From: Armatimonadota bacterium
Lineage (GTDB): Bacteria > Armatimonadota > UBA5829 > DTJY01
Length of the DNA: 64,000 nucleotides
Direction of reading: 5' to 3'
Assembly (NCBI GenBank): GCA_023511795.1
Contig: JAIMAU010000001.1
Coordinates: 202,384-266,383 of the forward strand
Shown: piece after piece, positions 1 to 64,000 of the stretch
How positions within the stretch are numbered: position 1 is the stretch's first letter
Layout: the number at the start of each line of letters is the position of its first letter
Program-made: the position numbers and the translations under genes
Notes under the pieces: generated by a model
Seen by the model: the letters and a program-made list of their open reading frames with translations, nothing else
Told to the model about the DNA's origin: nothing
Databases searched by the model: none

Positions 1-233
1 TCAATTATGGGAATATCGTCAATATAGTGAATATCTACATCTAGTTTTGAAACATGCCAAGTTTCTGCCACCGTTCTCGCCTCCTCTTTGGAGTATATAT
101 ACCCATCTTGCAGCAAAATTTCTCAGCAATTGGTAGAAAAGCTGGAAGGTTTCTCAGGGAACAGCCTTGCGTAAGCCCTATAGAAGGAATTAGGATGCAT
201 TGATGGTATTCCATAATTGGTAGGGGTTTCATA
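1..233. other. Window start, no supported gene
   Basis: No convincing gene is seen before acpS. One + strand frame is open from base 2 to a TAG at 134-136 (about 44 codons) and could be the tail of a gene lying outside the window, but the residues match nothing I recognise. A minus-strand frame across this stretch overlaps acpS and has no family signature. A G-rich Shine-Dalgarno (223-226) serving acpS is the only clear signal. Confidence 0.4.
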
Positions 234-590
234 ATGATAATAGGCATTGGTACCGATATAATTGAAGTAAATAGAATCAAGGACTGCCTCGCTCAGCATC
301 CAAAATTTACAGAGCGGGTGTTTACCGATGCCGAGAGGGCTTATTGTTTGTCCCATGCTGACTGGGCAGAGCGGTTGGCTGGGAGATTTGCCGCAAAAGA
401 AGCTATCGCTAAAGCGCTTGGCACACGATTGAGGTGGCGTGACGTCGAGGTGCTTCCTGATGCTACTGGGAAACCGGTTGTGCACCTGCGAAATAAGGCG
501 GCAGAAGCCCTGGGCAAAGGCAAGGTGCTTGTGAGCATATCCCACTGCCGTACTAATGCAGTGGCGTATGCAATCGTTGTGTCGGATTGA
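234..590 (+). CDS. acpS: Holo-[acyl-carrier-protein] synthase
   Basis: Transfers the 4'-phosphopantetheine arm from CoA to a serine of apo-acyl carrier protein, activating fatty acid synthesis in the cytoplasm. The 118-residue product has the usual AcpS length. The N-terminal GIGTDIIEVNRI motif carries the metal-binding Asp8, and FAAKEAIAKALG (residues 52-63) carries the second metal ligand Glu56. A C-terminal SISHCRTNAVA segment is also typical. ATG at 234 is preceded by a GGGG Shine-Dalgarno about 7 nt upstream. It lies 44 bp before nnr; acpS-nnr adjacency is common in bacteria and suggests co-transcription. Nothing is missing. Confidence 0.96.
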   Translation: MIIGIGTDIIEVNRIKDCLAQHPKFTERVFTDAERAYCLSHADWAERLAGRFAAKEAIAKALGTRLRWRDVEVLPDATGKPVVHLRNKAAEALGKGKVLVSISHCRTNAVAYAIVVSD

Positions 591-634
591 GGGGTATAAA
601 GCTTTAGTGTATAATTGCGCTGTAGGTGGTCAGC

Positions 635-2176
635 TTGAAGGTAGCGACAGCCAAACAAATGCATGACTTCGATAGGCGTGCGGCTGAGGAATTCGGCATC
701 CCGAGTATTGTGTTGATGGAGAACGCCGGGCGGCATGTATTCGAGTCAGCTTGCGACATCCTCGGCCGCGTTTTTGGCAAACGAGTAATCGTTGTCGCTG
801 GCAGCGGTAACAATGGCGGTGATGGGTTTGTTGCCGCCCGCCATCTTCGCGATGCCGGCGCCCAGGTTATCGTTCTTCTCCTTGCCCATTCAGAAAAAAT
901 TAAGGGTGATGCGAAGACCAACTTTGAAATACTCCGCAATACAGGCGCAGATATTCGGCAAATCTCTGAGGCCTCGGCGGTCGTGTCGCTGTTAGCCCAA
1001 GCCGATTTAATTATTGATGCGATATTTGGCACTGGTATCAAGGGAGAGGTTACAGGCGTTACCAAAGAGATAATTAAAGCAATCAACGATTCCGGACGGC
1101 CTGTTATAGCAGTGGATATCCCATCCGGGGTCGATGCCGACACTGGGCGAGTATTGGGTATCTGCGCGAAGGCTGATGTTACGGTGACTTTTGCTCTACC
1201 TAAACTTGGAATTGTTATTTACCCTGGAGCTGAGTATGCAGGCCGTCTGGTTGTTGGGGACATTGGCATTCCAAAACAACTCTACGATGAGGTATGTATT
1301 GAGCTAACCGATGCCCAAGATATTGCCGCAAAACTTCCAGCTAGACCCCCAAATGCGCATAAGGGAACTTTTGGAACAGTCGTTGTTATAGCTGGTTCGG
1401 CAGGGTTGACCGGTGCGGCAGCGATGGCTGGTGAATCAGCTCTGCGTGTGGGCGCAGGTCTTGCAGTCGTTGGCGTTCCAAAAAGCTTGCAGGATGTTAT
1501 GGCTGTTAAACTTACCGAAGTTATGACCAGCGGACTGCCCGAAACCCTTGAGAGGTCAATCAGCACTCAAGCTTTGGATGCGGCGCTTGAGCTTGCAGAC
1601 AAAGCTACTGCCGTGGTGCTTGGCTGCGGATTAGGTACCCACCCGGAAACTTGCAAATTTGTCCACGCCTTTGTAAAAGCCCTCAAAAAACGCGCGGTGA
1701 TTGACGCGGATGGGCTAAATGCGCTTTCCAAGAATACCAGCGTTCTTGAGAGCAGCCACGCCGAGTTTATTCTTACCCCACACCCTGGTGAGATGGCGCG
1801 ACTGCTTGGAACTGATATTGCAAGCATTCAGTCTGACAGGGTAGGAGCGGCGCAAACGGCGGCGCAGCACTTTCAAAGCATAGTTGTTCTTAAAGGTGCT
1901 AGAACGGTAATTGCGCATCCCGATGGCAGAGTGCTTATTAATCCCACAGGTACATCCGGACTTGCGACGGGTGGAACAGGAGACGTACTCGCCGGCGCAA
2001 TCGGGGGGCTACTAGCCCAAGGAATAAGTCCATGGGATGCGGCAGCGTGCGGCGTATATGTTCATGGTAGGGCGGGCGAGATCGCCGAGCGAGATGTTGG
2101 GTCACCTGGAATGCTTGCAGGCGATGTTATTCGCGCATTGCCTGCCTCGTTGAGGGAGCTTTATGCTCTCAAGTAA
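635..2176 (+). CDS. nnr: Bifunctional NAD(P)HX epimerase / ADP-dependent dehydratase
   Basis: Repairs hydrated NADH and NADPH: the N-terminal YjeF_N half epimerises the R and S hydrates and the C-terminal ribokinase-like half dehydrates S-NAD(P)HX using ADP. The N half shows GSGNNGGDGFVAARHL (about residues 56-71) and DIPSGVDADTG; the C half shows AHKGTFGTVVVIAGSAG, LTPHPGEMARL and the nucleotide-binding GTGDVLAGAIGGLLAQG. I prefer TTG at 635: an AGGTGGT Shine-Dalgarno (624-630) sits just upstream, and the resulting start (Met-Lys-Val-Ala-Thr-Ala) matches family N-termini. A GTG at 626 in the same frame lies inside that ribosome-binding site. The product is about 513 residues, normal for the fused enzyme. 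Confidence 0.95.
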   Translation: MKVATAKQMHDFDRRAAEEFGIPSIVLMENAGRHVFESACDILGRVFGKRVIVVAGSGNNGGDGFVAARHLRDAGAQVIVLLLAHSEKIKGDAKTNFEILRNTGADIRQISEASAVVSLLAQADLIIDAIFGTGIKGEVTGVTKEIIKAINDSGRPVIAVDIPSGVDADTGRVLGICAKADVTVTFALPKLGIVIYPGAEYAGRLVVGDIGIPKQLYDEVCIELTDAQDIAAKLPARPPNAHKGTFGTVVVIAGSAGLTGAAAMAGESALRVGAGLAVVGVPKSLQDVMAVKLTEVMTSGLPETLERSISTQALDAALELADKATAVVLGCGLGTHPETCKFVHAFVKALKKRAVIDADGLNALSKNTSVLESSHAEFILTPHPGEMARLLGTDIASIQSDRVGAAQTAAQHFQSIVVLKGARTVIAHPDGRVLINPTGTSGLATGGTGDVLAGAIGGLLAQGISPWDAAACGVYVHGRAGEIAERDVGSPGMLAGDVIRALPASLRELYALK

Positions 2177-2193
2177 GCAAAGGGGGTGTTGAC

Positions 2194-3453
2194 TTGCGTG
2201 CTATCATAATCTTAGTACTAATTTTCTCTGTTTCTGCTGCCTTTGCCGTGACGGCGCCGATAACTGTTCCCTCTGCAGGTGAATACTACTACTGGTTTTC
2301 CTATACCGATGCAAAGGGTAATGTAATCCAGACAACGCCGAGAAGCTTTAAAGATAAAAGGGCGACAGCTGAACTGCCGCTTGTAAAGGATGCCGTTCCA
2401 AAGTGCAAGCTTTATGTGCTAGATGGCAAGTCTGGCAATGAGGCAGTAATTGAAATCGAGCCTAAAAAAGACGAGCTATTGAAGTTTGACCTCAAACCGG
2501 GCGACTTTAACAAGGTGCGGCGTGTCGAAATAAGCGTTTTGGGTGCAGAAACAGGCAGGCCTGCTGCTGCTTGTATCGTAAAGCTGGAGGATAGCGAGAA
2601 GAAAATACAAGTTCAGACTCTTGATCCAATGGCCGAAGGGGTAGCCACATTTCTTGATGTTGCCTCAGGCACTGCAAGAGTTACCGTTAAATATGGCGAA
2701 GACCGCATGTCAAGCCAGGATATTGATATTCCGTTAGACCGCGAGGAACTCACAGCTCGTATAAGTGTCCCAGTGGTTGGCGACATTGACACCATTCAGT
2801 CGGCTGAGCCAACGAAGGAGGCAGAGAATGGCAAAGAAGCAGCAGGGGATGCTCCACAGCGTGTTGGAAACCGATTGGATTGGCTTACCGGATTCATTGG
2901 CTTGGTGCTATTTGGAGTGATTGTTTATAGTGCATATGTGCTAATGCGTAATCGAGGTGCACGTTTCCAAGAAATTCTTCGTAAGATGGGTGTGGAAATT
3001 CAACCAGACCAGGTCTCGGCAAGCACTAGTCAAACTCAATCGCAGGCATCGCCAGTTGACCCAACGGTGTGTCCGTTTTGCGGTGGAAAGAAGGACCCAA
3101 CTACTGGAGCATGTGCCTGCACTGTCGGCGCGCCCGGCATAGCGGCAGTGCAAGATGCTGGCTCAGGCCCCAGGTTGATTGCTACTCAAGGTCCATATGT
3201 TGGAAGCATTTATCAGATTTTGACCAATGAAGTTACAATCGGGCGTGACGAAGGCAACAGCATTGCTTTTGCGCAGGACCCTACAACCTCACGCAGACAT
3301 GCAAAAATTACAAGCGAAGGTGATACGTATAAGATTATTGACCTAGGTTCATCGAACGGGACATTTGTGAATGGAATCAAAGTAACCGAGCGTATACTGA
3401 GCGCCGGTGATGAGATTCAGATTGGAAGCAATAAGCTAAGATTTGAGACGTAA
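2194..3453 (+). CDS. Single-pass membrane protein with C-terminal FHA domain
   Basis: A predicted phosphothreonine reader anchored in the membrane. Residues 1-18 form a signal peptide (cleavage near AFA|VT), followed by a roughly 200-residue extracytoplasmic part of beta-rich character and no assigned family. A membrane segment at about 231-250 is followed by an Arg-rich stop. The cytoplasmic part has a short cysteine cluster (CPFC at 293-296, then C307 and C309) that may bind zinc, and a canonical FHA domain at about 335-415 with GR (350-351), SRRH (366-369), SSNGT (386-390) and Asn393. TTG at 2194 follows a GGGGGTG Shine-Dalgarno. It is the first gene of the signalling cluster and lies 3 bp before the next FHA gene. 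The extracytoplasmic ligand is unknown. Confidence 0.82.
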   Translation: MRAIIILVLIFSVSAAFAVTAPITVPSAGEYYYWFSYTDAKGNVIQTTPRSFKDKRATAELPLVKDAVPKCKLYVLDGKSGNEAVIEIEPKKDELLKFDLKPGDFNKVRRVEISVLGAETGRPAAACIVKLEDSEKKIQVQTLDPMAEGVATFLDVASGTARVTVKYGEDRMSSQDIDIPLDREELTARISVPVVGDIDTIQSAEPTKEAENGKEAAGDAPQRVGNRLDWLTGFIGLVLFGVIVYSAYVLMRNRGARFQEILRKMGVEIQPDQVSASTSQTQSQASPVDPTVCPFCGGKKDPTTGACACTVGAPGIAAVQDAGSGPRLIATQGPYVGSIYQILTNEVTIGRDEGNSIAFAQDPTTSRRHAKITSEGDTYKIIDLGSSNGTFVNGIKVTERILSAGDEIQIGSNKLRFET

Positions 3454-3456
3454 TTT

Positions 3457-4869
3457 ATGTCGCTTAATTCAAAAGTTATATTAAGTTTCCTAGCGTCTAC
3501 GTTTGGTGCGCTTTTAGCATGGGTTATTGTTGACTTCAACCCATGGTATCGGCTTCAGCCCGGCCCGACCGTTGGCACGTTTATGAAGCAAATTTCCGAA
3601 CAATGGTTTGTTGGAGCTATTTTTGGAACAATGGTTGGGCTTGCAATAGGCTATGTCAACGGTTTGTGGGCAGGAAGCTGGCCGCAGATGAAAAGGAACC
3701 TCGGCTGGGGGGCGGTTGTCGGCTTCTGCGGTGGTATATTAGGCCTTGTTTTTGGACAACTCTTTTTTGGAAGCCTTTATGTAGACCCGCTTTCTGTGCC
3801 GCCGCTTTCTGTTATGCGGCCTTTCTATTTCGTTTGGGGTATTATCGTACGTGCGATAGGTTGGGCCTTGATTGGTTTGTTTATCGGAGTTGTTCAGGGG
3901 TTGCCTTCTGGTTCGAAACGGGCGGCACGCCACGGTGCAGTCGGAGGCTTGCTTGGTGGTTTTGTCGGTGGCACGCTATTTGAAATTGTTCCATGGATTT
4001 TGCCACCCGGAACGAAAAATCCGGGCGTTGTGAGCAGAGCCATCAGCATGACGGTTACCGGCGCATCTATTGGCTTTTTTATAGGACTAGTTGAAACTCT
4101 TCTTAAACAAGCGTGGATTCGCGTAGTTCAAGGTAGAAATGAAGGCAAAGAGTTCGTTATTTCAAAACCTCGGACAACTATCGGACGAGACGAGCTTGCG
4201 GATATTGCATTGTTCGGCGATAGGAATATTGCTCCTTTGCATGCGGTAATCGATGTCCAGCAGGGAAGGCACATCCTGCATGATGCAGGAAGCTCAATTG
4301 GTACGCTAGTCAATGGGCAAAAAGTCACTCAAAGTGTGCTCAAAGATGGGGATATTATTGAAATTGGTTCGATGCGCCTAGAATTTCACGAAAAGGCTAC
4401 TGCATCTAAGATTCCAAGGCAAGTTGATGTTCCGGAAAGTCCTCCTTCCAGGCCGATTCCGCAGGCGCCAGGCGTATGTCCGTTCTGCGGAGGCAGGAAG
4501 GATCCAAACACAGGATTATGCGATTGTTCAATTGGGGCTTCACCTACTTCTCAGACAATTTCAGCTCCAATGGGTACTGTCCCGAGACTGGTTGGAATTA
4601 GTGGTCCATATGCTGGGCAGTCGTTCATATTGGCTTTGGATACACCTACAACTATTGGGCGCGAGCCTGGGCGCAGCATTCAACTTCCAATGGACACAAC
4701 TGTCTCGCGCAAACACGCACGAATAGTAAACGAAAGCGGTACTTTCGTCGTATATGACGAAGGGAGCTCAAATGGCACAGTTGTAAACGGTATGCGAGTT
4801 AACCGTCAGGAGTTAGCGCCGGGAGATATGATAGCATTTGGGGCCTCGCAATTCAGGTTTGAGCAATGA
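3457..4869 (+). CDS. Polytopic membrane protein with two FHA domains and a cysteine cluster
   Basis: A 470-residue protein with about six hydrophobic, glycine-rich segments (about 8-26, 51-69, 84-104, 126-147, 160-178, 198-216), then a cytoplasmic tail. The tail holds FHA1 (about 222-312), a CPFC...CDC cysteine cluster (C341, C344, C355, C357) nearly identical in layout to the upstream protein, and FHA2 (about 385-470). FHA2 is canonical: GR 401-402, SRKH 417-420, SSNGT 437-441, Asn444. FHA1 keeps GR (243-244) and His262, but has Ala-Pro-Leu where the phosphothreonine-contacting Ser region belongs and SSIGT for SSNGT, so it may not bind phosphothreonine. It is 3 bp downstream of its partner and overlaps the methyltransferase by an ATGA. 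The transport or sensing role is unknown. Confidence 0.8.
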   Translation: MSLNSKVILSFLASTFGALLAWVIVDFNPWYRLQPGPTVGTFMKQISEQWFVGAIFGTMVGLAIGYVNGLWAGSWPQMKRNLGWGAVVGFCGGILGLVFGQLFFGSLYVDPLSVPPLSVMRPFYFVWGIIVRAIGWALIGLFIGVVQGLPSGSKRAARHGAVGGLLGGFVGGTLFEIVPWILPPGTKNPGVVSRAISMTVTGASIGFFIGLVETLLKQAWIRVVQGRNEGKEFVISKPRTTIGRDELADIALFGDRNIAPLHAVIDVQQGRHILHDAGSSIGTLVNGQKVTQSVLKDGDIIEIGSMRLEFHEKATASKIPRQVDVPESPPSRPIPQAPGVCPFCGGRKDPNTGLCDCSIGASPTSQTISAPMGTVPRLVGISGPYAGQSFILALDTPTTIGREPGRSIQLPMDTTVSRKHARIVNESGTFVVYDEGSSNGTVVNGMRVNRQELAPGDMIAFGASQFRFEQ

Positions 4870-5639
4870 GTGAAAAGGAATATGCTGATTACTCAGAAAT
4901 TGCTGGCTATTTTGACGTCGGCAGGAGGCTTCCCGAAGAGGCAATCGCACAATGGGTAAATTTAATTCGGAGGCGAGGCCGTCTTGAAAAGGATTCATTG
5001 TGTTTGGATTTGGGATGCGGCACGGGGCGGTTCGCTATTCCGATTAGAGAGATTACAGGTGCATATGTGATAGGCGCCGACCTTTCAGCCGAAATGCTAA
5101 AGCATGCGGCCAGCAAGCCTGGTGCTGAAAAAGTAATGTGGGTTAGGTGTGATGCTGAGCTTACGGCTTTTCGGAATGGAATCTTCCAATGCGTGTTCAT
5201 GTCGCTTTTACTGCACCACGTTAATGATATGAGACGGGTGCTTTCGGAGTGCCGGCGATTGCTAAAACCCGGCGGAGTCTGTCTTATTCGCACGACTGCC
5301 CATGAGCAGATGGATACCATGCCGGTCTATCGTTTCTTTCCGAAGGCATATGAGATTGATCGTAGACGCCTGCCTTCAGTTGACATTATAGAAGAAGAGC
5401 TTCGCCGTGTGGGCTTCCAGAAGGTTTGGCATGAGACCGTCACCCAAGAGCTGGTTTCAAGCGTTGAAGCATATCTCGACAAAGTGCGAAATAAAAACAT
5501 CTCTGCTTTGACGCTTATAAGTGAGAAAGATTTTGCCGAAGGTCTTGCGCGAATGGAAGCGCATTTCAGGGAGGTTGGTCCCGAGATTAGCCTTGCCGAG
5601 GTTCGAACAGAGGAGCTGACATTAATAGGGGCTGAATGA
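4866..5639 (+). CDS. Class I SAM-dependent methyltransferase
   Basis: A 257-residue cytoplasmic methyltransferase of the UbiE/Methyltransf_11 type. Motif I is LDLGCGTGRFAIPI (about residues 47-60), followed by an acidic residue at the end of strand 2 (GADLSAEML), a post-I segment (VRCDAELTAF), and motif III near RRLLKPGGVCLIRTT. The substrate cannot be told from sequence. Its ATG overlaps the stop of the upstream FHA gene, so translation is coupled. This unusual placement suggests it modifies a component of the same signalling cluster, but that is inference. The C-terminal 80 residues are variable and probably form the substrate lid. Confidence 0.85.
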   Translation: MSEKEYADYSEIAGYFDVGRRLPEEAIAQWVNLIRRRGRLEKDSLCLDLGCGTGRFAIPIREITGAYVIGADLSAEMLKHAASKPGAEKVMWVRCDAELTAFRNGIFQCVFMSLLLHHVNDMRRVLSECRRLLKPGGVCLIRTTAHEQMDTMPVYRFFPKAYEIDRRRLPSVDIIEEELRRVGFQKVWHETVTQELVSSVEAYLDKVRNKNISALTLISEKDFAEGLARMEAHFREVGPEISLAEVRTEELTLIGAE

Positions 5640-5647
5640 TTGTAAGG

Positions 5648-5678
5648 TGGGTTTTTCTAATTCTCCACAACCCATTTT
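5648..5678 (+). terminator. Possible weak hairpin terminator or attenuator
   Basis: TGGGTT (648-653) can pair with AACCCA (669-674) and is followed by TTTT. The loop is 15 nt and an alternative pairing (GTGG with CCAC) exists, so this may simply modulate read-through between the methyltransferase and the VWA gene. Confidence 0.3.
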
Positions 5679-5696
5679 CTGGAGGTAGGTAATCAT

Positions 5697-7028
5697 ATGG
5701 AACAAACAAGGATTATCCCGCCTGGTGGCGATGACGGACCCGACGTACGAACAAGGGCTCTTGATGCCGCGATGGAAAAAACTGCAATGGCTGGCGTACT
5801 TAGGGCGCTTGACATTGAATGTTTTCCCGGCAACCGATATGCCTTAAGTACTGAACCATCAAGGGAGCATGTTCTGATACAGCTAAAGTCAGCGCCTGGC
5901 GTGATGGGTCGACGCTTGCCGCTAAACATAGCGCTTGTGATTGATAGGAGTGGCTCTATGGAGGGCGAGCCCCTTGATTATGTAAAGCGGGCTTGTGGAT
6001 ATGTTGTTGACCTCCTTGAGCCAACTGACATACTCTCGATTGTTACCTTTGCTGAGCAGGTTGATGTTATCATGCCTGCTCGCCGAGTTATAAATAAGAC
6101 GCTTTTAAAGGAGCATATAAATCGCATTGAAGTTGGCAATACTACCAACCTATATGATGGAATCGTTGTCGGGGCTAATCAGGTTATATCGGCATATTCT
6201 GAGGGGTACCTGAACCGTGTGTTACTGCTTACCGATGGCGAGCCAACCGCTGGCATAAAGGATTTTGCCTCAATAGTGGGCCAGGTTGCCGAACAGAAGA
6301 GTAGGGGTATTACAGTAACTGCTCTAGGTTTTGGCCCCGAATATAACGAAGAGTTGATGGCAGGAATTGCGCGGCAAAGTGGTGGAAACTACTACTACAT
6401 CTCTCGTCCCGAACTAATTCCAGAAATCTTCCGCCGCGAGTTGGAAAGCTTAATGACAATCACAGCGCGCGATATACGCCTGCGTCTTGGTTTGTCGCGT
6501 TGGGTGCAACTTCGCCAAATATATGGCAAACAGCCGTCGTATGGCGAACGCTACGCTGAGGTCAACTTAGTGGACATAGAGCGAGGAAGTGCAATCTCAG
6601 TCCTCTGCGAACTTGAGTTTGCGCCGCGACCGGCTGGTATCTACAGGGTTATGAAGGCTGAGGTCTTTTATAATGATGCCGTGAGCAATCGAAATGAGGT
6701 CTTGTCTGCTGATATTGAGTTTGAATTTACACCAGAAAAAACGCTGATTCCGACAGGGGTCAACCCTATTGTCAAACAAGAGCTTGAGGTGGCGCTTGCT
6801 TCAAGGAACCTGGAAAAGACAGTCATGGGAATGAAAACTCAACAACTCTCAGCGATGGCGGCAACCGCGGAGCTTGAGCGGACAATGAACATTCTGCTTG
6901 ACCAAGGTCGTGTGCAAGAGGCAGAGGAAGTAAAGAAAGCAATTGACTCTGTTAAGCGCGGCGGACCAGACGCAGAGAAGACCCTAGTTGGCACTATTTA
7001 TAACCTGGATCAGGGAAAAAAGAAATAG
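5697..7028 (+). CDS. VWA domain protein with N-terminal VIT-like region
   Basis: A 443-residue cytoplasmic protein with a von Willebrand factor A domain. The metal-ion-dependent adhesion site is seen as DRSGSMEG (about residues 82-89), a Thr in GNTTNLYDG and an Asp in LLTDGEPTAG. There is no signal peptide or membrane segment. A beta-rich middle part is followed by a helical, Glu/Lys-rich C-terminus ending in EKTLVGT near the stop. VWA proteins of this kind act as metal-dependent scaffolds; next to a PP2C phosphatase and a Ser/Thr kinase it recalls the TerY-phosphorylation triad. The C-terminal EKTLV is echoed at the N-terminus of the next gene (EKTMV), so both may be kinase targets read by FHA domains. 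A GGAGGT site precedes the ATG by 10 nt. Confidence 0.88.
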   Translation: MEQTRIIPPGGDDGPDVRTRALDAAMEKTAMAGVLRALDIECFPGNRYALSTEPSREHVLIQLKSAPGVMGRRLPLNIALVIDRSGSMEGEPLDYVKRACGYVVDLLEPTDILSIVTFAEQVDVIMPARRVINKTLLKEHINRIEVGNTTNLYDGIVVGANQVISAYSEGYLNRVLLLTDGEPTAGIKDFASIVGQVAEQKSRGITVTALGFGPEYNEELMAGIARQSGGNYYYISRPELIPEIFRRELESLMTITARDIRLRLGLSRWVQLRQIYGKQPSYGERYAEVNLVDIERGSAISVLCELEFAPRPAGIYRVMKAEVFYNDAVSNRNEVLSADIEFEFTPEKTLIPTGVNPIVKQELEVALASRNLEKTVMGMKTQQLSAMAATAELERTMNILLDQGRVQEAEEVKKAIDSVKRGGPDAEKTLVGTIYNLDQGKKK

Positions 7029-7037
7029 CTCAATACC

Positions 7038-7057
7038 ACCGAATTAATTAATTCGGT
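7038..7057. promoter_or_regulatory. Perfect 20-bp palindrome between VWA and FHA genes
   Basis: ACCGAATTAATTAATTCGGT is identical to its own reverse complement over 20 bp. It lies in the 67-bp gap between the VWA and double-FHA genes. It could be an operator or a cruciform-forming site. No T-run follows, so it is not an ordinary terminator. Confidence 0.5.
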
Positions 7058-7095
7058 AATTAGCCAAGCAAGATTATCTTGAAGGGGAGATTTTC

Positions 7096-8067
7096 ATGGA
7101 AATAGACCAGCCACAAACTGAAAAAACAATGGTTGCGCAGCCTGCTCCAGGGGAAGCTACTATAATCGGCACGCCGATAAAATGTCCTGTGTGCGGTATG
7201 GAAAACAACCCAAGCGAGAAGTATTGTGGTGACTGTGGGTTTTTGCTTTCGATGGTTCCTGCCGATGCTACGCCAATCAAGGACTTGTCTGCTTTTCCTA
7301 AAATTGTAGATAAGGTGAAGGGACGCGAATTTTTCCTCCACTCCGGTGAAAATACCGTCGGACGTGAGGCTGCGGATATTCTTCTCGAAGATCCAACCGT
7401 TTCCAGGCGTCATGCCATAATCACATTTGACGAATCAGGTTGTTGGGTGGAGGATATTGGAAGCACAAATGGCACATTCGTGAATGGACGGAAGGCAGAA
7501 AAAGGCGAGAAAATTCAAATTGGTGATGGTGCGGAAATTAAATTCGGAGGTTCAGTGCTAATCTTAAATCTCCCTCAAGTTGCCCCAGGAGTTGCGGAAG
7601 AAGCTTCTCCCTTGGGGGAGGGAGCGACAGCCGAAGCAGAAACCGAGCAGGTTGAAGAAGCTCAAACTCAGTTGGAAAAGGCTGATGAAATCGCTTCTGA
7701 GCAGGAGAAATCTGTGGCGCGTCTTGTCGTTGTTTCCGATCCCACTAAGGTTTTTGAAATAAAGCCTGGCGTAAATGACATTGGCCGCCGATCAAGCGCA
7801 GCTGTTCCTGTTACATTTGATGGATATGTATCCAGCATTCATGCGGACCTTATTGCAGAGGGCGAAGGGTTTTTTATAACAGATATGGGCAGTACTAATG
7901 GCACGTTTGTGAATGGAGTAAGAATTTCACCTGGCATGCGCAGTGTGCTTTCAAACGGCGATGAAATAACCATAGGAATGACTACATTGCGCTTTGAAAT
8001 CTTTTCAGCAGAAGGAGAGCCAGCAAGCTCTGATACTCAGCCGAAATTGCCCGAAGGTAATGAATGA
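7096..8067 (+). CDS. Soluble zinc-ribbon protein with two FHA domains
   Basis: A 323-residue cytoplasmic adaptor. The N-terminus is Thr-rich (EKTMVAQ at about 9-15 and ATIIGT at 21-26), followed by a zinc ribbon with C30, C33, C44 and C47. FHA1 spans about 70-158 (GR 89-90, SRRH 103-106, STNGT 123-127) and FHA2 about 208-302 (GR 230-231, a divergent SSIH at 246-249, STNGT 266-270). An acidic, Glu/Gln-rich linker joins them. The layout, with phosphorylatable threonines ahead of FHA domains, resembles GarA/OdhI-type regulators, in which kinase phosphorylation causes self-binding; here that is inference. Its stop overlaps the start of the PP2C gene (ATGA), indicating coupling. Confidence 0.88.
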   Translation: MEIDQPQTEKTMVAQPAPGEATIIGTPIKCPVCGMENNPSEKYCGDCGFLLSMVPADATPIKDLSAFPKIVDKVKGREFFLHSGENTVGREAADILLEDPTVSRRHAIITFDESGCWVEDIGSTNGTFVNGRKAEKGEKIQIGDGAEIKFGGSVLILNLPQVAPGVAEEASPLGEGATAEAETEQVEEAQTQLEKADEIASEQEKSVARLVVVSDPTKVFEIKPGVNDIGRRSSAAVPVTFDGYVSSIHADLIAEGEGFFITDMGSTNGTFVNGVRISPGMRSVLSNGDEITIGMTTLRFEIFSAEGEPASSDTQPKLPEGNE

Positions 8068-8951
8068 CGATGGAACAGACGGAGATTACTGCAAGAATTG
8101 ATACCGGAGATTTAATACAAGGTTGGGCTAATAAGAAAGGTTTAAGACCAGGTGTGATAGTTAGCACACGACTTGGGGCAAAAACCGATCTTGGGTTAGT
8201 TCGCGAGAATAACGAAGACAAATTCGAATTCTTCGAACCTGAGGAGCCTGAGCTTCTTGCGGCAAAGGGACTGTTCTATGCGGTGGCGGATGGCATGGGT
8301 GGCCATGCATCTGGCCAAATCGCTAGTGAACTTGCCCTTAAGATGATAATCAGGAACTACTATACTGATTTTTCTGAAGATATAGAGCAGAGCTTGGAGG
8401 CGGCATTTAAAGCGGCAAATGCATACATCTACGATGTTGGTCAAAGCATTCCTGAGCGGTCTGGGATGGGGACAACATGCACAGCGGCGGTGATTTGTGA
8501 AGATAAACTTCACATTGCACATGTTGGCGATAGCCGCGCATACATGATTCGAAGCGGCAAGATTCGCCAGCTTACGCAAGATCATTCTTGGGTTGCGGAG
8601 CAAGTACAGCGTGGAGCAATGACAGAAGAAGAAGCGATGATGTCGCCATTTAGAAATGTCATCACTAGATCGCTTGGGGTGACTCCTGATGTCGAGGTAG
8701 ATTTTTACCAGGAAGAGCTTAAAAGAGGCGATGTCATCCTTATGTGTTCTGATGGTCTTTCCGGGTATGTTTCGGATGCCGAGATATTAGAGATAGTTTC
8801 AGAAGCAAGCCCTGCGCTGGCGGCGCTGAAGTTAATAGACCGTGCAAATGGACATGGCGGTGGTGATAACATTACCGCGCTAATTGTAAGCATCAAAAGC
8901 ATAGACAGATGTGGTAGCAAGCGTAAAATCAGGAGATTATTTGATAGGTAG
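8064..8951 (+). CDS. PP2C-family Ser/Thr protein phosphatase
   Basis: Metal-dependent protein phosphatase, predicted to reverse phosphorylation by the kinase encoded just downstream. Characteristic PP2C motifs appear in order: TDLGLVRENNEDKF (metal-binding Asp), AVADGMGGHASG (about residues 73-84), GMGTTCTAAV, HVGDSRAYMIR with QLTQDHSW, VITRSLG, LMCSDGLSGYV and GGGDNITALIV. The 295-residue length exceeds the minimal bacterial enzyme by an N-terminal extension of about 35 residues and a basic C-terminus. ATG at 8064 overlaps the upstream stop; an ATG two codons later (8070) is also possible. There is no membrane segment, unlike many Stp/PrpC relatives of similar context. Confidence 0.95.
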   Translation: MTMEQTEITARIDTGDLIQGWANKKGLRPGVIVSTRLGAKTDLGLVRENNEDKFEFFEPEEPELLAAKGLFYAVADGMGGHASGQIASELALKMIIRNYYTDFSEDIEQSLEAAFKAANAYIYDVGQSIPERSGMGTTCTAAVICEDKLHIAHVGDSRAYMIRSGKIRQLTQDHSWVAEQVQRGAMTEEEAMMSPFRNVITRSLGVTPDVEVDFYQEELKRGDVILMCSDGLSGYVSDAEILEIVSEASPALAALKLIDRANGHGGGDNITALIVSIKSIDRCGSKRKIRRLFDR

Positions 8952-9056
8952 AGATCTCTGCTTTCGATACCCAAAGAAGAAGGCTATTATGGGAATAAAA
9001 AATCTCACAATTCGGTCTTCTGCTAGGGTAAAAGGAAGCATGGATGGTATTCACTT

Positions 9057-10685
9057 GTGGCTACGAATACACTTGAGCATTACCAAATTGTTCGCGAGAT
9101 TGGAAGAAGCAATGATATAGTCTACGAGGCGATAGATACGAGAATCAACCGCCGCGTAGCGCTGAAGGAACTTGTCATACCTCCAAACCTCACAGGCCAG
9201 CAGAGAAGAGAACGAATAGAGCGGTTTTACCGCGAAGCACGCGCCGCAGGGTCGCTTACACATCCAAATATCGTAACTATCTACGAGGCTGGTGAAGACC
9301 AGGGCAGGCATTTTATTGCCATGGAATATCTGGAGGGTCAGTCCCTGCGCAACATCCTCGAAATCGAAGGCCAAATTTCTGTTGACCGCACCGTTGAAAT
9401 AATCTCTCAGGTTTGTGATGGCCTTGCTTTTGCTCATTCGAAGCGAGTTATCCATCGCGATATAAAACCCGACAATATACATGTTCTTCCTTCCGGCTTG
9501 GTCAAAATAACTGACTTCGGAATTGCTCGCCTAATGGAGGAGCCGTCATTAACTGCTAACGGCCAGGTTTTCGGTACGCCTAGCTATATGTCACCTGAGC
9601 AGATAGCTGGAAAGCAATTAGACCATCGGACGGATATATTCTCGCTTGGCATAGTGATATACGAAATGCTGACGGGAAAGAAGCCGTTCACTGGGGATTC
9701 AGTTGTTACAATTACTTACAACATTATGAACCAGGATGTTCTTATTCCGCCAACGATTCCGCCCTTCATGGCTAATGTAATTAGGCGTTGTCTTGCTAAA
9801 GACCCCAATATGCGGTATCAATCTGCTGAAGAAGTAAAGGCTGGCCTCAACTCTTCTGCATATCAACAACCAGTTGCACAGCCAGACCCATCCAGCTCTA
9901 CGGTTGGAATGCCTAGTGGTTGGTATGGCGGTCCTCAGACTCCCCCAATACCTCCACTGCCAACAGGCGACCAGCTTGGTGGTTCAAAGCCAGACGATAT
10001 TGTCTTGCCCAAGCTTCCATCGAAGCCGCTTCTCTCGCCCGAAGCGAAATACTTCTTAAAAGTGATGTTCGCAGTCCTTTTCGCATGCGCTGTAGTAGTC
10101 GCGTTTATTTGGGCATTTTCCGCCGCTTATCAGGGATATCAAAGACAGTTTCGCCAACAGGAGATTCAAGTGCTCTTGGATGCAGGGAAGAGGTATTTTG
10201 ATTCCGAGAGTTATCTTGCTGCTATCCAGGAATGGTGCAAGGCGCTGAAATTGACAGGCGACCCAGATGTAGCCAAAGCCATTAGACGAAACATTGCGGT
10301 GTGCTATCTACGGCTTGGAAACCAAGCTGAGCAAGGCGGCGACTACTCTCGGGCGATTACGTTTTACCAGCAGGCGCTCGTTTATGATAAAGAGTACACT
10401 GATGCCCACCTTTTTCTTGGCAACTTGCTTAGGCGCGTTGGCCGAGAGAACGAAGCACTCTCTGAGTTTGAGACTGTTGTTAAGCTCGAGCCATCAAGTG
10501 AGGCGGGCTCAGTTGCAAGGCAACATGCGGCGGTCATATACGTTAGTCATGGCGACGAAGCCTACAAAAATGGCGATGTCGAAAGTGCAGTAGCATGGTG
10601 GCGCAAAGCGGTTAAGATCGCTCCTGGTACGGATATTGGGGACCAAGCCCAAGCTAGGATTGACAATGTGGTAAACGGAGGATAA
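9057..10685 (+). CDS. Membrane Ser/Thr protein kinase with C-terminal TPR-like repeats
   Basis: A PknB-like kinase of 542 residues. The catalytic domain (about 9-265) has the ATP-anchoring Lys37 (VALKE), helix C Glu60, the catalytic loop HRDIKPDN (133-140), DFG (153-155) and GTPSYMSPEQ (173-182). The glycine-rich loop is reduced to IGRSNDIVYEA with a single glycine, which is unusual. A Pro-rich linker (about 270-330) precedes a membrane helix (about 333-356), followed by TPR-like helical repeats from about 365 to the end that should lie outside the membrane. GTG at 9057 is chosen because the protein then begins just ahead of the first kinase strand. It likely phosphorylates the VWA and FHA proteins of the cluster. 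It is 2 bp upstream of the next gene. Confidence 0.93.
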   Translation: MATNTLEHYQIVREIGRSNDIVYEAIDTRINRRVALKELVIPPNLTGQQRRERIERFYREARAAGSLTHPNIVTIYEAGEDQGRHFIAMEYLEGQSLRNILEIEGQISVDRTVEIISQVCDGLAFAHSKRVIHRDIKPDNIHVLPSGLVKITDFGIARLMEEPSLTANGQVFGTPSYMSPEQIAGKQLDHRTDIFSLGIVIYEMLTGKKPFTGDSVVTITYNIMNQDVLIPPTIPPFMANVIRRCLAKDPNMRYQSAEEVKAGLNSSAYQQPVAQPDPSSSTVGMPSGWYGGPQTPPIPPLPTGDQLGGSKPDDIVLPKLPSKPLLSPEAKYFLKVMFAVLFACAVVVAFIWAFSAAYQGYQRQFRQQEIQVLLDAGKRYFDSESYLAAIQEWCKALKLTGDPDVAKAIRRNIAVCYLRLGNQAEQGGDYSRAITFYQQALVYDKEYTDAHLFLGNLLRRVGRENEALSEFETVVKLEPSSEAGSVARQHAAVIYVSHGDEAYKNGDVESAVAWWRKAVKIAPGTDIGDQAQARIDNVVNGG

Positions 10686-10687
10686 GT

Positions 10688-11953
10688 GTGAGGAAGGGTA
10701 AATCTACCAAAAAGGCTGAAACTCGGAAAAATATTAGCCAAGAGGTACAAACTATCGTTAACCGCATTGGTGAGTTCTCAGAGCAATCTCCTGAAGAACG
10801 CATTGCAAAATTGCCAGAAATCGTTCAGGCTGTCCGCTCACTACCCTTGCTTGAAGCTGAAACAGCGCTTGTGGATGCGGCACGTAAGTGGCAAGTAGCC
10901 ATACTTCCAATATTAGAATCCCTAACAAGTGACATAGAATATGCACCGGTAGCAGCAGAAGCCATGGGATTCATTCGCTCAGAAGCGGTAGTTCCAATCC
11001 TGCGGAATCTCGATAGGGCGGAGTTGCCGAAAACAATAGTGAAGTCTGCACGGCGCGCACTACACCGCCTAAAATCCTACGGTATAGCAGTAGAAGAGAC
11101 ACAGGAGGCGCCAAGGCCGACGCTCGCGCTGGCTGGTGGAAGGCGGATTATTAGGTCTGTAATGAGTAATATAGACGGCAGTGGCGGGCAAATCCTCTCT
11201 ATTTTATTTTCAGCGCCGTTAAGTGGCACCGAGGCCGTGGAGATGGTTGCTGATGACATCGGTGGCATTAGGGATTTAGCAGGTGCTCGAATAACAAAGA
11301 GGGCGTATGATGAACATATTGCAAGCGACGCGGACAGGACCTTTGTATTCGTTGATGCTCCTGCCCCTTATATATTATTCAGAGGACGGGAATATGAAGC
11401 TATTACTGTAGCGCAAGGGAAACCATTGCCAATCGAGTATCAGTTTTATCGCGACCTATTCCGTACTCCTGGCCGAAATTATGAGCGCTCAATTGTATAT
11501 GAAGAAGTCAATGCCGAGGAAATTAGTTCCGAACCTTCGCTCGTTAAGCGTGCTGGAGAGTTGTTCGAAACTCCTGCATTCCGCTCCTGGTTGATAGCAG
11601 AAGAGGATATTCAGCTACATGCAACCAAGCTCATCGAAGCCGAGGAAAGCCCTCTGATTCTTTCTGAAACGAGCCAAAGAGAAAGAATTGAACGCATTTT
11701 TCAGACAGCTATGGATGAAATCTTTACCCCAGAGGTCCGAGCAAGATATAAGCGTCGGATTGAAGAAAATGCATATGTGCTTTTAAAAACAGGATATTCG
11801 GACCTTGCGCGGGTTGCAGTTGCGTGTGCTTTAGAACTTGCCTTGGAAGACCTTCCTTCGCACGATGCTCACTTTGCTCGGGCTCTTGTCGAACGAAGCA
11901 TTGGAGTATATATTGCAGCTCAAGGACGCAAGCCACGAATCTATCGAGTTTAG
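10688..11953 (+). CDS. Uncharacterised helical-repeat protein of the kinase cluster
   Basis: I do not recognise this 421-residue family. The basic N-terminus is followed by a helical part (about 25-130) with HEAT-like features, including EYAPVAAEAMGFIRSEAVVP and ARRALHRLKSYG. A central region of mixed alpha/beta character has no known catalytic motif. The C-terminal 120 residues are helical and charged, with RERIERIFQTAMDEIF and a LARVAVACALELALEDL stretch. No signal peptide or membrane segment is seen. GTG at 10688 has a GGAGG site 6 nt upstream and starts 2 bp after the kinase stop, so it is almost certainly in the same operon and may be a kinase substrate or scaffold. Confidence 0.7.
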   Translation: MRKGKSTKKAETRKNISQEVQTIVNRIGEFSEQSPEERIAKLPEIVQAVRSLPLLEAETALVDAARKWQVAILPILESLTSDIEYAPVAAEAMGFIRSEAVVPILRNLDRAELPKTIVKSARRALHRLKSYGIAVEETQEAPRPTLALAGGRRIIRSVMSNIDGSGGQILSILFSAPLSGTEAVEMVADDIGGIRDLAGARITKRAYDEHIASDADRTFVFVDAPAPYILFRGREYEAITVAQGKPLPIEYQFYRDLFRTPGRNYERSIVYEEVNAEEISSEPSLVKRAGELFETPAFRSWLIAEEDIQLHATKLIEAEESPLILSETSQRERIERIFQTAMDEIFTPEVRARYKRRIEENAYVLLKTGYSDLARVAVACALELALEDLPSHDAHFARALVERSIGVYIAAQGRKPRIYRV

Positions 11954-11972
11954 GGATGCATTGCTTCCTCGC

Positions 11973-12002
11973 TTGTCAATTCCTATTTATCTGTGCTAAA
12001 CT
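11973..12002 (+). promoter_or_regulatory. Candidate sigma70-type promoter for hisC
   Basis: TTGTCA (11973-11978) and TAAACT (11997-12002) are separated by 18 bp, 27 bp ahead of the hisC start. Agreement with consensus is moderate. Confidence 0.45.
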
Positions 12003-12028
12003 GAACCAAATATTGTAGGAGAATACTT

Positions 12029-13126
12029 ATGGCTATAAGTGACCTTGTTGAAGAGAATATACAGCGATTAAAACCCTATTCACCTGGTAAGCCAATTGAA
12101 GAAGTAGAACGCGAGTATGGCATCACCGATATTATTAAGCTCGCTTCGAATGAAAACCCACTTGGTCCTTCTCCGAAGGCTGTAGAAGCCATGAAGAAAG
12201 CCGTGGAGAATGTTGCATTATACCCCGATGGAAGCTGCTTCAGCCTAAAGAAAGCGCTTGCCAAGCACTGGGGCGTAAGCGAAGATGAGGTGCTTCCAGG
12301 AAATGGGTCAGATGAACTAATCCACTATATCGGCATAACGTTTCTTTCGCCGGGTGATGAAGTAATCCAAGCTGACCCGTCATTTGTGCGCTATGAATCT
12401 GCAGCAATCCTGAATAATTGCGAATGCATCATGGTACCGCTCAAGAACTTCACACATGACCTTGATGCAATGGGTGACCGAATCACCGAGCGCACGCGGC
12501 TCATATTCGTCGCAAACCCAAATAATCCAACAGGGACGGCGGTTACACAAAAAGATGCTGAACGGCTTATATCTCGGCTACCAAAACGCGTTATTGCAGT
12601 GTTTGATGAGGCCTATTATGAATATGTTGAGAGCCCAGAGTTCCCAAGGATGTTGGAGTTCGTTAAAGCTGGAGCCAATGTTATCGTGTTGCGAACTTTC
12701 TCGAAAATATATGGGCTTGCTGGCCTCAGAGTTGGTTATGCAATCGCAAGGCCAGAGATAATTCAGTGTTTGAATCAAGTTCGTGAACCTTTCAACGTGA
12801 ACAGTGTTGCCCAAATTGGGGCAATTGCTAGTCTTGGCGATCCAGAACAAGTTGAACGTAGCCGACGGTGCAATTCCGAGGGCAAGCGATACTTATACCG
12901 CGAATTTGAGGAAATGGGCCTTCCATATACGCCTACTGAGGCAAACTTCGTTTGGGTAGACCTTAAACGTGATTCTCGCCAGGTGTTTACAGAGCTCCTA
13001 AAGAGAGGTGTCATTGTACGAACCGGCGATATATTTGGTTACCCAACTTACATTCGGGTTACCATTGGCACCGAGTCGGAGAATAAAAGGTTTATTGAAA
13101 CTCTGCGAACAGTTCTGTTCGGTTAA
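12029..13126 (+). CDS. hisC: Histidinol-phosphate aminotransferase
   Basis: A PLP-dependent fold-type I aminotransferase of 365 residues, the usual HisC length. It converts imidazole-acetol phosphate to histidinol phosphate and often also acts on phenylpyruvate or prephenate. Visible are LASNENPLGPSP near the N-terminus, the Asn of ANPNNPTGT (162-170), Asp193 and Tyr196 in FDEAYYEY, and the PLP lysine Lys226 in RTFSKIYGLAGLRVGY. It precedes DAHP synthase and prephenate dehydrogenase, so in this organism it may mainly or additionally transaminate aromatic precursors. A GGAG site precedes the ATG. Confidence 0.93.
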   Translation: MAISDLVEENIQRLKPYSPGKPIEEVEREYGITDIIKLASNENPLGPSPKAVEAMKKAVENVALYPDGSCFSLKKALAKHWGVSEDEVLPGNGSDELIHYIGITFLSPGDEVIQADPSFVRYESAAILNNCECIMVPLKNFTHDLDAMGDRITERTRLIFVANPNNPTGTAVTQKDAERLISRLPKRVIAVFDEAYYEYVESPEFPRMLEFVKAGANVIVLRTFSKIYGLAGLRVGYAIARPEIIQCLNQVREPFNVNSVAQIGAIASLGDPEQVERSRRCNSEGKRYLYREFEEMGLPYTPTEANFVWVDLKRDSRQVFTELLKRGVIVRTGDIFGYPTYIRVTIGTESENKRFIETLRTVLFG

Positions 13127-13170
13127 GTTTAAAGTTCGAGTTTAGCTTTCAGGCTTAAGTAACAGGAACA

Positions 13171-14220
13171 ATGATTATCATATTATCTTCTGATGCTACC
13201 GACCAAGATATAGAAAAACTAGCCGCGAGCCTCAAGGAGCGCGGTTATGGAATACATCTTTCTCGCGGCGTAGAAAAAACAATCATCGGGGCAATTGGTG
13301 CTCCCGAGGAAGATAAGCTTCTTATTATCCAGCAGATTGAAGCGCTTCCATTCGTTGAGCGCGTGGTGCCAATTCTGAAGCCCTACAAAATTGTTAGTCG
13401 TGAATTCCATCCCGAGAAGACTGTTATCAATGTTAGGGGCGTTGAGATAGGTGGGGACGAGGTTGTGGTTATGGCTGGCCCATGCTGCGTTGAAAACGAG
13501 AAGCAAGTATTGGAAACCGCCCGTGCTTGCTATCGGTCTGGTGCTCGCATTCTTCGTGGAGGTGCTTTTAAACCAAGCACCTCACCATATAGCTTCCATG
13601 GGCTTGGTGAAGATGGCTTAAAAATTCTTGACGCAGCGCGTGCTGAAACTGGCATGCCTATTATCACCGAAGTTATGGATACGCGCGATGTTGAGCTGGT
13701 AATGAGGTATGCCGATATACTTCAAGTTGGCACGCGAAACATGACCAATTTCGCTCTCTTAAAGGAAATTGGTCAAGCGCGAAAGCCTGTCATGTTGAAG
13801 CGTGGCATGTCAGCAACCGTCGAAGAATGGCTTCTGGCAGCAGAATACATTGCCGCACGAGGCAATTATGAAATCATTTTATGCGAGCGGGGTATACGAA
13901 CATTCGAGACCGTTACTCGAAATACCTTTGACATAAATGCAATTCCAGCGGTTTCTGAGCTTAGCCATTTGCCCATAATTGCCGACCCTAGCCATGGTAC
14001 GGGACGGTGGCAGTTTGTTGGTCCTGTTGCAAAAGCGGCAATCGCAGCAGGAGCAGATGGTCTAATAATCGAAGTTCATCCCGAACCACAGCATGCGCTA
14101 AAAGACGGGCCCCAGTCACTCAAGTTTGATACGTTCGACAAGCTGATGAAGGAATTGGTACATTTAATTCACGCTGTCGGAAGAAAACCAAGTTGGAGCG
14201 AAACAATTGAGACTAATTGA
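13171..14220 (+). CDS. aroF: 3-deoxy-7-phosphoheptulonate synthase (AroA-beta type)
   Basis: Condenses phosphoenolpyruvate with erythrose 4-phosphate, the first step of the shikimate pathway. The 349-residue protein has an N-terminal ferredoxin-like regulatory domain (about 1-75), as in Thermotoga-type enzymes, where it mediates feedback by tyrosine or phenylalanine. The TIM-barrel part shows MAGPCCVEN (the metal Cys region), RGGAFKPSTSPYSFHGLG, VGTRNMTNFALL, LKRGMSATVEEW and IADPSHGTG. ATG at 13171 has a weak AGGA site. Its 3' end overlaps tyrA by 14 bp, indicating translational coupling. Confidence 0.95.
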   Translation: MIIILSSDATDQDIEKLAASLKERGYGIHLSRGVEKTIIGAIGAPEEDKLLIIQQIEALPFVERVVPILKPYKIVSREFHPEKTVINVRGVEIGGDEVVVMAGPCCVENEKQVLETARACYRSGARILRGGAFKPSTSPYSFHGLGEDGLKILDAARAETGMPIITEVMDTRDVELVMRYADILQVGTRNMTNFALLKEIGQARKPVMLKRGMSATVEEWLLAAEYIAARGNYEIILCERGIRTFETVTRNTFDINAIPAVSELSHLPIIADPSHGTGRWQFVGPVAKAAIAAGADGLIIEVHPEPQHALKDGPQSLKFDTFDKLMKELVHLIHAVGRKPSWSETIETN

Positions 14221-15097
14221 TAATGTGGCAATAGTTGGTGTTGGGCTAATCGGTGGTTCGTTTGGGATGGCCCTGAAAAAACGAGGCTTGGCTGAGAGCG
14301 TCATCGGTATTGGTCGAAACCCAGAGCGGCTTCAAAAAGCTGTAGATCTTGGCGCCATAGATGAATGGATGACCGACATCAAAGCAGGAGTTCGTGATGC
14401 TGATTTAGTATACATTTCCACCCCCGTCGGTTTGGAGGTTCATTTTATTCAACAAGCGGTGATGGCGGCCCCAAATGGATGCATTATTACTGACGCCGGC
14501 AGTACGAAAGGCGAGATATGCAGGCAGGCAGATAGAATAGTTCGCAAGGATGTCCATTTTGTAGGCGGCCATCCGATGGCTGGCTCCGAAATGACGGGCG
14601 TTGAAGCAGCAAATCCCGAACTTTTTGTCAACGCGACGTATGTTCTAACGCCAACAAGCGCAACTAGTCCTGAAGCCATGGCTGTTGTCCAAAAACTAGC
14701 AGAGGCAATTGGGTCTAAAGTGATAGTTATGGATCCAGAGGCGCACGATTGGTGTGTGGCAGCAGTTAGCCATCTTCCGCATATTATTGCGGCGGCACTT
14801 GTATCCATGGCACATGAATATTCTCTAAAAAACCCTCAGGTTTTCAATCTTGTTGCCGGTAGCTTTCGTGATATGACGCGCGTAGCAAGTAGCTCGCCAG
14901 TCCTTTGGCGTGATATTTGCTTGACGAATGTTGAAGAAATTCAGAAAGCGGCTGAGAGCTTTAAACAGCATCTTACCGAAGGCCTGCGGACCTTGGAGTC
15001 AAATGACGGCGAAGCATTCATGAAATGGTTTGGTTCTGCAAAGCAGATAAGGGATAGCATATTTTGGCCACCGCAGGAGAATAAAGATTCTAGTTAA
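14207..15097 (+). CDS. tyrA: Prephenate dehydrogenase
   Basis: Oxidative decarboxylation of prephenate to 4-hydroxyphenylpyruvate for tyrosine synthesis; arogenate cannot be excluded as substrate. The 296-residue product has the NAD-binding GVGLIGGSFG near the N-terminus and the family motifs TDAGSTKG, GGHPMAGSEMTGVEAA with the catalytic His, and a helical dimerisation domain with AAVSHLPHIIAAAL. No C-terminal ACT domain is present, so feedback control would rest with the DAHP synthase. TTG at 14207 lies inside the aroF coding region; it is the only start that keeps the complete Rossmann motif. Confidence 0.94.
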   Translation: MRLIDNVAIVGVGLIGGSFGMALKKRGLAESVIGIGRNPERLQKAVDLGAIDEWMTDIKAGVRDADLVYISTPVGLEVHFIQQAVMAAPNGCIITDAGSTKGEICRQADRIVRKDVHFVGGHPMAGSEMTGVEAANPELFVNATYVLTPTSATSPEAMAVVQKLAEAIGSKVIVMDPEAHDWCVAAVSHLPHIIAAALVSMAHEYSLKNPQVFNLVAGSFRDMTRVASSSPVLWRDICLTNVEEIQKAAESFKQHLTEGLRTLESNDGEAFMKWFGSAKQIRDSIFWPPQENKDSS

Positions 15098-15193
15098 TAT
15101 AGGCAAATGTCATTGTGCGATTTGCCCTGCGCCCAAAAATGTTTCGAAATTATAATGTTGATTTGCAATGTTGCAATTATAAGGTAGCCCAGG

Positions 15194-15862
15194 ATGAACA
15201 GGAGGATATCCATAGCCATTGACGGTCCGGCGGGTGCCGGAAAGACAACTGTGGCTAAAGAAGTTGCGCGTCGTCTTGGTTTGAGATATATTGATACTGG
15301 AGCAATGTACCGTGCAGTCGCCTGGAAGTCGCTCGAGAAAGGCATACCACTTTCCGATGAGGAAGCAATTGTGGATATGGTTGCCAAAGTGAAGATTGAC
15401 TTTCCAATGGGCGATGGGTCCCGAATATTCGTGGACGGAAAGGATGTTTCTGAAGAAATTCGAAGTCCTGAGGTTACGCGGCTTTCTTCGCCAGTGTCGG
15501 CAATCTCGGGCGTACGAAAGCATTTAGTCGCCCAGCAAAGACGGCTAGCAAGCGGTGGCGGGGTAGTAATGGAAGGGCGCGACATAGGTTCGGTCGTCCT
15601 CCCCAATGCGGAAGTGAAAATATTCCTCACAGCATCAGTTGAGGAACGGGCAAGACGCCGATATGCAGAAATGAAAGCCGCAGGAATTTCGGTAGACATA
15701 GAAACCCTCAAGCGCGAAATTGAAGAGCGGGACCATCGTGACAGCACCAGGGCAGATAGTCCGCTGACAAAGGTCCCTGGAGCTGTCGAGATTAATTCTG
15801 ATGAACTGACAGTTGACCAGGTTGTCGAGCGCATACTTGAAATTGCAAGCGCTAAATATTAA
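15194..15862 (+). CDS. cmk: Cytidylate kinase
   Basis: Phosphorylates CMP and dCMP with ATP. The 222-residue protein begins with the P-loop GPAGAGKTTVAKEVARRLG (about residues 10-28), followed by YIDTGAMYRAVAWK, the CMP-binding GRDIGSVVLPNAEVKIFLTAS and the lid region RDHRDSTRADSPLTK. It has the normal length for the short (non-fused) Cmk. It lies 96 bp after tyrA; cmk next to tyrA/aro genes is a recurring bacterial arrangement. Confidence 0.96.
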   Translation: MNRRISIAIDGPAGAGKTTVAKEVARRLGLRYIDTGAMYRAVAWKSLEKGIPLSDEEAIVDMVAKVKIDFPMGDGSRIFVDGKDVSEEIRSPEVTRLSSPVSAISGVRKHLVAQQRRLASGGGVVMEGRDIGSVVLPNAEVKIFLTASVEERARRRYAEMKAAGISVDIETLKREIEERDHRDSTRADSPLTKVPGAVEINSDELTVDQVVERILEIASAKY

Positions 15863-15896
15863 CTTTCTACTTTGATCTCGCTCGGGAGGACGCAAA

Positions 15897-16127
15897 GTGG
15901 AAAAGTTCATTCTACCAATCGAAGTCGCCGAGCTACCAGGCGGCAGGTATGTTGCGACATGCCCACTGATAGAAGGTTGCCACGCAGAGGGTCGGACTGC
16001 CAAAGAGGCGATTGACAACATGGAAGATATAGCAAGGGGTTTGATAGAGACAAAATCGCCTTTTGCGGTTCTTGCGCATCCTCATGCCTCGCCCCCAAAA
16101 GCTCGGAATCGTTGTCCTATGCCTTGA
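15897..16127 (+). CDS. HicB-like antitoxin-family protein, no HicA partner
   Basis: A 76-residue protein with the HicB half-RNase H-like fold signature: FILPIEVAELPGGRYVATCP followed by LIEGCHAEGRTAKEAIDNMEDI. HicB proteins usually pair with the HicA mRNA interferase. No HicA-like ORF is found in the 200 bp on either side, so this is an orphan and may be a regulator or a relic. The last 20 residues are Pro/Ala-rich and unlike a DNA-binding domain. GTG at 15897 has a strong GGGAGG site. It may be co-transcribed with cmk, 34 bp upstream. Confidence 0.75.
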   Translation: MEKFILPIEVAELPGGRYVATCPLIEGCHAEGRTAKEAIDNMEDIARGLIETKSPFAVLAHPHASPPKARNRCPMP

Positions 16128-16309
16128 GCATGAAGAATAACACAGGACCTTATTGGTCTCGATGTTTCTTCCTCGCTTGTTGCTGTCAGTCATTCTCTAG
16201 GCATAAGCAATAGGACAAGAGGGGAAATTTGTTGTTTTCGGAAATGCCTGGAGTGTCGTCTTCTAATGCTTAAGAAGACAAGATAAAACTAGCAACCAAA
16301 ATATGAACC
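16128..16309. other. Intergenic region before tRNA cluster
   Basis: No gene seen. GTCTTCT (16258-16264) pairs with AGAAGAC (16273-16279) over an 8-nt loop, without a clear T-run. Confidence 0.4.
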
Positions 16310-16338
16310 TTGACATTTGACCTTGTATAGAGTAAAAT
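16310..16338 (+). promoter_or_regulatory. Promoter of tRNA-Arg
   Basis: TTGACA (16310-16315), 17-bp spacer, TAAAAT (16333-16338). The tRNA begins 14 bp downstream, leaving a very short 5' leader. Confidence 0.8.
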
Positions 16339-16351
16339 TTAGTTGAGCTCC

Positions 16352-16427
16352 GGGCCTGTAGCTCAACGGATAGAGCACCAGTCTTCGGAACTGGGTGTTG
16401 GGGGTTCGATTCCCTCCAGGCCCGCCA
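16352..16427 (+). tRNA. tRNA-Arg (anticodon TCG)
   Basis: Acceptor arm GGGCCTG pairs with CAGGCCC, the anticodon stem CCAGT/ACTGG encloses the loop CTTCGGA, and the T-arm contains GTTCGATTC. The CCA end is encoded. Length 76 nt. Confidence 0.96.
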
Positions 16428-16445
16428 AGAGAGTTGTAACTTCGC

Positions 16446-16474
16446 TTGACAAAACTTTGCGGAGTGTGTATAAT
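16446..16474 (+). promoter_or_regulatory. Perfect-consensus sigma70-type promoter
   Basis: TTGACA (16446-16451), exactly 17 bp, TATAAT (16469-16474): a full match to the housekeeping consensus, the best in the window. It drives the candidate small RNA at 16481 and perhaps the downstream tRNA-Lys/Leu/Gly genes. Confidence 0.85.
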
Positions 16475-16480
16475 TCGCCT

Positions 16481-16557
16481 GTGATCTGCCGAGTCCTGCG
16501 GGCCTCTTCGGCAGGGCTAGCTGCTGAAATGCAGTTAGTAAGGCGGCAACGCCTTTT
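16481..16557 (+). ncRNA. Candidate three-hairpin small RNA or tRNA-operon leader
   Basis: Transcription from the perfect promoter would begin near 16481 and run into three consecutive hairpins: CTGCCGA/TCGGCAG (486-492 with 508-514), CTAGCTGC/GCAGTTAG (517-524 with 531-538, one G-U) and AAGGCG-GCAA-CGCCTT (540-555) followed by TT, so the T tract totals four. The last hairpin has a GNRA-type loop and looks like a short intrinsic terminator. No ORF of note fits. It ends 18 bp before tRNA-Lys, so it is either a distinct small RNA or an attenuating leader of the tRNA transcript. No known RNA family is recognised. Confidence 0.5.
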
Positions 16558-16575
16558 GAATTATATTGAAAATCC

Positions 16576-16651
<76 letters not shown>

Positions 16652-16670
16652 TTTCAGACGGTTGGCACAC

Positions 16671-16754
16671 GGGCGAGTGGTGGAATGGCAGACACGCTAG
16701 ACTTAGGATCTAGTGCCGAAAGGCGTAGGAGTTCAACTCTCCTCTCGCCCACCA
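16671..16754 (+). tRNA. tRNA-Leu (anticodon TAG)
   Basis: GGGCGAG pairs with CTCGCCC; the anticodon stem CTAGA/TCTAG encloses CTTAGGA; a long variable arm (TGCCGAAAGGCG) marks a class II tRNA; CCA is encoded. Length 84 nt. Confidence 0.96.
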
Positions 16755-16758
16755 AAAA

Positions 16759-16835
16759 GTACGAGGTATAGAGATCAAGAGAACAGCGTGTTCGATTCCC
16801 TAAAGCGCTGTGCTCGGTACTTGAATACCTTGTAC
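16759..16835 (+). other. Nested inverted repeats in tRNA spacer
   Basis: GTACGAGGTAT (759-769) pairs with ATACCTTGTAC (825-835) with one G-U, and inside it ACAGCG (783-788) pairs with CGCTGT (806-811). The inner loop contains GTTCGATTCCC, which looks like a tRNA T-arm loop. It may be an RNase processing structure or the decayed remnant of a fifth tRNA. Confidence 0.45.
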
Positions 16836-16844
16836 ACTAAGAAT

Positions 16845-16919
16845 GCGGGAGTGGTTCAGGGGTAGAACGCCACCTTGCCAAGGTGGATGTCGCGGGTTCG
16901 AATCCCGTCTCCCGCTCCA
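16845..16919 (+). tRNA. tRNA-Gly (anticodon GCC)
   Basis: GCGGGAG pairs with CTCCCGC; the anticodon stem CCACC/GGTGG encloses TTGCCAA; the T-loop is GTTCGAATC; CCA is encoded. Length 75 nt. Confidence 0.96.
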
Positions 16920-17015
16920 ATTTTGGTACAGAGTACAAGGTCTCCGATACTCGGGCATCCGGGCGGTCCCCGCTGTCTTTGTAAAGAGCACTTTGTGCTC
17001 TGTACTGTTTTCTTG

Positions 17016-17056
17016 ATGCCTCGTCGCTAGGGCTTGCCCCGACGAGGTATTGTTTT
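17016..17056 (+). terminator. Terminator-like hairpin after tRNA cluster
   Basis: ATGCCTCGTCG (17016-17026) pairs with CGACGAGGTAT (17040-17050), with an inner GGG-CTTG-CCC, and is followed by TGTTTTG. It probably ends the tRNA transcript just ahead of tig. An additional long-range pairing, GTACAGAG (16926-16933) with CTCTGTAC (16998-17005), lies upstream. Confidence 0.6.
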
Positions 17057-17079
17057 GTTGGTTTTAAAGGAGATTGATT

Positions 17080-18384
17080 ATGCAAGTTACGGTTGAGCAC
17101 CAGGATGCTTGTACGACCACTTTGAACGTGGAAGTGGATGCTGAACAGGTAGCCAGGACTGTCAAGGAAGTATATAAGGAGCTTGCACAAAAAATTGACG
17201 TTCCGGGATTCCGCCGGGGGAAAGCACCTCAAGCAATTCTGGAGCGCTATATCTCGCCTGAATCTGTTCGACAAAGAGCTATCGAGGAACTAATCCCAAC
17301 CGCATACGCCGAGGCGTTGAAGCAAGCCGACCTACATCCATTTGCAGAGCCTGAACTCGAAGTGGTCAAGTTCGAGATGGACAGCCCTTTCGTTTTCAAA
17401 GCCAAGGTGCCGCTTCCACCTAAGGTAGAAGTTGGAGATTACAAAGGAATTGAGGTCGAGCGACCGAAGGTTGAAGTCACGGACAAGGATGTTGAAGCCC
17501 AGCTCGAGCACCTTAGGGAGAGTCGAGCAACCTCAAAGCCGGTGGAGGACCGTGGAATCGAGAACGGCGACTTTGTTATAGCGGAAATCACATCCAGGGT
17601 CGAAGGAGAGGAGAACAGCCGGTCTACGAGGTCGATATTACATGTTGGAACAAATCTACCCGATTTTGATAAAGCAATCATAGGCATGAAGCCAGGTGAG
17701 AAGAGAACCTTCTCGCTCACTTATCCGGCTGATTTTGCCGACCCCGACCTTGCGGGCAAAAAGGCGGATTTCGACGTTACTGTCGACAGCATCCGAATTC
17801 GTGTACTGCCAGAGCTCAATGACGAGTTTGCGAAGGAGATATCAAACTTCGAAACGCTTGACCAGCTTCGTGAGGATATCAGAAGGCGCTTGGTTGAATT
17901 ACGCAACCGAGAAGCCGATAGGGAGGTAGATAGCAAGATTGTTGAGCAGATTGTTTCTCGCTCAAATATCTGCTTCCCGGAGGTAATGGTCGAGCACGAA
18001 GTACGTCATGACCTCGAAGACATTGAGGAGCAAGTCAAGCGCCAAAACGCTACCATGGAAGACTATCTGCGCCAAACTGGCCAGACGGAGGAACAGTTAC
18101 TGGAAAGCCTTAGAGAAGCAGCTTCCAGGCGACTCCGCGCAGGCTTAGTCCTTGGGGAGATAGCAAATAAAGAAGGCATCCAAGTCAGCGATGAAGAAGT
18201 AGAAGCTGAAATTGACCGCATCGCAACCGAGGAAAAAACTACGCGCGAGGCAGTGGTCAGTTTTCTAGACACCCAAGGAGGTGCTGAGAGTCTTCGAAAT
18301 CGCCTGCTCAACCGAAAGATTTTTGAGTTTTTAAGATCAGTATCTAATATAAAAAGTGCAGAAAACAGCGCGGAAAGCACATAA
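17080..18384 (+). CDS. tig: Trigger factor
   Basis: Ribosome-associated peptidyl-prolyl isomerase and chaperone that meets nascent chains at the exit tunnel. The 434-residue protein has the N-terminal ribosome-binding domain with the signature FRRGKAP (GFRRGKAPQAIL), a central FKBP-type domain (about 160-245), and a long helical C-terminal chaperone domain. ATG at 17080 is selected because an AAAGGAG site lies 7 nt upstream; a TTG at 17074 overlaps that spacing and is less likely. It heads the tig-clpP-clpX-lon block, the classical protein quality-control order. Confidence 0.96.
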   Translation: MQVTVEHQDACTTTLNVEVDAEQVARTVKEVYKELAQKIDVPGFRRGKAPQAILERYISPESVRQRAIEELIPTAYAEALKQADLHPFAEPELEVVKFEMDSPFVFKAKVPLPPKVEVGDYKGIEVERPKVEVTDKDVEAQLEHLRESRATSKPVEDRGIENGDFVIAEITSRVEGEENSRSTRSILHVGTNLPDFDKAIIGMKPGEKRTFSLTYPADFADPDLAGKKADFDVTVDSIRIRVLPELNDEFAKEISNFETLDQLREDIRRRLVELRNREADREVDSKIVEQIVSRSNICFPEVMVEHEVRHDLEDIEEQVKRQNATMEDYLRQTGQTEEQLLESLREAASRRLRAGLVLGEIANKEGIQVSDEEVEAEIDRIATEEKTTREAVVSFLDTQGGAESLRNRLLNRKIFEFLRSVSNIKSAENSAEST

Positions 18385-18496
18385 TCGGTAATGGGGGTAA
18401 TTGGCAATTCGCTACGTTAACCCTCAATTGCCTTTCCGCGTTTCAAGTCGGGCTGCACACGCTCGATTAGCTAACCGGAAGGAGAATGAAACAAAA

Positions 18497-19084
18497 ATGG
18501 CACTAATACCAATGGTTGTAGAGCAAACCTCTCGGGGGGAGCGGGCTTATGATATTTTCTCCCGCCTGTTGAAGGAGAGGATCATATTCATTGGCACGCC
18601 AATTGATGATGACGTATCTAACCTAGTAATCGCACAGCTTCTTTTCCTTGAGAAGGAAGACCCTGATAAGGATATTGAATTCTACATTAACAGCCCGGGC
18701 GGCCTCGTCACGGCTGGACTGGCAATATACGATACCATGCAGATTATAAAGCCTGACGTGGCGACTATCTGCGTCGGCCAAGCGGCAAGCATGGCGGCAA
18801 TACTGCTTGCTGGTGGCGCAAAAGGAAAGCGATATGCTCTTCCAAACGCACGCATGATGATACATCAGGGCAGTGCCGGATTTCAGGGTACGCCTTCGGA
18901 TATAGATATCCAAGCAAGGGAAATCCTTCGATACAAGGCGCTTTTGAACAGTTTGCTTGCAAAGCACACTGGACAGCCAATTGAAAAAATCGAGCGCGAT
19001 ACCGACCGGGATTTCTACATGTCGGCCGAGGAAGCACTGGCTTATGGCCTGATAGACGAGATTCTGGAAGGTTCAAATAGGTAA
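18497..19084 (+). CDS. clpP: ATP-dependent Clp protease proteolytic subunit
   Basis: Self-compartmentalised serine peptidase that degrades substrates unfolded by ClpX. The start is set at ATG 18497, giving 195 residues beginning [20 protein letters not shown] as in relatives. A longer in-frame extension back to 18401 is not conserved and overlaps a hairpin (GGCAATT/AATTGCC, 18403-18432). The catalytic triad is visible: Ser in GQAASMAA, His in MMIHQG, and Asp in [18 protein letters not shown] lies about 12 nt upstream of the start, a slightly long spacing. It is followed 43 bp later by clpX. Confidence 0.96.
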
Positions 19085-19127
19085 AGAGAGTCTTTGATTA
19101 AGAAAATAAGTACTGGAGGGCACGTAT

Positions 19128-20393
19128 TTGGCACGGGTTGGATTCGAACGCGGCGAGCAACGGTGCGCTTTGTGCGGCCGGAGCCGCGAGCAAGTGCAAA
19201 GACTTATAGTAGGCCCATATGGTGGAATATGTCTGGAATGCTTGGAGCTATGTAACGAAACCATTCGGGCTGAGCTTGGGCGCCGAGAAGAATCGTTTGA
19301 GTTCGGAAGCATACCTAAGCCAAAAGACATATACCGGATTCTAAGTCAGTATGTCATAGGGCAGGAGAAGGCAAAGCGCATTCTAAGCGTAGCTGTGTAC
19401 AACCACTTTAAGCGCATAAATGCACCAGTTTCCGACGTGGAATTGCAAAAGAGCAATATCCTCTTAATCGGACCGACTGGAAGTGGTAAGACACTGCTAG
19501 CACAGACGCTCGCCAAAATACTAAACGTGCCCTTTGCCATTGCTGACGCAACTTCGTTGACCGAGGCTGGCTATGTAGGTGAGGATGTTGAGAACATCCT
19601 CCTAAAGCTTCTGCAGGCAGCCGACCATGGCGATAGCCTCCAGAACACAATACGGAATGCCCAGCGGGGGATTGTCTATATAGACGAAATAGACAAAATC
19701 AGTCGAAAGTCAGACAATCCTTCAATCACACGTGATGTATCTGGAGAGGGTGTTCAGCAAGCACTACTTAAAATCCTGGAAGGAACTGTGGCGAACGTCC
19801 CTCCGCAAGGAGGCCGAAAGCATCCACAGCAGGAATACATTCAAATTGACACCACCAACATACTATTTATCTGTGGTGGCGCATTTGAGGGTCTTGACCG
19901 CATAATCGAACGCAGGCTGAGCGACCAGGCTTTGGGCTTCCGTGCCAAGGTCGAAAGCAAGAAGGAGCGCAACGTTGGCGAACTTCTCTCTCAAGTGCTT
20001 CCTGAAGACCTGCTTAAATATGGGTTTATACCGGAATTTATCGGTAGAGTTCCGGTCATCGCAACCCTTGATGCACTGGATGAACAGACTTTGGTAAGGA
20101 TACTTGTAGAACCAAAGAATGCACTTGTTAAGCAATACCAAAAGTTCTTCGAGTATGATGGAGTGGAGCTAAGTTTTACGGACGATGCTCTTGCGGCTAT
20201 TGCTCATGAAGCAATGAAGCGTAGTATTGGCGCACGTGCGCTCCGCGCGATTATAGAAGAAGTCATGCTAAACATTATGTACGAGATTCCGTCTGTTGGG
20301 GGCGTAAAGAAGTGTATCATTGATGCAGATGTGATTCTCGGCAAAAAAGAACCAAAGCTAATTACAATTGATGAGATGAGAGCAGCTTCGTAG
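19128..20393 (+). CDS. clpX: ATP-dependent Clp protease ATP-binding subunit ClpX
   Basis: AAA+ unfoldase that feeds ClpP. The 421-residue protein begins with a C4 zinc-binding domain (CALCG then CLEC, about residues 13-38). The AAA+ part has Walker A GPTGSGKT, the pore GYVGEDVE loop, Walker [10 protein letters not shown], the [13 protein letters not shown] segment, and sensor-2 region [16 protein letters not shown] at 19128 has a GGAGGG site 7 nt upstream and yields the expected N-terminus. It sits between clpP and lon. Confidence 0.97.
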
Positions 20394-20434
20394 AGTGCTT
20401 GTTTCGAGAGCACGAGTCTGAACCCCAAGTCAAA

Positions 20435-20480
20435 GGGGCTCCTTTAAAATACAAGGAGCCCCACGAGACTTTCCCTTTTT
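20435..20480 (+). terminator. Strong hairpin between clpX and lon
   Basis: GGGGCTCCTT (20435-20444) pairs perfectly with AAGGAGCCCC (20453-20462) over an 8-nt loop. A T-rich stretch follows only after 11 nt and runs into the lon ribosome-binding site, so it may be a terminator for clpX or a control element for lon. It is not a CIRCE element. Confidence 0.5.
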
Positions 20481-20496
20481 GGAAGAGGATACACGG

Positions 20497-22917
20497 ATGG
20501 CGAAATCCCAAACAAAAGCAGGAAAAAGCAGGAGAGCAAGCAAGGAAGTTTCGCTTGAAGAGCAAACTGTTCCCTCATTGCCTGAAATACTACCAATGCT
20601 ACCAGTGCGGAATGAAGTTTATTTTCCGCACATGATATTTCCACTCTTTGTCGGGCGTGCAAAGTCAATTCGCGCGCTCGATGAGGCAATGGCTAGCAAT
20701 CGTTTTATTCTCCTTGTGGCGCAGAAACAAGTGGCGACCGACGACCCAGGGCCGGACGATACCTTCACCGTGGGTTTAATTGCTGAAATAATGCAGATTA
20801 TGCGGGTGCCCGACGGGACGGTTCGCGTAGTCCTCGAAGGTATCGAACGTGCTAGGATTACCGAATATCTGGAAACGGAGCCATTTTTCCTGGTTAAAGT
20901 TGAGCCACTGCCAACGCAAGAGGAGTACGGCCTCGAAATAGAGGCTCTTATGCGGAGCGTAACGGCGTTGTTCGAACAAATTGTCAACGTTGGCCGAAAC
21001 ATTCCGCCAGAGGCGCTCGTCAACGTTGTCAACATTACCGACCCAGGTCGCCTTGCCGATGCTATCACTCCTTATCTGCCACTGCGTGTCGAATCCAAGC
21101 AGGAAATCCTAGAAAGTACATCTGTGCGCGACCGACTGGATAAGCTCAATCTCCTTCTTAAGAAGGAAGTTGAAATCCTCGAAATTCAGCGCAACATTCG
21201 AAACCGCGTTGAAAAGGAGATGAGCGACACACAGCGTGAGTTCATTCTCCGTGAGCAGATGAAGGCGATTCAGCAAGAGCTCGGCGAACATGACGAGAGA
21301 TACGGCGAAATTGAGGAGTATAAAAGCAAGATAGAGGAAGCCTGCATGCCAGAAGAGGTTCGGGAGCGTGCAATGAAAGAGTTAGGACGGTTGGAGAAAA
21401 TGCCGTATGCTGCTCCCGAAGGCGTTGTAATTAGAACATACCTCGATTGGTTAATCTCATTGCCGTGGAGCAAGCGCACGGAAGATAACATTGACATACA
21501 GGAAGCTGCCCGCGTCCTTGATGAGGACCACTATGGCTTAATGAAAGCGAAGGAGCGCATCCTTGAGTTTTTGGCTGTCAAGCAGCTCTCAGGAGGTATG
21601 AAAGGTCCCATTCTTTGCTTTGTTGGGCCTCCAGGAGTTGGCAAGACATCCATAGGGCGCTCGATAGCCCGGGCTCTGGGACGGAAATTCATCCGAGTCT
21701 CACTTGGTGGAATTCGGGACGAAGCCGAGATACGCGGCCATCGGCGCACATATGTCGGCTCAATGCCAGGTCGAATAATTCAAGGCATAAAACAAGCGGG
21801 TTCGCGTAATCCAGTTTTTATGCTGGATGAAATTGATAAAGTTGGAGTGGACTTTCGAGGGGATCCTTCAGCAGCGTTGCTCGAAGCGCTTGACCCTGAG
21901 CAAAACTTCGCATTCAGCGACCATTACCTTGAGGTTCCTTTTGATCTTTCAGACGTAATGTTCATAACAACCGCAAACTTACTTGATCCTATTCCACCTG
22001 CATTGAAGGATAGAATGGAAGTTATTCCATTCTCAGGGTACACCGAAGATGACAAAATAAATATTGCAAAGCAGTTTCTTGTACCCAAACAAATTGCAGA
22101 ACATGGGCTGAAGCCAAAGCTTCTAAAAATCACTGATGAGGCCCTTTGCAAGATTATCAGAGAATATACTCGCGAAGCTGGCGTTAGAAATCTTGAGCGC
22201 GAGATTGCTTCTATCTGCCGCAAGGTAGCGAAAGAAGTAGCGGAAGGAAAGAATACGCAGACTAGAGTTACACCCAACAAAGTCAAGGATTACTTAGGGC
22301 AACCGAAATACCGCTATGGCATGGCAGAAGAGCATGATGAGGTTGGTGCGGCGACTGGCTTGGTTTACACCGAGTTCGGCGGAGACACAGTAAGCATCGA
22401 AGTAGGCCTTATGCGCGCCCAGGAAGGAAAGCTAATCCTGACTGGACAGCTTGGCGAAGTAATGAAAGAATCGGCGCAGGCGGCACTCTCTTATGTGCGG
22501 TCTAGGGCTGCGCAGCTTGACATCCCTGAGGATTTTCCAAATAATATGGATGTTCATATACATGTGCCTGCAGGTGCGATACCAAAGGATGGACCATCTG
22601 CTGGCATAACGATGGCAGCAGCTCTCGCATCGGCGCTAACCGGGCGGCCGGTGCGGCGTGATGTCGCAATGACCGGCGAGATTACCCTTCGCGGCAAAGT
22701 TCTTCCAATTGGCGGGCTCAAAGAAAAGGTTCTCGCAGCGCATCGCGCGGGTATACGAACTATAATTATTCCTAAGGACAACGTCAAGGACCTCGAGGAC
22801 ATTCCTGATTACGTTAGAGAGGAGCTAACCTTCAAGCCAGTTGAGCATGCAGACGAGGTTCTCGAGATTGCGCTTTTGAATAGCACAAAGAAACAAAAGA
22901 AAAGGGCAAAGGCTTAG
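20497..22917 (+). CDS. lon: ATP-dependent endopeptidase La (Lon)
   Basis: Homo-oligomeric AAA+ protease that removes misfolded and regulatory proteins. Of about 806 residues, the N-terminal substrate-binding domain starts at [19 protein letters not shown]. Next come a coiled-coil-rich region with [16 protein letters not shown], Walker [20 protein letters not shown], Walker [11 protein letters not shown], and the peptidase domain. The Ser-Lys dyad is seen in [12 protein letters not shown] and in [20 protein letters not shown] 20497 has GGAAGAGGA 7 nt upstream; the TTG at 20479 lies within the preceding T-rich stretch. The lon stop is immediately followed by the T-box leader of valS. Confidence 0.97.
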
Positions 22918-23271
22918 AAGGGGAGGAGTATGCGGCCGCGGCCTTCAGAGAGGAAAGTGTTTGGTGCGAACTTTCCGGAATCGAGTCGCAGAACGTCGCC
23001 CCAGAGCTGTCAGGCTGAGTCTCATCGTCGAATGTTGAGCCTGTCAAAGGCGTGAGGAAGCCGAAGCAGAGCAAAATTGCAAAAGAACTTCATGATTGCT
23101 TTCGATGACGGTGGGGTAAGGTTTTAAACCCCTAGGGATTAAGCCTGGCCGGGCAAGCCCGTTATAGCTAAAAACGAGGCCTGTTAATGTTTTACAATGG
23201 CAGGCGAATTAAGGTGGTACCACGGAAGAAGCTCCTTTCGTCCTTTAGGATGGAAGGAGCTTTGTGCTTTT
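22918..23271 (+). promoter_or_regulatory. T-box riboswitch controlling valS
   Basis: A tRNA-sensing leader. The distal part has the T-box sequence AATTAAGGTGGTACCACGG (23207-23225), whose TGGT would pair with the ACCA end of uncharged tRNA. A stem-III-like hairpin CGGGC-AA-GCCCG is followed by GTTATAGC. Stem I begins at GGGGAGGAGTA directly after the lon stop; the AGAGAG-hairpin with GGTGCGA (7-bp GGAAAGT/ACTTTCC stem) is typical. A GTC triplet at 22995-22997 in GAACGTC is the likely specifier, which reads valine and fits the downstream gene. Low tRNA-Val charging would favour the antiterminator. Confidence 0.88.
23229..23271 (+). terminator. T-box-associated intrinsic terminator
   Basis: A long stem pairs bases 23229-23243 with 23248-23262 (outer arm AAGCTCCTT, TTTA loop), followed by TGTGCTTTT. 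It competes with the antiterminator that contains the T-box sequence. Confidence 0.85.
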
Positions 23272-23290
23272 AAGACACGGGGAGGAGACT

Positions 23291-25972
23291 ATGAACCGAT
23301 ACGACACATTGCCGAAAACTTATGACCCAAAAGTAGTCGAACCAAAGTGGTATGATTTTTGGATGGAGAAAGGATACTTTGCAGCTGGCAATGCCGAGGA
23401 TCTTCTTAGAGAAGATCCTGGGAAGGAGAAAATGTACTCCATAACAATTCCACCGCCGAACATTACTGGCTCGCTTCATATGGGCCATGCACTCTGTTAT
23501 ACGATCCATGATGTCCTTGGGCGCTGGAAGCGAATGCAGGGTTTCAATGTCCTAATCCTTCCAGGTACTGACCATGCCGGCATTGCTACTCAGAATGTGG
23601 TTGAGAAGCAGTTGGCGATGGAGGGATTGACACGCCACGACCTAGGCCGGGAGAAATTCCTCGAGCGTGTTTGGCAGTGGCGTGAGGAATATGGCGGCAC
23701 GATAATCCGCCAATTCAAGCGTATGGGATATGCTTTTGATTGGGATCGCCTTCGATTTACGATGGATGAAGGATACGCGGATGCTGTGTTGGAGGAGTTC
23801 ATCCGTTGGTTTAACGATGGCTTGATATACAGGGGCGTTCGCGTTATCAATTGGTGTCCAAGATGCCAGACAGCGATATCGGATATTGAAGTTGAGTATG
23901 AAGAAGTCGCCGGCCACCTTTGGCACATTGACTACCCATTGGAAGATGGGTCAGGTGTCGTAACGGTAGCCACCACGCGCCCAGAAACTATGCTAGGCGA
24001 TACTGCGGTGGCTGTGCACCCCGAAGACGACAGATATCTCGGCATTATAGGAAAAAATGCTATTCTACCAATAATGGGGCGCTCCATTCCGATTATTGCT
24101 GATACTCATGTAGACCCGAATTTCGGTACTGGGGCGGTCAAAGTCACGCCTGCACATGACCCAAACGACTTCGAGATAGGCATGCGCCACAACCTTCAGC
24201 AGGTGGTCGTAATTGGCACAGATGGAAGTATGACGGAAGAGGCAGGAAGGTTTGCAGGGATGGACCGGTATGCGGCGCGTGAGGCAATCGTCGAGGAGCT
24301 AAGGAGTCAGGGTCTACTTGTTCGTGAAGAGGAATATGTCCATTCAGTTGGAACTTGCGCCAGGTGTGGCACCACCATAGAGCCCCTACTTTCGGAGCAG
24401 TGGTTTGTCCGTATGAAGCAAATTGCTCAACCAGCCATTGAAGTAGTTCGCAACGGAAGCGTACGCTTCGTCCCCGACCGTTATGCGAGCGTATACATTG
24501 ATTGGATGGAAAACATTCGGGATTGGTGTATCTCCCGCCAGCTGTGGTGGGGTCACCGGATACCAATTTGGAAATGCCTAGATTGTGGCGAGTATACAGC
24601 ATCAAAAACAGAAGTCAGTGCTTGCTCAAAATGTGGCAGTAGGAGTGTTGAACAAGATCCAGACGTTCTCGACACCTGGTTTTCATCTGCCCTTTGGCCT
24701 TTCGCTACAATGGGTTGGCCCAAGAAGACATGGGAGCTTGAGTATTTCTATCCAACATCAGTTTTGATAACCGCTCGCGACATAATCTATCTTTGGGTTT
24801 CACGGATGATTATGACGAGCCTGTATTTCCTGAATGAGATACCATTTCGGGATGTGTATATCTATGCCACAGTTCTAAATGAAGAGGGTCGCAGGATGAG
24901 CAAGTCGCTTGGCACAGGAATCGACCCTCTTGACCTCGTCGAGAAATATGGCGCTGATGCACTCAGATTTGCTTTGATTCAGCAGGTTGGCAAAGTACAG
25001 GATATCCGCTTTTCTGAGTCGCGAGTTGCAGCAATCAGGAACTTTTGCAATAAAATTTGGAACATTGCTCGCTTTGTGATGTTGAGTCTCGACGCCGAAT
25101 CTGGTGAACTTCCTGAGGAGCCTTCACCAGAGGTTTTGCGAAATGAGGATAAATGGATACTAAGCCGCCTTCAGAAAACCATTGAAACTGTCAATGCTGG
25201 CTTTGCCAACTATGATATGGATGCTGCCGCCCGAGTGCTTTATGATTTCTTATGGAGCGAGTATGCTGATTGGTATATAGAGCTTGCAAAACCTAGGCTT
25301 CAAGGTGAAGAAAAGCCAATTGTTCAATATGTTCTCTGGTATGTGCTTGAGACATCCATGCGTCTTCTTCATCCAATTATGCCGTTTGTTACAGAGCAGA
25401 TTTGGCAGTCTATTCCTCACGAAGGTGAAAGCATTATGAAAGCTGCATTCCCCGGAGCGGATGCATCTTTAATCAATGAAAAGGCAGAGTGGTGGATGGA
25501 CCTCATAATGGAAATTACTCGCTCAATTCGCAATCTTAGGGCGGAAATAGGCGTTTTACCTGGCAAAACGGTTGGGTGCATCGTTGTTTCCGAATCTTCT
25601 GATGCGAGGGCTGCAATCTCGTCAGGAATAGAAAGCATAATGACCTTGGCTAAGGTAAGCAAGCTCGAAGTTGCCTCTTCCAGACCCTCGACGGAGCATG
25701 TGCGCTTTATATCGGCGCATTTGCCCGAGGCGGATATATACATTCCGCTTGCCGGATTAGTGGATATAGATCGAGAGATTGCGCGAGTTACTAATGAACT
25801 CTCCGAAGTTGAACGCGAGCTTGCTAGAACCACATCAAAGCTGACTAATGAACAGTTCCTTGCTCGTGCGCCAGCACATGTAATTGAGAAAGAACAGCGA
25901 ATTGCCCAAGAGCTTGCCGACCGACGTAAAAAGCTTCAAGAGCGGCTCGACATGCTGACGAAAGGAGAGTAG
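23291..25972 (+). CDS. valS: Valyl-tRNA synthetase
   Basis: Class I aminoacyl-tRNA synthetase of 893 residues. The HIGH-type motif is seen in PPPNITGSLHMGHAL, the editing domain includes TTRPETMLGDTAVAVHP, the zinc-like CxxC pairs lie around CLDCGEY and CSKCGSRS, and the KMSKS loop is RRMSKSLGTG. A C-terminal coiled-coil arm (IDREIARVTNELSEVERELART) is typical of ValRS and separates it from IleRS and LeuRS. ATG 23291 follows a GGAGG site by 5 nt; a longer in-frame extension to 23264 runs into the terminator. Expression is predicted to be controlled by the T-box upstream. Confidence 0.97.
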   Translation: MNRYDTLPKTYDPKVVEPKWYDFWMEKGYFAAGNAEDLLREDPGKEKMYSITIPPPNITGSLHMGHALCYTIHDVLGRWKRMQGFNVLILPGTDHAGIATQNVVEKQLAMEGLTRHDLGREKFLERVWQWREEYGGTIIRQFKRMGYAFDWDRLRFTMDEGYADAVLEEFIRWFNDGLIYRGVRVINWCPRCQTAISDIEVEYEEVAGHLWHIDYPLEDGSGVVTVATTRPETMLGDTAVAVHPEDDRYLGIIGKNAILPIMGRSIPIIADTHVDPNFGTGAVKVTPAHDPNDFEIGMRHNLQQVVVIGTDGSMTEEAGRFAGMDRYAAREAIVEELRSQGLLVREEEYVHSVGTCARCGTTIEPLLSEQWFVRMKQIAQPAIEVVRNGSVRFVPDRYASVYIDWMENIRDWCISRQLWWGHRIPIWKCLDCGEYTASKTEVSACSKCGSRSVEQDPDVLDTWFSSALWPFATMGWPKKTWELEYFYPTSVLITARDIIYLWVSRMIMTSLYFLNEIPFRDVYIYATVLNEEGRRMSKSLGTGIDPLDLVEKYGADALRFALIQQVGKVQDIRFSESRVAAIRNFCNKIWNIARFVMLSLDAESGELPEEPSPEVLRNEDKWILSRLQKTIETVNAGFANYDMDAAARVLYDFLWSEYADWYIELAKPRLQGEEKPIVQYVLWYVLETSMRLLHPIMPFVTEQIWQSIPHEGESIMKAAFPGADASLINEKAEWWMDLIMEITRSIRNLRAEIGVLPGKTVGCIVVSESSDARAAISSGIESIMTLAKVSKLEVASSRPSTEHVRFISAHLPEADIYIPLAGLVDIDREIARVTNELSEVERELARTTSKLTNEQFLARAPAHVIEKEQRIAQELADRRKKLQERLDMLTKGE

Positions 25973-26042
25973 CCTGGCGTTATTGAAAACTAAGTAATTG
26001 CTAGTCTAGACAGAGGTAAATATTTCAAATTCGCTTGCTACC

Positions 26043-27398
26043 ATGAATGATATTTTTTCATATGAAGAGGCTGTTGAGTATATCCACAGCCTGGGTGAAT
26101 CCGTGATTAAACTCGGCTTGGAGCGTTTCCGTGCTCTTTGTGAGAGTCTTGGCAACCCTCAGAACAAGCTGAGAATAATACATATTGCCGGAACAAACGG
26201 AAAGGGCTCTACTGCCGCAATGGTATCGGCAATTTTGCGGGCAAATAATTACAAGGTTGGAGCATATTATTCACCTTTTGTCTATGATATCCGGGAGCGT
26301 TTCATGCTTAATGGCGAAATGATTCCTCCTGTTGATTTCGTCAGACTGGTGAATACAATCCGGCCACATGCTTTGGCTTTAGAAAAGACACCGCATGGTC
26401 ACCCTACTGAATTCGAAATGAAGACAGCTATTGCGCTCCTGTATTTTGCCGAGCAAGAGGTTGACTTCGCTGTTTTGGAAGTAGGACTTGGGGGCAGGCT
26501 TGACGCCACGAACATTGTAACTCCTCTTGTGAGTGTTATAACGAATGTCGGATTGGATCATATGGAAAGGTTGGGCAATACCATATCAGAGATAGCATTT
26601 GAGAAGGCAGGCATCATCAAGGAAGGTATCCCCGTGGTCACAGCTGCCCAGGATAGCGAAGCTCTGAAAGTCATCAGACAGGTGTGCGATGAGCGACATA
26701 CTAATCTTTTTCATGTCCAGCCTACAAATTATGCTAGATGCTTTAAAGTAGAGCCTCAAAAGGACAGTTCACTTAGGGGGCCGCTTTGTGAGAGTAGCGT
26801 TCAGAACTCTTTTTCGCTTGACGGCATTCTGACGAGATATGAGAATGTTGAAGTTGGAATGAAGGGTGAATTTCAGCTGGTAAATGCTGCGACAGCACTT
26901 GCAACCATTGAAGTTTTGATAGAACATGGCTTTTGCGTCTCTGAGCAGGCAATCCGCGAGGGGTTAAAGAAAGCTTATGCACCCGGTCGACTTGAAGTGC
27001 TACATGAGAAGCCATTTGTAGTTGTGGACGGTGCGCACAATCTAAACGCTGCGCGGGAGCTAGCTCAATCGCTTTGTCGCATTCCCCATAATCGGCTGAT
27101 ACTTGTTATTGGGATGGTATCCGGCCATTCCGTTGAAGACGTAATGTCGGAACTTGCGCCACTTGCACACACGATTATAGCTACTAAGTCCTCAAATATT
27201 CGCGCGGCGCCCGCTGAAACAATTGCTAACATAGCTAGACAATTCTGCTCAAACGTGGAGCAAATCACGCCTATTCGGGAAGCTGTACGGCGTGCCCTTG
27301 CGCTCTCTTCTTCTAATGATTTGGTGTGTGTAACTGGTTCGTTCTATACAGTTGGCGAAGCTCCCAGAGATATCAAGAGCCTGGTTAATAAGTTTTGA
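26043..27398 (+). CDS. folC: Folylpolyglutamate synthase / dihydrofolate synthase
   Basis: Adds glutamate to dihydropteroate and to reduced folates. The 451-residue Mur-ligase-like enzyme has the ATP-binding HIAGTNGKGSTAAMVSAIL (about residues 47-65), FAVLEVGLGGRLDATN, NVGLDHMERLGNT and, in the C-terminal domain, VVDGAHNLNAARELA. Its length is normal for the bifunctional bacterial enzyme. It lies 70 bp after valS, a common order (valS-folC) in Gram-positive-like bacteria, suggesting read-through from the T-box-regulated transcript. Confidence 0.96.
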   Translation: MNDIFSYEEAVEYIHSLGESVIKLGLERFRALCESLGNPQNKLRIIHIAGTNGKGSTAAMVSAILRANNYKVGAYYSPFVYDIRERFMLNGEMIPPVDFVRLVNTIRPHALALEKTPHGHPTEFEMKTAIALLYFAEQEVDFAVLEVGLGGRLDATNIVTPLVSVITNVGLDHMERLGNTISEIAFEKAGIIKEGIPVVTAAQDSEALKVIRQVCDERHTNLFHVQPTNYARCFKVEPQKDSSLRGPLCESSVQNSFSLDGILTRYENVEVGMKGEFQLVNAATALATIEVLIEHGFCVSEQAIREGLKKAYAPGRLEVLHEKPFVVVDGAHNLNAARELAQSLCRIPHNRLILVIGMVSGHSVEDVMSELAPLAHTIIATKSSNIRAAPAETIANIARQFCSNVEQITPIREAVRRALALSSSNDLVCVTGSFYTVGEAPRDIKSLVNKF

Positions 27399-27624
27399 AC
27401 AGATGTTAGATTGGGTATAAACAAAGTGACCCCCTGGTACTTTGAACTATGTAAATCACCCCACGTTTCCAATCTGCGTGATTTGCGCTGAGGCGGCCGG
27501 CACATTTCACAGCACCGACTTTGTGCTTCCTTGGCGGCAGGGAATTTTCGAGTCTAGATTCAAAGGCGCGGTCACCCCCCGACGCAGTCAATGCAATGCA
27601 GAGTTTATGGAAGGGGTGGTAAAA

Positions 27625-28125
27625 ATGAGAAAAAGCCAGGGTTTAGTGAGAAGTCTTAACCCTATGCGAAGGCATTCGTGCCAATGCGAGGGAATTAGAA
27701 TTCCTCGGCTCAAGAGAGTCTCTGCGATTTTCATGCAAAATAATCAGGTAGAGGTGCGCTTCAAAGCGGATATGAAATACCTGGTTCTAGTGCGCTTGAT
27801 TACCCAAGAAGTAGCTGAGAAGTTAAAGCTGAGTAACAATTCCGTTTATGATCTAAAGCTTGCCGTTGGAGAAGCATGTGCTAATGCAATTGAACACGGC
27901 TCGCCTCTGGGTAGCGAAAACGATGTAACTGTAACATTTTCACGGACCGAAAAGGAGCTTAGAATCGAAATTGCAGACCAGGGTGCAGGAAGTTGGATAG
28001 AATCTAAGGTTGGATGTGGCAGTGATAGAGGATTTGGCATCCCCATAATGCGGGCACTCATGGACCAGGTGGATTTTGTGGTCGGTCCCGATGGAACCAA
28101 GGTGATTCTCACCAAACGGCTTTAG
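27625..28125 (+). CDS. RsbW-like anti-sigma ATPase/kinase (HATPase)
   Basis: A GHKL-type ATPase domain of the RsbW/SpoIIAB kind, 166 residues from ATG 27625. The N-box is AVGEACANAIEHGSP, the G1 box DQGAGSW, and the G2 region DRGFGIPIMRALMDQ. Such proteins usually bind a sigma factor or phosphorylate an STAS anti-anti-sigma protein. No STAS protein, sigma factor or PP2C lies next to it, so its partner is elsewhere. ATG 27625 is favoured by a GGAAGGGG site; the core domain itself could start at ATG 27733, and a longer open frame back to 27442 looks non-coding. Confidence 0.85.
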   Translation: MRKSQGLVRSLNPMRRHSCQCEGIRIPRLKRVSAIFMQNNQVEVRFKADMKYLVLVRLITQEVAEKLKLSNNSVYDLKLAVGEACANAIEHGSPLGSENDVTVTFSRTEKELRIEIADQGAGSWIESKVGCGSDRGFGIPIMRALMDQVDFVVGPDGTKVILTKRL

Positions 28126-28159
28126 TAGGTAAATTAGAATACGCATCATCTTGTGATTT

Positions 28160-28218
28160 TTAGACGTGGGTAGAACAATTAAGTATTTTACGAAGGCTTA
28201 AACTCGACTCACGTCTAA
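28160..28218. promoter_or_regulatory. Long inverted repeat upstream of aldo/keto reductase
   Basis: TTAGACGTGGGT (28160-28171) pairs with ACTCACGTCTAA (28207-28218) over 12 bp with one G-U and a 35-nt loop, then TTTTA follows. It could terminate the RsbW-like gene or act as an operator for the reductase gene 28 bp downstream. Confidence 0.4.
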
Positions 28219-28245
28219 TTTTATATATGGGGAGGGACAAATAAA

Positions 28246-29337
28246 TTGGAGCTTCGAGAGCTTGGACGGACTGGAAAGAAACTCACGCTTTTGAGTCTTG
28301 GTTGCATGCGCCTTCCGGATGATGATGAAGAAGGCGCAAAAGTTGTCAGTCGGGCGGTTGACCTTGGTATTAATTACTTTGAGACCTCGGAATGGTATTG
28401 CTCCAACCGAAGCGAAATAAAAGTTGGTATGGGCATAAAGGGTCGCAGAGATAAAGTATATATCTCTACAAAGTGCAAAGTTAAACCCGAAACTACTCAA
28501 GATGATGTCAAAAGGGCTTTTGAGGGCTCGCTTCAGAGGCTGGAAGTTGATTATGTGGATTTTTATCAGGTGTGGGATTTTAGATGGCCCGAGTACGATG
28601 CGGTTTTCAAGAAAGGCGGAGCGCTCGACGCATTAGAGAAGCTTCGTGACGAAGGTCTTATTGGCCACATTGGTATGACAAGTCATGAGTCAAATGAACA
28701 TGTTATCGAGTGTCTCAATACAGGCTGCATTGAAAGCATCACTCTCGCCTACCATATGCTGAATCGCGAAAAGGAGCCTGTTATTCAGTATGCTTACGAG
28801 CATGGCATCGGAGTTGTCATCATGACGCCGCTAGCCGGCGGAATGCTTGCTACTCCATCGGACGTTTTGTCTAGCTTGGCTGGCGGGAAACGAACGTCCA
28901 CAGCGGCAGTAGCTCTTACTTTTGTTATGTCGAATCCTTATGTGACCACAGTGCCTTCGGGCATGACTTCGGTTAAAGAGGTTGAGGAGAACGTTCGAAC
29001 TGCTGAGGAATTCGTGCCGCTCACAGTCGAAGAAAGAGATGTACTCATCAAGACACTTGATGAATATAAAGCCCTTGGTGAGAGGTTCTGTACGGGATGC
29101 AATTATTGCATGCCATGCCCAAATGAGGTTCGTATTCCAGGTCTATTCCGCATCCGCAATTACTACAAAGTTTTCGGCCTTAAAGAATGGGCTGTGCGCT
29201 CGTATGCACGAATGAAAGAACGCCATCCGATAAATTGTACAGAATGCGGTGAATGCGAGAAGAAGTGCCCCAATAACATCCCAATAATTCAGCAGATAAA
29301 GGAAGTCCAAGAGCTGTTCGAAGGAGGCGAGAGTTGA
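28246..29337 (+). CDS. Aldo/keto reductase with C-terminal 4Fe-4S domain
   Basis: A 363-residue (beta/alpha)8 aldo/keto reductase followed by a ferredoxin-like segment with two cysteine sets, CTGCNYCMPCP and CTECGECEKKCP, as in Fe-S AKRs of anaerobes. The substrate is unknown. Of the AKR catalytic residues, Tyr51 (TSEWY) and Lys76 (YISTK) are present. The Asp of the usual FDTA motif is Glu46 (YFETSE), and the usual His after the VDxYxL strand is Trp110 (DFYQVWDF). This could mean altered specificity. TTG 28246 has a GGGGAGGG site 9 nt upstream. It overlaps the DUF1638 gene by 4 bp. Confidence 0.88.
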   Translation: MELRELGRTGKKLTLLSLGCMRLPDDDEEGAKVVSRAVDLGINYFETSEWYCSNRSEIKVGMGIKGRRDKVYISTKCKVKPETTQDDVKRAFEGSLQRLEVDYVDFYQVWDFRWPEYDAVFKKGGALDALEKLRDEGLIGHIGMTSHESNEHVIECLNTGCIESITLAYHMLNREKEPVIQYAYEHGIGVVIMTPLAGGMLATPSDVLSSLAGGKRTSTAAVALTFVMSNPYVTTVPSGMTSVKEVEENVRTAEEFVPLTVEERDVLIKTLDEYKALGERFCTGCNYCMPCPNEVRIPGLFRIRNYYKVFGLKEWAVRSYARMKERHPINCTECGECEKKCPNNIPIIQQIKEVQELFEGGES

Positions 29338-30068
29338 GGCTTTGTGCAATTTCCTGCGAGGTTTTTGCCCGTGAATGCGCTCGGGCGACCGCTTATTCGC
29401 CGCACGTCGTAGATTTAATTCTTCTACCGTTCGGTCTCCACAATGAGCCCGATGAGCTTCGGCGTCGGATTCAGAAAGAGATTGATATTGCTTCCGACGG
29501 CAGATTCGAATATATCGTTTTAGCATACGGGTTGTGCAGCAGGGGTACTGCTGACCTCGAGGCTAGGAGCACGCCAATCGTCGTTCCGCGCGCTCACGAT
29601 TGTATTACTCTTCTTCTCGGCTCAAGAGAGCGATATAAAGAGGAGTTTCAACAGCATCCTGGGACTTATTACCACAGTCCAGGATGGGTTGAGCGCAAAG
29701 AAGGAGAGATTAGGCAAGGTGTGGTGGACTCGATACAGGAGCGTCTTGAAGAGGAGCGTTTTAAGGAGTATGTTCAGAAATACGGCGAGGATAACGCGCA
29801 GTTCCTAATTGAGCAAGAGCGCCTTTGGCTCGTAAACTACAATAGGGCAGCTTTTATTAATACGGGGCTGGGCAATATTGAAAGCTACCGCGAATTTACA
29901 AAGCGATTGGCCGAAAATAGGGGATGGTCATATGAAGAAATCCCGGGCGACACGCGACTAATAGATAGGCTTCTTTTTGGCGATTGGGATGAAACAGAAT
30001 TCCTCATCGTTAGGCCCGGATGCCGAACCATCGAGCAGGTAAACAATGAGATCATTTCAGCGGTTTGA
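29334..30068 (+). CDS. DUF1638 family protein
   Basis: A 244-residue cytoplasmic protein matching the DUF1638 pattern: an N-terminal CAISCEVFARE, then IVLAYGLCSRGT, and PRAHDCITLLLGSRERY. In anaerobes and methanogens such proteins occur beside corrinoid methyltransferases or Fe-S reductases; the function is not established. Cysteines near the N-terminus and in YGLC, with the His-Asp-Cys triplet, could bind metal or a cofactor. TTG 29334 has a GGAGG site and its reading frame overlaps the end of the AKR gene, so the two are translationally coupled and may act on one substrate. Confidence 0.82.
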   Translation: MRLCAISCEVFARECARATAYSPHVVDLILLPFGLHNEPDELRRRIQKEIDIASDGRFEYIVLAYGLCSRGTADLEARSTPIVVPRAHDCITLLLGSRERYKEEFQQHPGTYYHSPGWVERKEGEIRQGVVDSIQERLEEERFKEYVQKYGEDNAQFLIEQERLWLVNYNRAAFINTGLGNIESYREFTKRLAENRGWSYEEIPGDTRLIDRLLFGDWDETEFLIVRPGCRTIEQVNNEIISAV

Positions 30069-30177
30069 CATCGAGACACTAACCGCCAATTTGCCCCTTG
30101 CTGTATTGCTCTGCTTGTGCTTGAGGATTGGAATTCAACGTAAAATATGTTAAATTTTCCTCGGTGATGTAACTGCA

Positions 30178-31176
30178 ATGCCTGCAAATCTAACCCCACA
30201 ATATAAGGAAGCTGAAGAACGATACCGCCAGGCGAAAACTTTTGAGGAGAAGCTTGCTGCACTGGAAGAAATGCTTGCGGTCATTCCCAAGCACAAGGGA
30301 ACCGAGCACATGCAGGGCGATATCAAACGCCGAATTGCTAAGCTAAAGGAGCAGGAAGAGCAGAGGATTGCCAAAGGCAAGCGGTCTTCTAGCTTGTATA
30401 ACGTCGAGAAGGAGGGCGGCGGACAGGTAGTTCTGGTTGGTCCCGCAAATTCAGGCAAATCAAAACTGCTATCGCGCGTTACGAATGCTCAACCTGAGAT
30501 TGGAGAGTATCCGTACACAACCCAAAAGCCATTGCCGGGCATGATGGAGTATGAGGATATACAATTCCAAATTGTAGATATGCCGCCAATCACAGAAGAG
30601 TTTACGGAACCTTGGATGGCAGCAATCGCAAGAAACGCTGATGGAATCTTGTTTGTTCTTGATGTGAGCAATGGTTCGGTGCTCGAAGAAATCGAAAGCA
30701 CTCTTCGCATACTAGAAAAGTTCCGTGTGCGACTTTATGGGTGGGATAGGCCAATACCCAAGGACGAACTGGGCATTGTTGTTCCAAAGAAGACGATTCT
30801 TGTAGCAAACAAAATGGATTGCCCAGAAAGCGCCGAAAACTTGGAGGTAATCCGCGAACTTTATGGAGACCGATTTCCTATTATCCCAGTATCTTCCGAG
30901 ACGGGCCAAGGGCTGGAGGATCTCAAGCAGCAAGTTTTCCGCATGCTTGATGTTGTCCGCATTTATACGAAAGTACCAGGAAAGCCAGCCGATATGGATA
31001 CCCCATATGTCGTCCCGCGCGGCACGACTGTAATCGAGCTAGCTACAATGATCCACAAAGATTTTGCTGAGAAGCTGAGGTATGCTCGAATTTGGGGCGC
31101 CTCAAAGTTCGAAGGCCAAATGGTCAGCCGGGATCATGTGCTTGAAGATCGCGACATAATCGAACTCCACGTATAA
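30178..31176 (+). CDS. OBG/DRG-like GTPase with C-terminal TGS domain
   Basis: A 332-residue GTPase. An N-terminal basic helical region (about 1-78) is followed by the G domain: G1 GPANSGKS (88-95), G2 with Thr114-Thr115 in YPYTTQKPLPG, G3 DMPP (134-137), and G4 NKMD (about 210-213). A TGS domain covers about the last 70 residues (from TPYVVPRGTTVIELATMIH to the end). This is the DRG/Obg family layout, implying a ribosome or tRNA role. G3 normally has Gly after DxP; here Pro replaces it, so hydrolysis could differ. No operon partner is evident. Confidence 0.88.
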   Translation: MPANLTPQYKEAEERYRQAKTFEEKLAALEEMLAVIPKHKGTEHMQGDIKRRIAKLKEQEEQRIAKGKRSSSLYNVEKEGGGQVVLVGPANSGKSKLLSRVTNAQPEIGEYPYTTQKPLPGMMEYEDIQFQIVDMPPITEEFTEPWMAAIARNADGILFVLDVSNGSVLEEIESTLRILEKFRVRLYGWDRPIPKDELGIVVPKKTILVANKMDCPESAENLEVIRELYGDRFPIIPVSSETGQGLEDLKQQVFRMLDVVRIYTKVPGKPADMDTPYVVPRGTTVIELATMIHKDFAEKLRYARIWGASKFEGQMVSRDHVLEDRDIIELHV

Positions 31177-31210
31177 TAACAGCTGGAGCTATATGCGAAT
31201 TGCCCCTTCC

Positions 31211-32452
31211 CTAGGATTTTACAACCACAGCTTCCTTTTCAGGATCCTTGAAGAAAAGCAAGAATGCCAGTGCACAAGCAACGGTTAGCGCGCAGGGCAC
31301 TAGGAAGACCTTTGTCCACATGTGCTGGTCGACTGTGGTCGGAAATACCTTGAGAATGTATCCTGTGAACTGCATCCCCAGCCACGTGCCGATTCCGAGA
31401 GTTACTAGCGCGTAAAGGCTTTGTGCCGATGCCCTGATGTCTTTGGTTGCAACCATATCCACAAATATCTGGCTTGCGGCAAAGAAGAATGCATAGCCAA
31501 AGCCGTGAAGAGTAAGGGATGCTATTACGAGCGGCCGCATTACCTCAACTGGACCATAGGGAGCAGCAGAGAAAACTATGTAGCGTAGCGGCCAAGCAAT
31601 CACACCAAGTGCAAGAGTCCTTCGGACACCCCAAATTCGCAGTGCAACAGGCAGGAGAAATGCCATAGCGATGATTTCAGCAGCCTGAGCTACTGACATA
31701 GTGGCTGGTATATCAGAAGTGTCTATTCTAAGCGCTCGGTTAAGGAAGTCCGCAGTCGGCAGATAATAAAATTGCAGTTCTGTGGTTACTACAAACGCAA
31801 TTAGGATAAAGATAAGAAAGTTTGTATCTTTTAATAGAACAAATGCTTTTCGGAACGCAAGTGGGTCGGCTGCTTCGTCCTTAGTGGGCGGAGTGTGGGG
31901 TAGCGTTAGACAGAATAAACCCATAATAATGCTTGATATGCCTGCGAGCAGAAGGCAGTCTGCCATGCCAGGCGGTGTGCCGGTTTTTCGCCAAAGAGTT
32001 AGCACCAGGCCTGCTACAATCCAGCCAATAGTTCCCCATACTCTTATTTCACCAAAGGCTTTCTCGTCTTTCAGATGATGAAATGCTAGCGAGTTTGTTA
32101 GAGCAAGTGTCGGTGCAAAAAGCAGACAATAAAGACCGAACACAAGCATTATGTTTCCAAACCCATGGGTTTTGGCAGCAATCAGGAGAAACACCCCACC
32201 AATCAGCTGAGCAAATGCCAGAAACCACTGGGTCGGTACCCATCTGTCTGCAACTTGCCCGCCCGTGAATGGAGCCAAGATGCATGCTAGTGGTAGTAGC
32301 CCGAAAAGTAAGGCGGCCTGTTGCGGAGTAAGCCCCAATCCATTTGGTGGAGCACTTACAAGATAGGGCCAAAGAACAGGAGCCCAGGCTCCCCAAATTG
32401 CATATTCTAAGAACATCATTAAACTAAGACGGAAGCGTAAACCAAATCCCAT
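31211..32452 (-). CDS. MFS transporter, nucleoside:H+ symporter-like
   Basis: A 413-residue, 12-helix major facilitator permease. The N-terminus (SLMMFLEYAIWGAWAPVLWPYL) and overall layout match the NupG/XapB nucleoside symporter and related sugar carriers. A conserved GGQVADRWVPTQWFLA loop lies between helices 2 and 3. The substrate cannot be settled from sequence; next to glycosidases, a sugar or nucleoside is likely. ATG at 32452 has a GGAGG site 5 nt upstream. It is convergent with the GTPase gene and divergent from yjbQ. Confidence 0.86.
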   Translation of the reverse strand: MGFGLRFRLSLMMFLEYAIWGAWAPVLWPYLVSAPPNGLGLTPQQAALLFGLLPLACILAPFTGGQVADRWVPTQWFLAFAQLIGGVFLLIAAKTHGFGNIMLVFGLYCLLFAPTLALTNSLAFHHLKDEKAFGEIRVWGTIGWIVAGLVLTLWRKTGTPPGMADCLLLAGISSIIMGLFCLTLPHTPPTKDEAADPLAFRKAFVLLKDTNFLIFILIAFVVTTELQFYYLPTADFLNRALRIDTSDIPATMSVAQAAEIIAMAFLLPVALRIWGVRRTLALGVIAWPLRYIVFSAAPYGPVEVMRPLVIASLTLHGFGYAFFFAASQIFVDMVATKDIRASAQSLYALVTLGIGTWLGMQFTGYILKVFPTTVDQHMWTKVFLVPCALTVACALAFLLFFKDPEKEAVVVKS

Positions 32453-32529
32453 AATATCCTCCAGCGAAGAATAAATTCAAAATATCTTTCGATAAAAAAA
32501 CCATCATTCCTTCATTTTGAGCATTGTAA

Positions 32530-32559
32530 TTGACTTAGCTTAAGCATAAAGATTAAGAT
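32530..32559 (+). promoter_or_regulatory. Candidate promoter for yjbQ
   Basis: TTGACT (32530-32535) and TAAGAT (32554-32559) with an 18-bp spacer, 18 bp before the yjbQ ATG. It lies in the divergent gap with the MFS gene. Confidence 0.45.
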
Positions 32560-32577
32560 TGTGAAGGGTGAAACTGG

Positions 32578-32991
32578 ATGAAATCGCATACAGAATACCT
32601 TTGGTTTAATACTTCCAAGAGGCGAGAGTACATTAATATAACTGGTGAATGCGCAAGAATCCTAAAAGAGAGCGGCATCAAAGAGGGATTGATGCTAGTT
32701 TCGGCTATGCACATTACTGCCGGTGTATGGGTAAATGATAATGAGCCAGGTATTCTCCAGGATGCCGACGATATGCTTGAGCGACTTGCGCCGTTCAACC
32801 CAAATTACCGCCATCATCAGACTGGTGAGGATAACGGTGATGCCCACCTGAAGAACCTACTTACCCATCACCAAGTTATAATTCCCGTCACGAACGGTCA
32901 GCTCGATTTGGGTCCATGGCAGACAATTTTTTACTGTGAGTTCGATGGACAGCGAAGAAAGAGAGTTGTGGCTAAGGTAATAGGAGAATAG
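32578..32991 (+). CDS. YjbQ/UPF0047 family protein
   Basis: A 137-residue single-domain protein. Family signatures are [17 protein letters not shown] (about residues 42-58), the acidic [11 protein letters not shown] and the C-terminal [22 protein letters not shown]. Some members show secondary thiamine-phosphate synthase activity in vitro; the true role is unclear. It stands alone between two divergent/convergent neighbours. Confidence 0.9.
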
Positions 32992-33067
32992 GATTTTGTA
33001 AGCTGATTATTAATGTTGGACTGCGTTTGGTATTCAATGGCTATTAGCAATTTTGGGGAGGTTGACA

Positions 33068-33778
33068 ATGATTTGGCAGGAATACTCACAAAGGTTGAAA
33101 AATGTCCTTGAGCTAAGGGGTAGCCCTGTAGCAGTTACATATTCGATGGAACCGGCGAAGAACGCCGAGCCCGGGAAACACTCGGCTTGCAAGGCGATTT
33201 TAGATGCACGAGACGGCAAAGTTATTAATCTTACAAAGGATAGTTCCTCATGTCCCGGCGGAATTTGGCATCTTGGTCTCGGCCCGCGACCCAGCGGAGA
33301 CCAGGATAAAGCACTAAAGAAGTTCCTCGTTAATGGCGAGAAACTCTTTTGCTCGATTGCCGTTTTCCAGAGGGTGATGATGTTGGGTACCCCTCCGCCA
33401 AAAGGTGCAGCGGAGAATGTAATTTTAGCGCCCATGGAGAAGGCAGGACTAATGCCGGATGTCGTGCTATTCCTCGTAAATGCCGAGCAGGCGTGTAGAT
33501 TGATACAGCTTGCGGCTTATTGGGATGGCATTAATCCAAGAACTGAGCTCATTGGTTCCGGATGCCACATGGCAATTGCTTATCCAATAGTATCTGGCGA
33601 GATTAATGTTACATTTCTCGACTGGACAGCTAGAAGAACGCGTCCGTATAAGCCTGACGAGCTAATCATCAGCATCCCATATCACAAGCTGCCAAATATT
33701 GTGGAAGCAATTGATAAGTGTACCGCAGGCACGGCCAAGCTTGAGATACCGCCAGAATTTCAAGCGCATGAGGAATAA
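33068..33778 (+). CDS. DUF169 domain protein
   Basis: A 236-residue protein of the DUF169 family, common in anaerobes and methanogens and of unknown biochemical role. Recognisable parts are RGSPVAVTYS near the N-terminus, a cysteine-containing KHSACKAILDAR and SSSCPGGIWHLGLG, VILAPMEKAG, and GSGCHMAIAYPIVSGE. The conserved cysteines suggest an Fe-S cluster or heme-like ligand, though this is not shown. ATG 33068 with GGGGAGG 6 nt upstream is preferred over TTG 33053. Convergent with the large glycosidase gene. Confidence 0.85.
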   Translation: MIWQEYSQRLKNVLELRGSPVAVTYSMEPAKNAEPGKHSACKAILDARDGKVINLTKDSSSCPGGIWHLGLGPRPSGDQDKALKKFLVNGEKLFCSIAVFQRVMMLGTPPPKGAAENVILAPMEKAGLMPDVVLFLVNAEQACRLIQLAAYWDGINPRTELIGSGCHMAIAYPIVSGEINVTFLDWTARRTRPYKPDELIISIPYHKLPNIVEAIDKCTAGTAKLEIPPEFQAHEE

Positions 33779-33780
33779 TA

Positions 33781-33846
33781 ATTAAGTTTATGGCTTGGCT
33801 CGATTATTAACTTATTATCCAAGAGATAGAACACTTGCAACTTAAT
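33781..33846. terminator. Nested inverted repeats between convergent genes
   Basis: ATTAAGTT (33781-33788) pairs with AACTTAAT (33839-33846); inside, CTTGG (794-798) pairs with CCAAG (819-823). This AT-rich nested structure between convergent genes could serve as a bidirectional stop, but lacks typical T-runs. The outer arm overlaps the 3' end of the glycosidase gene by 5 bp. Confidence 0.35.
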
Positions 33847-36800
33847 AAACAGCGACCACGTGGATTCTCGCAGGCAAGTTGGCCGCTTTAAGCCTGATTA
33901 TCCCTTTTTCTGCATCAAAGTTTTCATGAGGTTTTCCATCTACGGTTACCAGACGAATCTGTTTCTTCGTCGGATGGCGCAAGTGAACCTCAAGCGTATC
34001 AGGCGGGTTTCGCTTTGGAGGCTTGATTGTTGCTTCGATAGTATTGGCCATTGAGTTTATCGAAAAGCTCAATTGCCCAAAGTAACTAGGCAAGTTTTCG
34101 CAGTTGATTTTCTTGCCATTTTCAAACCAGGCTCTGGGCGCACCTGGAGCAATCATGAGTGTATTTCCATCTTCCATCACCAGCATGTGCCTAAGCCATG
34201 TGACGAAAGCACTTTCGTCTGGCGATTTGAAAAACGGTCCCGCGCCGCGCCCGTAGCTTTCAACAGGATGCTCGCAAAAGACGCGCACGTCCTGGTATAG
34301 GTTCGCCGCCATGCTGTTGTAGAATGCCCGAATAGCATGCTCGGGCTGTCCTCGTTTGAGATATACAAGTGGATTTGGCAGGAGGTTCGACTGGATGGTA
34401 ATTCCGCCCTGACTAAACCAGTATTTCTCAAAGTCGTCTATCTTCCGGCCGTAAAGTGGGCTTATAAACACATTGTCCTCTGTGTCTTTTAGTATCCATG
34501 TCGCCTCATCGCTCTTTGGCTCATATATACCACAGTCAATCAGGTGCACGGGGCCATACAGTGCATCTCTGATCCAACCCCAATCTCTCCCTCTAAGAAG
34601 GCAACGGGTGGGTTGGAATGGCACAGATGTGCCATCTCTGAGGCGAACTACTGGGGCACGTGTCATTGACTCACGCACTGCTTGGCGAACGTCGCTCATG
34701 AATGCTTTTGCATCTCTCTCGATTCTTTGCGCCTCAGGATGCTTAATCTCTTTGAGCACTTCCGCTGCCTCAATCATCCCGCGTGCCGCATAAACATTCA
34801 CGGCGTACCAGTAGTGGAACTCTGGTGGGTCTTCGAGATGGCCAGGCGGAAGTAGCCCATATTCCCATACCTTGGTTCCATGAGAGTCTGTGCGCATAGT
34901 AGCCTTGCGCTCGCGAGTAATAAAATCGCATGCGGCAATTAGGTTAGGGGCAATCCTTTCAGCCCATTTTCTATCTCGTGTGATTTTGTAGTGTTCGCAG
35001 AGCGTCCAAAGGACGAAACCATGGTCGAGGTTATAGTTGAAAGTCTGGTAGTCGGTATCCTCGCTCACACGCAAGCCATGGAGCGCCCCGGCAGGGTTCT
35101 TGAAACGCCCGTGGAGGTTGCGCGTGCCCTGAAGTTTGAGAAACGGCTCGAGATACTTTTCTGCGCGTTTGTGGTGTCCTCTGAGGTCTAGCGATCTAAC
35201 TTGATGCATTGCTTCATTAGCGCAGACACCATACGCGTGTGTAGCAGCAGGAACCATTGTCAGGCCAGTGAGTGGATCTTTGTCAGCCGTTATGGCAATA
35301 TGGGTAACCTGGAAGCGAATGAAATCATTGAGGAGAGGCTCAGGAGTTTCAATTTGTGCTCCCGAGTTGATGATAGATTTCCAGTAATCAGTCGTTTCTC
35401 TAAGTTTGTTTGCGTAATCAGGGCTTGCTATTTGCGACCGCCCCTCCATACCTGTGAAAGTGATGAACGGCACGCGAAGTTCGACCTCGTGGGATTGTTT
35501 CGGGCTAAGTGCAACCGAATACCGAACCACGCTTGGCAATTCGGCTGTGGATGTTATGTCAAGTTGGCCTTTGCCTTTTGTGTTGAAGAATAAACGTAAT
35601 CGAGGCAGGTCATATACAATGTCAGGCTTTCCGTTGTGAGGTTTAAGGTCAGCTGTTGCCATCACACAACTATCTATTAATTCGAGCCTTTCTGGGTGCT
35701 CCATTGCAATCCACAAAAGTGCAGTTGCCGGCTTGTCAAGGGTGTTTGTGATTGAAATTTTATTGAACAGCACTGTTGTTTCGTCGCTGCGTTGCTTTGT
35801 TTCCTCCGCCTGTCCACCTTCCAACAATGCAGCAAAGCTTTCTTGGCGATACGAAATTCCCTCGGTTTCCCATTCCGAAATTAGCACAGGGAGGTAACCG
35901 TCGAGGATAGATTGTTTGGTGTCGTTCTCACCTTCGCGCTTTTCCATCGCCCTTCCTGTCATAATACGATATCGAAGCAAGTCCTCGCCTTCGGGCCAGA
36001 GAAGCAGCTCGCGTTCGGTTGGCTTTGATTTCAGCGCACTCCTGTCTATTAATATGTCGCCATTGTAGAGAACTGCGATTTCTTGCCGATTGCCATCACA
36101 TCCAAGTGGCACGTACCTCGGCAGAGGAGTCTGAAGTGTTTTCTGAAGCTGTGGGATTTCTCTGCTTGCGCGCTCATAAGATTGTTCAGGTTCATCTGTA
36201 ACTCGATCGTAGACGCATTTTTCGGTTTGTGTGTGGCTTCTAGACCATTCATCAAAACTTACTCCACTCGAGATGAATACGCCAAAGTCCTTGATAAAAA
36301 TTGGTTCACAGACTGCTTCCAATGGCAGGAATGAAAAGCTGAAGTGGTCAGTATGCAAAGTGCAAATCGTTCGGTCGGGCGAATTGAGTGTTACCTCGGC
36401 GGCAAGAACAGACATATCCAATACTTTGCCCTTGATGTTCAGTTTGATTCCTTCCCCTGGTTTGGTATATTGTTCGCCGTGCATTCCGTAGCCGTTGTGT
36501 ACTTCCAGTAGTCCTGATTGCGGTATCCGCTTGTTTATGCATCCGAATTCAATCTTGATGGGTAACTCAATCCATTTGTAATCGCCTTCAACCCTTATAG
36601 ATAATATTTCAGGTGTTTGTCCTTTTGGGAATAGGAGGCGAACACGGAGAGTTGGTCGGTATGTCACAGGTTCAATGCTGTTCCTGTCAAGCTCTTCACG
36701 GTCAAGAGGGAGAACAGAAAATATGGTTTCTCCATTTTTGCAGAAGTGGCTTGTTTTCGCAGTGACCCACTGGCCATTGTAAAGGTCATCAATCGCATTC

Positions 36801-37117
36801 CACCCGCTTAAACCGTGCTGAGGCCAACTTTGGTGCCAGTATTGGACTTTAATTAGTGACGGGTCCGGTGCTTTGTCGGGATGTAGCCATTTGACGACAA
36901 CTTTGCTGAATCGCCTAGGTTCTTCCCACTCAAAGCCGATATGTGGTCCACCTTGTTCGGGTATGTCTTCCGGTCGCCACCATCTTGTGCCGTCGATGTT
37001 TGCCCGTGGCTGAAGTACATGGCTTTCGATGGTCTCGGGCGTTGTGCCTGTCCAGTAAGCTACCATAGCAAACGGAGCAACGTCTGCAAATTGGCCAGGT
37101 TGCGGCAAAATGAACAT
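33842..37117 (-). CDS. Large six-hairpin-fold glycosidase
   Basis: A 1091-residue protein without a signal peptide, so cytoplasmic or released only on lysis. The N-terminal 550 residues are beta-rich and include an F5/8-like piece. From about 560 on there is an (alpha/alpha)6 toroid of the six-hairpin glycosidase class, with helical motifs such as TDYQTFNYNLDHGFVLWTL, and a short beta-sandwich end (HLRHPTKKQIRLVTVDG). No catalytic acid can be assigned with confidence and I do not recognise the GH family. It is the last gene of an operon with a DUF6785-like membrane protein and a sugar isomerase-like gene. ATG has an AGAGGGGG site 8 nt upstream. Confidence 0.72.
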   Translation of the reverse strand: MFILPQPGQFADVAPFAMVAYWTGTTPETIESHVLQPRANIDGTRWWRPEDIPEQGGPHIGFEWEEPRRFSKVVVKWLHPDKAPDPSLIKVQYWHQSWPQHGLSGWNAIDDLYNGQWVTAKTSHFCKNGETIFSVLPLDREELDRNSIEPVTYRPTLRVRLLFPKGQTPEILSIRVEGDYKWIELPIKIEFGCINKRIPQSGLLEVHNGYGMHGEQYTKPGEGIKLNIKGKVLDMSVLAAEVTLNSPDRTICTLHTDHFSFSFLPLEAVCEPIFIKDFGVFISSGVSFDEWSRSHTQTEKCVYDRVTDEPEQSYERASREIPQLQKTLQTPLPRYVPLGCDGNRQEIAVLYNGDILIDRSALKSKPTERELLLWPEGEDLLRYRIMTGRAMEKREGENDTKQSILDGYLPVLISEWETEGISYRQESFAALLEGGQAEETKQRSDETTVLFNKISITNTLDKPATALLWIAMEHPERLELIDSCVMATADLKPHNGKPDIVYDLPRLRLFFNTKGKGQLDITSTAELPSVVRYSVALSPKQSHEVELRVPFITFTGMEGRSQIASPDYANKLRETTDYWKSIINSGAQIETPEPLLNDFIRFQVTHIAITADKDPLTGLTMVPAATHAYGVCANEAMHQVRSLDLRGHHKRAEKYLEPFLKLQGTRNLHGRFKNPAGALHGLRVSEDTDYQTFNYNLDHGFVLWTLCEHYKITRDRKWAERIAPNLIAACDFITRERKATMRTDSHGTKVWEYGLLPPGHLEDPPEFHYWYAVNVYAARGMIEAAEVLKEIKHPEAQRIERDAKAFMSDVRQAVRESMTRAPVVRLRDGTSVPFQPTRCLLRGRDWGWIRDALYGPVHLIDCGIYEPKSDEATWILKDTEDNVFISPLYGRKIDDFEKYWFSQGGITIQSNLLPNPLVYLKRGQPEHAIRAFYNSMAANLYQDVRVFCEHPVESYGRGAGPFFKSPDESAFVTWLRHMLVMEDGNTLMIAPGAPRAWFENGKKINCENLPSYFGQLSFSINSMANTIEATIKPPKRNPPDTLEVHLRHPTKKQIRLVTVDGKPHENFDAEKGIIRLKAANLPARIHVVAVY

Positions 37118-37221
37118 AAGAGTTTCCCCCTCTATGTTTTCCTTGTAAATTATAAACTCTTTAATTGGAGAATTGACGGATACCTTTACAAGTTTTTGCT
37201 GCTTAGGCGAGATTATTGGGA

Positions 37222-39183
37222 TTACCAGTTAGCTGGGTAGACGTTCAAATTCGTTAGGCAACCTAGGAGCGTATAGAATCCGCCTTGGAGAATGTCGCCG
37301 GCAATCATGCCGAGAAAGAATGGCAGGGCGCGACGATAAAGCCTTAAGCCTCCTGCTCTTATGAGTACAACCTTTGCCAGCCATGCAATAAAAAACGGTC
37401 CCCAGGTGTAGTTCATTGTCCAAGTATTTGCCATTGCATAGCCGACTGGGTGAAATGGCCACCATATGTATCTGCCTCTTAGAAATGCGAGGATTGCCGT
37501 TACCATCATGCCAGCGCCGACACCCTTGAGGCCGGCCCAATCCGTGGGTCTAGGAGTGCGGATGAATTGCGCTAATACTGTGAACGAATTCATGCCGGAG
37601 TAGCTTCTCCAATAATTTGTTTTTGCAAGTGCGCCATAGTTCGTCCAAAGTGTCAGTGCAATTATGAAGGAAATCATAACGCCAAAACTGACGGAGATAA
37701 GTATAGGTAGGACCAGGCGGCGGAAATCTACCTTTGCAGAGTCTGCCATCTTAAGAGCGTCGAGCTCATGTGGCATACATGTTCCACGAAAATCTTGGCC
37801 AGCAGTTGCGGCACGGATATATGTTAGAGATGTTAGGTCGGCGGTTGTGAAGAAATTCGAGCCGAAAATCGTTTGCATTAGGCGGTAGCCGTCAATATCG
37901 GGTCCAACTGGCCAAACGTTACCAGTTTCAGCACGAATTCGTGTTGCTGCAATTAGATAAATTAACACTAGTGTAATCATCATGAGCGCTATGGGGAGCC
38001 TTGCGCCAGCGATAACCGTGAAAGCGACTAGAATTGCAAAGCACACAGCTAGTCCAATGAATGCAAACTGGTGGGCTTTGACATGTGGGTCCCCCGATTC
38101 TTTTCCTATGAAGGCTTCTCGGAAGATTTTTGCAAGATGCCGCCTAGCGAGCCATAAGGTCGATGCTGAAATCCCCAAAAACGCTCCTGCACCTTGAAAC
38201 GATAGACAAGGGAACACGCTTTGCGCGCTGAAGCCTGCACTTTCTGTCGCGCGCACAGCTGATGCGAAGATGAGCTCAGCCTTGGTTACGATGAAGAAAA
38301 ACCAGCAACTGAATACCACTTCAGTTGATAGGAGAAAGCCTATGCCTATTGCGAACGGGAAGAAAGTAATCGGTGTAGGTCCCATCGCGTTCCAGGGAGG
38401 GTTTGGGAAATAGGTACTCAACTCGGTTGCGCGAACTTGAATCATTGGCATGTTTGGTATGTTTTCGTGGAGTGTATTTAGAGTACCTAGTAGGAACGTG
38501 GCGATTGCACCACCCCAGAAAAGCTTTTCTTTAAATAATGGCACTCCTTCTCGCGTGAGCTCAATGGGCAAGGTGACTGTTGGGAAGGGGAGCTTCTCAT
38601 TTTCGATCCATTGTTTGCGTAGTAGGATTACAATGCAGAAGGTTGCCGAGGCGAATACAAACAGGAAGCCCACCCAAACGCAAATTTGAGTCGCCCACTC
38701 GTTCCAAATAAAAGGCGAATTTCCTTTGTAGAAATGATCAAGTGCTGTCTTATCGGTTTGAGCAAGCCACTTTGGGATATAAGGGTGAAATAGTGCCGCC
38801 CATCCATTCGCTTCGGAGGCAAAGTAATGAGCGGCAGTGAGCGTCGGTATTAGGAAATGCAGTCCACCTGAGGAAGAAAGTACTGTTCCGACAGTAGACA
38901 TAGCATAAATGATAATAAGTTCGCCTTGCTTTAATGCAATTCCAGGAAGAAACTTAGTGAATATTAAGTTTATCGCTACAATTGCCAAGAGTGCGTTGAA
39001 TGCGCCGAACGGAATGGAAGTATTTGCTAGTGCTGTGTGGCCACGAAAGCCACCCAGTACCAATTCGGCATAGTGAAGCCAGAGGTTTACCAAAATAGTG
39101 ACTACAAGACCTATCGTCACTGCCCGAAGGGTCAGTGCTTTTGAAGGAGAGTTCTTTTTCAAGTGTGAAATCCTGCCAGCCAA
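37222..39183 (-). CDS. DUF6785/6784-like polytopic membrane protein
   Basis: A 653-residue protein with about 14 hydrophobic segments, Trp/Phe-rich, with a signature SSSGGLHFLIPTLTAAHYF near the first third. It matches, from memory, large membrane proteins annotated as DUF6785 in planctomycete- and Armatimonadota-like genomes, which sit in polysaccharide-use loci and resemble distant oligopeptide/sugar transporters. The role is probably uptake of an oligosaccharide or its breakdown product; this is inference. TTG at 39183 lacks a clear ribosome-binding site; TTG at 39162, behind GGCAGGA, is an alternative. It is 13 bp after the isomerase-like gene. Confidence 0.7.
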   Translation of the reverse strand: MAGRISHLKKNSPSKALTLRAVTIGLVVTILVNLWLHYAELVLGGFRGHTALANTSIPFGAFNALLAIVAINLIFTKFLPGIALKQGELIIIYAMSTVGTVLSSSGGLHFLIPTLTAAHYFASEANGWAALFHPYIPKWLAQTDKTALDHFYKGNSPFIWNEWATQICVWVGFLFVFASATFCIVILLRKQWIENEKLPFPTVTLPIELTREGVPLFKEKLFWGGAIATFLLGTLNTLHENIPNMPMIQVRATELSTYFPNPPWNAMGPTPITFFPFAIGIGFLLSTEVVFSCWFFFIVTKAELIFASAVRATESAGFSAQSVFPCLSFQGAGAFLGISASTLWLARRHLAKIFREAFIGKESGDPHVKAHQFAFIGLAVCFAILVAFTVIAGARLPIALMMITLVLIYLIAATRIRAETGNVWPVGPDIDGYRLMQTIFGSNFFTTADLTSLTYIRAATAGQDFRGTCMPHELDALKMADSAKVDFRRLVLPILISVSFGVMISFIIALTLWTNYGALAKTNYWRSYSGMNSFTVLAQFIRTPRPTDWAGLKGVGAGMMVTAILAFLRGRYIWWPFHPVGYAMANTWTMNYTWGPFFIAWLAKVVLIRAGGLRLYRRALPFFLGMIAGDILQGGFYTLLGCLTNLNVYPANW

Positions 39184-39196
39184 CCGCTACTATAAC

Positions 39197-40069
39197 TTAT
39201 ATTATTTCACGGAAGAAGTCTGCATCTCGTTTGAGAACTGATTGCCACTCCTCGCGGGGCCAACGGCCAAGGGACTCGTCCTCGAGGCACAAATCGCGTT
39301 CATATCCAGCTTTTTTGAGTATGGCAACAACCCGCCTGTGGTCTATGTCGCCATCTCGTAGCGGAGAAACGTATTCTCCATACTTGTAACCCATTTCGCG
39401 CTCAACTTCACGAATATCAGGCGGATAATTTATGTTCTTTGCGTGTGTATGCTTGCAGTACGGCGCAAAGTGTTCAATAATTTCGTAAACCCGACTAAGA
39501 GGATGCCCTCGCCAGTAGAAATTTCCAGTGTCAATTGTAATCCCAACTCGCGGAGAGCCCACTCGTTCGAGCAGTTGGTCGAGAAACTCTGGCATGTTTC
39601 CTTGGTAACCGTGATTTTCTACACCCAGGTCGACTCTTGCGTCAGGCGTGGCATCAAGTATTCGTTTCATGCAGTCCGCAAAAAGTGTAACATTGTGTTC
39701 AAGTGGCTGGTCTTTTTCGCCATGCATGATAGCATCTATCCTGACTGCTTGAATGCCTAGCATATCGGCGGCTTTCACTGCGTTTATTGTCCACTTAATC
39801 TCATTTTCCAAGTCATTGCTGCCAAAATTGTTTGACATAAGGAAAGCGGAAACTCGAACTTTGTTTTCATCAAGATGCTTGCGAAACTCTTCGATTGCAT
39901 TGGGTGTGTCGAGTTTGAATCGCTCTTTGCCTGGTGAAGGGCGAATTGCAAAGACTGAATTATCTCTTGCAAACTCAAGTTCGACTGCGTCAAAACCAAG
40001 GCCATCAAGGCCTTCTTTCAGCGATGGCCAGGCACAAAGAGCGATATGGTCGCGAACTGATAAATACAT
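39197..40069 (-). CDS. Sugar phosphate isomerase/epimerase-like TIM barrel
   Basis: A 290-residue AP endonuclease 2/xylose isomerase-like protein. The metal-binding pattern is visible: Glu in GVENHGYQGN, Asp and His in TIDTGNFYWRGHP, His in KHTHAKNIN, and Glu in CLEDESLGRWP. Substrate specificity cannot be read from sequence; in this setting hydroxypyruvate isomerase- or tagatose epimerase-like chemistry on a sugar is likely. ATG has a GGAGGT site 6 nt upstream. It heads the minus-strand operon with the DUF6785-like and glycosidase genes. Confidence 0.88.
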   Translation of the reverse strand: MYLSVRDHIALCAWPSLKEGLDGLGFDAVELEFARDNSVFAIRPSPGKERFKLDTPNAIEEFRKHLDENKVRVSAFLMSNNFGSNDLENEIKWTINAVKAADMLGIQAVRIDAIMHGEKDQPLEHNVTLFADCMKRILDATPDARVDLGVENHGYQGNMPEFLDQLLERVGSPRVGITIDTGNFYWRGHPLSRVYEIIEHFAPYCKHTHAKNINYPPDIREVEREMGYKYGEYVSPLRDGDIDHRRVVAILKKAGYERDLCLEDESLGRWPREEWQSVLKRDADFFREII

Positions 40070-40267
40070 GCACTACCTCCAAATCAACATTCTGCGCAGT
40101 CACCCTAAGCTCCACATGGTTTACCTTCATATTGAGTATACCTACCGGAGTTTGCAGAGTCAAGGAAAAGCAGACATTAGGGTTTATGGTGTGTAGGTTA
40201 CCGACTGGATGGTTTGCTTTAGTCTCCTTAGTTTTAAAAGGCCAAAGCATCAGCGGCGCGTATGCTG

Positions 40268-40296
40268 TTGACATAGCCAGATTATCCCTGTAAACT
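40268..40296 (+). promoter_or_regulatory. Strong promoter for the beta-helix gene
   Basis: TTGACA (40268-40273), 17-bp spacer, TAAACT (40291-40296), 31 bp ahead of the ATG. A GGAGGAG ribosome-binding site follows. It lies in a divergent gap with the isomerase-like gene. Confidence 0.75.
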
Positions 40297-40326
40297 CTGA
40301 GCACTGCTCTTTAGTGGAGGAGAAAA

Positions 40327-41532
40327 ATGCGTTCTAAATGCAGGTTATTATTAATTATGATAGCGGTTTTTCTTACAGCAAGTTGTTTTGCCGCTACTGA
40401 CTCAATCCAAAACGTAAAGGATTATGGAGCGGTTGGAGATGGGAAGGCTGATGATACTGCCGCCATTAGGAAGGCTATCGAGGACGCAGGTCTTGGCGGC
40501 ACTGTGAGTTTCCCCATGGGCGTCTACAAAATTTCTGGAACACTAGACCTTGAAGGAGTCCATTTGGTTGGGAACATCTCTGGCGGCTTCCCTTCGGATG
40601 CAGATGTTCTTCCGGGAATACTCGTTTCTCATAGCAATGGGCCAGCGGTTAGATGTGGTGATTTTTCCAGTGTTCATGGTTTAGCGTTTCGATATGCTGG
40701 GGTTGACTTTGAGAAGCCGACCAAGTATCCGCCCACAATCCTTCTTGCTGGCAATGGAATATCAATAAGTAATGTGAAAATTTGGGGGGCGTATGATGCT
40801 ATCGCCGCTGATGGCAAAAGTAACATTGGGCGTGTGAATCTTGAAAACATCTTTCTCCCGGAAGTCATTAATACTGGTGTGTATCTCACAGAAGCTTTTG
40901 ACATTCCGACCATGCGCAATGTCGAAGTTTTTTGCACAAATAAGTATTTTCTAGAGCATGGGGTAGGTTTTAAGCTTGGGCGTTTAGATGAATTTCATGC
41001 ATCAAATTGCTTTGTAATTGGTGCACATACCGGCTTCCTTTTCGTAGAAGATAAAACTGAAAATGGGGGAAATACTTACGGCGGTTTATTCAACTGCTCC
41101 ACTGATGCTTGCGTTTTTGGATATGTAATTGAATCAGGAGCAAGGTTACGAGTAACAAACGGAAGTTATTTGAATCACTTTATAGCTTTTAAAGTTGCAA
41201 ACCGAAATGCTACAGTTATAGTTCACGGTGCAGTTATCCAGGCAAATGGCGATCACGCCTTGCAAATCACAAACTGCGGTAACGCAATGTTTAGTGCATG
41301 TCGTTTCCAAAAGGCATTTGAGAATCCAAAAGCATATGCCGCTTATGTCATCGGCGGAAAGAACATAATACTTAACGGTTGCACTTTCGATGCATTTGGC
41401 CCAGGAGTATATCTCGGCGGAGATGTGGATAAAGTGACAGTGGCAAATTGTATATTCGAAGGCAGCAAATTTGCACACATAGTGAACGAATTACCCAAAT
41501 CAGCAAAATGTGCAATTTCAAACAATCAATGA
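40327..41532 (+). CDS. Secreted pectate-lyase-like right-handed beta-helix protein
   Basis: A 401-residue exported protein. Residues 1-23 form a signal peptide (LLIMIAVFLTASCFA|ATD; the Cys could also make a poor lipobox). The mature N-terminus, NVKDYGAVGDGKADDTAAI (about 30-48), is the classical Pectate_lyase_3/GH28-like start, followed by parallel beta-helix coils. No catalytic triad is assigned, so it may be a lyase, hydrolase or binding protein for uronate-containing glycans. It is transcribed by itself from a strong promoter and its 3' end overlaps the clan GH-A gene convergently by 7 bp. Confidence 0.82.
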   Translation: MRSKCRLLLIMIAVFLTASCFAATDSIQNVKDYGAVGDGKADDTAAIRKAIEDAGLGGTVSFPMGVYKISGTLDLEGVHLVGNISGGFPSDADVLPGILVSHSNGPAVRCGDFSSVHGLAFRYAGVDFEKPTKYPPTILLAGNGISISNVKIWGAYDAIAADGKSNIGRVNLENIFLPEVINTGVYLTEAFDIPTMRNVEVFCTNKYFLEHGVGFKLGRLDEFHASNCFVIGAHTGFLFVEDKTENGGNTYGGLFNCSTDACVFGYVIESGARLRVTNGSYLNHFIAFKVANRNATVIVHGAVIQANGDHALQITNCGNAMFSACRFQKAFENPKAYAAYVIGGKNIILNGCTFDAFGPGVYLGGDVDKVTVANCIFEGSKFAHIVNELPKSAKCAISNNQ

Positions 41533-43391
41533 CTTGATGGGGGAATGAACTCAAGAAGCGTCACGGCATTATTTTCAAGTGTGAAAGTGTGTGTAAAGTC
41601 GCCGCCTTTAGATATTTCAATTGCTTCTACGCATTCAAGTTCATATTTTTCGCGATTGTGAAAGATATTGCTGTGGTCTTTGTCGACGAGATAACGTTTG
41701 CACCTCCCGCCAATTAGCTTTTGGGGGAGGTTAGTAAGATTGAGTTCGATTTCCCTGGGGACTCCATATCTCTCTGCAAAGTTGACGATTAGTACTGTAA
41801 TTCTGCCAGTCTTTGAGTCCCTAGCGGCGAACCCTGTGATTTCATCATCTGTGCCTACGTATTGTATTTTTTCTGGGGCCATCATATTAAACATTCGGCA
41901 GACATTGCCCACTGGTTTAATCTTGTTCTCCCTCGTGAACATTCCCCAACTTCCTACAAGGTTCGCATCCCAGTCCTTAGCTAAAAAGAAACAAGGTTTG
42001 TTTACCTTGCCGGGAATCATGGCTCGTAGCATCGATGTTGCACACCATGCCGCTCCGATTTCGTTGTCATGTGGACGATCGTGCCACCAGGCGTAATTCC
42101 ATTCAGTAATCATGAACTCTCTTACTTGCTTTTTTACTTTTGGGTAGTCTTCTAAGTATCGCCATGTAGTGAGCGCCTCGTCAAGGATGGTAGTCCAGGG
42201 GTGGAAATACTCGTGCCACGTAATGAAATCGAGCGGTGTGCCTGTTTCTTCGCAGTGTTTCATTAAACCGCGCATGAAGTCCTCTCCCCTAATGAAGGCG
42301 CTTCCCTTGTCGCTATTCCATGGGCCAGCAGCATTACATGGGCCGCCAACGAGGGCGTTTGGATCGGCGCGCTTTACTCCCCGAGCCGAGGCGTCATAGA
42401 GTTTTAGGTACGTCTCCAGAAGGTCTTCGCCGGGCAAAGTGGCAATCCATCCGGCATTGCTTTCATTCCATACTTCCCAGTACTTTACGTATGCCTTGCG
42501 CTCGATGTTGCACCGTCGGACGGCAGCGTACACTAGGTCTTCCCATTCCTTCCAGTCTCTAGGACGGCTATGTCGGTCGGGATTGTCGACGATGTCGAAA
42601 GGCTGGGGCATATATGAAAGGCAGAGAATTGGCTCTGCATCAATGCTTTTTATGAAGTCAACTCTGCGGTCAAAATCTTCCCAATCATAATAAATAGTTC
42701 CATCTTCGCGTTTTTTTACTACGTTGGTTAGAACGTTATCCATGCGAAACCACTTTATGCCGATTTCTTTAAACTTGTTTGCTGTCTCAGGTTCATAGTC
42801 GGGGAGGCCCCCTCCTTGTGAAAGTCCTGCAAATGGCCTGGGGAGCCTGCCAAGTGGTTTTGCTGCATCTGCTTTTACCTTAAATGGCTCTGAAACTCGC
42901 TCGGCATCTAGGATTACAAAGTCGCATTCGGAAAATTCACCTTCGCCTTCTGAGTCATCCCTTGGTCCCATGAAGACCCGAACGGCGACCGGAATCTGCT
43001 CGCCGGGCCTGGTGGACTTCGTTAGGAGAATTAAGCCGGGGTGATCATTATCGTACCGTGACTGGAGACGCCCATAGACATATATCTCGCCACCATTGCC
43101 CGCATTCCATTTAATGCCAATTGGTCGGCGGTTGGTGGCTTTACCATCAATTGAACCAGGAATTGTGATGTTAGCACGCAGCCAGGCGAATCCTCGGCAC
43201 TTCCATTTATGCCCGCACGTTACCGATTCCCAGCTGGAATCGTCGAAGTCAGGTTGTCTGGCTTCGGGAACATCTTGGTCTTTGAACTGCCAGAAGATTG
43301 CTGGCCCAGGATTAACCCCAGCTAGGCAAATCACTGCAAATATTAAGTTGAAAGCCATTGTGAAAATAAGTCTAACAGCTACTTTTGTCAT
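41526..43391 (-). CDS. Secreted clan GH-A glycosidase, GH39-like
   Basis: A 621-residue protein with a signal peptide at the N-terminus (MAFNLIFAVICLAG). A beta-sandwich region of about 190 residues is followed by a TIM barrel. The acid/base is probably Glu in YWEVWNESNAGW (about residue 312) and the nucleophile Glu in REFMITEWNYAWWHD (about 425), the clan GH-A pattern. A beta-sandwich domain with FTLENNAVTLLEF ends the protein. GH39-like beta-xylosidase or a related alpha-L-iduronidase-type activity is plausible; the substrate is not proven. Gap to the activase gene upstream is 19 bp, with no strong ribosome-binding site. Confidence 0.8.
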   Translation of the reverse strand: MTKVAVRLIFTMAFNLIFAVICLAGVNPGPAIFWQFKDQDVPEARQPDFDDSSWESVTCGHKWKCRGFAWLRANITIPGSIDGKATNRRPIGIKWNAGNGGEIYVYGRLQSRYDNDHPGLILLTKSTRPGEQIPVAVRVFMGPRDDSEGEGEFSECDFVILDAERVSEPFKVKADAAKPLGRLPRPFAGLSQGGGLPDYEPETANKFKEIGIKWFRMDNVLTNVVKKREDGTIYYDWEDFDRRVDFIKSIDAEPILCLSYMPQPFDIVDNPDRHSRPRDWKEWEDLVYAAVRRCNIERKAYVKYWEVWNESNAGWIATLPGEDLLETYLKLYDASARGVKRADPNALVGGPCNAAGPWNSDKGSAFIRGEDFMRGLMKHCEETGTPLDFITWHEYFHPWTTILDEALTTWRYLEDYPKVKKQVREFMITEWNYAWWHDRPHDNEIGAAWCATSMLRAMIPGKVNKPCFFLAKDWDANLVGSWGMFTRENKIKPVGNVCRMFNMMAPEKIQYVGTDDEITGFAARDSKTGRITVLIVNFAERYGVPREIELNLTNLPQKLIGGRCKRYLVDKDHSNIFHNREKYELECVEAIEISKGGDFTHTFTLENNAVTLLEFIPPSSH

Positions 43392-43410
43392 TCGAACTTG
43401 CTTCTAACAG

Positions 43411-46400
43411 TTAGACCTTAGCCAGCTGAGAGTGCTGGCGCCGTTTCATATATTGCTTGGCTTGGTGCATGAACGCTTCAATACGCGTTTCGCTTGTGGA
43501 CTGTTCTACACCGTCATATACCATATTGAGGAATGGGAATTCACCTAATTCTTCGCGAATACGTTTAAGCAACGCGTTCGAAATTGTTCCTGGCATGCAT
43601 GTGAACGGCATCACGGCTACAATTCCTGAGAGTCCTTTCGTAATAAAGTCAATTGCCTTGCCTACCGTCATAATTGCTTCCCCCTCGAAGCTCCGATGGA
43701 CATAAGGAGAAGCTTTGATGAGCACTTCGTTGCTGGAAGGCTCCTCAAGATTGCGCAGGAAACCATGGAATACATTTGTCAGCTCACGCTCATCACGCTT
43801 CATAAACCAGTCGGTGATGTTATTCTTTAACCATAATTTATAGTTGCAGTCAAGCCATGCCCTCATGCTCCTACGAACATTGCGATATAAGAACCACTCT
43901 AGAATCGGCGCTGCCCATACTTCGCCACCGAGTGCCTCAATTTTACGGACAATATCTTGGTTACTAAATGCATTGGCGCGAACGTAAAACTCACCAACAT
44001 AGCCGATGATTGGTTTTTCTACGCTTCGGTCGACTGGGACAGCTTCAAATAGTTTTCGACATTTCTTAAGGGCCTCAACAAGGTTGGTTTCGTTTTTCAG
44101 CGCTTCATAAACAATTTGCACTGACTCGTTGAATGCTTCGTCAGCAGCGCCTTTTACCGTTTCGTATGGCCTCGTCTCTCGAACACACTTCTCTAGGAGG
44201 TCTATCGCGATTATCCCACGCCAGCCAATCTCAAGGAGTTTTCGCCCGACAATTCCAATGTCGTTGTAGAAGCTTGCTGCCTGGTTTGGCGCGTAAATAG
44301 GCACATCTGGATAGCCGAGCTGGTCGAGCACCATTCGTTGAAGAGCATTATACTGGCCAAATCGGCATGGCCCACCGGAACCACCCATGAAAAACGCATA
44401 TTTATTTCTGTCGAAGTCCGGTCGTTTAGTAAACTTTACCATATCGCCGGTTGTAACTATGCACGGGAAGCATTCTTTGCCAGTTGTAAACTGCCGCCCC
44501 CACTCGAGGGTTTCTTCGTCTGGTTCGGGAAGAACCTCGGCTTTCATCCCACAAGCTTCAAAGGCTGCAGCTAAAGCGTAGGCATGGGCACTCATATTTG
44601 GAATAAGTACCGTTCGGTGAGTACCCTTTTCTATATTTACAGGGCGGAATATTCGTTCCCCAATGGCTCGGCCATTTGTATTTTGGATGCTGTCCATGAA
44701 TGCTTCACAGCGGGTAATCATGCCTGCGTCGGCGCTGTGCTCGTCTACCTCAATCACAAGGCAAGGTTTGCGTCCTAAACGCTCGCGGAAAAACTTGTGC
44801 ATAAACGAATCTGGACCGCATCCGAAGTTTGTAAGATAGAGCGGGTAAAGCCTTGGATCATCGGCTATTATCTCCGCTGCCGAAAGTATCTTTTGCCCAT
44901 AGCGCCAGTACATGTTTTTCCAGTCATCAGGCAGTCTTACAGAGTCAAGGGGTAGGAAGTCCATCGGTATGCACCGTACGCCAATTTTATTTAGCTTCTT
45001 CGGGATTTCCAAGTTTGCTCCGGGATCGCACCCGTTATACGCTCGGCTTACGATAACAATCGCTTTTTCGTTTGATTCAATCTCAGCTAGAACTTCCCGC
45101 CCACGTGCTTCAAGCTTGCGTTGGAAGCGCTCGAGGTTTTCCTGGGCGGCAATAACTGCATTGGCTACTTGTCTTCGCGACTTGCCCAATTGCCTTCCCA
45201 CGTCTTCTAATGCCTTAATTCGATGTCGGGTGGGAAGCTGCAGGTATATTACTGGCTCGAGCGTCTTAACGCCAGCTGCTGTGAAATTTACCGCCGATTT
45301 GACTGTATATACAAAGCTCTGTACATACGGACAAACAAAGCTATCAGTCATTCGTCGGTCGGGCAAAGGCAGATTAATTACGCTAGGCAGGAATATGTAG
45401 TCTATCTCTTTATTTAGGAGATTTAATACGTGCCCCAATGCTACTTTCATTGGGAAGCATGTTTCTGCAACAGAGCTTTCAGCTCCATCATGGATTATCT
45501 TCTTGGTCGTTGGGTCGGAGATAACAACTTCACAGCCCAATTCTTTGAAGAACGCCTGCCAGAATGGATAAAGCTCGTAGAAAAGGAGGCACCGGGGAAT
45601 GCCAATTCTAGGTGCATCGGCCGTTATCGGTTCCTTTGGCACATAGGGTTCGAGAAGCATCTCCGCACGTTCGGCAAAGTGGTCAGGATATTTGCTAACA
45701 ACTTGTGTCCGCCGGTCAACGTCATATTTTTCACACCGACTGCCGTAGAAAAGCGGCCTCTCGCCCTCAACCACGACACGGTTTATTTCACACTGGTTTG
45801 CACATTCCTTGCATTCAAAGGACGTAATTTCATATGACCGTTGGCTAAGGTCAAAGCCTTTAAATTTGCTACCTTGCCCCTTGTCTTCGTCCATGGCTAT
45901 ACAGGCGCAACCGATTGCCCCTGTGACCTCATGGTGCTTGGGCACGATAATCGGCTGACCGGTTACCATCTCGAAAGCGGCTATGACTCCCTTATTTGCG
46001 GCGACTCCGCCTTGGAAGAAAATGCGCTTGCCAATGGGCTTCGTTCCAACTACTCGGTTGAGGTAGTTGCGCACTATCGAGTAGCTTAACCCGGCTACTA
46101 GGTCTTCAGTGCTTGCGCCTGCTTGTTGATTGCGTACGAGCTCGGTTTCCATGAAAACTGTACATCTCTCACCAAGGTTAATTGGCGACTTCGATGACAG
46201 GGCAAGATTGCCGAACTCTTCTTTGATGCTTATCCCTAGCTTCTCCGCCTGCTCTTCGAGGAATGACCCAGTGCCTGCTGCACAAACTTTATTCATCTCA
46301 AAGTCGACGATTGCACCATTTTGTAAGCTTATATATTTTGAGTCTTGGCCCCCTATTTCGAATATAGTGTCTACCTCGGGGTCTATTTCTGCAGCGGCCC

Positions 46401-47622
46401 TGGCTTGGGCGGTAATCTCATTTTTAACTACGTCAGCACCAATAAAGTCTGCAATTAGGTATCTTCCCGATCCGGTAGTACATGCACCTCGAATCTCGAC
46501 AAGATCGCCAATTTCCTCGCCGATTTCTTTTAGCCCTTGTCTTACCGCTTCGATTGGACGGCCAGCTGTCATTAAATACCGCTTAGCTAACACGCGTTTG
46601 TTGGCATCAAGAACCACTACATTAGTGCTAATCGAGCCAACGTCTACGCCTAGATATGCCGGAATTTTTCCTTCAGTTTTTGCAGGAGGCGAAACAGTGT
46701 TGTCTGTCGGAAGGATAGATTTTTCTAGTTTTAGTGGTTTATCACGACTGCGCTCTTCAGAGGCTAGGTCGCAGTGCTCCTTTAGCTGCGAAAGTTTCGA
46801 GAAATCTGGTTCCGGGCCGCCCTCATGAATTGCAATTAGCGCCGCGCCTATCGCTCCTGTGCACCCAAATTCCTTGGGGATAATAAGATCATCGTCGTTT
46901 AGATTAAGTACACTTTTTAATGAGCGAACTATACCTGGGTTTGCTGCTACGCCGCCATGAAATGCTATCGGCGGTTGTAGATCTTTGGCGGCGCCAACTG
47001 TGCTTTTAAAGTTGCGTGCAAGTGCTAAGCATAGTCCGGCAACAATATCTTCAACAGGTGTTGCTTTCTGCTGCAGATGAATCATGTCACTTTTGGCAAA
47101 GACGCTACATCTACCGGCAACTCTTGGAGGGTTTTTTGATTTAAGTGCCATTTGTCCAAATTCTTCGATTGTGAGGCCCATTCGGCTTGCCTGTTGGTCG
47201 AGGAATGATCCAGTGCCAGCGGCGCAAACTGTGTTCATTTCGAAGTCGGCAACTGCGGCCATGCCGTTTCGTTCCTCAGGCCGCAGGAAGATAAGCTTTG
47301 AATCCTCGCCGCCTATCTCAATAATAGTCCGAACCTGAGGATGAAGATGCGTAGCAGCGGCGGCTTGCGCGATGACCTCGTTTACGAACTTTCCTTTGAG
47401 GACATCGGCAATTAGCCGTCCGCCTGTGCCAGTGGTCGCAAGTCGAGATATTTTATCGAATCTAGAAACGGTGTCTTCGATTAGTTGTGCTGCGACCTGC
47501 ATGGGCCGGCCCTTGTGCCGGATGTATTGCGTTTCAAGAATTTCGCCATTCCTGCTGAGAACGGCGGTGTCTACGCTCACCGATCCGACATCTATTCCCA
47601 AAACTAGGTCTCTATTCGACAT
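43411..47622 (-). CDS. Double-domain CoA-dehydratase activase (BadF/HgdC type), giant form
   Basis: A 1403-residue cytoplasmic Fe-S ATPase-like protein. Two BadF/BadG/BcrA/BcrD-type ATPase domains occupy about 1-290 and 320-590; each has an actin-like LGIDVGSVS or LGVDVGSIST start and a cluster-binding motif NTVCAAGTGSFLDQ or NKVCAAGTGSFLEE. The second half has the DUF2229 domain and an HgdB-like dehydratase subunit part. Family members drive electrons at low potential into 2-hydroxyacyl-CoA dehydratases. No separate dehydratase subunit is adjacent. The start at 47622 is chosen by homology (Ser-Asn-Arg-Asp-Leu-Val-Leu-Gly-Ile); an in-frame extension to 47730 is unsupported. Oxygen sensitivity of the family hints at an anaerobic lifestyle. 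Confidence 0.88.
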   Translation of the reverse strand: MSNRDLVLGIDVGSVSVDTAVLSRNGEILETQYIRHKGRPMQVAAQLIEDTVSRFDKISRLATTGTGGRLIADVLKGKFVNEVIAQAAAATHLHPQVRTIIEIGGEDSKLIFLRPEERNGMAAVADFEMNTVCAAGTGSFLDQQASRMGLTIEEFGQMALKSKNPPRVAGRCSVFAKSDMIHLQQKATPVEDIVAGLCLALARNFKSTVGAAKDLQPPIAFHGGVAANPGIVRSLKSVLNLNDDDLIIPKEFGCTGAIGAALIAIHEGGPEPDFSKLSQLKEHCDLASEERSRDKPLKLEKSILPTDNTVSPPAKTEGKIPAYLGVDVGSISTNVVVLDANKRVLAKRYLMTAGRPIEAVRQGLKEIGEEIGDLVEIRGACTTGSGRYLIADFIGADVVKNEITAQARAAAEIDPEVDTIFEIGGQDSKYISLQNGAIVDFEMNKVCAAGTGSFLEEQAEKLGISIKEEFGNLALSSKSPINLGERCTVFMETELVRNQQAGASTEDLVAGLSYSIVRNYLNRVVGTKPIGKRIFFQGGVAANKGVIAAFEMVTGQPIIVPKHHEVTGAIGCACIAMDEDKGQGSKFKGFDLSQRSYEITSFECKECANQCEINRVVVEGERPLFYGSRCEKYDVDRRTQVVSKYPDHFAERAEMLLEPYVPKEPITADAPRIGIPRCLLFYELYPFWQAFFKELGCEVVISDPTTKKIIHDGAESSVAETCFPMKVALGHVLNLLNKEIDYIFLPSVINLPLPDRRMTDSFVCPYVQSFVYTVKSAVNFTAAGVKTLEPVIYLQLPTRHRIKALEDVGRQLGKSRRQVANAVIAAQENLERFQRKLEARGREVLAEIESNEKAIVIVSRAYNGCDPGANLEIPKKLNKIGVRCIPMDFLPLDSVRLPDDWKNMYWRYGQKILSAAEIIADDPRLYPLYLTNFGCGPDSFMHKFFRERLGRKPCLVIEVDEHSADAGMITRCEAFMDSIQNTNGRAIGERIFRPVNIEKGTHRTVLIPNMSAHAYALAAAFEACGMKAEVLPEPDEETLEWGRQFTTGKECFPCIVTTGDMVKFTKRPDFDRNKYAFFMGGSGGPCRFGQYNALQRMVLDQLGYPDVPIYAPNQAASFYNDIGIVGRKLLEIGWRGIIAIDLLEKCVRETRPYETVKGAADEAFNESVQIVYEALKNETNLVEALKKCRKLFEAVPVDRSVEKPIIGYVGEFYVRANAFSNQDIVRKIEALGGEVWAAPILEWFLYRNVRRSMRAWLDCNYKLWLKNNITDWFMKRDERELTNVFHGFLRNLEEPSSNEVLIKASPYVHRSFEGEAIMTVGKAIDFITKGLSGIVAVMPFTCMPGTISNALLKRIREELGEFPFLNMVYDGVEQSTSETRIEAFMHQAKQYMKRRQHSQLAKV

Positions 47623-47900
47623 CGTTTTCGCGATTTCTCCTTTTAATTCAATTTTAAGCCTTATTATATTTCTACCCGACAGCCTTGACTCCTCCTGTAT
47701 GCCGGTTTTCCGGACAACCGTTAAATTCATATTTTGCTTTTAAGCTGTGGGCAGCTTGGCTAAGTCTTGACAAAATCTATTAATTATCAGAAACTTCGTC
47801 TTGGTGTAAGTTTTTCCTGCAAAGTCGGTTGGAGAGTTTCTTAAATATAAGCGAAATTCTGCAGGTGTCTTTTTGCCTGCAATATTAAGGAGAAACCAAA
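47623..47900. other. Divergent intergenic region between activase and ADP-ribosylglycohydrolase
   Basis: TTGACA at 47767-47772 has no good -10 partner. TGCAGG (860-865) pairs with CCTGCA (876-881) in the 5' leader of the + strand gene. A GGAG site for that gene lies near 47890. No further gene is seen. Confidence 0.45.
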
Positions 47901-49199
47901 GTGTCGTACTTTCCAAAGCTTGATCAAGAATACCAAACTTTTAAGGCTTGGCTTGAATTGCGAAAGGAACAGGGCGCAGATGTCTCTGCAGTTGAAAAAG
48001 AAGCCCGCGGCTTTTTGGCTGACTTATCGCGGATACTCCAAAGGGTTAATCCCCCGTTTACAACTAAATATCACGAGCCGATAGATCTAGAGTATATAAG
48101 GCTGGCTCGACCCAAAGGGCCACGCACGCTGCCATATAGCCTTACAGATGATAAGCTTTACGACAAAATGCTCGGCGCATTGCTCGGGAGGTGCGCGGGC
48201 TGTATTTTAGGCATTCCTGTGGAGGGATGGAGTCGAAAGAAGATAAAGTATTTTGCACTCAAACTTGGACAGCCTTATCCGCTTGCTGAGTATTGGAAGT
48301 TTACACACCGTTCAGGCATCCACTACTCCGAGCCGATAGATAACTTTTTCAGGGATAATATTGACCACGTTGGACCAGACGACGACCTTGCGTATACAGT
48401 GCTTGGTTTGCTTATTCTAGAGGAGGCTGGGGTTGATTTCACGACCGAAGACGTAGGGCGATTATGGCTCAAGTACTTGCCGATGGCGTGCACGGCGGAG
48501 CATGTGGCACTCGAAAACCTTAAGAAAGGGATTAAACCACCAAAAACGGCGCTAAAGGGCAATCCATACATGGAGTGGATTGGCGCAGACATACGCTCAG
48601 ATCCTTGGGGATATGCGGCTCCCGGCTTGCCTGAAATTGCAGCTGAGTTTGCATATCGCGACGCCTCGGTAAGCCATGTGATGAATGGAACCTATGGCGA
48701 GATGTTTTTCTCGGCTGTGATTGCGGCGGCGTTTGTTATCGATGATCCAATAAAATGCTTGCAGATCGGTCTTGCTGAGATTCCGGCAAAATGCCGTTTG
48801 GCTGAAACTGTAAAGCAAACACTTCGTTGGTGCAAAGCCGACGGCGATTGGGAAACTACCTTAGGCCGAATTGAGGAAAAATACGCTGGCATGAACAACG
48901 CACACACTCTAAACAATGCTGCAATTACGGTTGCAGGCCTTTTCTATGGTGACGGTGACTTTGAAAAGACAATTTCGCATACTGTTATGGGCGGCGTAGA
49001 TACTGACTGCACTGGTGCCACCGCGGGCTCGATTATGGGTGCCATCCTCGGAGCAGAAAAGCTCCCCGCGAAGTGGGTGTCACCTTTCAATGACAAGCTT
49101 ACAACTTATTTGATAGGTCAGGAGGTTCACTCCATCTCCGACCTTGCCCGGAGATTTTGCGTAATTGCAAGGAAGGTCCGTGAAAAATATGCTCAATAG
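47901..49199 (+). CDS. ADP-ribosylglycohydrolase family protein
   Basis: A 432-residue helical protein of the ARH/DraG family. Motifs include MLGALLGRCAGCILGIPVEGW (about residues 90-110), the acidic GPDDDLAYTVLGLLILE with metal-binding Asp residues, and near the C-terminus GGVDTDCTGATAGSIMGAILG, the second metal-binding DTD motif. An N-terminal extension of about 85 residues is unusual for DraG proteins and seen in relatives from saccharolytic bacteria. Its role may be glycoside or ADP-ribose hydrolysis. GTG has an AAGGAG site. It precedes the heparinase-like gene by 83 bp. Confidence 0.88.
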   Translation: MSYFPKLDQEYQTFKAWLELRKEQGADVSAVEKEARGFLADLSRILQRVNPPFTTKYHEPIDLEYIRLARPKGPRTLPYSLTDDKLYDKMLGALLGRCAGCILGIPVEGWSRKKIKYFALKLGQPYPLAEYWKFTHRSGIHYSEPIDNFFRDNIDHVGPDDDLAYTVLGLLILEEAGVDFTTEDVGRLWLKYLPMACTAEHVALENLKKGIKPPKTALKGNPYMEWIGADIRSDPWGYAAPGLPEIAAEFAYRDASVSHVMNGTYGEMFFSAVIAAAFVIDDPIKCLQIGLAEIPAKCRLAETVKQTLRWCKADGDWETTLGRIEEKYAGMNNAHTLNNAAITVAGLFYGDGDFEKTISHTVMGGVDTDCTGATAGSIMGAILGAEKLPAKWVSPFNDKLTTYLIGQEVHSISDLARRFCVIARKVREKYAQ

Positions 49200-49282
49200 G
49201 CTTGCCATTGAGTGGAGAATATGTTGTTTAGGTGGCTGGCATTAAAAGCTCTAGAAATTTTTTAAATAAAGGCATATTTTGC

Positions 49283-52200
49283 ATGCCTGACCGCTTCCCG
49301 GGAGGTTTTTCAATCTTAGTGGTTGGCTCTCGACTTCTATCTGTGCAGAAGACCTTTTGCCAGATTCTATTAATTATTGCCTCCATTTCTTACGCAGCTC
49401 CCGGACAGGTGTTAGACGATATTCTTAATTATGCAATCGTTGACCAGGTGTCCGGCGGTAAAGAACTTCGGCTCGAGGTGACCTCTGACTCCCCTATAGG
49501 ATATAGTTTTACCACAGGTGATAACGTCCACGAAATATTCCGCATAACTGTATGCCTTGATCAATCGCCTGAGCAATGGCAGTCTGGAGAAGCCGTGACC
49601 CTAACCTTGTGGGACTCGCAAGCAAAGTCCAGGAAGCTTGCTGAATATACCCTAAATGATGTAACCGTTAAGAACATATTGGGTGAAAATCCTTTCTATG
49701 TTCGTTCCCCAGCAGAGCCGAACAAAAACTACTATTTTGAGCTAACCCATAACGGCAAAGGCGATGGCAGAGCTGGGGTATATGCCGATGCGAATGGTAA
49801 TCTATTTTTTAAAGTGTTAGTCAAGCGCAGGGCTGACCATGAAACTTTGATGCGTGAGCTTTTCTCTGATTTTGACCTTGATGCGCCCGGCATGGAAAAG
49901 GTTAAATTAGCTGTCAAGGCGGAAGATTGGGAGCGAGCAATCAAAGAGACGGTTGCTCATTTTGATTCTCGGCCGCTTTCTCAGTGGCATGATTCTAAGA
50001 TAATGCCAAAGAAGAATCCACAGGCAAATTTCACCCCTGCCGAGAAAGCTCTAAGGCATGTGGTCGAGCACCAAGGCTTGGATTTCTATCTTGGTGAGCG
50101 CATAAACTGGTGGGCGAATCCTGTTCCTGGCAGAGGAGGTCTTGCCGAGTATCTTTGCAATTGGGGGCTTCCTAGAATCTTGGGCTACGCATATATAAAC
50201 AGCGGCGATGAAAAGTATGCAAAGAAGGCAAACGAGTTTTATGTTGCTTGGATGCTTGATAATCCACCGCCAACAAAACCAGGAGTTGACTGGGATAATG
50301 CTGCTTATTCAGGCCTTCAAATTGCGCGCAAGTTTGGCGGTAATGCTTGGTATTATTACGGAGAGTTGATGAAATCACCGAATCTTGAAACTGACACGCG
50401 CATGGCATTTATCCACTTCCAAATTCAATTTGGTAAACTCCTATACAGCGGTGTTACCAATGGCGGCCAGGGGTGGGGCGGCAATTGGGGATTTCAGGTA
50501 TACGATGCGCTTCTAAACAATGCGCTAGACAATCCCGAATACAAACATTGGCGCGAATGGGCGGATTTTGCTGTTAAGAAGCTTGTGGAGCTTTCGCATG
50601 AATCCTTATGCGCCGATGGCGTACTTAACGAAGCGGCGCCGAACTACCACGGTATTTGTGCACGCCGCCTAAAGTCGCTTCTCATCCGAGCAACTGAAAA
50701 GGGAATCCCCATTCCTTCGGATATGCGGGACATCTTGGGCAAAATGTATACCTTTTTAGGATACTTGACCCAGCCAAACGGAATGACGCCAATGTTTGGA
50801 GATTCCGACAGCGAGCACTATGCAGAGGAACTGTCTGAGGTGGCGAAGATTCTAGGCCGCCAAGATCTGGAGTGCTTTGCTACTCAAGGAAAGAAGGGGA
50901 AGCAGCCGTTCCCTATCTCTAATTGTTTTCCTTGCAGCGGCTATTATTTTATGCGCGGTAATTTTGAAGATTCAACCTACCTTGCCGTCCACAATGGCAA
51001 TTGGGTTGGCACGCATGGGCACTTCGACCTCACCGCTCCCGTAGTTTATGCGTTCGGTAGACCTCTGTTAGTCGATCCTGGCAGGTATAATTACTCAGCT
51101 GACCATGACTGGTTTTGGATTGCAAAAGCCCACAATGTTGTCTTGATAGACGGACGGAATTATGAGAATTATGGGCGCACGACAGAGTATTCTCACTGGG
51201 CTTCAACGAAGTTTATGGATTATTTCGATGGCCGCAATCGCTTTTATCAGCATACTGTAAGCGACCGGGAGATTATTTTCGTAAAGCCTGACTACTGGCT
51301 CGTGAGCGACCAGCTCTACTTTGATGGAAATCACAAGCTGGAACAGTATTGGCACTTCGCCCCCGGCGAGGTAAAGCTAAACTCACGCTTGGTCGCCGAA
51401 ACTACATACCCTAGCGGCGGCAACATTGCTGTTGTCCCCATACTCCGCGAAGGCCTAACTGCGCGGAAGAAGGACGGCTATGTTGCCTTCAAAGCCGGTG
51501 TGAAGGAAAACGCCCCAGTTGTTGTGTACGAAAAGCTTGCAAATGGCGAAACATCGCTGGCAACTCTTCTCTATCCCTGGAGGGTCGGGGAGGGCTGCAA
51601 AAGTGTTGCTGTCAAAAGTCTTATTCCGTTGGATGTTCCTGGTATTTATGCGTTTTCGGTTAAGACAGTTTGGGGCAAAGATTACATTGGATTGTGCCGC
51701 CCGTTGGAACCGAGTATCCGCAAAATATCATCGAGCGAATTTTCTGCAGTTGCTCGGGCATCGCTTGTCCGCATCCTAAGAGACGGCAGAGTTAAGGCAT
51801 TCTCGTGGGTTGAGGGGTCGGAGCTTTGGTTGGGAAACACTCTTCTCGCGAAGTCTGATAGGCAGATTGGCACATTGGATGTGGAGTACGATAATGGAAC
51901 ACTTCGCATCTGGTGCCGGGAAGAGGAGCCGTCCCTAAGAATAAATGGCGTAAAATGTTCGTTTGTCTCGATAAACGGTGGCCCACCGCGAAAGTTTTTT
52001 GGGGAGGTATGTTATCCATTTGCCGATAAGCCGAAAGCAGTTGTCGTGGATGACGCCGACCTTGGGTTTTCACGCATGGAAAGTCGGGAGTGGGGACCAA
52101 TGCCGGATGGCGAGCCGATTGGCATTTCATATCTTCAGCATGAAACCGACGTTGGGCGCAATGAATGGGCTGAGTGGAGGGTAATCTTACCTGAGACCGG

Positions 52201-52441
52201 CAAGTATGAAGTACAGGTTCACATCCCACGTTCGCTTCTGCCGCTCAGCCGTGAAGTAGAATATATTGTGAATAGCAGGTCGTCGCAGATTATAGACCAG
52301 CAAAAGAATGTTGGAAAATGGGTCGCGTTAGGCGTGTTTGATTTCAACGCAGGTGGTAATACTATTAAGGGCGTTAATCGTTCCAAAGAGGATGGTAAAT
52401 ACTTTGTAGCTGATGCCGTTAGATTTGTGAAGCAACGCTAA
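49283..52441 (+). CDS. Secreted heparinase II/III-like polysaccharide lyase
   Basis: About 1050 residues, exported. After a signal-like hydrophobic stretch (QILLIIASISYA|APG) comes a beta-rich N-domain, an (alpha/alpha) toroid with EYLCNWGLPRILGYAYINSG, then the heparinase II/III beta-sandwich core containing GNWVGTHGHFDLTAPVVYAF with a likely metal/catalytic His pair and YNYSADHDWFWIAKAHNVVL. The last 130 residues (from VVVDDADLGFSRM) resemble a golvesin C-terminal-type carbohydrate-binding module. Predicted to cleave uronate-containing polysaccharide. The start is uncertain: GTG 49232, ATG 49283 and GTG 49319 (behind GGGAGG) are all in frame; I choose the ATG. Confidence 0.8.
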   Translation: MPDRFPGGFSILVVGSRLLSVQKTFCQILLIIASISYAAPGQVLDDILNYAIVDQVSGGKELRLEVTSDSPIGYSFTTGDNVHEIFRITVCLDQSPEQWQSGEAVTLTLWDSQAKSRKLAEYTLNDVTVKNILGENPFYVRSPAEPNKNYYFELTHNGKGDGRAGVYADANGNLFFKVLVKRRADHETLMRELFSDFDLDAPGMEKVKLAVKAEDWERAIKETVAHFDSRPLSQWHDSKIMPKKNPQANFTPAEKALRHVVEHQGLDFYLGERINWWANPVPGRGGLAEYLCNWGLPRILGYAYINSGDEKYAKKANEFYVAWMLDNPPPTKPGVDWDNAAYSGLQIARKFGGNAWYYYGELMKSPNLETDTRMAFIHFQIQFGKLLYSGVTNGGQGWGGNWGFQVYDALLNNALDNPEYKHWREWADFAVKKLVELSHESLCADGVLNEAAPNYHGICARRLKSLLIRATEKGIPIPSDMRDILGKMYTFLGYLTQPNGMTPMFGDSDSEHYAEELSEVAKILGRQDLECFATQGKKGKQPFPISNCFPCSGYYFMRGNFEDSTYLAVHNGNWVGTHGHFDLTAPVVYAFGRPLLVDPGRYNYSADHDWFWIAKAHNVVLIDGRNYENYGRTTEYSHWASTKFMDYFDGRNRFYQHTVSDREIIFVKPDYWLVSDQLYFDGNHKLEQYWHFAPGEVKLNSRLVAETTYPSGGNIAVVPILREGLTARKKDGYVAFKAGVKENAPVVVYEKLANGETSLATLLYPWRVGEGCKSVAVKSLIPLDVPGIYAFSVKTVWGKDYIGLCRPLEPSIRKISSSEFSAVARASLVRILRDGRVKAFSWVEGSELWLGNTLLAKSDRQIGTLDVEYDNGTLRIWCREEEPSLRINGVKCSFVSINGGPPRKFFGEVCYPFADKPKAVVVDDADLGFSRMESREWGPMPDGEPIGISYLQHETDVGRNEWAEWRVILPETGKYEVQVHIPRSLLPLSREVEYIVNSRSSQIIDQQKNVGKWVALGVFDFNAGGNTIKGVNRSKEDGKYFVADAVRFVKQR

Positions 52442-52551
52442 AATAGGCTTTTTGTGACAAGAATGTTCGGGGAGTAATCCTAAAAATTGCATCTGGTATT
52501 TCTAAGCCGCATAGCTTGCAAGAGCAAAGAGCTTAGGATGGATTAAAGAGG

Positions 52552-52731
52552 ATGAAGACAGCCGAATTAGTTCTTCTCGTAGTGCTTATTATTGCGCTTT
52601 ATGTAGTTTCGAGCAGATGGCGTCCGGATGAGCCTGTATTACTTGGAGCACGCGTTTCTTTCTGGCTTGGATTGGCAGCCGCCCTATTGGCTATAATACT
52701 AATTGCGCTAAGCAAGTCGAGGCAATTTTGA
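52552..52731 (+). CDS. Predicted 59-residue small membrane protein
   Basis: This short ORF encodes two hydrophobic segments, about 5-19 (AELVLLVVLIIALYV) and 36-53 (SFWLGLAAALLAIILIAL), separated by a polar, Arg/Asp-containing loop. It starts ATG 52552 with an AGAGG immediately ahead, so spacing is poor, and another weak purine site about 14 nt upstream. It follows the heparinase gene by 110 bp, and CTAAGC (52502-52507) pairs with GCTTAG (52531-52536) in that gap. It is probably a real small membrane protein. I recognise no family. Confidence 0.45.
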   Translation: MKTAELVLLVVLIIALYVVSSRWRPDEPVLLGARVSFWLGLAAALLAIILIALSKSRQF

Positions 52732-52870
52732 AGAGCACAGCGGTTAGATACTCACTATTCCCGCCGGTAACGGCCGTTGGGGTGTTTGAGTTGCGATTCG
52801 CTAGGCCTTAAACGCAGATAGACTTGTGAACGCTAAGGGCGAAGGAGTCCCATACGCCAGCAGTTGAATT
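52732..52870. other. Intergenic region, no gene seen
   Basis: GC-rich arms around GCCGGTAACGGC (about 52770) form a small stem; no T-run or promoter is obvious. Confidence 0.35.
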
Positions 52871-54280
52871 CTATTCCAGCCCGTATTTCTCCCGTATGTA
52901 TTTGTCTATGCCCCTTGCCGCAATCTTGCCCGCGCCCATTGCCGAGATGACAGTTGCCTCGCCGGTAACCGCATCGCCCCCTGCGAAAACGCCTGGAATT
53001 GAGGTCATCCCAGTCTCAGGGTCAATAATTATGCCTCCCCAACTCTCCGTCTCTAACCCTTCCGTCGTCTGGCGAATCAGTGGGTTTGGGTTCTGCCCAA
53101 GAGCAACAATCACCATGTCGCATTCAATCTCGAACTCCGACCCTTCGACGGCGATGGGACGCCGTCTGCATGATTCGTCCGGCTCGCCAAGCTCCATGCG
53201 AAGGCATTCCATCGCCCTCACGGCGCCGTTGTCGTCGCTTATAAAGCGCTTTGGGTTTGTTAAAAGCTGGAAAACAACGCCCTCCTGCTCGGCATTTTCG
53301 ACCTCTTCCGCACGAGCAGGCATCTCAGCGCGGCTTCTTCGATAGACAATCATTACTTTCTCGGCGCCAACCCGCAGAGCTGTTCTAGCACAGTCCATTG
53401 CTGTGTTTCCCGCACCCACAACGCAAACCTTCTTCGGTTTCTTAAGTGGAGTGGCGTAGTCATCTCTATGCGCCCTCATTAGATTGATTCTAGTGAGCCA
53501 TTCATTGCCGGAGTAGATGCCAGAAAGATTCTCCCCAGGTATACCCAAAAGTTTCGGAGCGCCTGCACCTGTCCCGATGAATACTGCATCATAGCCCTGC
53601 TCTAATAGAGCATTCAGCCGAAACGTGCGGCCGATGATTACGTTTGTTAGGAAGGTGACGCCAAGCGATTTAACGTAGTCTATCTCGCGGTCCAACACTG
53701 CGCGGGGGAGTCTAAACTCCGGGATGCCATATCTTAGGACTCCGCCCAGCTTGTGAAGCGCCTCGAATATCGTGACAGAATAGCCCATCTTTGCAAGGTC
53801 GCCGGCAACCGTGAGTCCCGCAGGGCCGCTCCCTATTACAGCAACGTGGTACTTCGATAGTTCGGGGTTCGATGGCTTTGGGACGTCGAAAGGATTAGCA
53901 CAAGCCGCTTCATAATCGGCGGCAAATCGTTCCAACCGACCAATTGCGACGGGCTCATATTTCCTAGCAAGAACGCAGACCTTCTCGCATTGTTCCTCCT
54001 GCGGGCAAACTCTTCCGCATATCGCAGGAAGAGAGTTCGTCTTTTTTATCTCGCGCGCCGCTCCAATGTAATCTTTGTTCTTGATTAGCTCAATGAACTT
54101 CGGGATGTCAATATTCACGGGGCAACCGGCGACGCAAGGTTTCTTGGGGCAATTCAAACATCGCGCAGCTTCCGCCAAAGCTAGCTCCTCAGTGTAACCA
54201 AGAGCGACCTCGTCGAAGTTTTTAATCCTAACCGCGGGATCTTGTTGCGGCATCGGGTTTCGGGGTTTTGTCTCTGCCAT
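52871..54280 (-). CDS. GltD/SudA-like NADPH oxidoreductase subunit (NfnB type)
   Basis: A 469-residue flavoprotein of the glutamate synthase small-chain family. The N-terminal Fe-S domain has CLNCPKKPCVAGCP and CGRVCPQEEQCEKVC; the FAD motif is GSGPAGLTVAGDLAKMGY and the NADPH motif GAGNTAMDCARTALRVGAE. No GltB-type large chain is present. With the adjacent SudB-like gene it forms the pair typical of sulfide dehydrogenase or NfnAB transhydrogenase (NADH-dependent reduced ferredoxin:NADP+ oxidoreductase). The start ATG directly abuts the partner's stop, with AGGAAG inside it, so the two are translationally coupled. Confidence 0.92.
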   Translation of the reverse strand: MAETKPRNPMPQQDPAVRIKNFDEVALGYTEELALAEAARCLNCPKKPCVAGCPVNIDIPKFIELIKNKDYIGAAREIKKTNSLPAICGRVCPQEEQCEKVCVLARKYEPVAIGRLERFAADYEAACANPFDVPKPSNPELSKYHVAVIGSGPAGLTVAGDLAKMGYSVTIFEALHKLGGVLRYGIPEFRLPRAVLDREIDYVKSLGVTFLTNVIIGRTFRLNALLEQGYDAVFIGTGAGAPKLLGIPGENLSGIYSGNEWLTRINLMRAHRDDYATPLKKPKKVCVVGAGNTAMDCARTALRVGAEKVMIVYRRSRAEMPARAEEVENAEQEGVVFQLLTNPKRFISDDNGAVRAMECLRMELGEPDESCRRRPIAVEGSEFEIECDMVIVALGQNPNPLIRQTTEGLETESWGGIIIDPETGMTSIPGVFAGGDAVTGEATVISAMGAGKIAARGIDKYIREKYGLE

Positions 54281-55174
54281 TTACTTCCTAGCTCCATCAA
54301 CAAGTGCGTTAGCGTTGGCTTTGTTTTCTTCGTCAAAGTAGTATGCTTTTCGCGCCCTGAGTTCATCCCAGTCCACTTGATGGGCATCGAAATCAGGGCC
54401 GTCTACACATGTGAACATCGTCTTTCCGCCGACTGTTACCCGACAGCCGCCGCACATCCCCGTGCCGTCAATCATAATCGGGTCGAGGCTTACGATTGTC
54501 TTAACGCCGTAAGGTTGCGTCGTCATTGCAACAGCTTTCATCATCGGAAGTGGGCCAGCGGCGAATACCATGTCAACTTTTTGAGATTCAAGGAGTTCGC
54601 TGAGCGCATCCGTTACTAATCCCTTGCGCCCATATGAGCCGTCATCGGTGGTGATGATGAGCTCGTCGGCGATTTTTCGCATCTCGTCCTCAAGCAAAAT
54701 TAGCGATTTCTCGCGTGCGCCAACGACGACGATTAGTTTATTATTCGCCTTCTTTAGTGATTTAGCAATTGGGTACGCAATGGCAGTCCCAACGCCCCCT
54801 CCAACAACAACGGCGGTGCCGAAGTTGTCAATCTCCGTCGGCTTTCCAAGCGGTCCGGCAATGCTTGCAATGTCTTCACCTTCTTCAAGCTGTCCGAGCT
54901 CCTTTGTGCTGAAGCCGACCTCTTGGAAGATAATCGTAATTGTGCCCTTGTCAACGTCCCAATCGCATATTGTGAGAGGCACGCGCTCACTCTTTTCGCC
55001 AACCCAAACCATAACAAACTGCCCAGCTCTTGCCGCACGTGCGATTAGCGGGGCTCTTATCTCCATGCGGGTTAATGTGGGCGAGAGCTTCTCCTTCTGA
55101 ACTATCGTGTTCCTAAGTTCATCTGGCGTCAAACCAGCAAGCTTGCATGCCGCCGGATATTCTTTCTCGTTCAT
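54281..55174 (-). CDS. SudB/NfnA-like FAD/NAD-binding subunit
   Basis: A 297-residue ferredoxin reductase-like protein of the dihydroorotate dehydrogenase electron-transfer subunit family. Recognised are an FAD-binding RAGQFVMVWVG, an NAD-binding VVGGGVGTAIAYPIAKSL, and the C-terminal [2Fe-2S] motif DGTGMCGGCRVTVGG followed by FTCVDGPDFDAHQVDWDEL. It likely joins the NfnB-type partner in an electron-bifurcating or sulfide-oxidising complex. The N-terminus is about 22 residues longer than usual, but ATG 55174 has an AGGAGG site and is well placed. It is expressed from the promoter at 55211-55239. Confidence 0.92.
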   Translation of the reverse strand: MNEKEYPAACKLAGLTPDELRNTIVQKEKLSPTLTRMEIRAPLIARAARAGQFVMVWVGEKSERVPLTICDWDVDKGTITIIFQEVGFSTKELGQLEEGEDIASIAGPLGKPTEIDNFGTAVVVGGGVGTAIAYPIAKSLKKANNKLIVVVGAREKSLILLEDEMRKIADELIITTDDGSYGRKGLVTDALSELLESQKVDMVFAAGPLPMMKAVAMTTQPYGVKTIVSLDPIMIDGTGMCGGCRVTVGGKTMFTCVDGPDFDAHQVDWDELRARKAYYFDEENKANANALVDGARK

Positions 55175-55210
55175 GAACTCCTCCTGCGCTGAAAACCGCG
55201 TCAGCAGAAA

Positions 55211-55239
55211 ATTCTACAACTCACTTGCATTTTTTGCAA
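55211..55239 (-). promoter_or_regulatory. Promoter for the SudB-SudA-like pair
   Basis: On the minus strand, TTGCAA (55239-55234), 17-bp spacer, TAGAAT (55216-55211). It lies 37 bp ahead of the SudB-like start. Confidence 0.65.
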
Positions 55240-55433
55240 TCCCCCTCGCATGGAAAGACGCAGATAGATTCGTTTTGGCGTGGAATAATTCGAGGTTAGA
55301 GAGGCGGGCAAACTATATGGCGGTTTGTTGTTCTGAATTCAAATACTAGCAAAATTGGCGCAGTTTGCGGCGGCTTTTGTACGGCTTTCGGCGAACTTCG
55401 ATTAGCCGAGGTTCATACAATTTCGGGCAGAAT

Positions 55434-56795
55434 CTAAGCCTTTAGTATTTGCGAATCCTTATGTGGGGCGCTGCTCGGCGGCATTAAGTCGGCTTGCTGT
55501 CCCTGTTCGATGCCTAGTTTTTTCAGCCAGTTTATAATCCTACGCCGATATGCCGTGTTTAGTGCAATTGCAGCAAACCGCAGTTTTAGTGCAGGACCAA
55601 GTCTGCGGAGTATGGAGCTGGTAGAATATACTTGGCGGTAGGCATTTCGCAGTCCCTCGAGTAGCGCTTCTGGTTTCAGACGCGCCGGCTTGTATACGAC
55701 GTGGGCACCATCGTAATGACTCCAGTTCTTATCTATTATCCTGCCTTCCGATTCAAATTCGCGAAAAATCCGCGTCCCTGGGAACGGAGTCAAAATTGAA
55801 AATTGCGCCGCATCAATCTTTGCGCGGTTTACAAATTCAACGGTTCTTTCGAATACACTTTGATCGTCTTCGTCAAATCCGAAAATAAAGGCGGCAAGAA
55901 CGGCAATTCCCACATCATGAAGCCGAGCAACTACTTCCTTATAGTTTGTCTTGGTGTTGATAGTTTTTCCTATGTTTTTCAAAGTGTCGTCGGAAAGCGT
56001 CTCCATCCCAATGAAAAGTCCCATACATCCACTTTCGGCGGCTAATGACATTAGCTCCGGGTGCTTAAGCATACTAAGCGAAGCCTGTCCAAACCATTGC
56101 TTTTTCAACGGTTTTAGGGCTTCGAATAATTTCTTTGCATAGGCAGGATGTCCCATTATGTTGTCGTCCACAATTAGAATAAGGTTTCCCGGAAGCGATT
56201 GGATTTCTTCCACAACGCCTTGCACAGGCCTCATACGATATGTGCGGCCAAAGAAAGAGGTTACTGAGCAGAATGAACAGTTGAAGGGACATCCGCGAGT
56301 AGTTTGCACTGTGTATGCAAAAAGGTAGTATTTTGCATCAACTAGGTCGCGCCTGGGTGAAGGGATGCATTCCGGGTTTGGACGGTCGTCGCTTGCATAG
56401 AATTTGCGCAGTTCGCCCCGGCGAAAGTCTTCGATTACTGCCTCCCATTTTCCCTCTGCTTCACCAATTACTACGGCGTCTGCATGATTCGCTGCTTCCT
56501 CGGGCAGTGCTGTGGCGTGGACTCCCCCAATGACTACGCACTTTCCGCGTTCTCGAAAGCGGTCGGCTATTTCGTATGCTCTATTTGCCGCCGCTGTTGT
56601 GGCTGTTATGCCAACTAAATCGGCGTCTGTATCAAAATCTACGGGCTCTACCGATTCGTCAATGAGTTCGACCTCAACGTCTTCGGGGGTCAGCGATGCC
56701 ACTGTCATAAGCGATAACGGAGGAAAAAGAGGTTTCGGATCTTCTTCGTAGGATTTCTCTTCCTCCATTCGGGGCGCTATTAATGTTGCTTTCAT
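55434..56795 (-). CDS. B12-binding-type radical SAM protein
   Basis: A 453-residue protein with an N-terminal B12-binding-like Rossmann domain (ITATTAAANRAYEIADRFR, then VVIGGVHATALPEEA; the DxHxxG cobalamin ligand motif is not seen) and a radical SAM core with the cluster motif TRGCPFNCSFCSV. Members of this class modify lipids, natural products or cofactors. The substrate is unknown. The C-terminus has a helical region of moderate conservation. Its ATG overlaps the stop of the upstream radical SAM gene by 4 bp, so they are coupled and probably act in one pathway. Confidence 0.88.
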   Translation of the reverse strand: MKATLIAPRMEEEKSYEEDPKPLFPPLSLMTVASLTPEDVEVELIDESVEPVDFDTDADLVGITATTAAANRAYEIADRFRERGKCVVIGGVHATALPEEAANHADAVVIGEAEGKWEAVIEDFRRGELRKFYASDDRPNPECIPSPRRDLVDAKYYLFAYTVQTTRGCPFNCSFCSVTSFFGRTYRMRPVQGVVEEIQSLPGNLILIVDDNIMGHPAYAKKLFEALKPLKKQWFGQASLSMLKHPELMSLAAESGCMGLFIGMETLSDDTLKNIGKTINTKTNYKEVVARLHDVGIAVLAAFIFGFDEDDQSVFERTVEFVNRAKIDAAQFSILTPFPGTRIFREFESEGRIIDKNWSHYDGAHVVYKPARLKPEALLEGLRNAYRQVYSTSSILRRLGPALKLRFAAIALNTAYRRRIINWLKKLGIEQGQQADLMPPSSAPHKDSQILKA

Positions 56796-58156
56796 TTTTG
56801 TTCATCTCCTTTCGCCCAATCATAGCCTTGTTCCCAAGGTATGCTGGCGATTGCCTGGTATGCCTTTGCGTAGTTGTCAAGCTCAGGAGCAAGGGTGGTG
56901 AGAAGTGCTTCGCCGCCATCAGTTGCAAACGCGTTGTACTTGCATACAACTTCTCTCAAGATGTGTGGATTGTCTATTATCATGCAGGGCGTAAGGTGGT
57001 TCTCGTTGAAAGGCTGTTTCTTCCGAATTGCACGGAAGAACTCCGAGTCTAGGGCTTCTTTCAAAGACTTACTGCGTATGTTGTCAACCGCAAAGTGTGA
57101 GAACACGCAGGGTTCCACGTCGCCCCTGTGGTTAATGTGGGCGTAGAGCCTGCCTCCAGCCATGCAGCCCCTGGTGAGAGGCCCGTCGTTCCAAAAGTCG
57201 CCGACGAATATCGGCCGTGTGCGTCTTATCTCCAGCGTGCGAGCGCGAAGGCGGTCGCGTTGCTCCGGGGTCGGCATAAGGTCAATCGATGGGTTCTTTC
57301 CTATGGGAATGTATGTGAAGAACCAGCCGAAGTAAGCCCCCTGTTCGATGTAGTAGTCGATGAATCTTTCGTCGGTCAAGATGTCTACATTGCGGCTGGT
57401 CGCTGTTGCAGAGAATCCGTAAATGCATCCATTGGCTTTGAGGGCTTCCATTGCCGCGATTATCTTCTTGTGAGCGCCTTTCCCCCGCCGCTCATCTGTT
57501 TCCTGCTCGAATCCTTCGACGCTTATGGCGGGAACGACGTTGCCAAGCTCGCCCAGCACTTTTGCGGTCTCTTCGTCTATTAGTGTGCCATTTGTGTAGA
57601 TTTGGAACGCAACGTCATTGTGCTTTTTGTATATCTCTAGTAGGTCTTTGCGGATAAATGGCTCCCCGCCAGATATAGTGATGAAGTGGATGCCCATTTC
57701 TTTTGCTTCGGTTACTATTCTGTCTACCTCTTCCGTGGTCAGTTCTTCTTTTTGGTCATACGCTCCAGCGTAGCATCCCCAGCATCTAAGATTGCATCTC
57801 ATCGTTGGACTGATGACAAGAAGGAAGGGCGGATAGTAGCCATGGAGGGCTTCGAATTGCTTCCGCTTTTCTGCGCCTTCCCAGGCTCCTCGAACAAAAA
57901 GGTTCATTATTACACCCTCGCGGACCTTGGGACTGATGTCGCGCAAGACCCTGCGAGCAAGTTCAATGGACGGATGACCTTGCTCGAAGAGGTCCCTAAT
58001 CCATGCAATCTGCTTCTTGTGTTCGGGATGCCGTGCAACAATTTCTGCTGCACGTGTTATCTTGATAATGCTGTCGTCGGAGAACTTGCTCAAAAGTGCG
58101 AGCATTTGCTTTAAGGCGAATGAACGACTCTTTGTCGCAAGAGCTGGTCTGTTCAT
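56792..58156 (-). CDS. Radical SAM protein with SPASM-like C-terminal cysteines
   Basis: A 454-residue radical SAM protein. An N-terminal helical part (about 1-100) precedes the cluster motif ISPTMRCNLRCWGCYAG and the ISGGEPF segment. The C-terminal part has additional cysteines (TRGCMAGG, VEPCVFSHF, LTPCMIIDN, EVVCKYNAFA) that may ligate auxiliary Fe-S clusters, as in SPASM or twitch proteins. Substrate unknown; the coupled B12-type partner suggests a two-step modification. ATG 58156 has a GGGGG site about 10 nt upstream. The 1.27-kb region upstream holds the 21-bp palindrome array. Confidence 0.86.
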   Translation of the reverse strand: MNRPALATKSRSFALKQMLALLSKFSDDSIIKITRAAEIVARHPEHKKQIAWIRDLFEQGHPSIELARRVLRDISPKVREGVIMNLFVRGAWEGAEKRKQFEALHGYYPPFLLVISPTMRCNLRCWGCYAGAYDQKEELTTEEVDRIVTEAKEMGIHFITISGGEPFIRKDLLEIYKKHNDVAFQIYTNGTLIDEETAKVLGELGNVVPAISVEGFEQETDERRGKGAHKKIIAAMEALKANGCIYGFSATATSRNVDILTDERFIDYYIEQGAYFGWFFTYIPIGKNPSIDLMPTPEQRDRLRARTLEIRRTRPIFVGDFWNDGPLTRGCMAGGRLYAHINHRGDVEPCVFSHFAVDNIRSKSLKEALDSEFFRAIRKKQPFNENHLTPCMIIDNPHILREVVCKYNAFATDGGEALLTTLAPELDNYAKAYQAIASIPWEQGYDWAKGDEQK

Positions 58157-58896
58157 GCTTTATTGCCCCCTTTTGTCCCTTGGTTGTAGGTTAAGCAACT
58201 AATTTCTAGTTCCATGGATAGCCTAGGATATCCTTTTCTAAGCGCTAACTGCCGCGTCCAAAGAACCTCCTCCCGATATTTGCAGATTCCGGGCTGGGTT
58301 TGGCTTTGGTTGTTTGTCTGACGCATGTCTTCTTACTTTGTTTGTTATTTACCCCAAACATGCATTATTTATGAGTAGAAAAACCTAATTCCCATAATTT
58401 GTCAAGCACCATTGGTGAAAGCCAGCGGTTGATTCAGCAAAAACAGTCATAAGGAGTATACCCAATAAATCTGTGCTGACAACCATATAGCGCCGCCCAA
58501 GTATTTATGCCGACTTCGCTATTTGGCTGTTGCTCCTCGCTGCGCAGCGAATTGGGATTTGCACGAAGGACTGGACGCTGTGCATGTCGAGATATTGGAA
58601 AGGTGCCGCCGACTGCAGTTTTGGGCTTGCGGCTTTCACCTATTCTTGTTCGCCGTTCGAATAGTGACGAAAACTGCAAACAAAGCAATTGTAAATGCGG
58701 TTGGCGCGTTCAAAAAAGTTCATTAAGCGCTAAACAGCGTGCGCTTCGCCTTTGTCTAATTAGGAAGAGTTTGAGATTTTGTTGGATTAGGTGCTCTTTT
58801 TCTACCCACTTTCTTGCTTTTTTTACTCTTTTATTGCATGCTTGTTGCCATTTTTGCAGAGGTTTATCAGCCGATTGCAAACTTTGATGTGAGGTG
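58157..58896. other. Intergenic region upstream of radical SAM operon
   Basis: No convincing gene on either strand. A TTGACA on the minus strand (plus-strand TGTCAA at about 58400-58405) has no good -10; a perfect 11-bp palindrome CACCATTGGTG lies next to it at 58407-58417. Short ORFs between 58434 and 58887 have no start signal or family resemblance. Confidence 0.5.
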
Positions 58897-59039
58897 GTAC
58901 AAAAGTTTTGTACGTTTGTACAAAACTTTTGTACAGTCGTACAACACTTTTGTACTTCGATACAACACTTTTGTACCGCGGTACAACATTTTTGTACCGC
59001 GGTCTAAAAATGTTGCACAGTTGTACAACATTTTTGCAC
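58897..59039. repeat. Array of seven 17-bp palindromes with 21-bp period
   Basis: Seven units start at 58897, 58918, 58939, 58960, 58981, 59002 and 59023, exactly 21 bp apart, each a 17-bp palindrome around the consensus GTACAAAACTTTTGTAC, with 4-bp non-conserved spacers. Units 1-2 are perfect or near-perfect; units 3-5 and 7 have 1-2 arm mismatches. Unit 6 is an inverted, degenerate copy (its reverse complement resembles unit 7). A degraded eighth copy may follow at 59044. Because the period is seven codons, open frames with heptapeptide repeats run through both strands, but variation follows the DNA palindrome. It looks like a multi-site operator/iteron array or an RNA hairpin array. Confidence 0.85.
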
Positions 59040-59427
59040 AACGGCGCAAAGTCGTTGTTTCAGCGGCTAACTTAATCGAAAATGCGCTGATTTAAGATGG
59101 TGTGCTTGTAGTTTTTGTGCTAGATGAGTCTAATTTATTTGGGCATTTGCCTTTTCTTTTTTGCAAAAGATATGGTTTGGTTTGGCTAATTGATTTTGGT
59201 TTGGTTGGGCGGAAGGCGTGTTTGGGAGGGCATTGCGAAGAATCCCCCCGCTTGGCGGTATTGGTTGGAGGGCTTAGCTTGGTTTTGCCTGCCTTTGAGC
59301 AGGGGGATTCGCTTTGGCTTATTTTGGTTGTGAGCGGCTTCCGCCTAGTTGTTTGGTTTTCTGTGAACCTGCGACGGTGCTTGCCGCCCGATGCTGGACC
59401 CTGCGTTTGCCTTCGGGGATTGCTCTT
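59040..59427. other. GT-rich intergenic region with inverted repeat
   Basis: The + strand is rich in G and T with repeated TTTGG words (about 59168-59210). GAATCCCCC (59240-59248) pairs with GGGGGATTC (59302-59310) over a 53-nt loop. No ORF is supported. Confidence 0.45.
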
Positions 59428-60387
59428 TTACTTTGATGGCTTTTTCTTCAGCAAATGTTTGTCGAAGAATGCGTCTATCTTTTCGTCAACATCGGGTCGC
59501 GAGGGCCACCCGTGTTTTCCACCTTTCACTATGTAAATGTGAGAGTCGACTCCCGCTTTTCTCAGCACGTCGTGGAGCAATTGGCTTTGGCTGTGCGGAG
59601 TTAGGGGGTCGTTGTCTCCGTGGAAGATGTAGAACGGCGGGTCGTCTTTTGATGCGTATGTCGTTGGGCTGGCTTTCCGACAGAGTTCTGGGTTCTCCCA
59701 GAAGGGTCCACCGAGGAGCCCCGAGGCTGAATCTTTCCCGTCGTGAATCATAAAGCGCTCGGTTGCTTTGCCTTGCTTCACCAACTCTTCTATCGCTAGG
59801 AAGTCCGTCATTCCATAGAAGTCTACAACGGCTTGAACGCGGCTGGAATATTCTTGCCAGCCTCCGTTGCCTTCGAATTCCTCTATTCCGCCGGTTGTAC
59901 CAAGCATGGACACGAGGTAACCGCCTGCGGAAGCGCCCCAAACGCCTATCCTTTCGGGGTCTAGGTTGTACTTTTTTGAATGTGCGCGGAGGAACCGAAT
60001 TGCACACTTGCAGTCGTGGATTTGCGCTGGGAATATCTTTTCGGTACTGAATCTGTAGTCGATTGTAACGCCCAAGTATCCGCGTCTAACGAAGCGGATG
60101 AGGCGCGGATAGCCGGATGTCTTGCTTCCACCGCGGAACCCTCCGCCGTGTATCCAGACTATTACGGGCATAGGGTCTTTTGACGGCTTCTTTAGGCGGA
60201 GAATGTCCAATCTGTGCTTCTCGTTTCCGTCGAGGCTGTAGGGGATGTCTTTTATTAGCTCGATGTCGTCGGGTATTTGGAACTCGGACTTTGTTGGCGC
60301 GGTTTGCTTTTCGGTTGCAGGAACGACCGCGGCAATTGCTATTGAGATTAAGGCGAAGATTAGGGCGAACGAGGTTGTTGTGTACAT
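59428..60387 (-). CDS. Secreted alpha/beta hydrolase, esterase-like
   Basis: A 319-residue carboxylesterase of the BD-FAE/HSL-like group. A signal peptide (MYTTTSFALIFALISIAIAA) is followed by the oxyanion motif IHGGGFRGG, the nucleophile elbow GASAGG, the acid in DNDPLTPHS and the catalytic His in KGGKHGW. Candidate substrates are acetyl or feruloyl esters of plant polysaccharides; in line with the lyases and glycosidases upstream, this is inference. It is one member of a tandem pair with 60389-61366; the pair is separated by 1 bp and shares about one half of its motifs, so it arose by duplication. Confidence 0.9.
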   Translation of the reverse strand: MYTTTSFALIFALISIAIAAVVPATEKQTAPTKSEFQIPDDIELIKDIPYSLDGNEKHRLDILRLKKPSKDPMPVIVWIHGGGFRGGSKTSGYPRLIRFVRRGYLGVTIDYRFSTEKIFPAQIHDCKCAIRFLRAHSKKYNLDPERIGVWGASAGGYLVSMLGTTGGIEEFEGNGGWQEYSSRVQAVVDFYGMTDFLAIEELVKQGKATERFMIHDGKDSASGLLGGPFWENPELCRKASPTTYASKDDPPFYIFHGDNDPLTPHSQSQLLHDVLRKAGVDSHIYIVKGGKHGWPSRPDVDEKIDAFFDKHLLKKKPSK

Positions 60388-60388
60388 T

Positions 60389-61366
60389 TTACTTCTTCCT
60401 TTCCTTTAGGTGCTTGTCGAAGAAATCCATAACCAATTTATCGGGTTCAGGGCTTTTGAAGCCGTGCCCTGCACCTTTCACGATGTGGAGCGTGCATTCA
60501 ATTCCGTTTTTCTTGAGAGCTTCGTAGAATGCCTTGCTTTGGCTGAGGGGGACGAGGTCGTCATTTTCGCCATGCGCGATAAAGAACGGCGGATCTTTTT
60601 TATCGATGTAGGTAGTGGGGCTGGCTTTCTTCGCAACGTCAATTTTCTTGGAGAAAGGTCCGCCAAGGAGTTTGGAGATTGCTCCATTTGCGCGCTTTCG
60701 CTCTAGCTCTTCGATGTTAAATCCTTTTTTCTTCGCCTCTTCTGCCCAATATAGGAAGTCAGTGGGACCGAAGTAATCGGCGACAGCTTGGACTTTGCTA
60801 GAGAACTTTTCCCATCCGCCGTTCCCTTCAAGTTCTTTCACGCCGCCTGATGTACCTAAGAGGGCGACGAGGTGGCCGCCGGCGGAGGAGCCCCAAGCGC
60901 CGATGTGATTGGAATCAACGTTGTAATCTTTGGCGTGGGCGCGGAGCCACCGAACAGCACATTTGCAGTCCTCGATTTGAGCGGGGAACGGGGCCTTATC
61001 GGTGAGGCGGTAATTAATTGTAACGCAGAAGTACCCGTTTTGGGCGAGTGGGATGATTTTTCGAATGCCTGCCTCTTTGCTTCCACTTTGCCATCCCCCG
61101 CCGTGAACAAAGATAACGGCTGGCATTGGTTTGATGGACGGGCGTTTTGGGCGGACAATGTCGAGTGTGAGAGGTTCGTCCCCGCCTTTACCATATTCCA
61201 CGTTGCGTATGATTTCGATGTCGGCTGGGATGGCTAGTCTAGGGGCAAGCGCCTGAAGGCACAAAGCTGGGTTATTGGAGTTCAGACAAGCGGCACAGGC
61301 GAGCAAGAAAACGAGAATGGCGAGCGTCCACCTTACATATGGGCTGTAGCTTGTTCGATTAGTCAT
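60389..61366 (-). CDS. Exported alpha/beta hydrolase, paralogue of the next gene
   Basis: A 325-residue esterase-like protein. The N-terminus has a membrane or signal segment (WTLAILVFLLACAACL), perhaps lipoprotein-like because of its Cys, then VHGGGWQSG (oxyanion), AWGSSAGGHLVALLG (nucleophile Ser), ENDDLVPLSQ (acid) and KGAGHGFK (His). It is the upstream gene of the tandem pair. A lid region that differs from its partner (EEAKKKGFNIEELERKRA) suggests a different ester substrate. No strong Shine-Dalgarno is visible for its ATG. Confidence 0.88.
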   Translation of the reverse strand: MTNRTSYSPYVRWTLAILVFLLACAACLNSNNPALCLQALAPRLAIPADIEIIRNVEYGKGGDEPLTLDIVRPKRPSIKPMPAVIFVHGGGWQSGSKEAGIRKIIPLAQNGYFCVTINYRLTDKAPFPAQIEDCKCAVRWLRAHAKDYNVDSNHIGAWGSSAGGHLVALLGTSGGVKELEGNGGWEKFSSKVQAVADYFGPTDFLYWAEEAKKKGFNIEELERKRANGAISKLLGGPFSKKIDVAKKASPTTYIDKKDPPFFIAHGENDDLVPLSQSKAFYEALKKNGIECTLHIVKGAGHGFKSPEPDKLVMDFFDKHLKERKK

Positions 61367-61501
61367 TTTGGCATCGCGCTCCCTTGTTGGTGCTGTTTGC
61401 TTTTTGTGTTGTTTGGGCCTATGGAATGTTCAGTTGGGCTGAACAGCTTGGTTGCGGTTGCTTATGTTTAGCGTATGATAACCCCAAGAGTAGGGAATTG
61501 T
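61367..61501. other. Intergenic region, hairpin only
   Basis: TGTTCAG (61427-61433) pairs with CTGAACA (61439-61445), 7 bp over a 5-nt loop, without a T-run. Confidence 0.4.
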
Positions 61502-62398
61502 CTAGTCATTTGTCATCCTGCGTTTCAATTCGTTGATGCTTTCTTCGAATCCGAGTAGGGGGGTGCGAAGCTGTTTGACAGTATTTGAAACGTCGAGCAC
61601 AAGTATTTTGGAGCGGTTGGCAATTCCTGGAGAGGAGTCCATATACATTGGTTCGATTAGCGATTTAGGGAGATTGAAGACCTCTGCAATTTTCAGTGCC
61701 CACTCGAGGCGTGAGACGACGTTGGGGCACTCGACGTGGAAGATGCCGGTGAGTCGGCGTTCGACAATCTCGAGGCAAGCGTCGGCAAGATTCCATGCAG
61801 GGATTGGGCACCGATATTGGTCTGCGTAAGCTTTGATTCTATTGCCTGCCTTAAGAGCGTCGATTATTTTGTCGGAGAAGGATTCTTGGAAGGGGAACTT
61901 ACGCGGGCCGAAGATAATTGATGTGCGAACGATAGCCCAGCCGGCGTTTGAGGTAGCAACGGCCGCTTCCGCCGCGGCTTTGGTTAGACCGTAGTAGTTG
62001 GGTGGGGAAAGCGTGTCGTTTTCCTTATAAGGGTTTTTCTCGCCGTTGAAGACGGTGTCGGTGGATATGTGAACGAGGTGGGCGCCAATTTTCTCTGCGG
62101 CGCGGACAATGTTAAAAGTTCCGATGACGTTGGATTCGAAAGCCGTGAGTTTATTTTGCTCGCAGAAGTCGGGTTTTGCTTGTGCGGCGGTGTGGATAAT
62201 TGCGTTGGGCGAGGCGCTGGCGATTACCTCTAGCACTCGTTCGGCGTCCGAGAGCTCTAGTTGAACCGTTCGGCAGCCTGGCAGTTCGATGGCGTTTCGT
62301 CTATACGAGGCCGTGACGTCCCAACCTTTTTCCGCCGCTTGAACGGCCGCATAGCTCCCGAGCATGCCGCTTCCGCCTGTGATGAAAAGCTTTTTCAT
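61502..62398 (-). CDS. dTDP-4-dehydrorhamnose reductase-like (RmlD family)
   Basis: A 298-residue short-chain dehydrogenase of the RmlD/extended-SDR type. It has the Rossmann start TGGSGMLGSYAAVQ, AAQAKPDFCEQN and the catalytic YYGLTK (Tyr-x3-Lys) near PPNYYGLTKAAAEAA. The other rml genes are absent here, so the substrate could be a different NDP-sugar. It directly follows an intrinsic terminator: the ATG lies only 9 nt beyond the T-run and has no Shine-Dalgarno, so expression may depend on read-through or on a leaderless-type start. Confidence 0.87.
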   Translation of the reverse strand: MKKLFITGGSGMLGSYAAVQAAEKGWDVTASYRRNAIELPGCRTVQLELSDAERVLEVIASASPNAIIHTAAQAKPDFCEQNKLTAFESNVIGTFNIVRAAEKIGAHLVHISTDTVFNGEKNPYKENDTLSPPNYYGLTKAAAEAAVATSNAGWAIVRTSIIFGPRKFPFQESFSDKIIDALKAGNRIKAYADQYRCPIPAWNLADACLEIVERRLTGIFHVECPNVVSRLEWALKIAEVFNLPKSLIEPMYMDSSPGIANRSKILVLDVSNTVKQLRTPLLGFEESINELKRRMTND

Positions 62399-62406
62399 AG
62401 GCTGTC

Positions 62407-62436
62407 AAAAAGGGCCTCGGCATCCCACCAAGGCCC
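62407..62436 (-). terminator. Intrinsic terminator of the sugar ABC ATPase gene
   Basis: On the minus strand GGGCCTTGG (62436-62428) pairs with CCGAGGCCC (62420-62412), 9 bp with one G-U, followed by TTTTT (62411-62407). It lies between the ATPase stop and the RmlD-like start. Confidence 0.82.
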
Positions 62437-62467
62437 TGTTTAATCCTCTAATCTTTTTGCAAAGGTT

Positions 62468-63574
62468 TTAATAAATTGCCGCCTCGGTTTCGGGATCGAA
62501 GAGATGGCTTTTTTCCATGTCAAAGACGATTTCCATTTCGCTTGCTTCTTTTGCCTTTGTGTCGGCGTCAATTGTAGCGACTAGGTTGTGGTTTCCAGTC
62601 GTGAGGTACATTGTGCAAACGGGGCCCATGGGCTCTATAACATCTACCAGGGCTTTGATAGTATTTTCCTCGGTGGGTTTCACTAGGGGGCTGAGGGCTT
62701 TATCGAAGATGTCTTCTGGGCGAATGCCGAAGATAACCTTCCTACCGACGTATGATTCGAATTTACCATTTTTCGATTCGGGAATTACCACTTTGAAGCT
62801 TCCGGCATCAACGACGTATCTGTCGCTAGCTTTCAGGAGCGTTGCTTCGATGAAGTTCATAGCCGGCGTACCGATGAAGCCAGCGACGAACATGTTTGCG
62901 GGGTTGTTGTATAAGCCGAGAGGTGTGTCTACTTGCTGAACAACCCCGTCGCGCATGACGGCAATTCGGTCACCCATTGTCATTGCTTCGACTTGGTCGT
63001 GGGTTACATAGATAGTAGTTATTCCGAGCCGTCGGTGCAATTTGATGAGCTCGGCGCGGGTTTGGACGCGGAGCTTTGCATCAAGGTTGGATAGGGGTTC
63101 GTCCATGAGGAAGACTTTTGGTTCGCGGACAATAGCACGGCCAAGTGCCACTCTCTGCCTTTGACCGCCGGAAAGCTGCTTTGGCTTGCGGTCGAGCAGG
63201 TCGGTAAGGCCGAGCATTTGTGCGACTTCGGCGACGCGCTTCTTGATTTCTTGCTTGGGGACTTTGCGAAGTTTCAGCCCAAATGCCATATTGTCGTAGA
63301 CGCTCATATGTGGATAGAGCGCATAGTTTTGGAAGACCATGGCAATATCTCGGTCTTTGGGCGAAACGTCGTTTACGAGGCGGTCTCCGATGTATATCTC
63401 GCCCTCGGTGACTTCTTCGAGTCCCGCAATCATTCTAAGCGCTGTCGTCTTTCCACAACCGGAAGGGCCAACGAGGACAAGGAATTCCTTATCCTTTATT
63501 TCAAGATTCATATTTTTGACCGCGACGACAGTCTTAAAAGTCTTGGTTAGGTTCTTTAGTATGACGCCGGCCAT
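62468..63574 (-). CDS. ABC transporter ATP-binding protein, UgpC/MsmK-type
   Basis: A 368-residue ATPase of the CUT1 family that energises sugar importers. Walker [18 protein letters not shown]-loop, signature [15 protein letters not shown], Walker [13 protein letters not shown] and H-loop are all present, and the C-terminal TOBE domains contain GIRPEDIF. Such ATPases often serve several permeases at once; no permease or binding protein is adjacent. ATG has an AGGAGGT site. It is driven by a promoter at 63623-63652 and ends at the terminator at 62407-62436. Confidence 0.95.
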
Positions 63575-63622
63575 ATTATGGCGTACCTCCTCATGCTGTT
63601 TCAGGAAAATTTGCGATAATCA

Positions 63623-63652
63623 ATTATAGTTAAGGCCCTCACTTCTTGTCAA
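63623..63652 (-). promoter_or_regulatory. Strong sigma70-type promoter of the ABC ATPase
   Basis: On the minus strand TTGACA (63652-63647), 18-bp spacer, TATAAT (63628-63623), 48 bp upstream of the ATG. Confidence 0.85.
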
Positions 63653-63709
63653 CGGATGCAGGTTAATAAGGGAATTGGAAATTGGGATAGCGGAAACCAT
63701 GACTGTGAG

Positions 63710-64000
63710 TTAAATGTGCGGCTGTATTTTTTCAACAATCTGATTTTTTGGCACTGCGCCCACAATTGTTTCAATGACATTCCCGCTTTTGAAGAGCATT
63801 AAGGTAGGGATGCTCATTATTCTGAATTGCGCGGCGACCAATGGGGACTGGTCTACATTAACCTTGGCAACCTTGAGCTTTTCCTCGTAATTTTGTGCTA
63901 CTTCTTCTACGATGGGTGCAATCATTCGACAAGGTCCACACCATGGTGCCCAAAAGTCAACAAGGACTGGGGTGGTGGATTGCAGAACTTCCTGCTCGAA
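63710..64000 (-). CDS. trxA: Thioredoxin, partial (5' end outside window)
   Basis: The 3' part of a thioredoxin; the reading frame is open to the window edge. Reading toward the stop it contains the dithiol WCGPC inside [13 protein letters not shown], then the conserved [10 protein letters not shown] cis-Pro loop. A canonical ~110-residue TrxA would lack about 13-15 N-terminal residues here. It is the cytoplasmic general disulfide reductase. Confidence 0.92.

Follow-up and report, generated by a model that had tools for sequence, protein, structure and literature searches.

Palindromic 21-bp repeat arrays at four unlinked loci in an Armatimonadota genus, a probable minisatellite family

The window analysed here, a 64,000-nucleotide stretch of contig JAIMAU010000001.1 from an Armatimonadota bacterium (assembly GCA_023511795.1), contains a run of short intergenic palindromes at perfectly regular spacing, and the question that it raises is what keeps such an array regular: a protein that binds it, an RNA made from it, or the way in which the DNA itself is copied. 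The array (array W, 58897-59039) has seven units, each a 17-bp palindrome or quasi-palindrome, starting at 58897, 58918, 58939, 58960, 58981, 59002 and 59023. Every step is 21 bp, and the repeat unit consists of the 17-bp quasi-palindrome and a 4-bp linker. The units and their surroundings are as follows.

56792-58156, - strand: radical SAM/SPASM protein, its start 740 bp from array W
58157-59427, no strand: array-bearing intergenic region, 1.27 kb; aligned flanks gap-free against the sister species, with 91.3% and 87.4% identity
58897-58913, + strand: unit 1, GTACAAAAGTTTTGTAC, perfect palindrome, spacer GTTT
58918-58934, + strand: unit 2, GTACAAAACTTTTGTAC, perfect palindrome, spacer AGTC; counterpart in the sister species GTGCAAAACTTTTGCAC, a symmetric double change
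58939-58955, + strand: unit 3, GTACAACACTTTTGTAC, spacer TTCG
58960-58976, + strand: unit 4, ATACAACACTTTTGTAC, spacer CGCG
58981-58997, + strand: unit 5, GTACAACATTTTTGTAC, spacer CGCG
59002-59018, - strand: unit 6, GTCTAAAAATGTTGCAC as read on the + strand, core inverted relative to the other units, spacer AGTT
59023-59039, + strand: unit 7, GTACAACATTTTTGCAC, spacer AACG
59044-59060, + strand: decayed eighth unit, GCGCAAAGTCGTTGTTT, in the same 21-bp register; GTACAAAGTTGTTGTTC in the sister species
59428-60387, - strand: BD-FAE family alpha/beta hydrolase, its 3' end towards array W

The consensus GTACAAAANTTTTGTAC is matched by six of the seven units with no more than two mismatches, whereas in 100 dinucleotide-shuffled versions of the whole window, with up to three mismatches allowed, the matches average 0.37 and do not exceed 2. 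The seven palindromes at exact 21-bp spacing described in the original prediction are thus real, and unit 6 is inverted as had been stated, its core AAAAATGTT being the reverse complement of AACATTTTT, with a GTCT arm. Calling the units palindromes is strictly correct for units 1 and 2, in which all eight dyad pairs are intact (8/8); the remaining units have 5-7 of 8, with one to three pairs broken. Nor are the spacers all different as claimed, since in order they read GTTT, AGTC, TTCG, CGCG, CGCG, AGTT and then AACG, with CGCG present twice. The register extends into the degenerate eighth unit, which is clearer in the sister orthologue.

The array had also been placed upstream of a radical SAM operon. 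It does lie upstream of the radical SAM/SPASM start, but the alpha/beta hydrolase is closer, with the array 388 bp past its 3' end. A second radical SAM/SPASM copy with 45% identity (G000:C1:461788-463062) is present in both species of the genus. Elsewhere the window contains four clustered tRNA genes (Arg, Lys, Leu and Gly; 16352-16919) and a T-box leader (22906-23248; Rfam RF00230, 106.8 bits).

Array W is not alone. Searched by pattern, the window's genome proves to have four arrays, at unlinked intergenic sites and with 28 units in total; the other three are the following.

C5:33624: locus B, 4 units
C5:91852: locus C, 8 units
C12:46414: locus D, 8 units

The one other genome of the genus compared, that of a sister species, has arrays at the same four sites with 36 units in all; the two genomes are in 35 and 30 contigs, and assembly could affect the array lengths. 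Of 289 further genomes of the phylum that were searched for a two-unit pattern with up to three mismatches, none contains it, and the sister's array used as a DNA query has no match in the class's 26 remaining genomes. Plasmids, phages and IMG/VR (the last searched with exact patterns only) give no array match, and a phage or plasmid origin was set aside. A scan of GTDB species genomes recovers ten stretches without a long array among them; they have two or three close GTACAA/TTGTAC dyads, mainly in Burkholderiales, and include one Clostridia sequence listed twice. The close Burkholderiales dyads are ~20 bp apart, with a start codon just downstream in several records, and these pairs look like two-site operators unrelated to array W.

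No DNA is common to the four loci outside the arrays, and the other between-locus protein matches are to common families such as sulfatases. The genes downstream of the arrays are likewise unrelated, encoding the radical SAM/SPASM protein, a NifS-like desulfurase, a 689-aa protein without a family match, and a 218-aa hypothetical or Gfo/Idh protein; no regulator was recognised among the array neighbours scanned. The search of related genomes for such sites and their neighbouring genes that had been proposed as a check yields arrays at four sites in each of two genomes of one genus, with no adjacent gene shared between the sites that could account for them. The radical SAM and desulfurase genes that adjoin arrays lack close orthologues in the family's other genera. 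As to the linkage expected of parS sites or iterons, the dnaA gene and both parB-like genes are on array-free contigs of an unordered assembly. Literature searches found no description of this repeat element, in agreement with the initial impression that it corresponds to no standard form.

Comparison of the two species separates the arrays sharply from the DNA around them. At all four loci the flanks, compared over 10.7-17.5 kb, have 93.6-94.7% identity, and the intergenic DNA beside the arrays has 271 substitutions and 0 indels in 2298 columns. Outside the arrays, ~59.6 kb of alignment (L011-L013 and window positions 50090-64000 against L023-L026) contains 3266 substitutions versus seven tiny indel events. 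The arrays themselves differ in length between the species by +42, +84, +42 and 0 bp, always in whole units. Flanks and most edge units remain orthologous, the first units differing by one base at locus B and two each at C and D, but by six at W, and the interiors are species-specific. The sister has 12 junctions of the form TTGTCC-CTCG/CGCG-GTCTAA, distributed over all four loci, with the TTGTCC-CTCG-GTCTAA type at every one; TTGTCC is never found at a junction in the window's genome, where TTGTAC-TTCG/CGCG-GTACAA predominates. The mean distance between interior units is 4.13 per 21 bp between loci within a species versus 5.05 at the same locus between species. Among the 8 distinct ways of assigning the species labels, the true one has the top score, the strongest result obtainable with two genomes, for which the floor is p = 0.125. 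Judged from the sequences of these two species, arrays at unlinked loci show concerted evolution.

These comparisons also bear on two arguments by which the array had been interpreted. The first, that the palindrome is kept while the spacers are free to vary, and should be seen to be so at orthologous loci, fails in the sister, where many interior units are GTCTAACATTTTTGTCC with only 4/8 pairs, the mean number of dyad pairs in the interiors is 5.5/8 versus 6.56/8 in the window's genome, and the spacer CTCG has spread together with the units. The second took the 21-bp period as evidence of helical phasing. This is weak: duplication of units preserves the period, and with indels so rare here generally, as the gap-free flanks illustrate, the exact spacing is not independent evidence of function.

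We consider it somewhat better than an even chance that array W belongs to a family of palindromic minisatellites peculiar to the genus, with four dispersed members homogenised by copying. Slippage or unequal exchange would add and remove units, and variants would pass between arrays by gene conversion, a process that fits the appearance of the same new junctions, spacer included, at four loci better than parallel selection does. The palindromic unit, through a hairpin or cruciform, may itself promote template switching that flips centres and matches arms. Switching of the polymerase template between inverted repeats is reported in PMC8604942 to leave centre inversion and arm matching as its marks. 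At locus B the sole difference between the species in the first unit is the central G/C; at locus C the same centre flip is accompanied by one changed spacer base; and unit 2 of array W shows a matched change, from GTAC..GTAC to GTGC..GCAC in the sister. These flips, the symmetric change and the inverted core of unit 6 all fit template switching. The 21-bp period would persist through copying of whole units and the scarcity of small indels in the lineage. The arrays would then most likely be maintained by copying and not by a strict sequence requirement, with any effect on neighbouring promoters secondary. Against this explanation, copying accounts for no origin of the repeat at four unlinked loci, and the gene conversion invoked would act between tracts of only 80-206 bp, as deduced from two genomes.

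The main rival, which is not exclusive of a self-homogenising minisatellite and which we rank behind it as a possibility only, is that the arrays are phased multi-site operators or architectural arrays upstream of promoters, where a dimeric protein might bind the dyads cooperatively. The dyads concerned could be TTGTAC-N4-GTACAA, GTACAA-N5-TTGTAC or both, alternating every 10.5 bp on one face of the DNA. Such a platform might conceivably control the gene downstream or have a part in chromosome organisation, and concerted evolution of the arrays is compatible with it. The period is indeed 2 x 10.5 bp, with dyads in both frames (6.56/8 and 6.75/8 in the window's genome). All four arrays are upstream of at least one gene and share one orientation, antisense to that gene, an arrangement expected by chance 1 time in 8 and one that also counts against a by-product of copying. 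Moreover, a lone dyad, TGTTGTAATCCTTTACAACA, is found at locus B in both species between a TTGACA promoter-like site and the Cys desulfurase start. This site (L011:8422-8441; G000:C5:33421-33440) is ~180 bp from array B, is identical in the sister, and precedes the TTG start of the NifS-like cysteine desulfurase gene; an operator is one possible role for it, and a hairpin close to the ribosome-binding site another. A second isolated dyad, at C8:36491, is inside a long open reading frame and was taken as chance. With the exception of the one site in locus B, isolated sites outside the arrays are not above chance, and the recurrence at other, functionally related promoters that a regulon would show was looked for and not found. 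The unrelated downstream genes, the decay of the sister's interior dyads, the absence of arrays from the other genomes searched in the phylum and the lack of a recognisable regulator among the scanned neighbours all argue against binding as the primary explanation.

A combination of the two, which we regard as improbable, would be a system peculiar to the genus that writes the phased dyads at selected promoters and keeps them uniform, with some protein binding the arrays while linked copying holds the four in step, the DNA specificity of the protein coevolving with them. The GTAC arms of one species and the GTCC/GTCT arms of the other would then, on this doubtful reading, be matched specificities.

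It is very unlikely that the array acts as RNA, transcribed as a chain of hairpins in a leader or trailer. The predicted fold is very stable (z = -10.9), and at some junctions a 6-bp stem is capped by a C(UUCG)G loop, but folding is expected of any array of palindromes. The sister array at locus B, the single one of that species tested against shuffles, folds more weakly and with different pairing (z = -5.0), and departures of the G-U type are equal on both strands. The best promoter-like site at locus B is between the array and the gene, which would put the array upstream of the transcript. Rfam, in addition, gives no family match at the arrays, and a known RNA was rejected as an identity.

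Intrinsically curved DNA produced by phased A-tracts upstream of promoters seems remoter still. Tracts of A4-N-T4 or T4-5 do recur every 21 bp, but the curvature, calculated with a wedge model that behaves correctly in the A4T4/T4A4 check, is mild in most arrays; that of the window has a ratio of 0.869, with 17 of 200 shuffles as curved, and only the sister's locus C is extreme.

Least likely of all is that these are REP/BIME-type elements moved by a Y1 (RAYT) transposase, since for all that the units are intergenic, palindromic, clustered and in some cases inverted, Y1_Tnp (PF01797) is absent from both genomes in a search that is positive in 5 of 14 control genomes, and the four arrays amount to only 28 and 36 units in the two genomes, below the usual REP number, which PMC2817692 gives as more than 100 copies per genome. 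Two further identities were discarded, as the original prediction had anticipated: a protein repeat, because the similarity between arrays at different loci extends over several frames and both strands, the flanking open reading frames also being without clear codon-position bias, and a CRISPR, because the spacers are 4 bp long and recurring (TTCG, CGCG, CTCG) instead of the unique ~20-50 bp expected.

If the copying explanation is correct, these arrays of 80-206 bp would preserve in a small space a natural record of gene conversion and of template switching at palindromes, with concerted evolution visible between species whose flanks are ~94% identical and in a lineage that otherwise has very few indels. 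Should the arrays also bind a protein, they would form a promoter-linked satellite family with joint turnover of sites, in which coevolution of site and protein is directly testable.

Among known systems, multi-operator arrays and iterons resemble these loci as non-coding DNA in which dyads recur in constant helical phase; they differ in that the present arrays have no regulon in common and no recognised regulator or replication gene beside them, and that the sister's dyads are not strictly kept. The quasipalindrome tracts shaped by template switching (PMC8604942, PMC8794818) share the centre inversions and matched double changes, but these papers appear to treat single inverted repeats or RNA hairpins, whereas the present repeats form tandem arrays at several loci. 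The BIME/REP elements of enterobacteria and Pseudomonas are likewise short intergenic palindromes in regularly spaced clusters with some units inverted. The clusters of intergenic palindromes are found here too, but without the copy number or the Y1/RAYT transposase, there being only four arrays, mostly in one orientation, of a 17+4 bp unit within one genus. With bacterial minisatellites or VNTRs these arrays share tandem head-to-tail units and changes of whole-unit copy number between close relatives, and they differ from them in the palindromic unit, the four unlinked loci, and variants homogenised between those loci. The arrays fit the minisatellite description, and it is the combination of a palindromic unit with homogenisation across four unlinked loci that is unusual.
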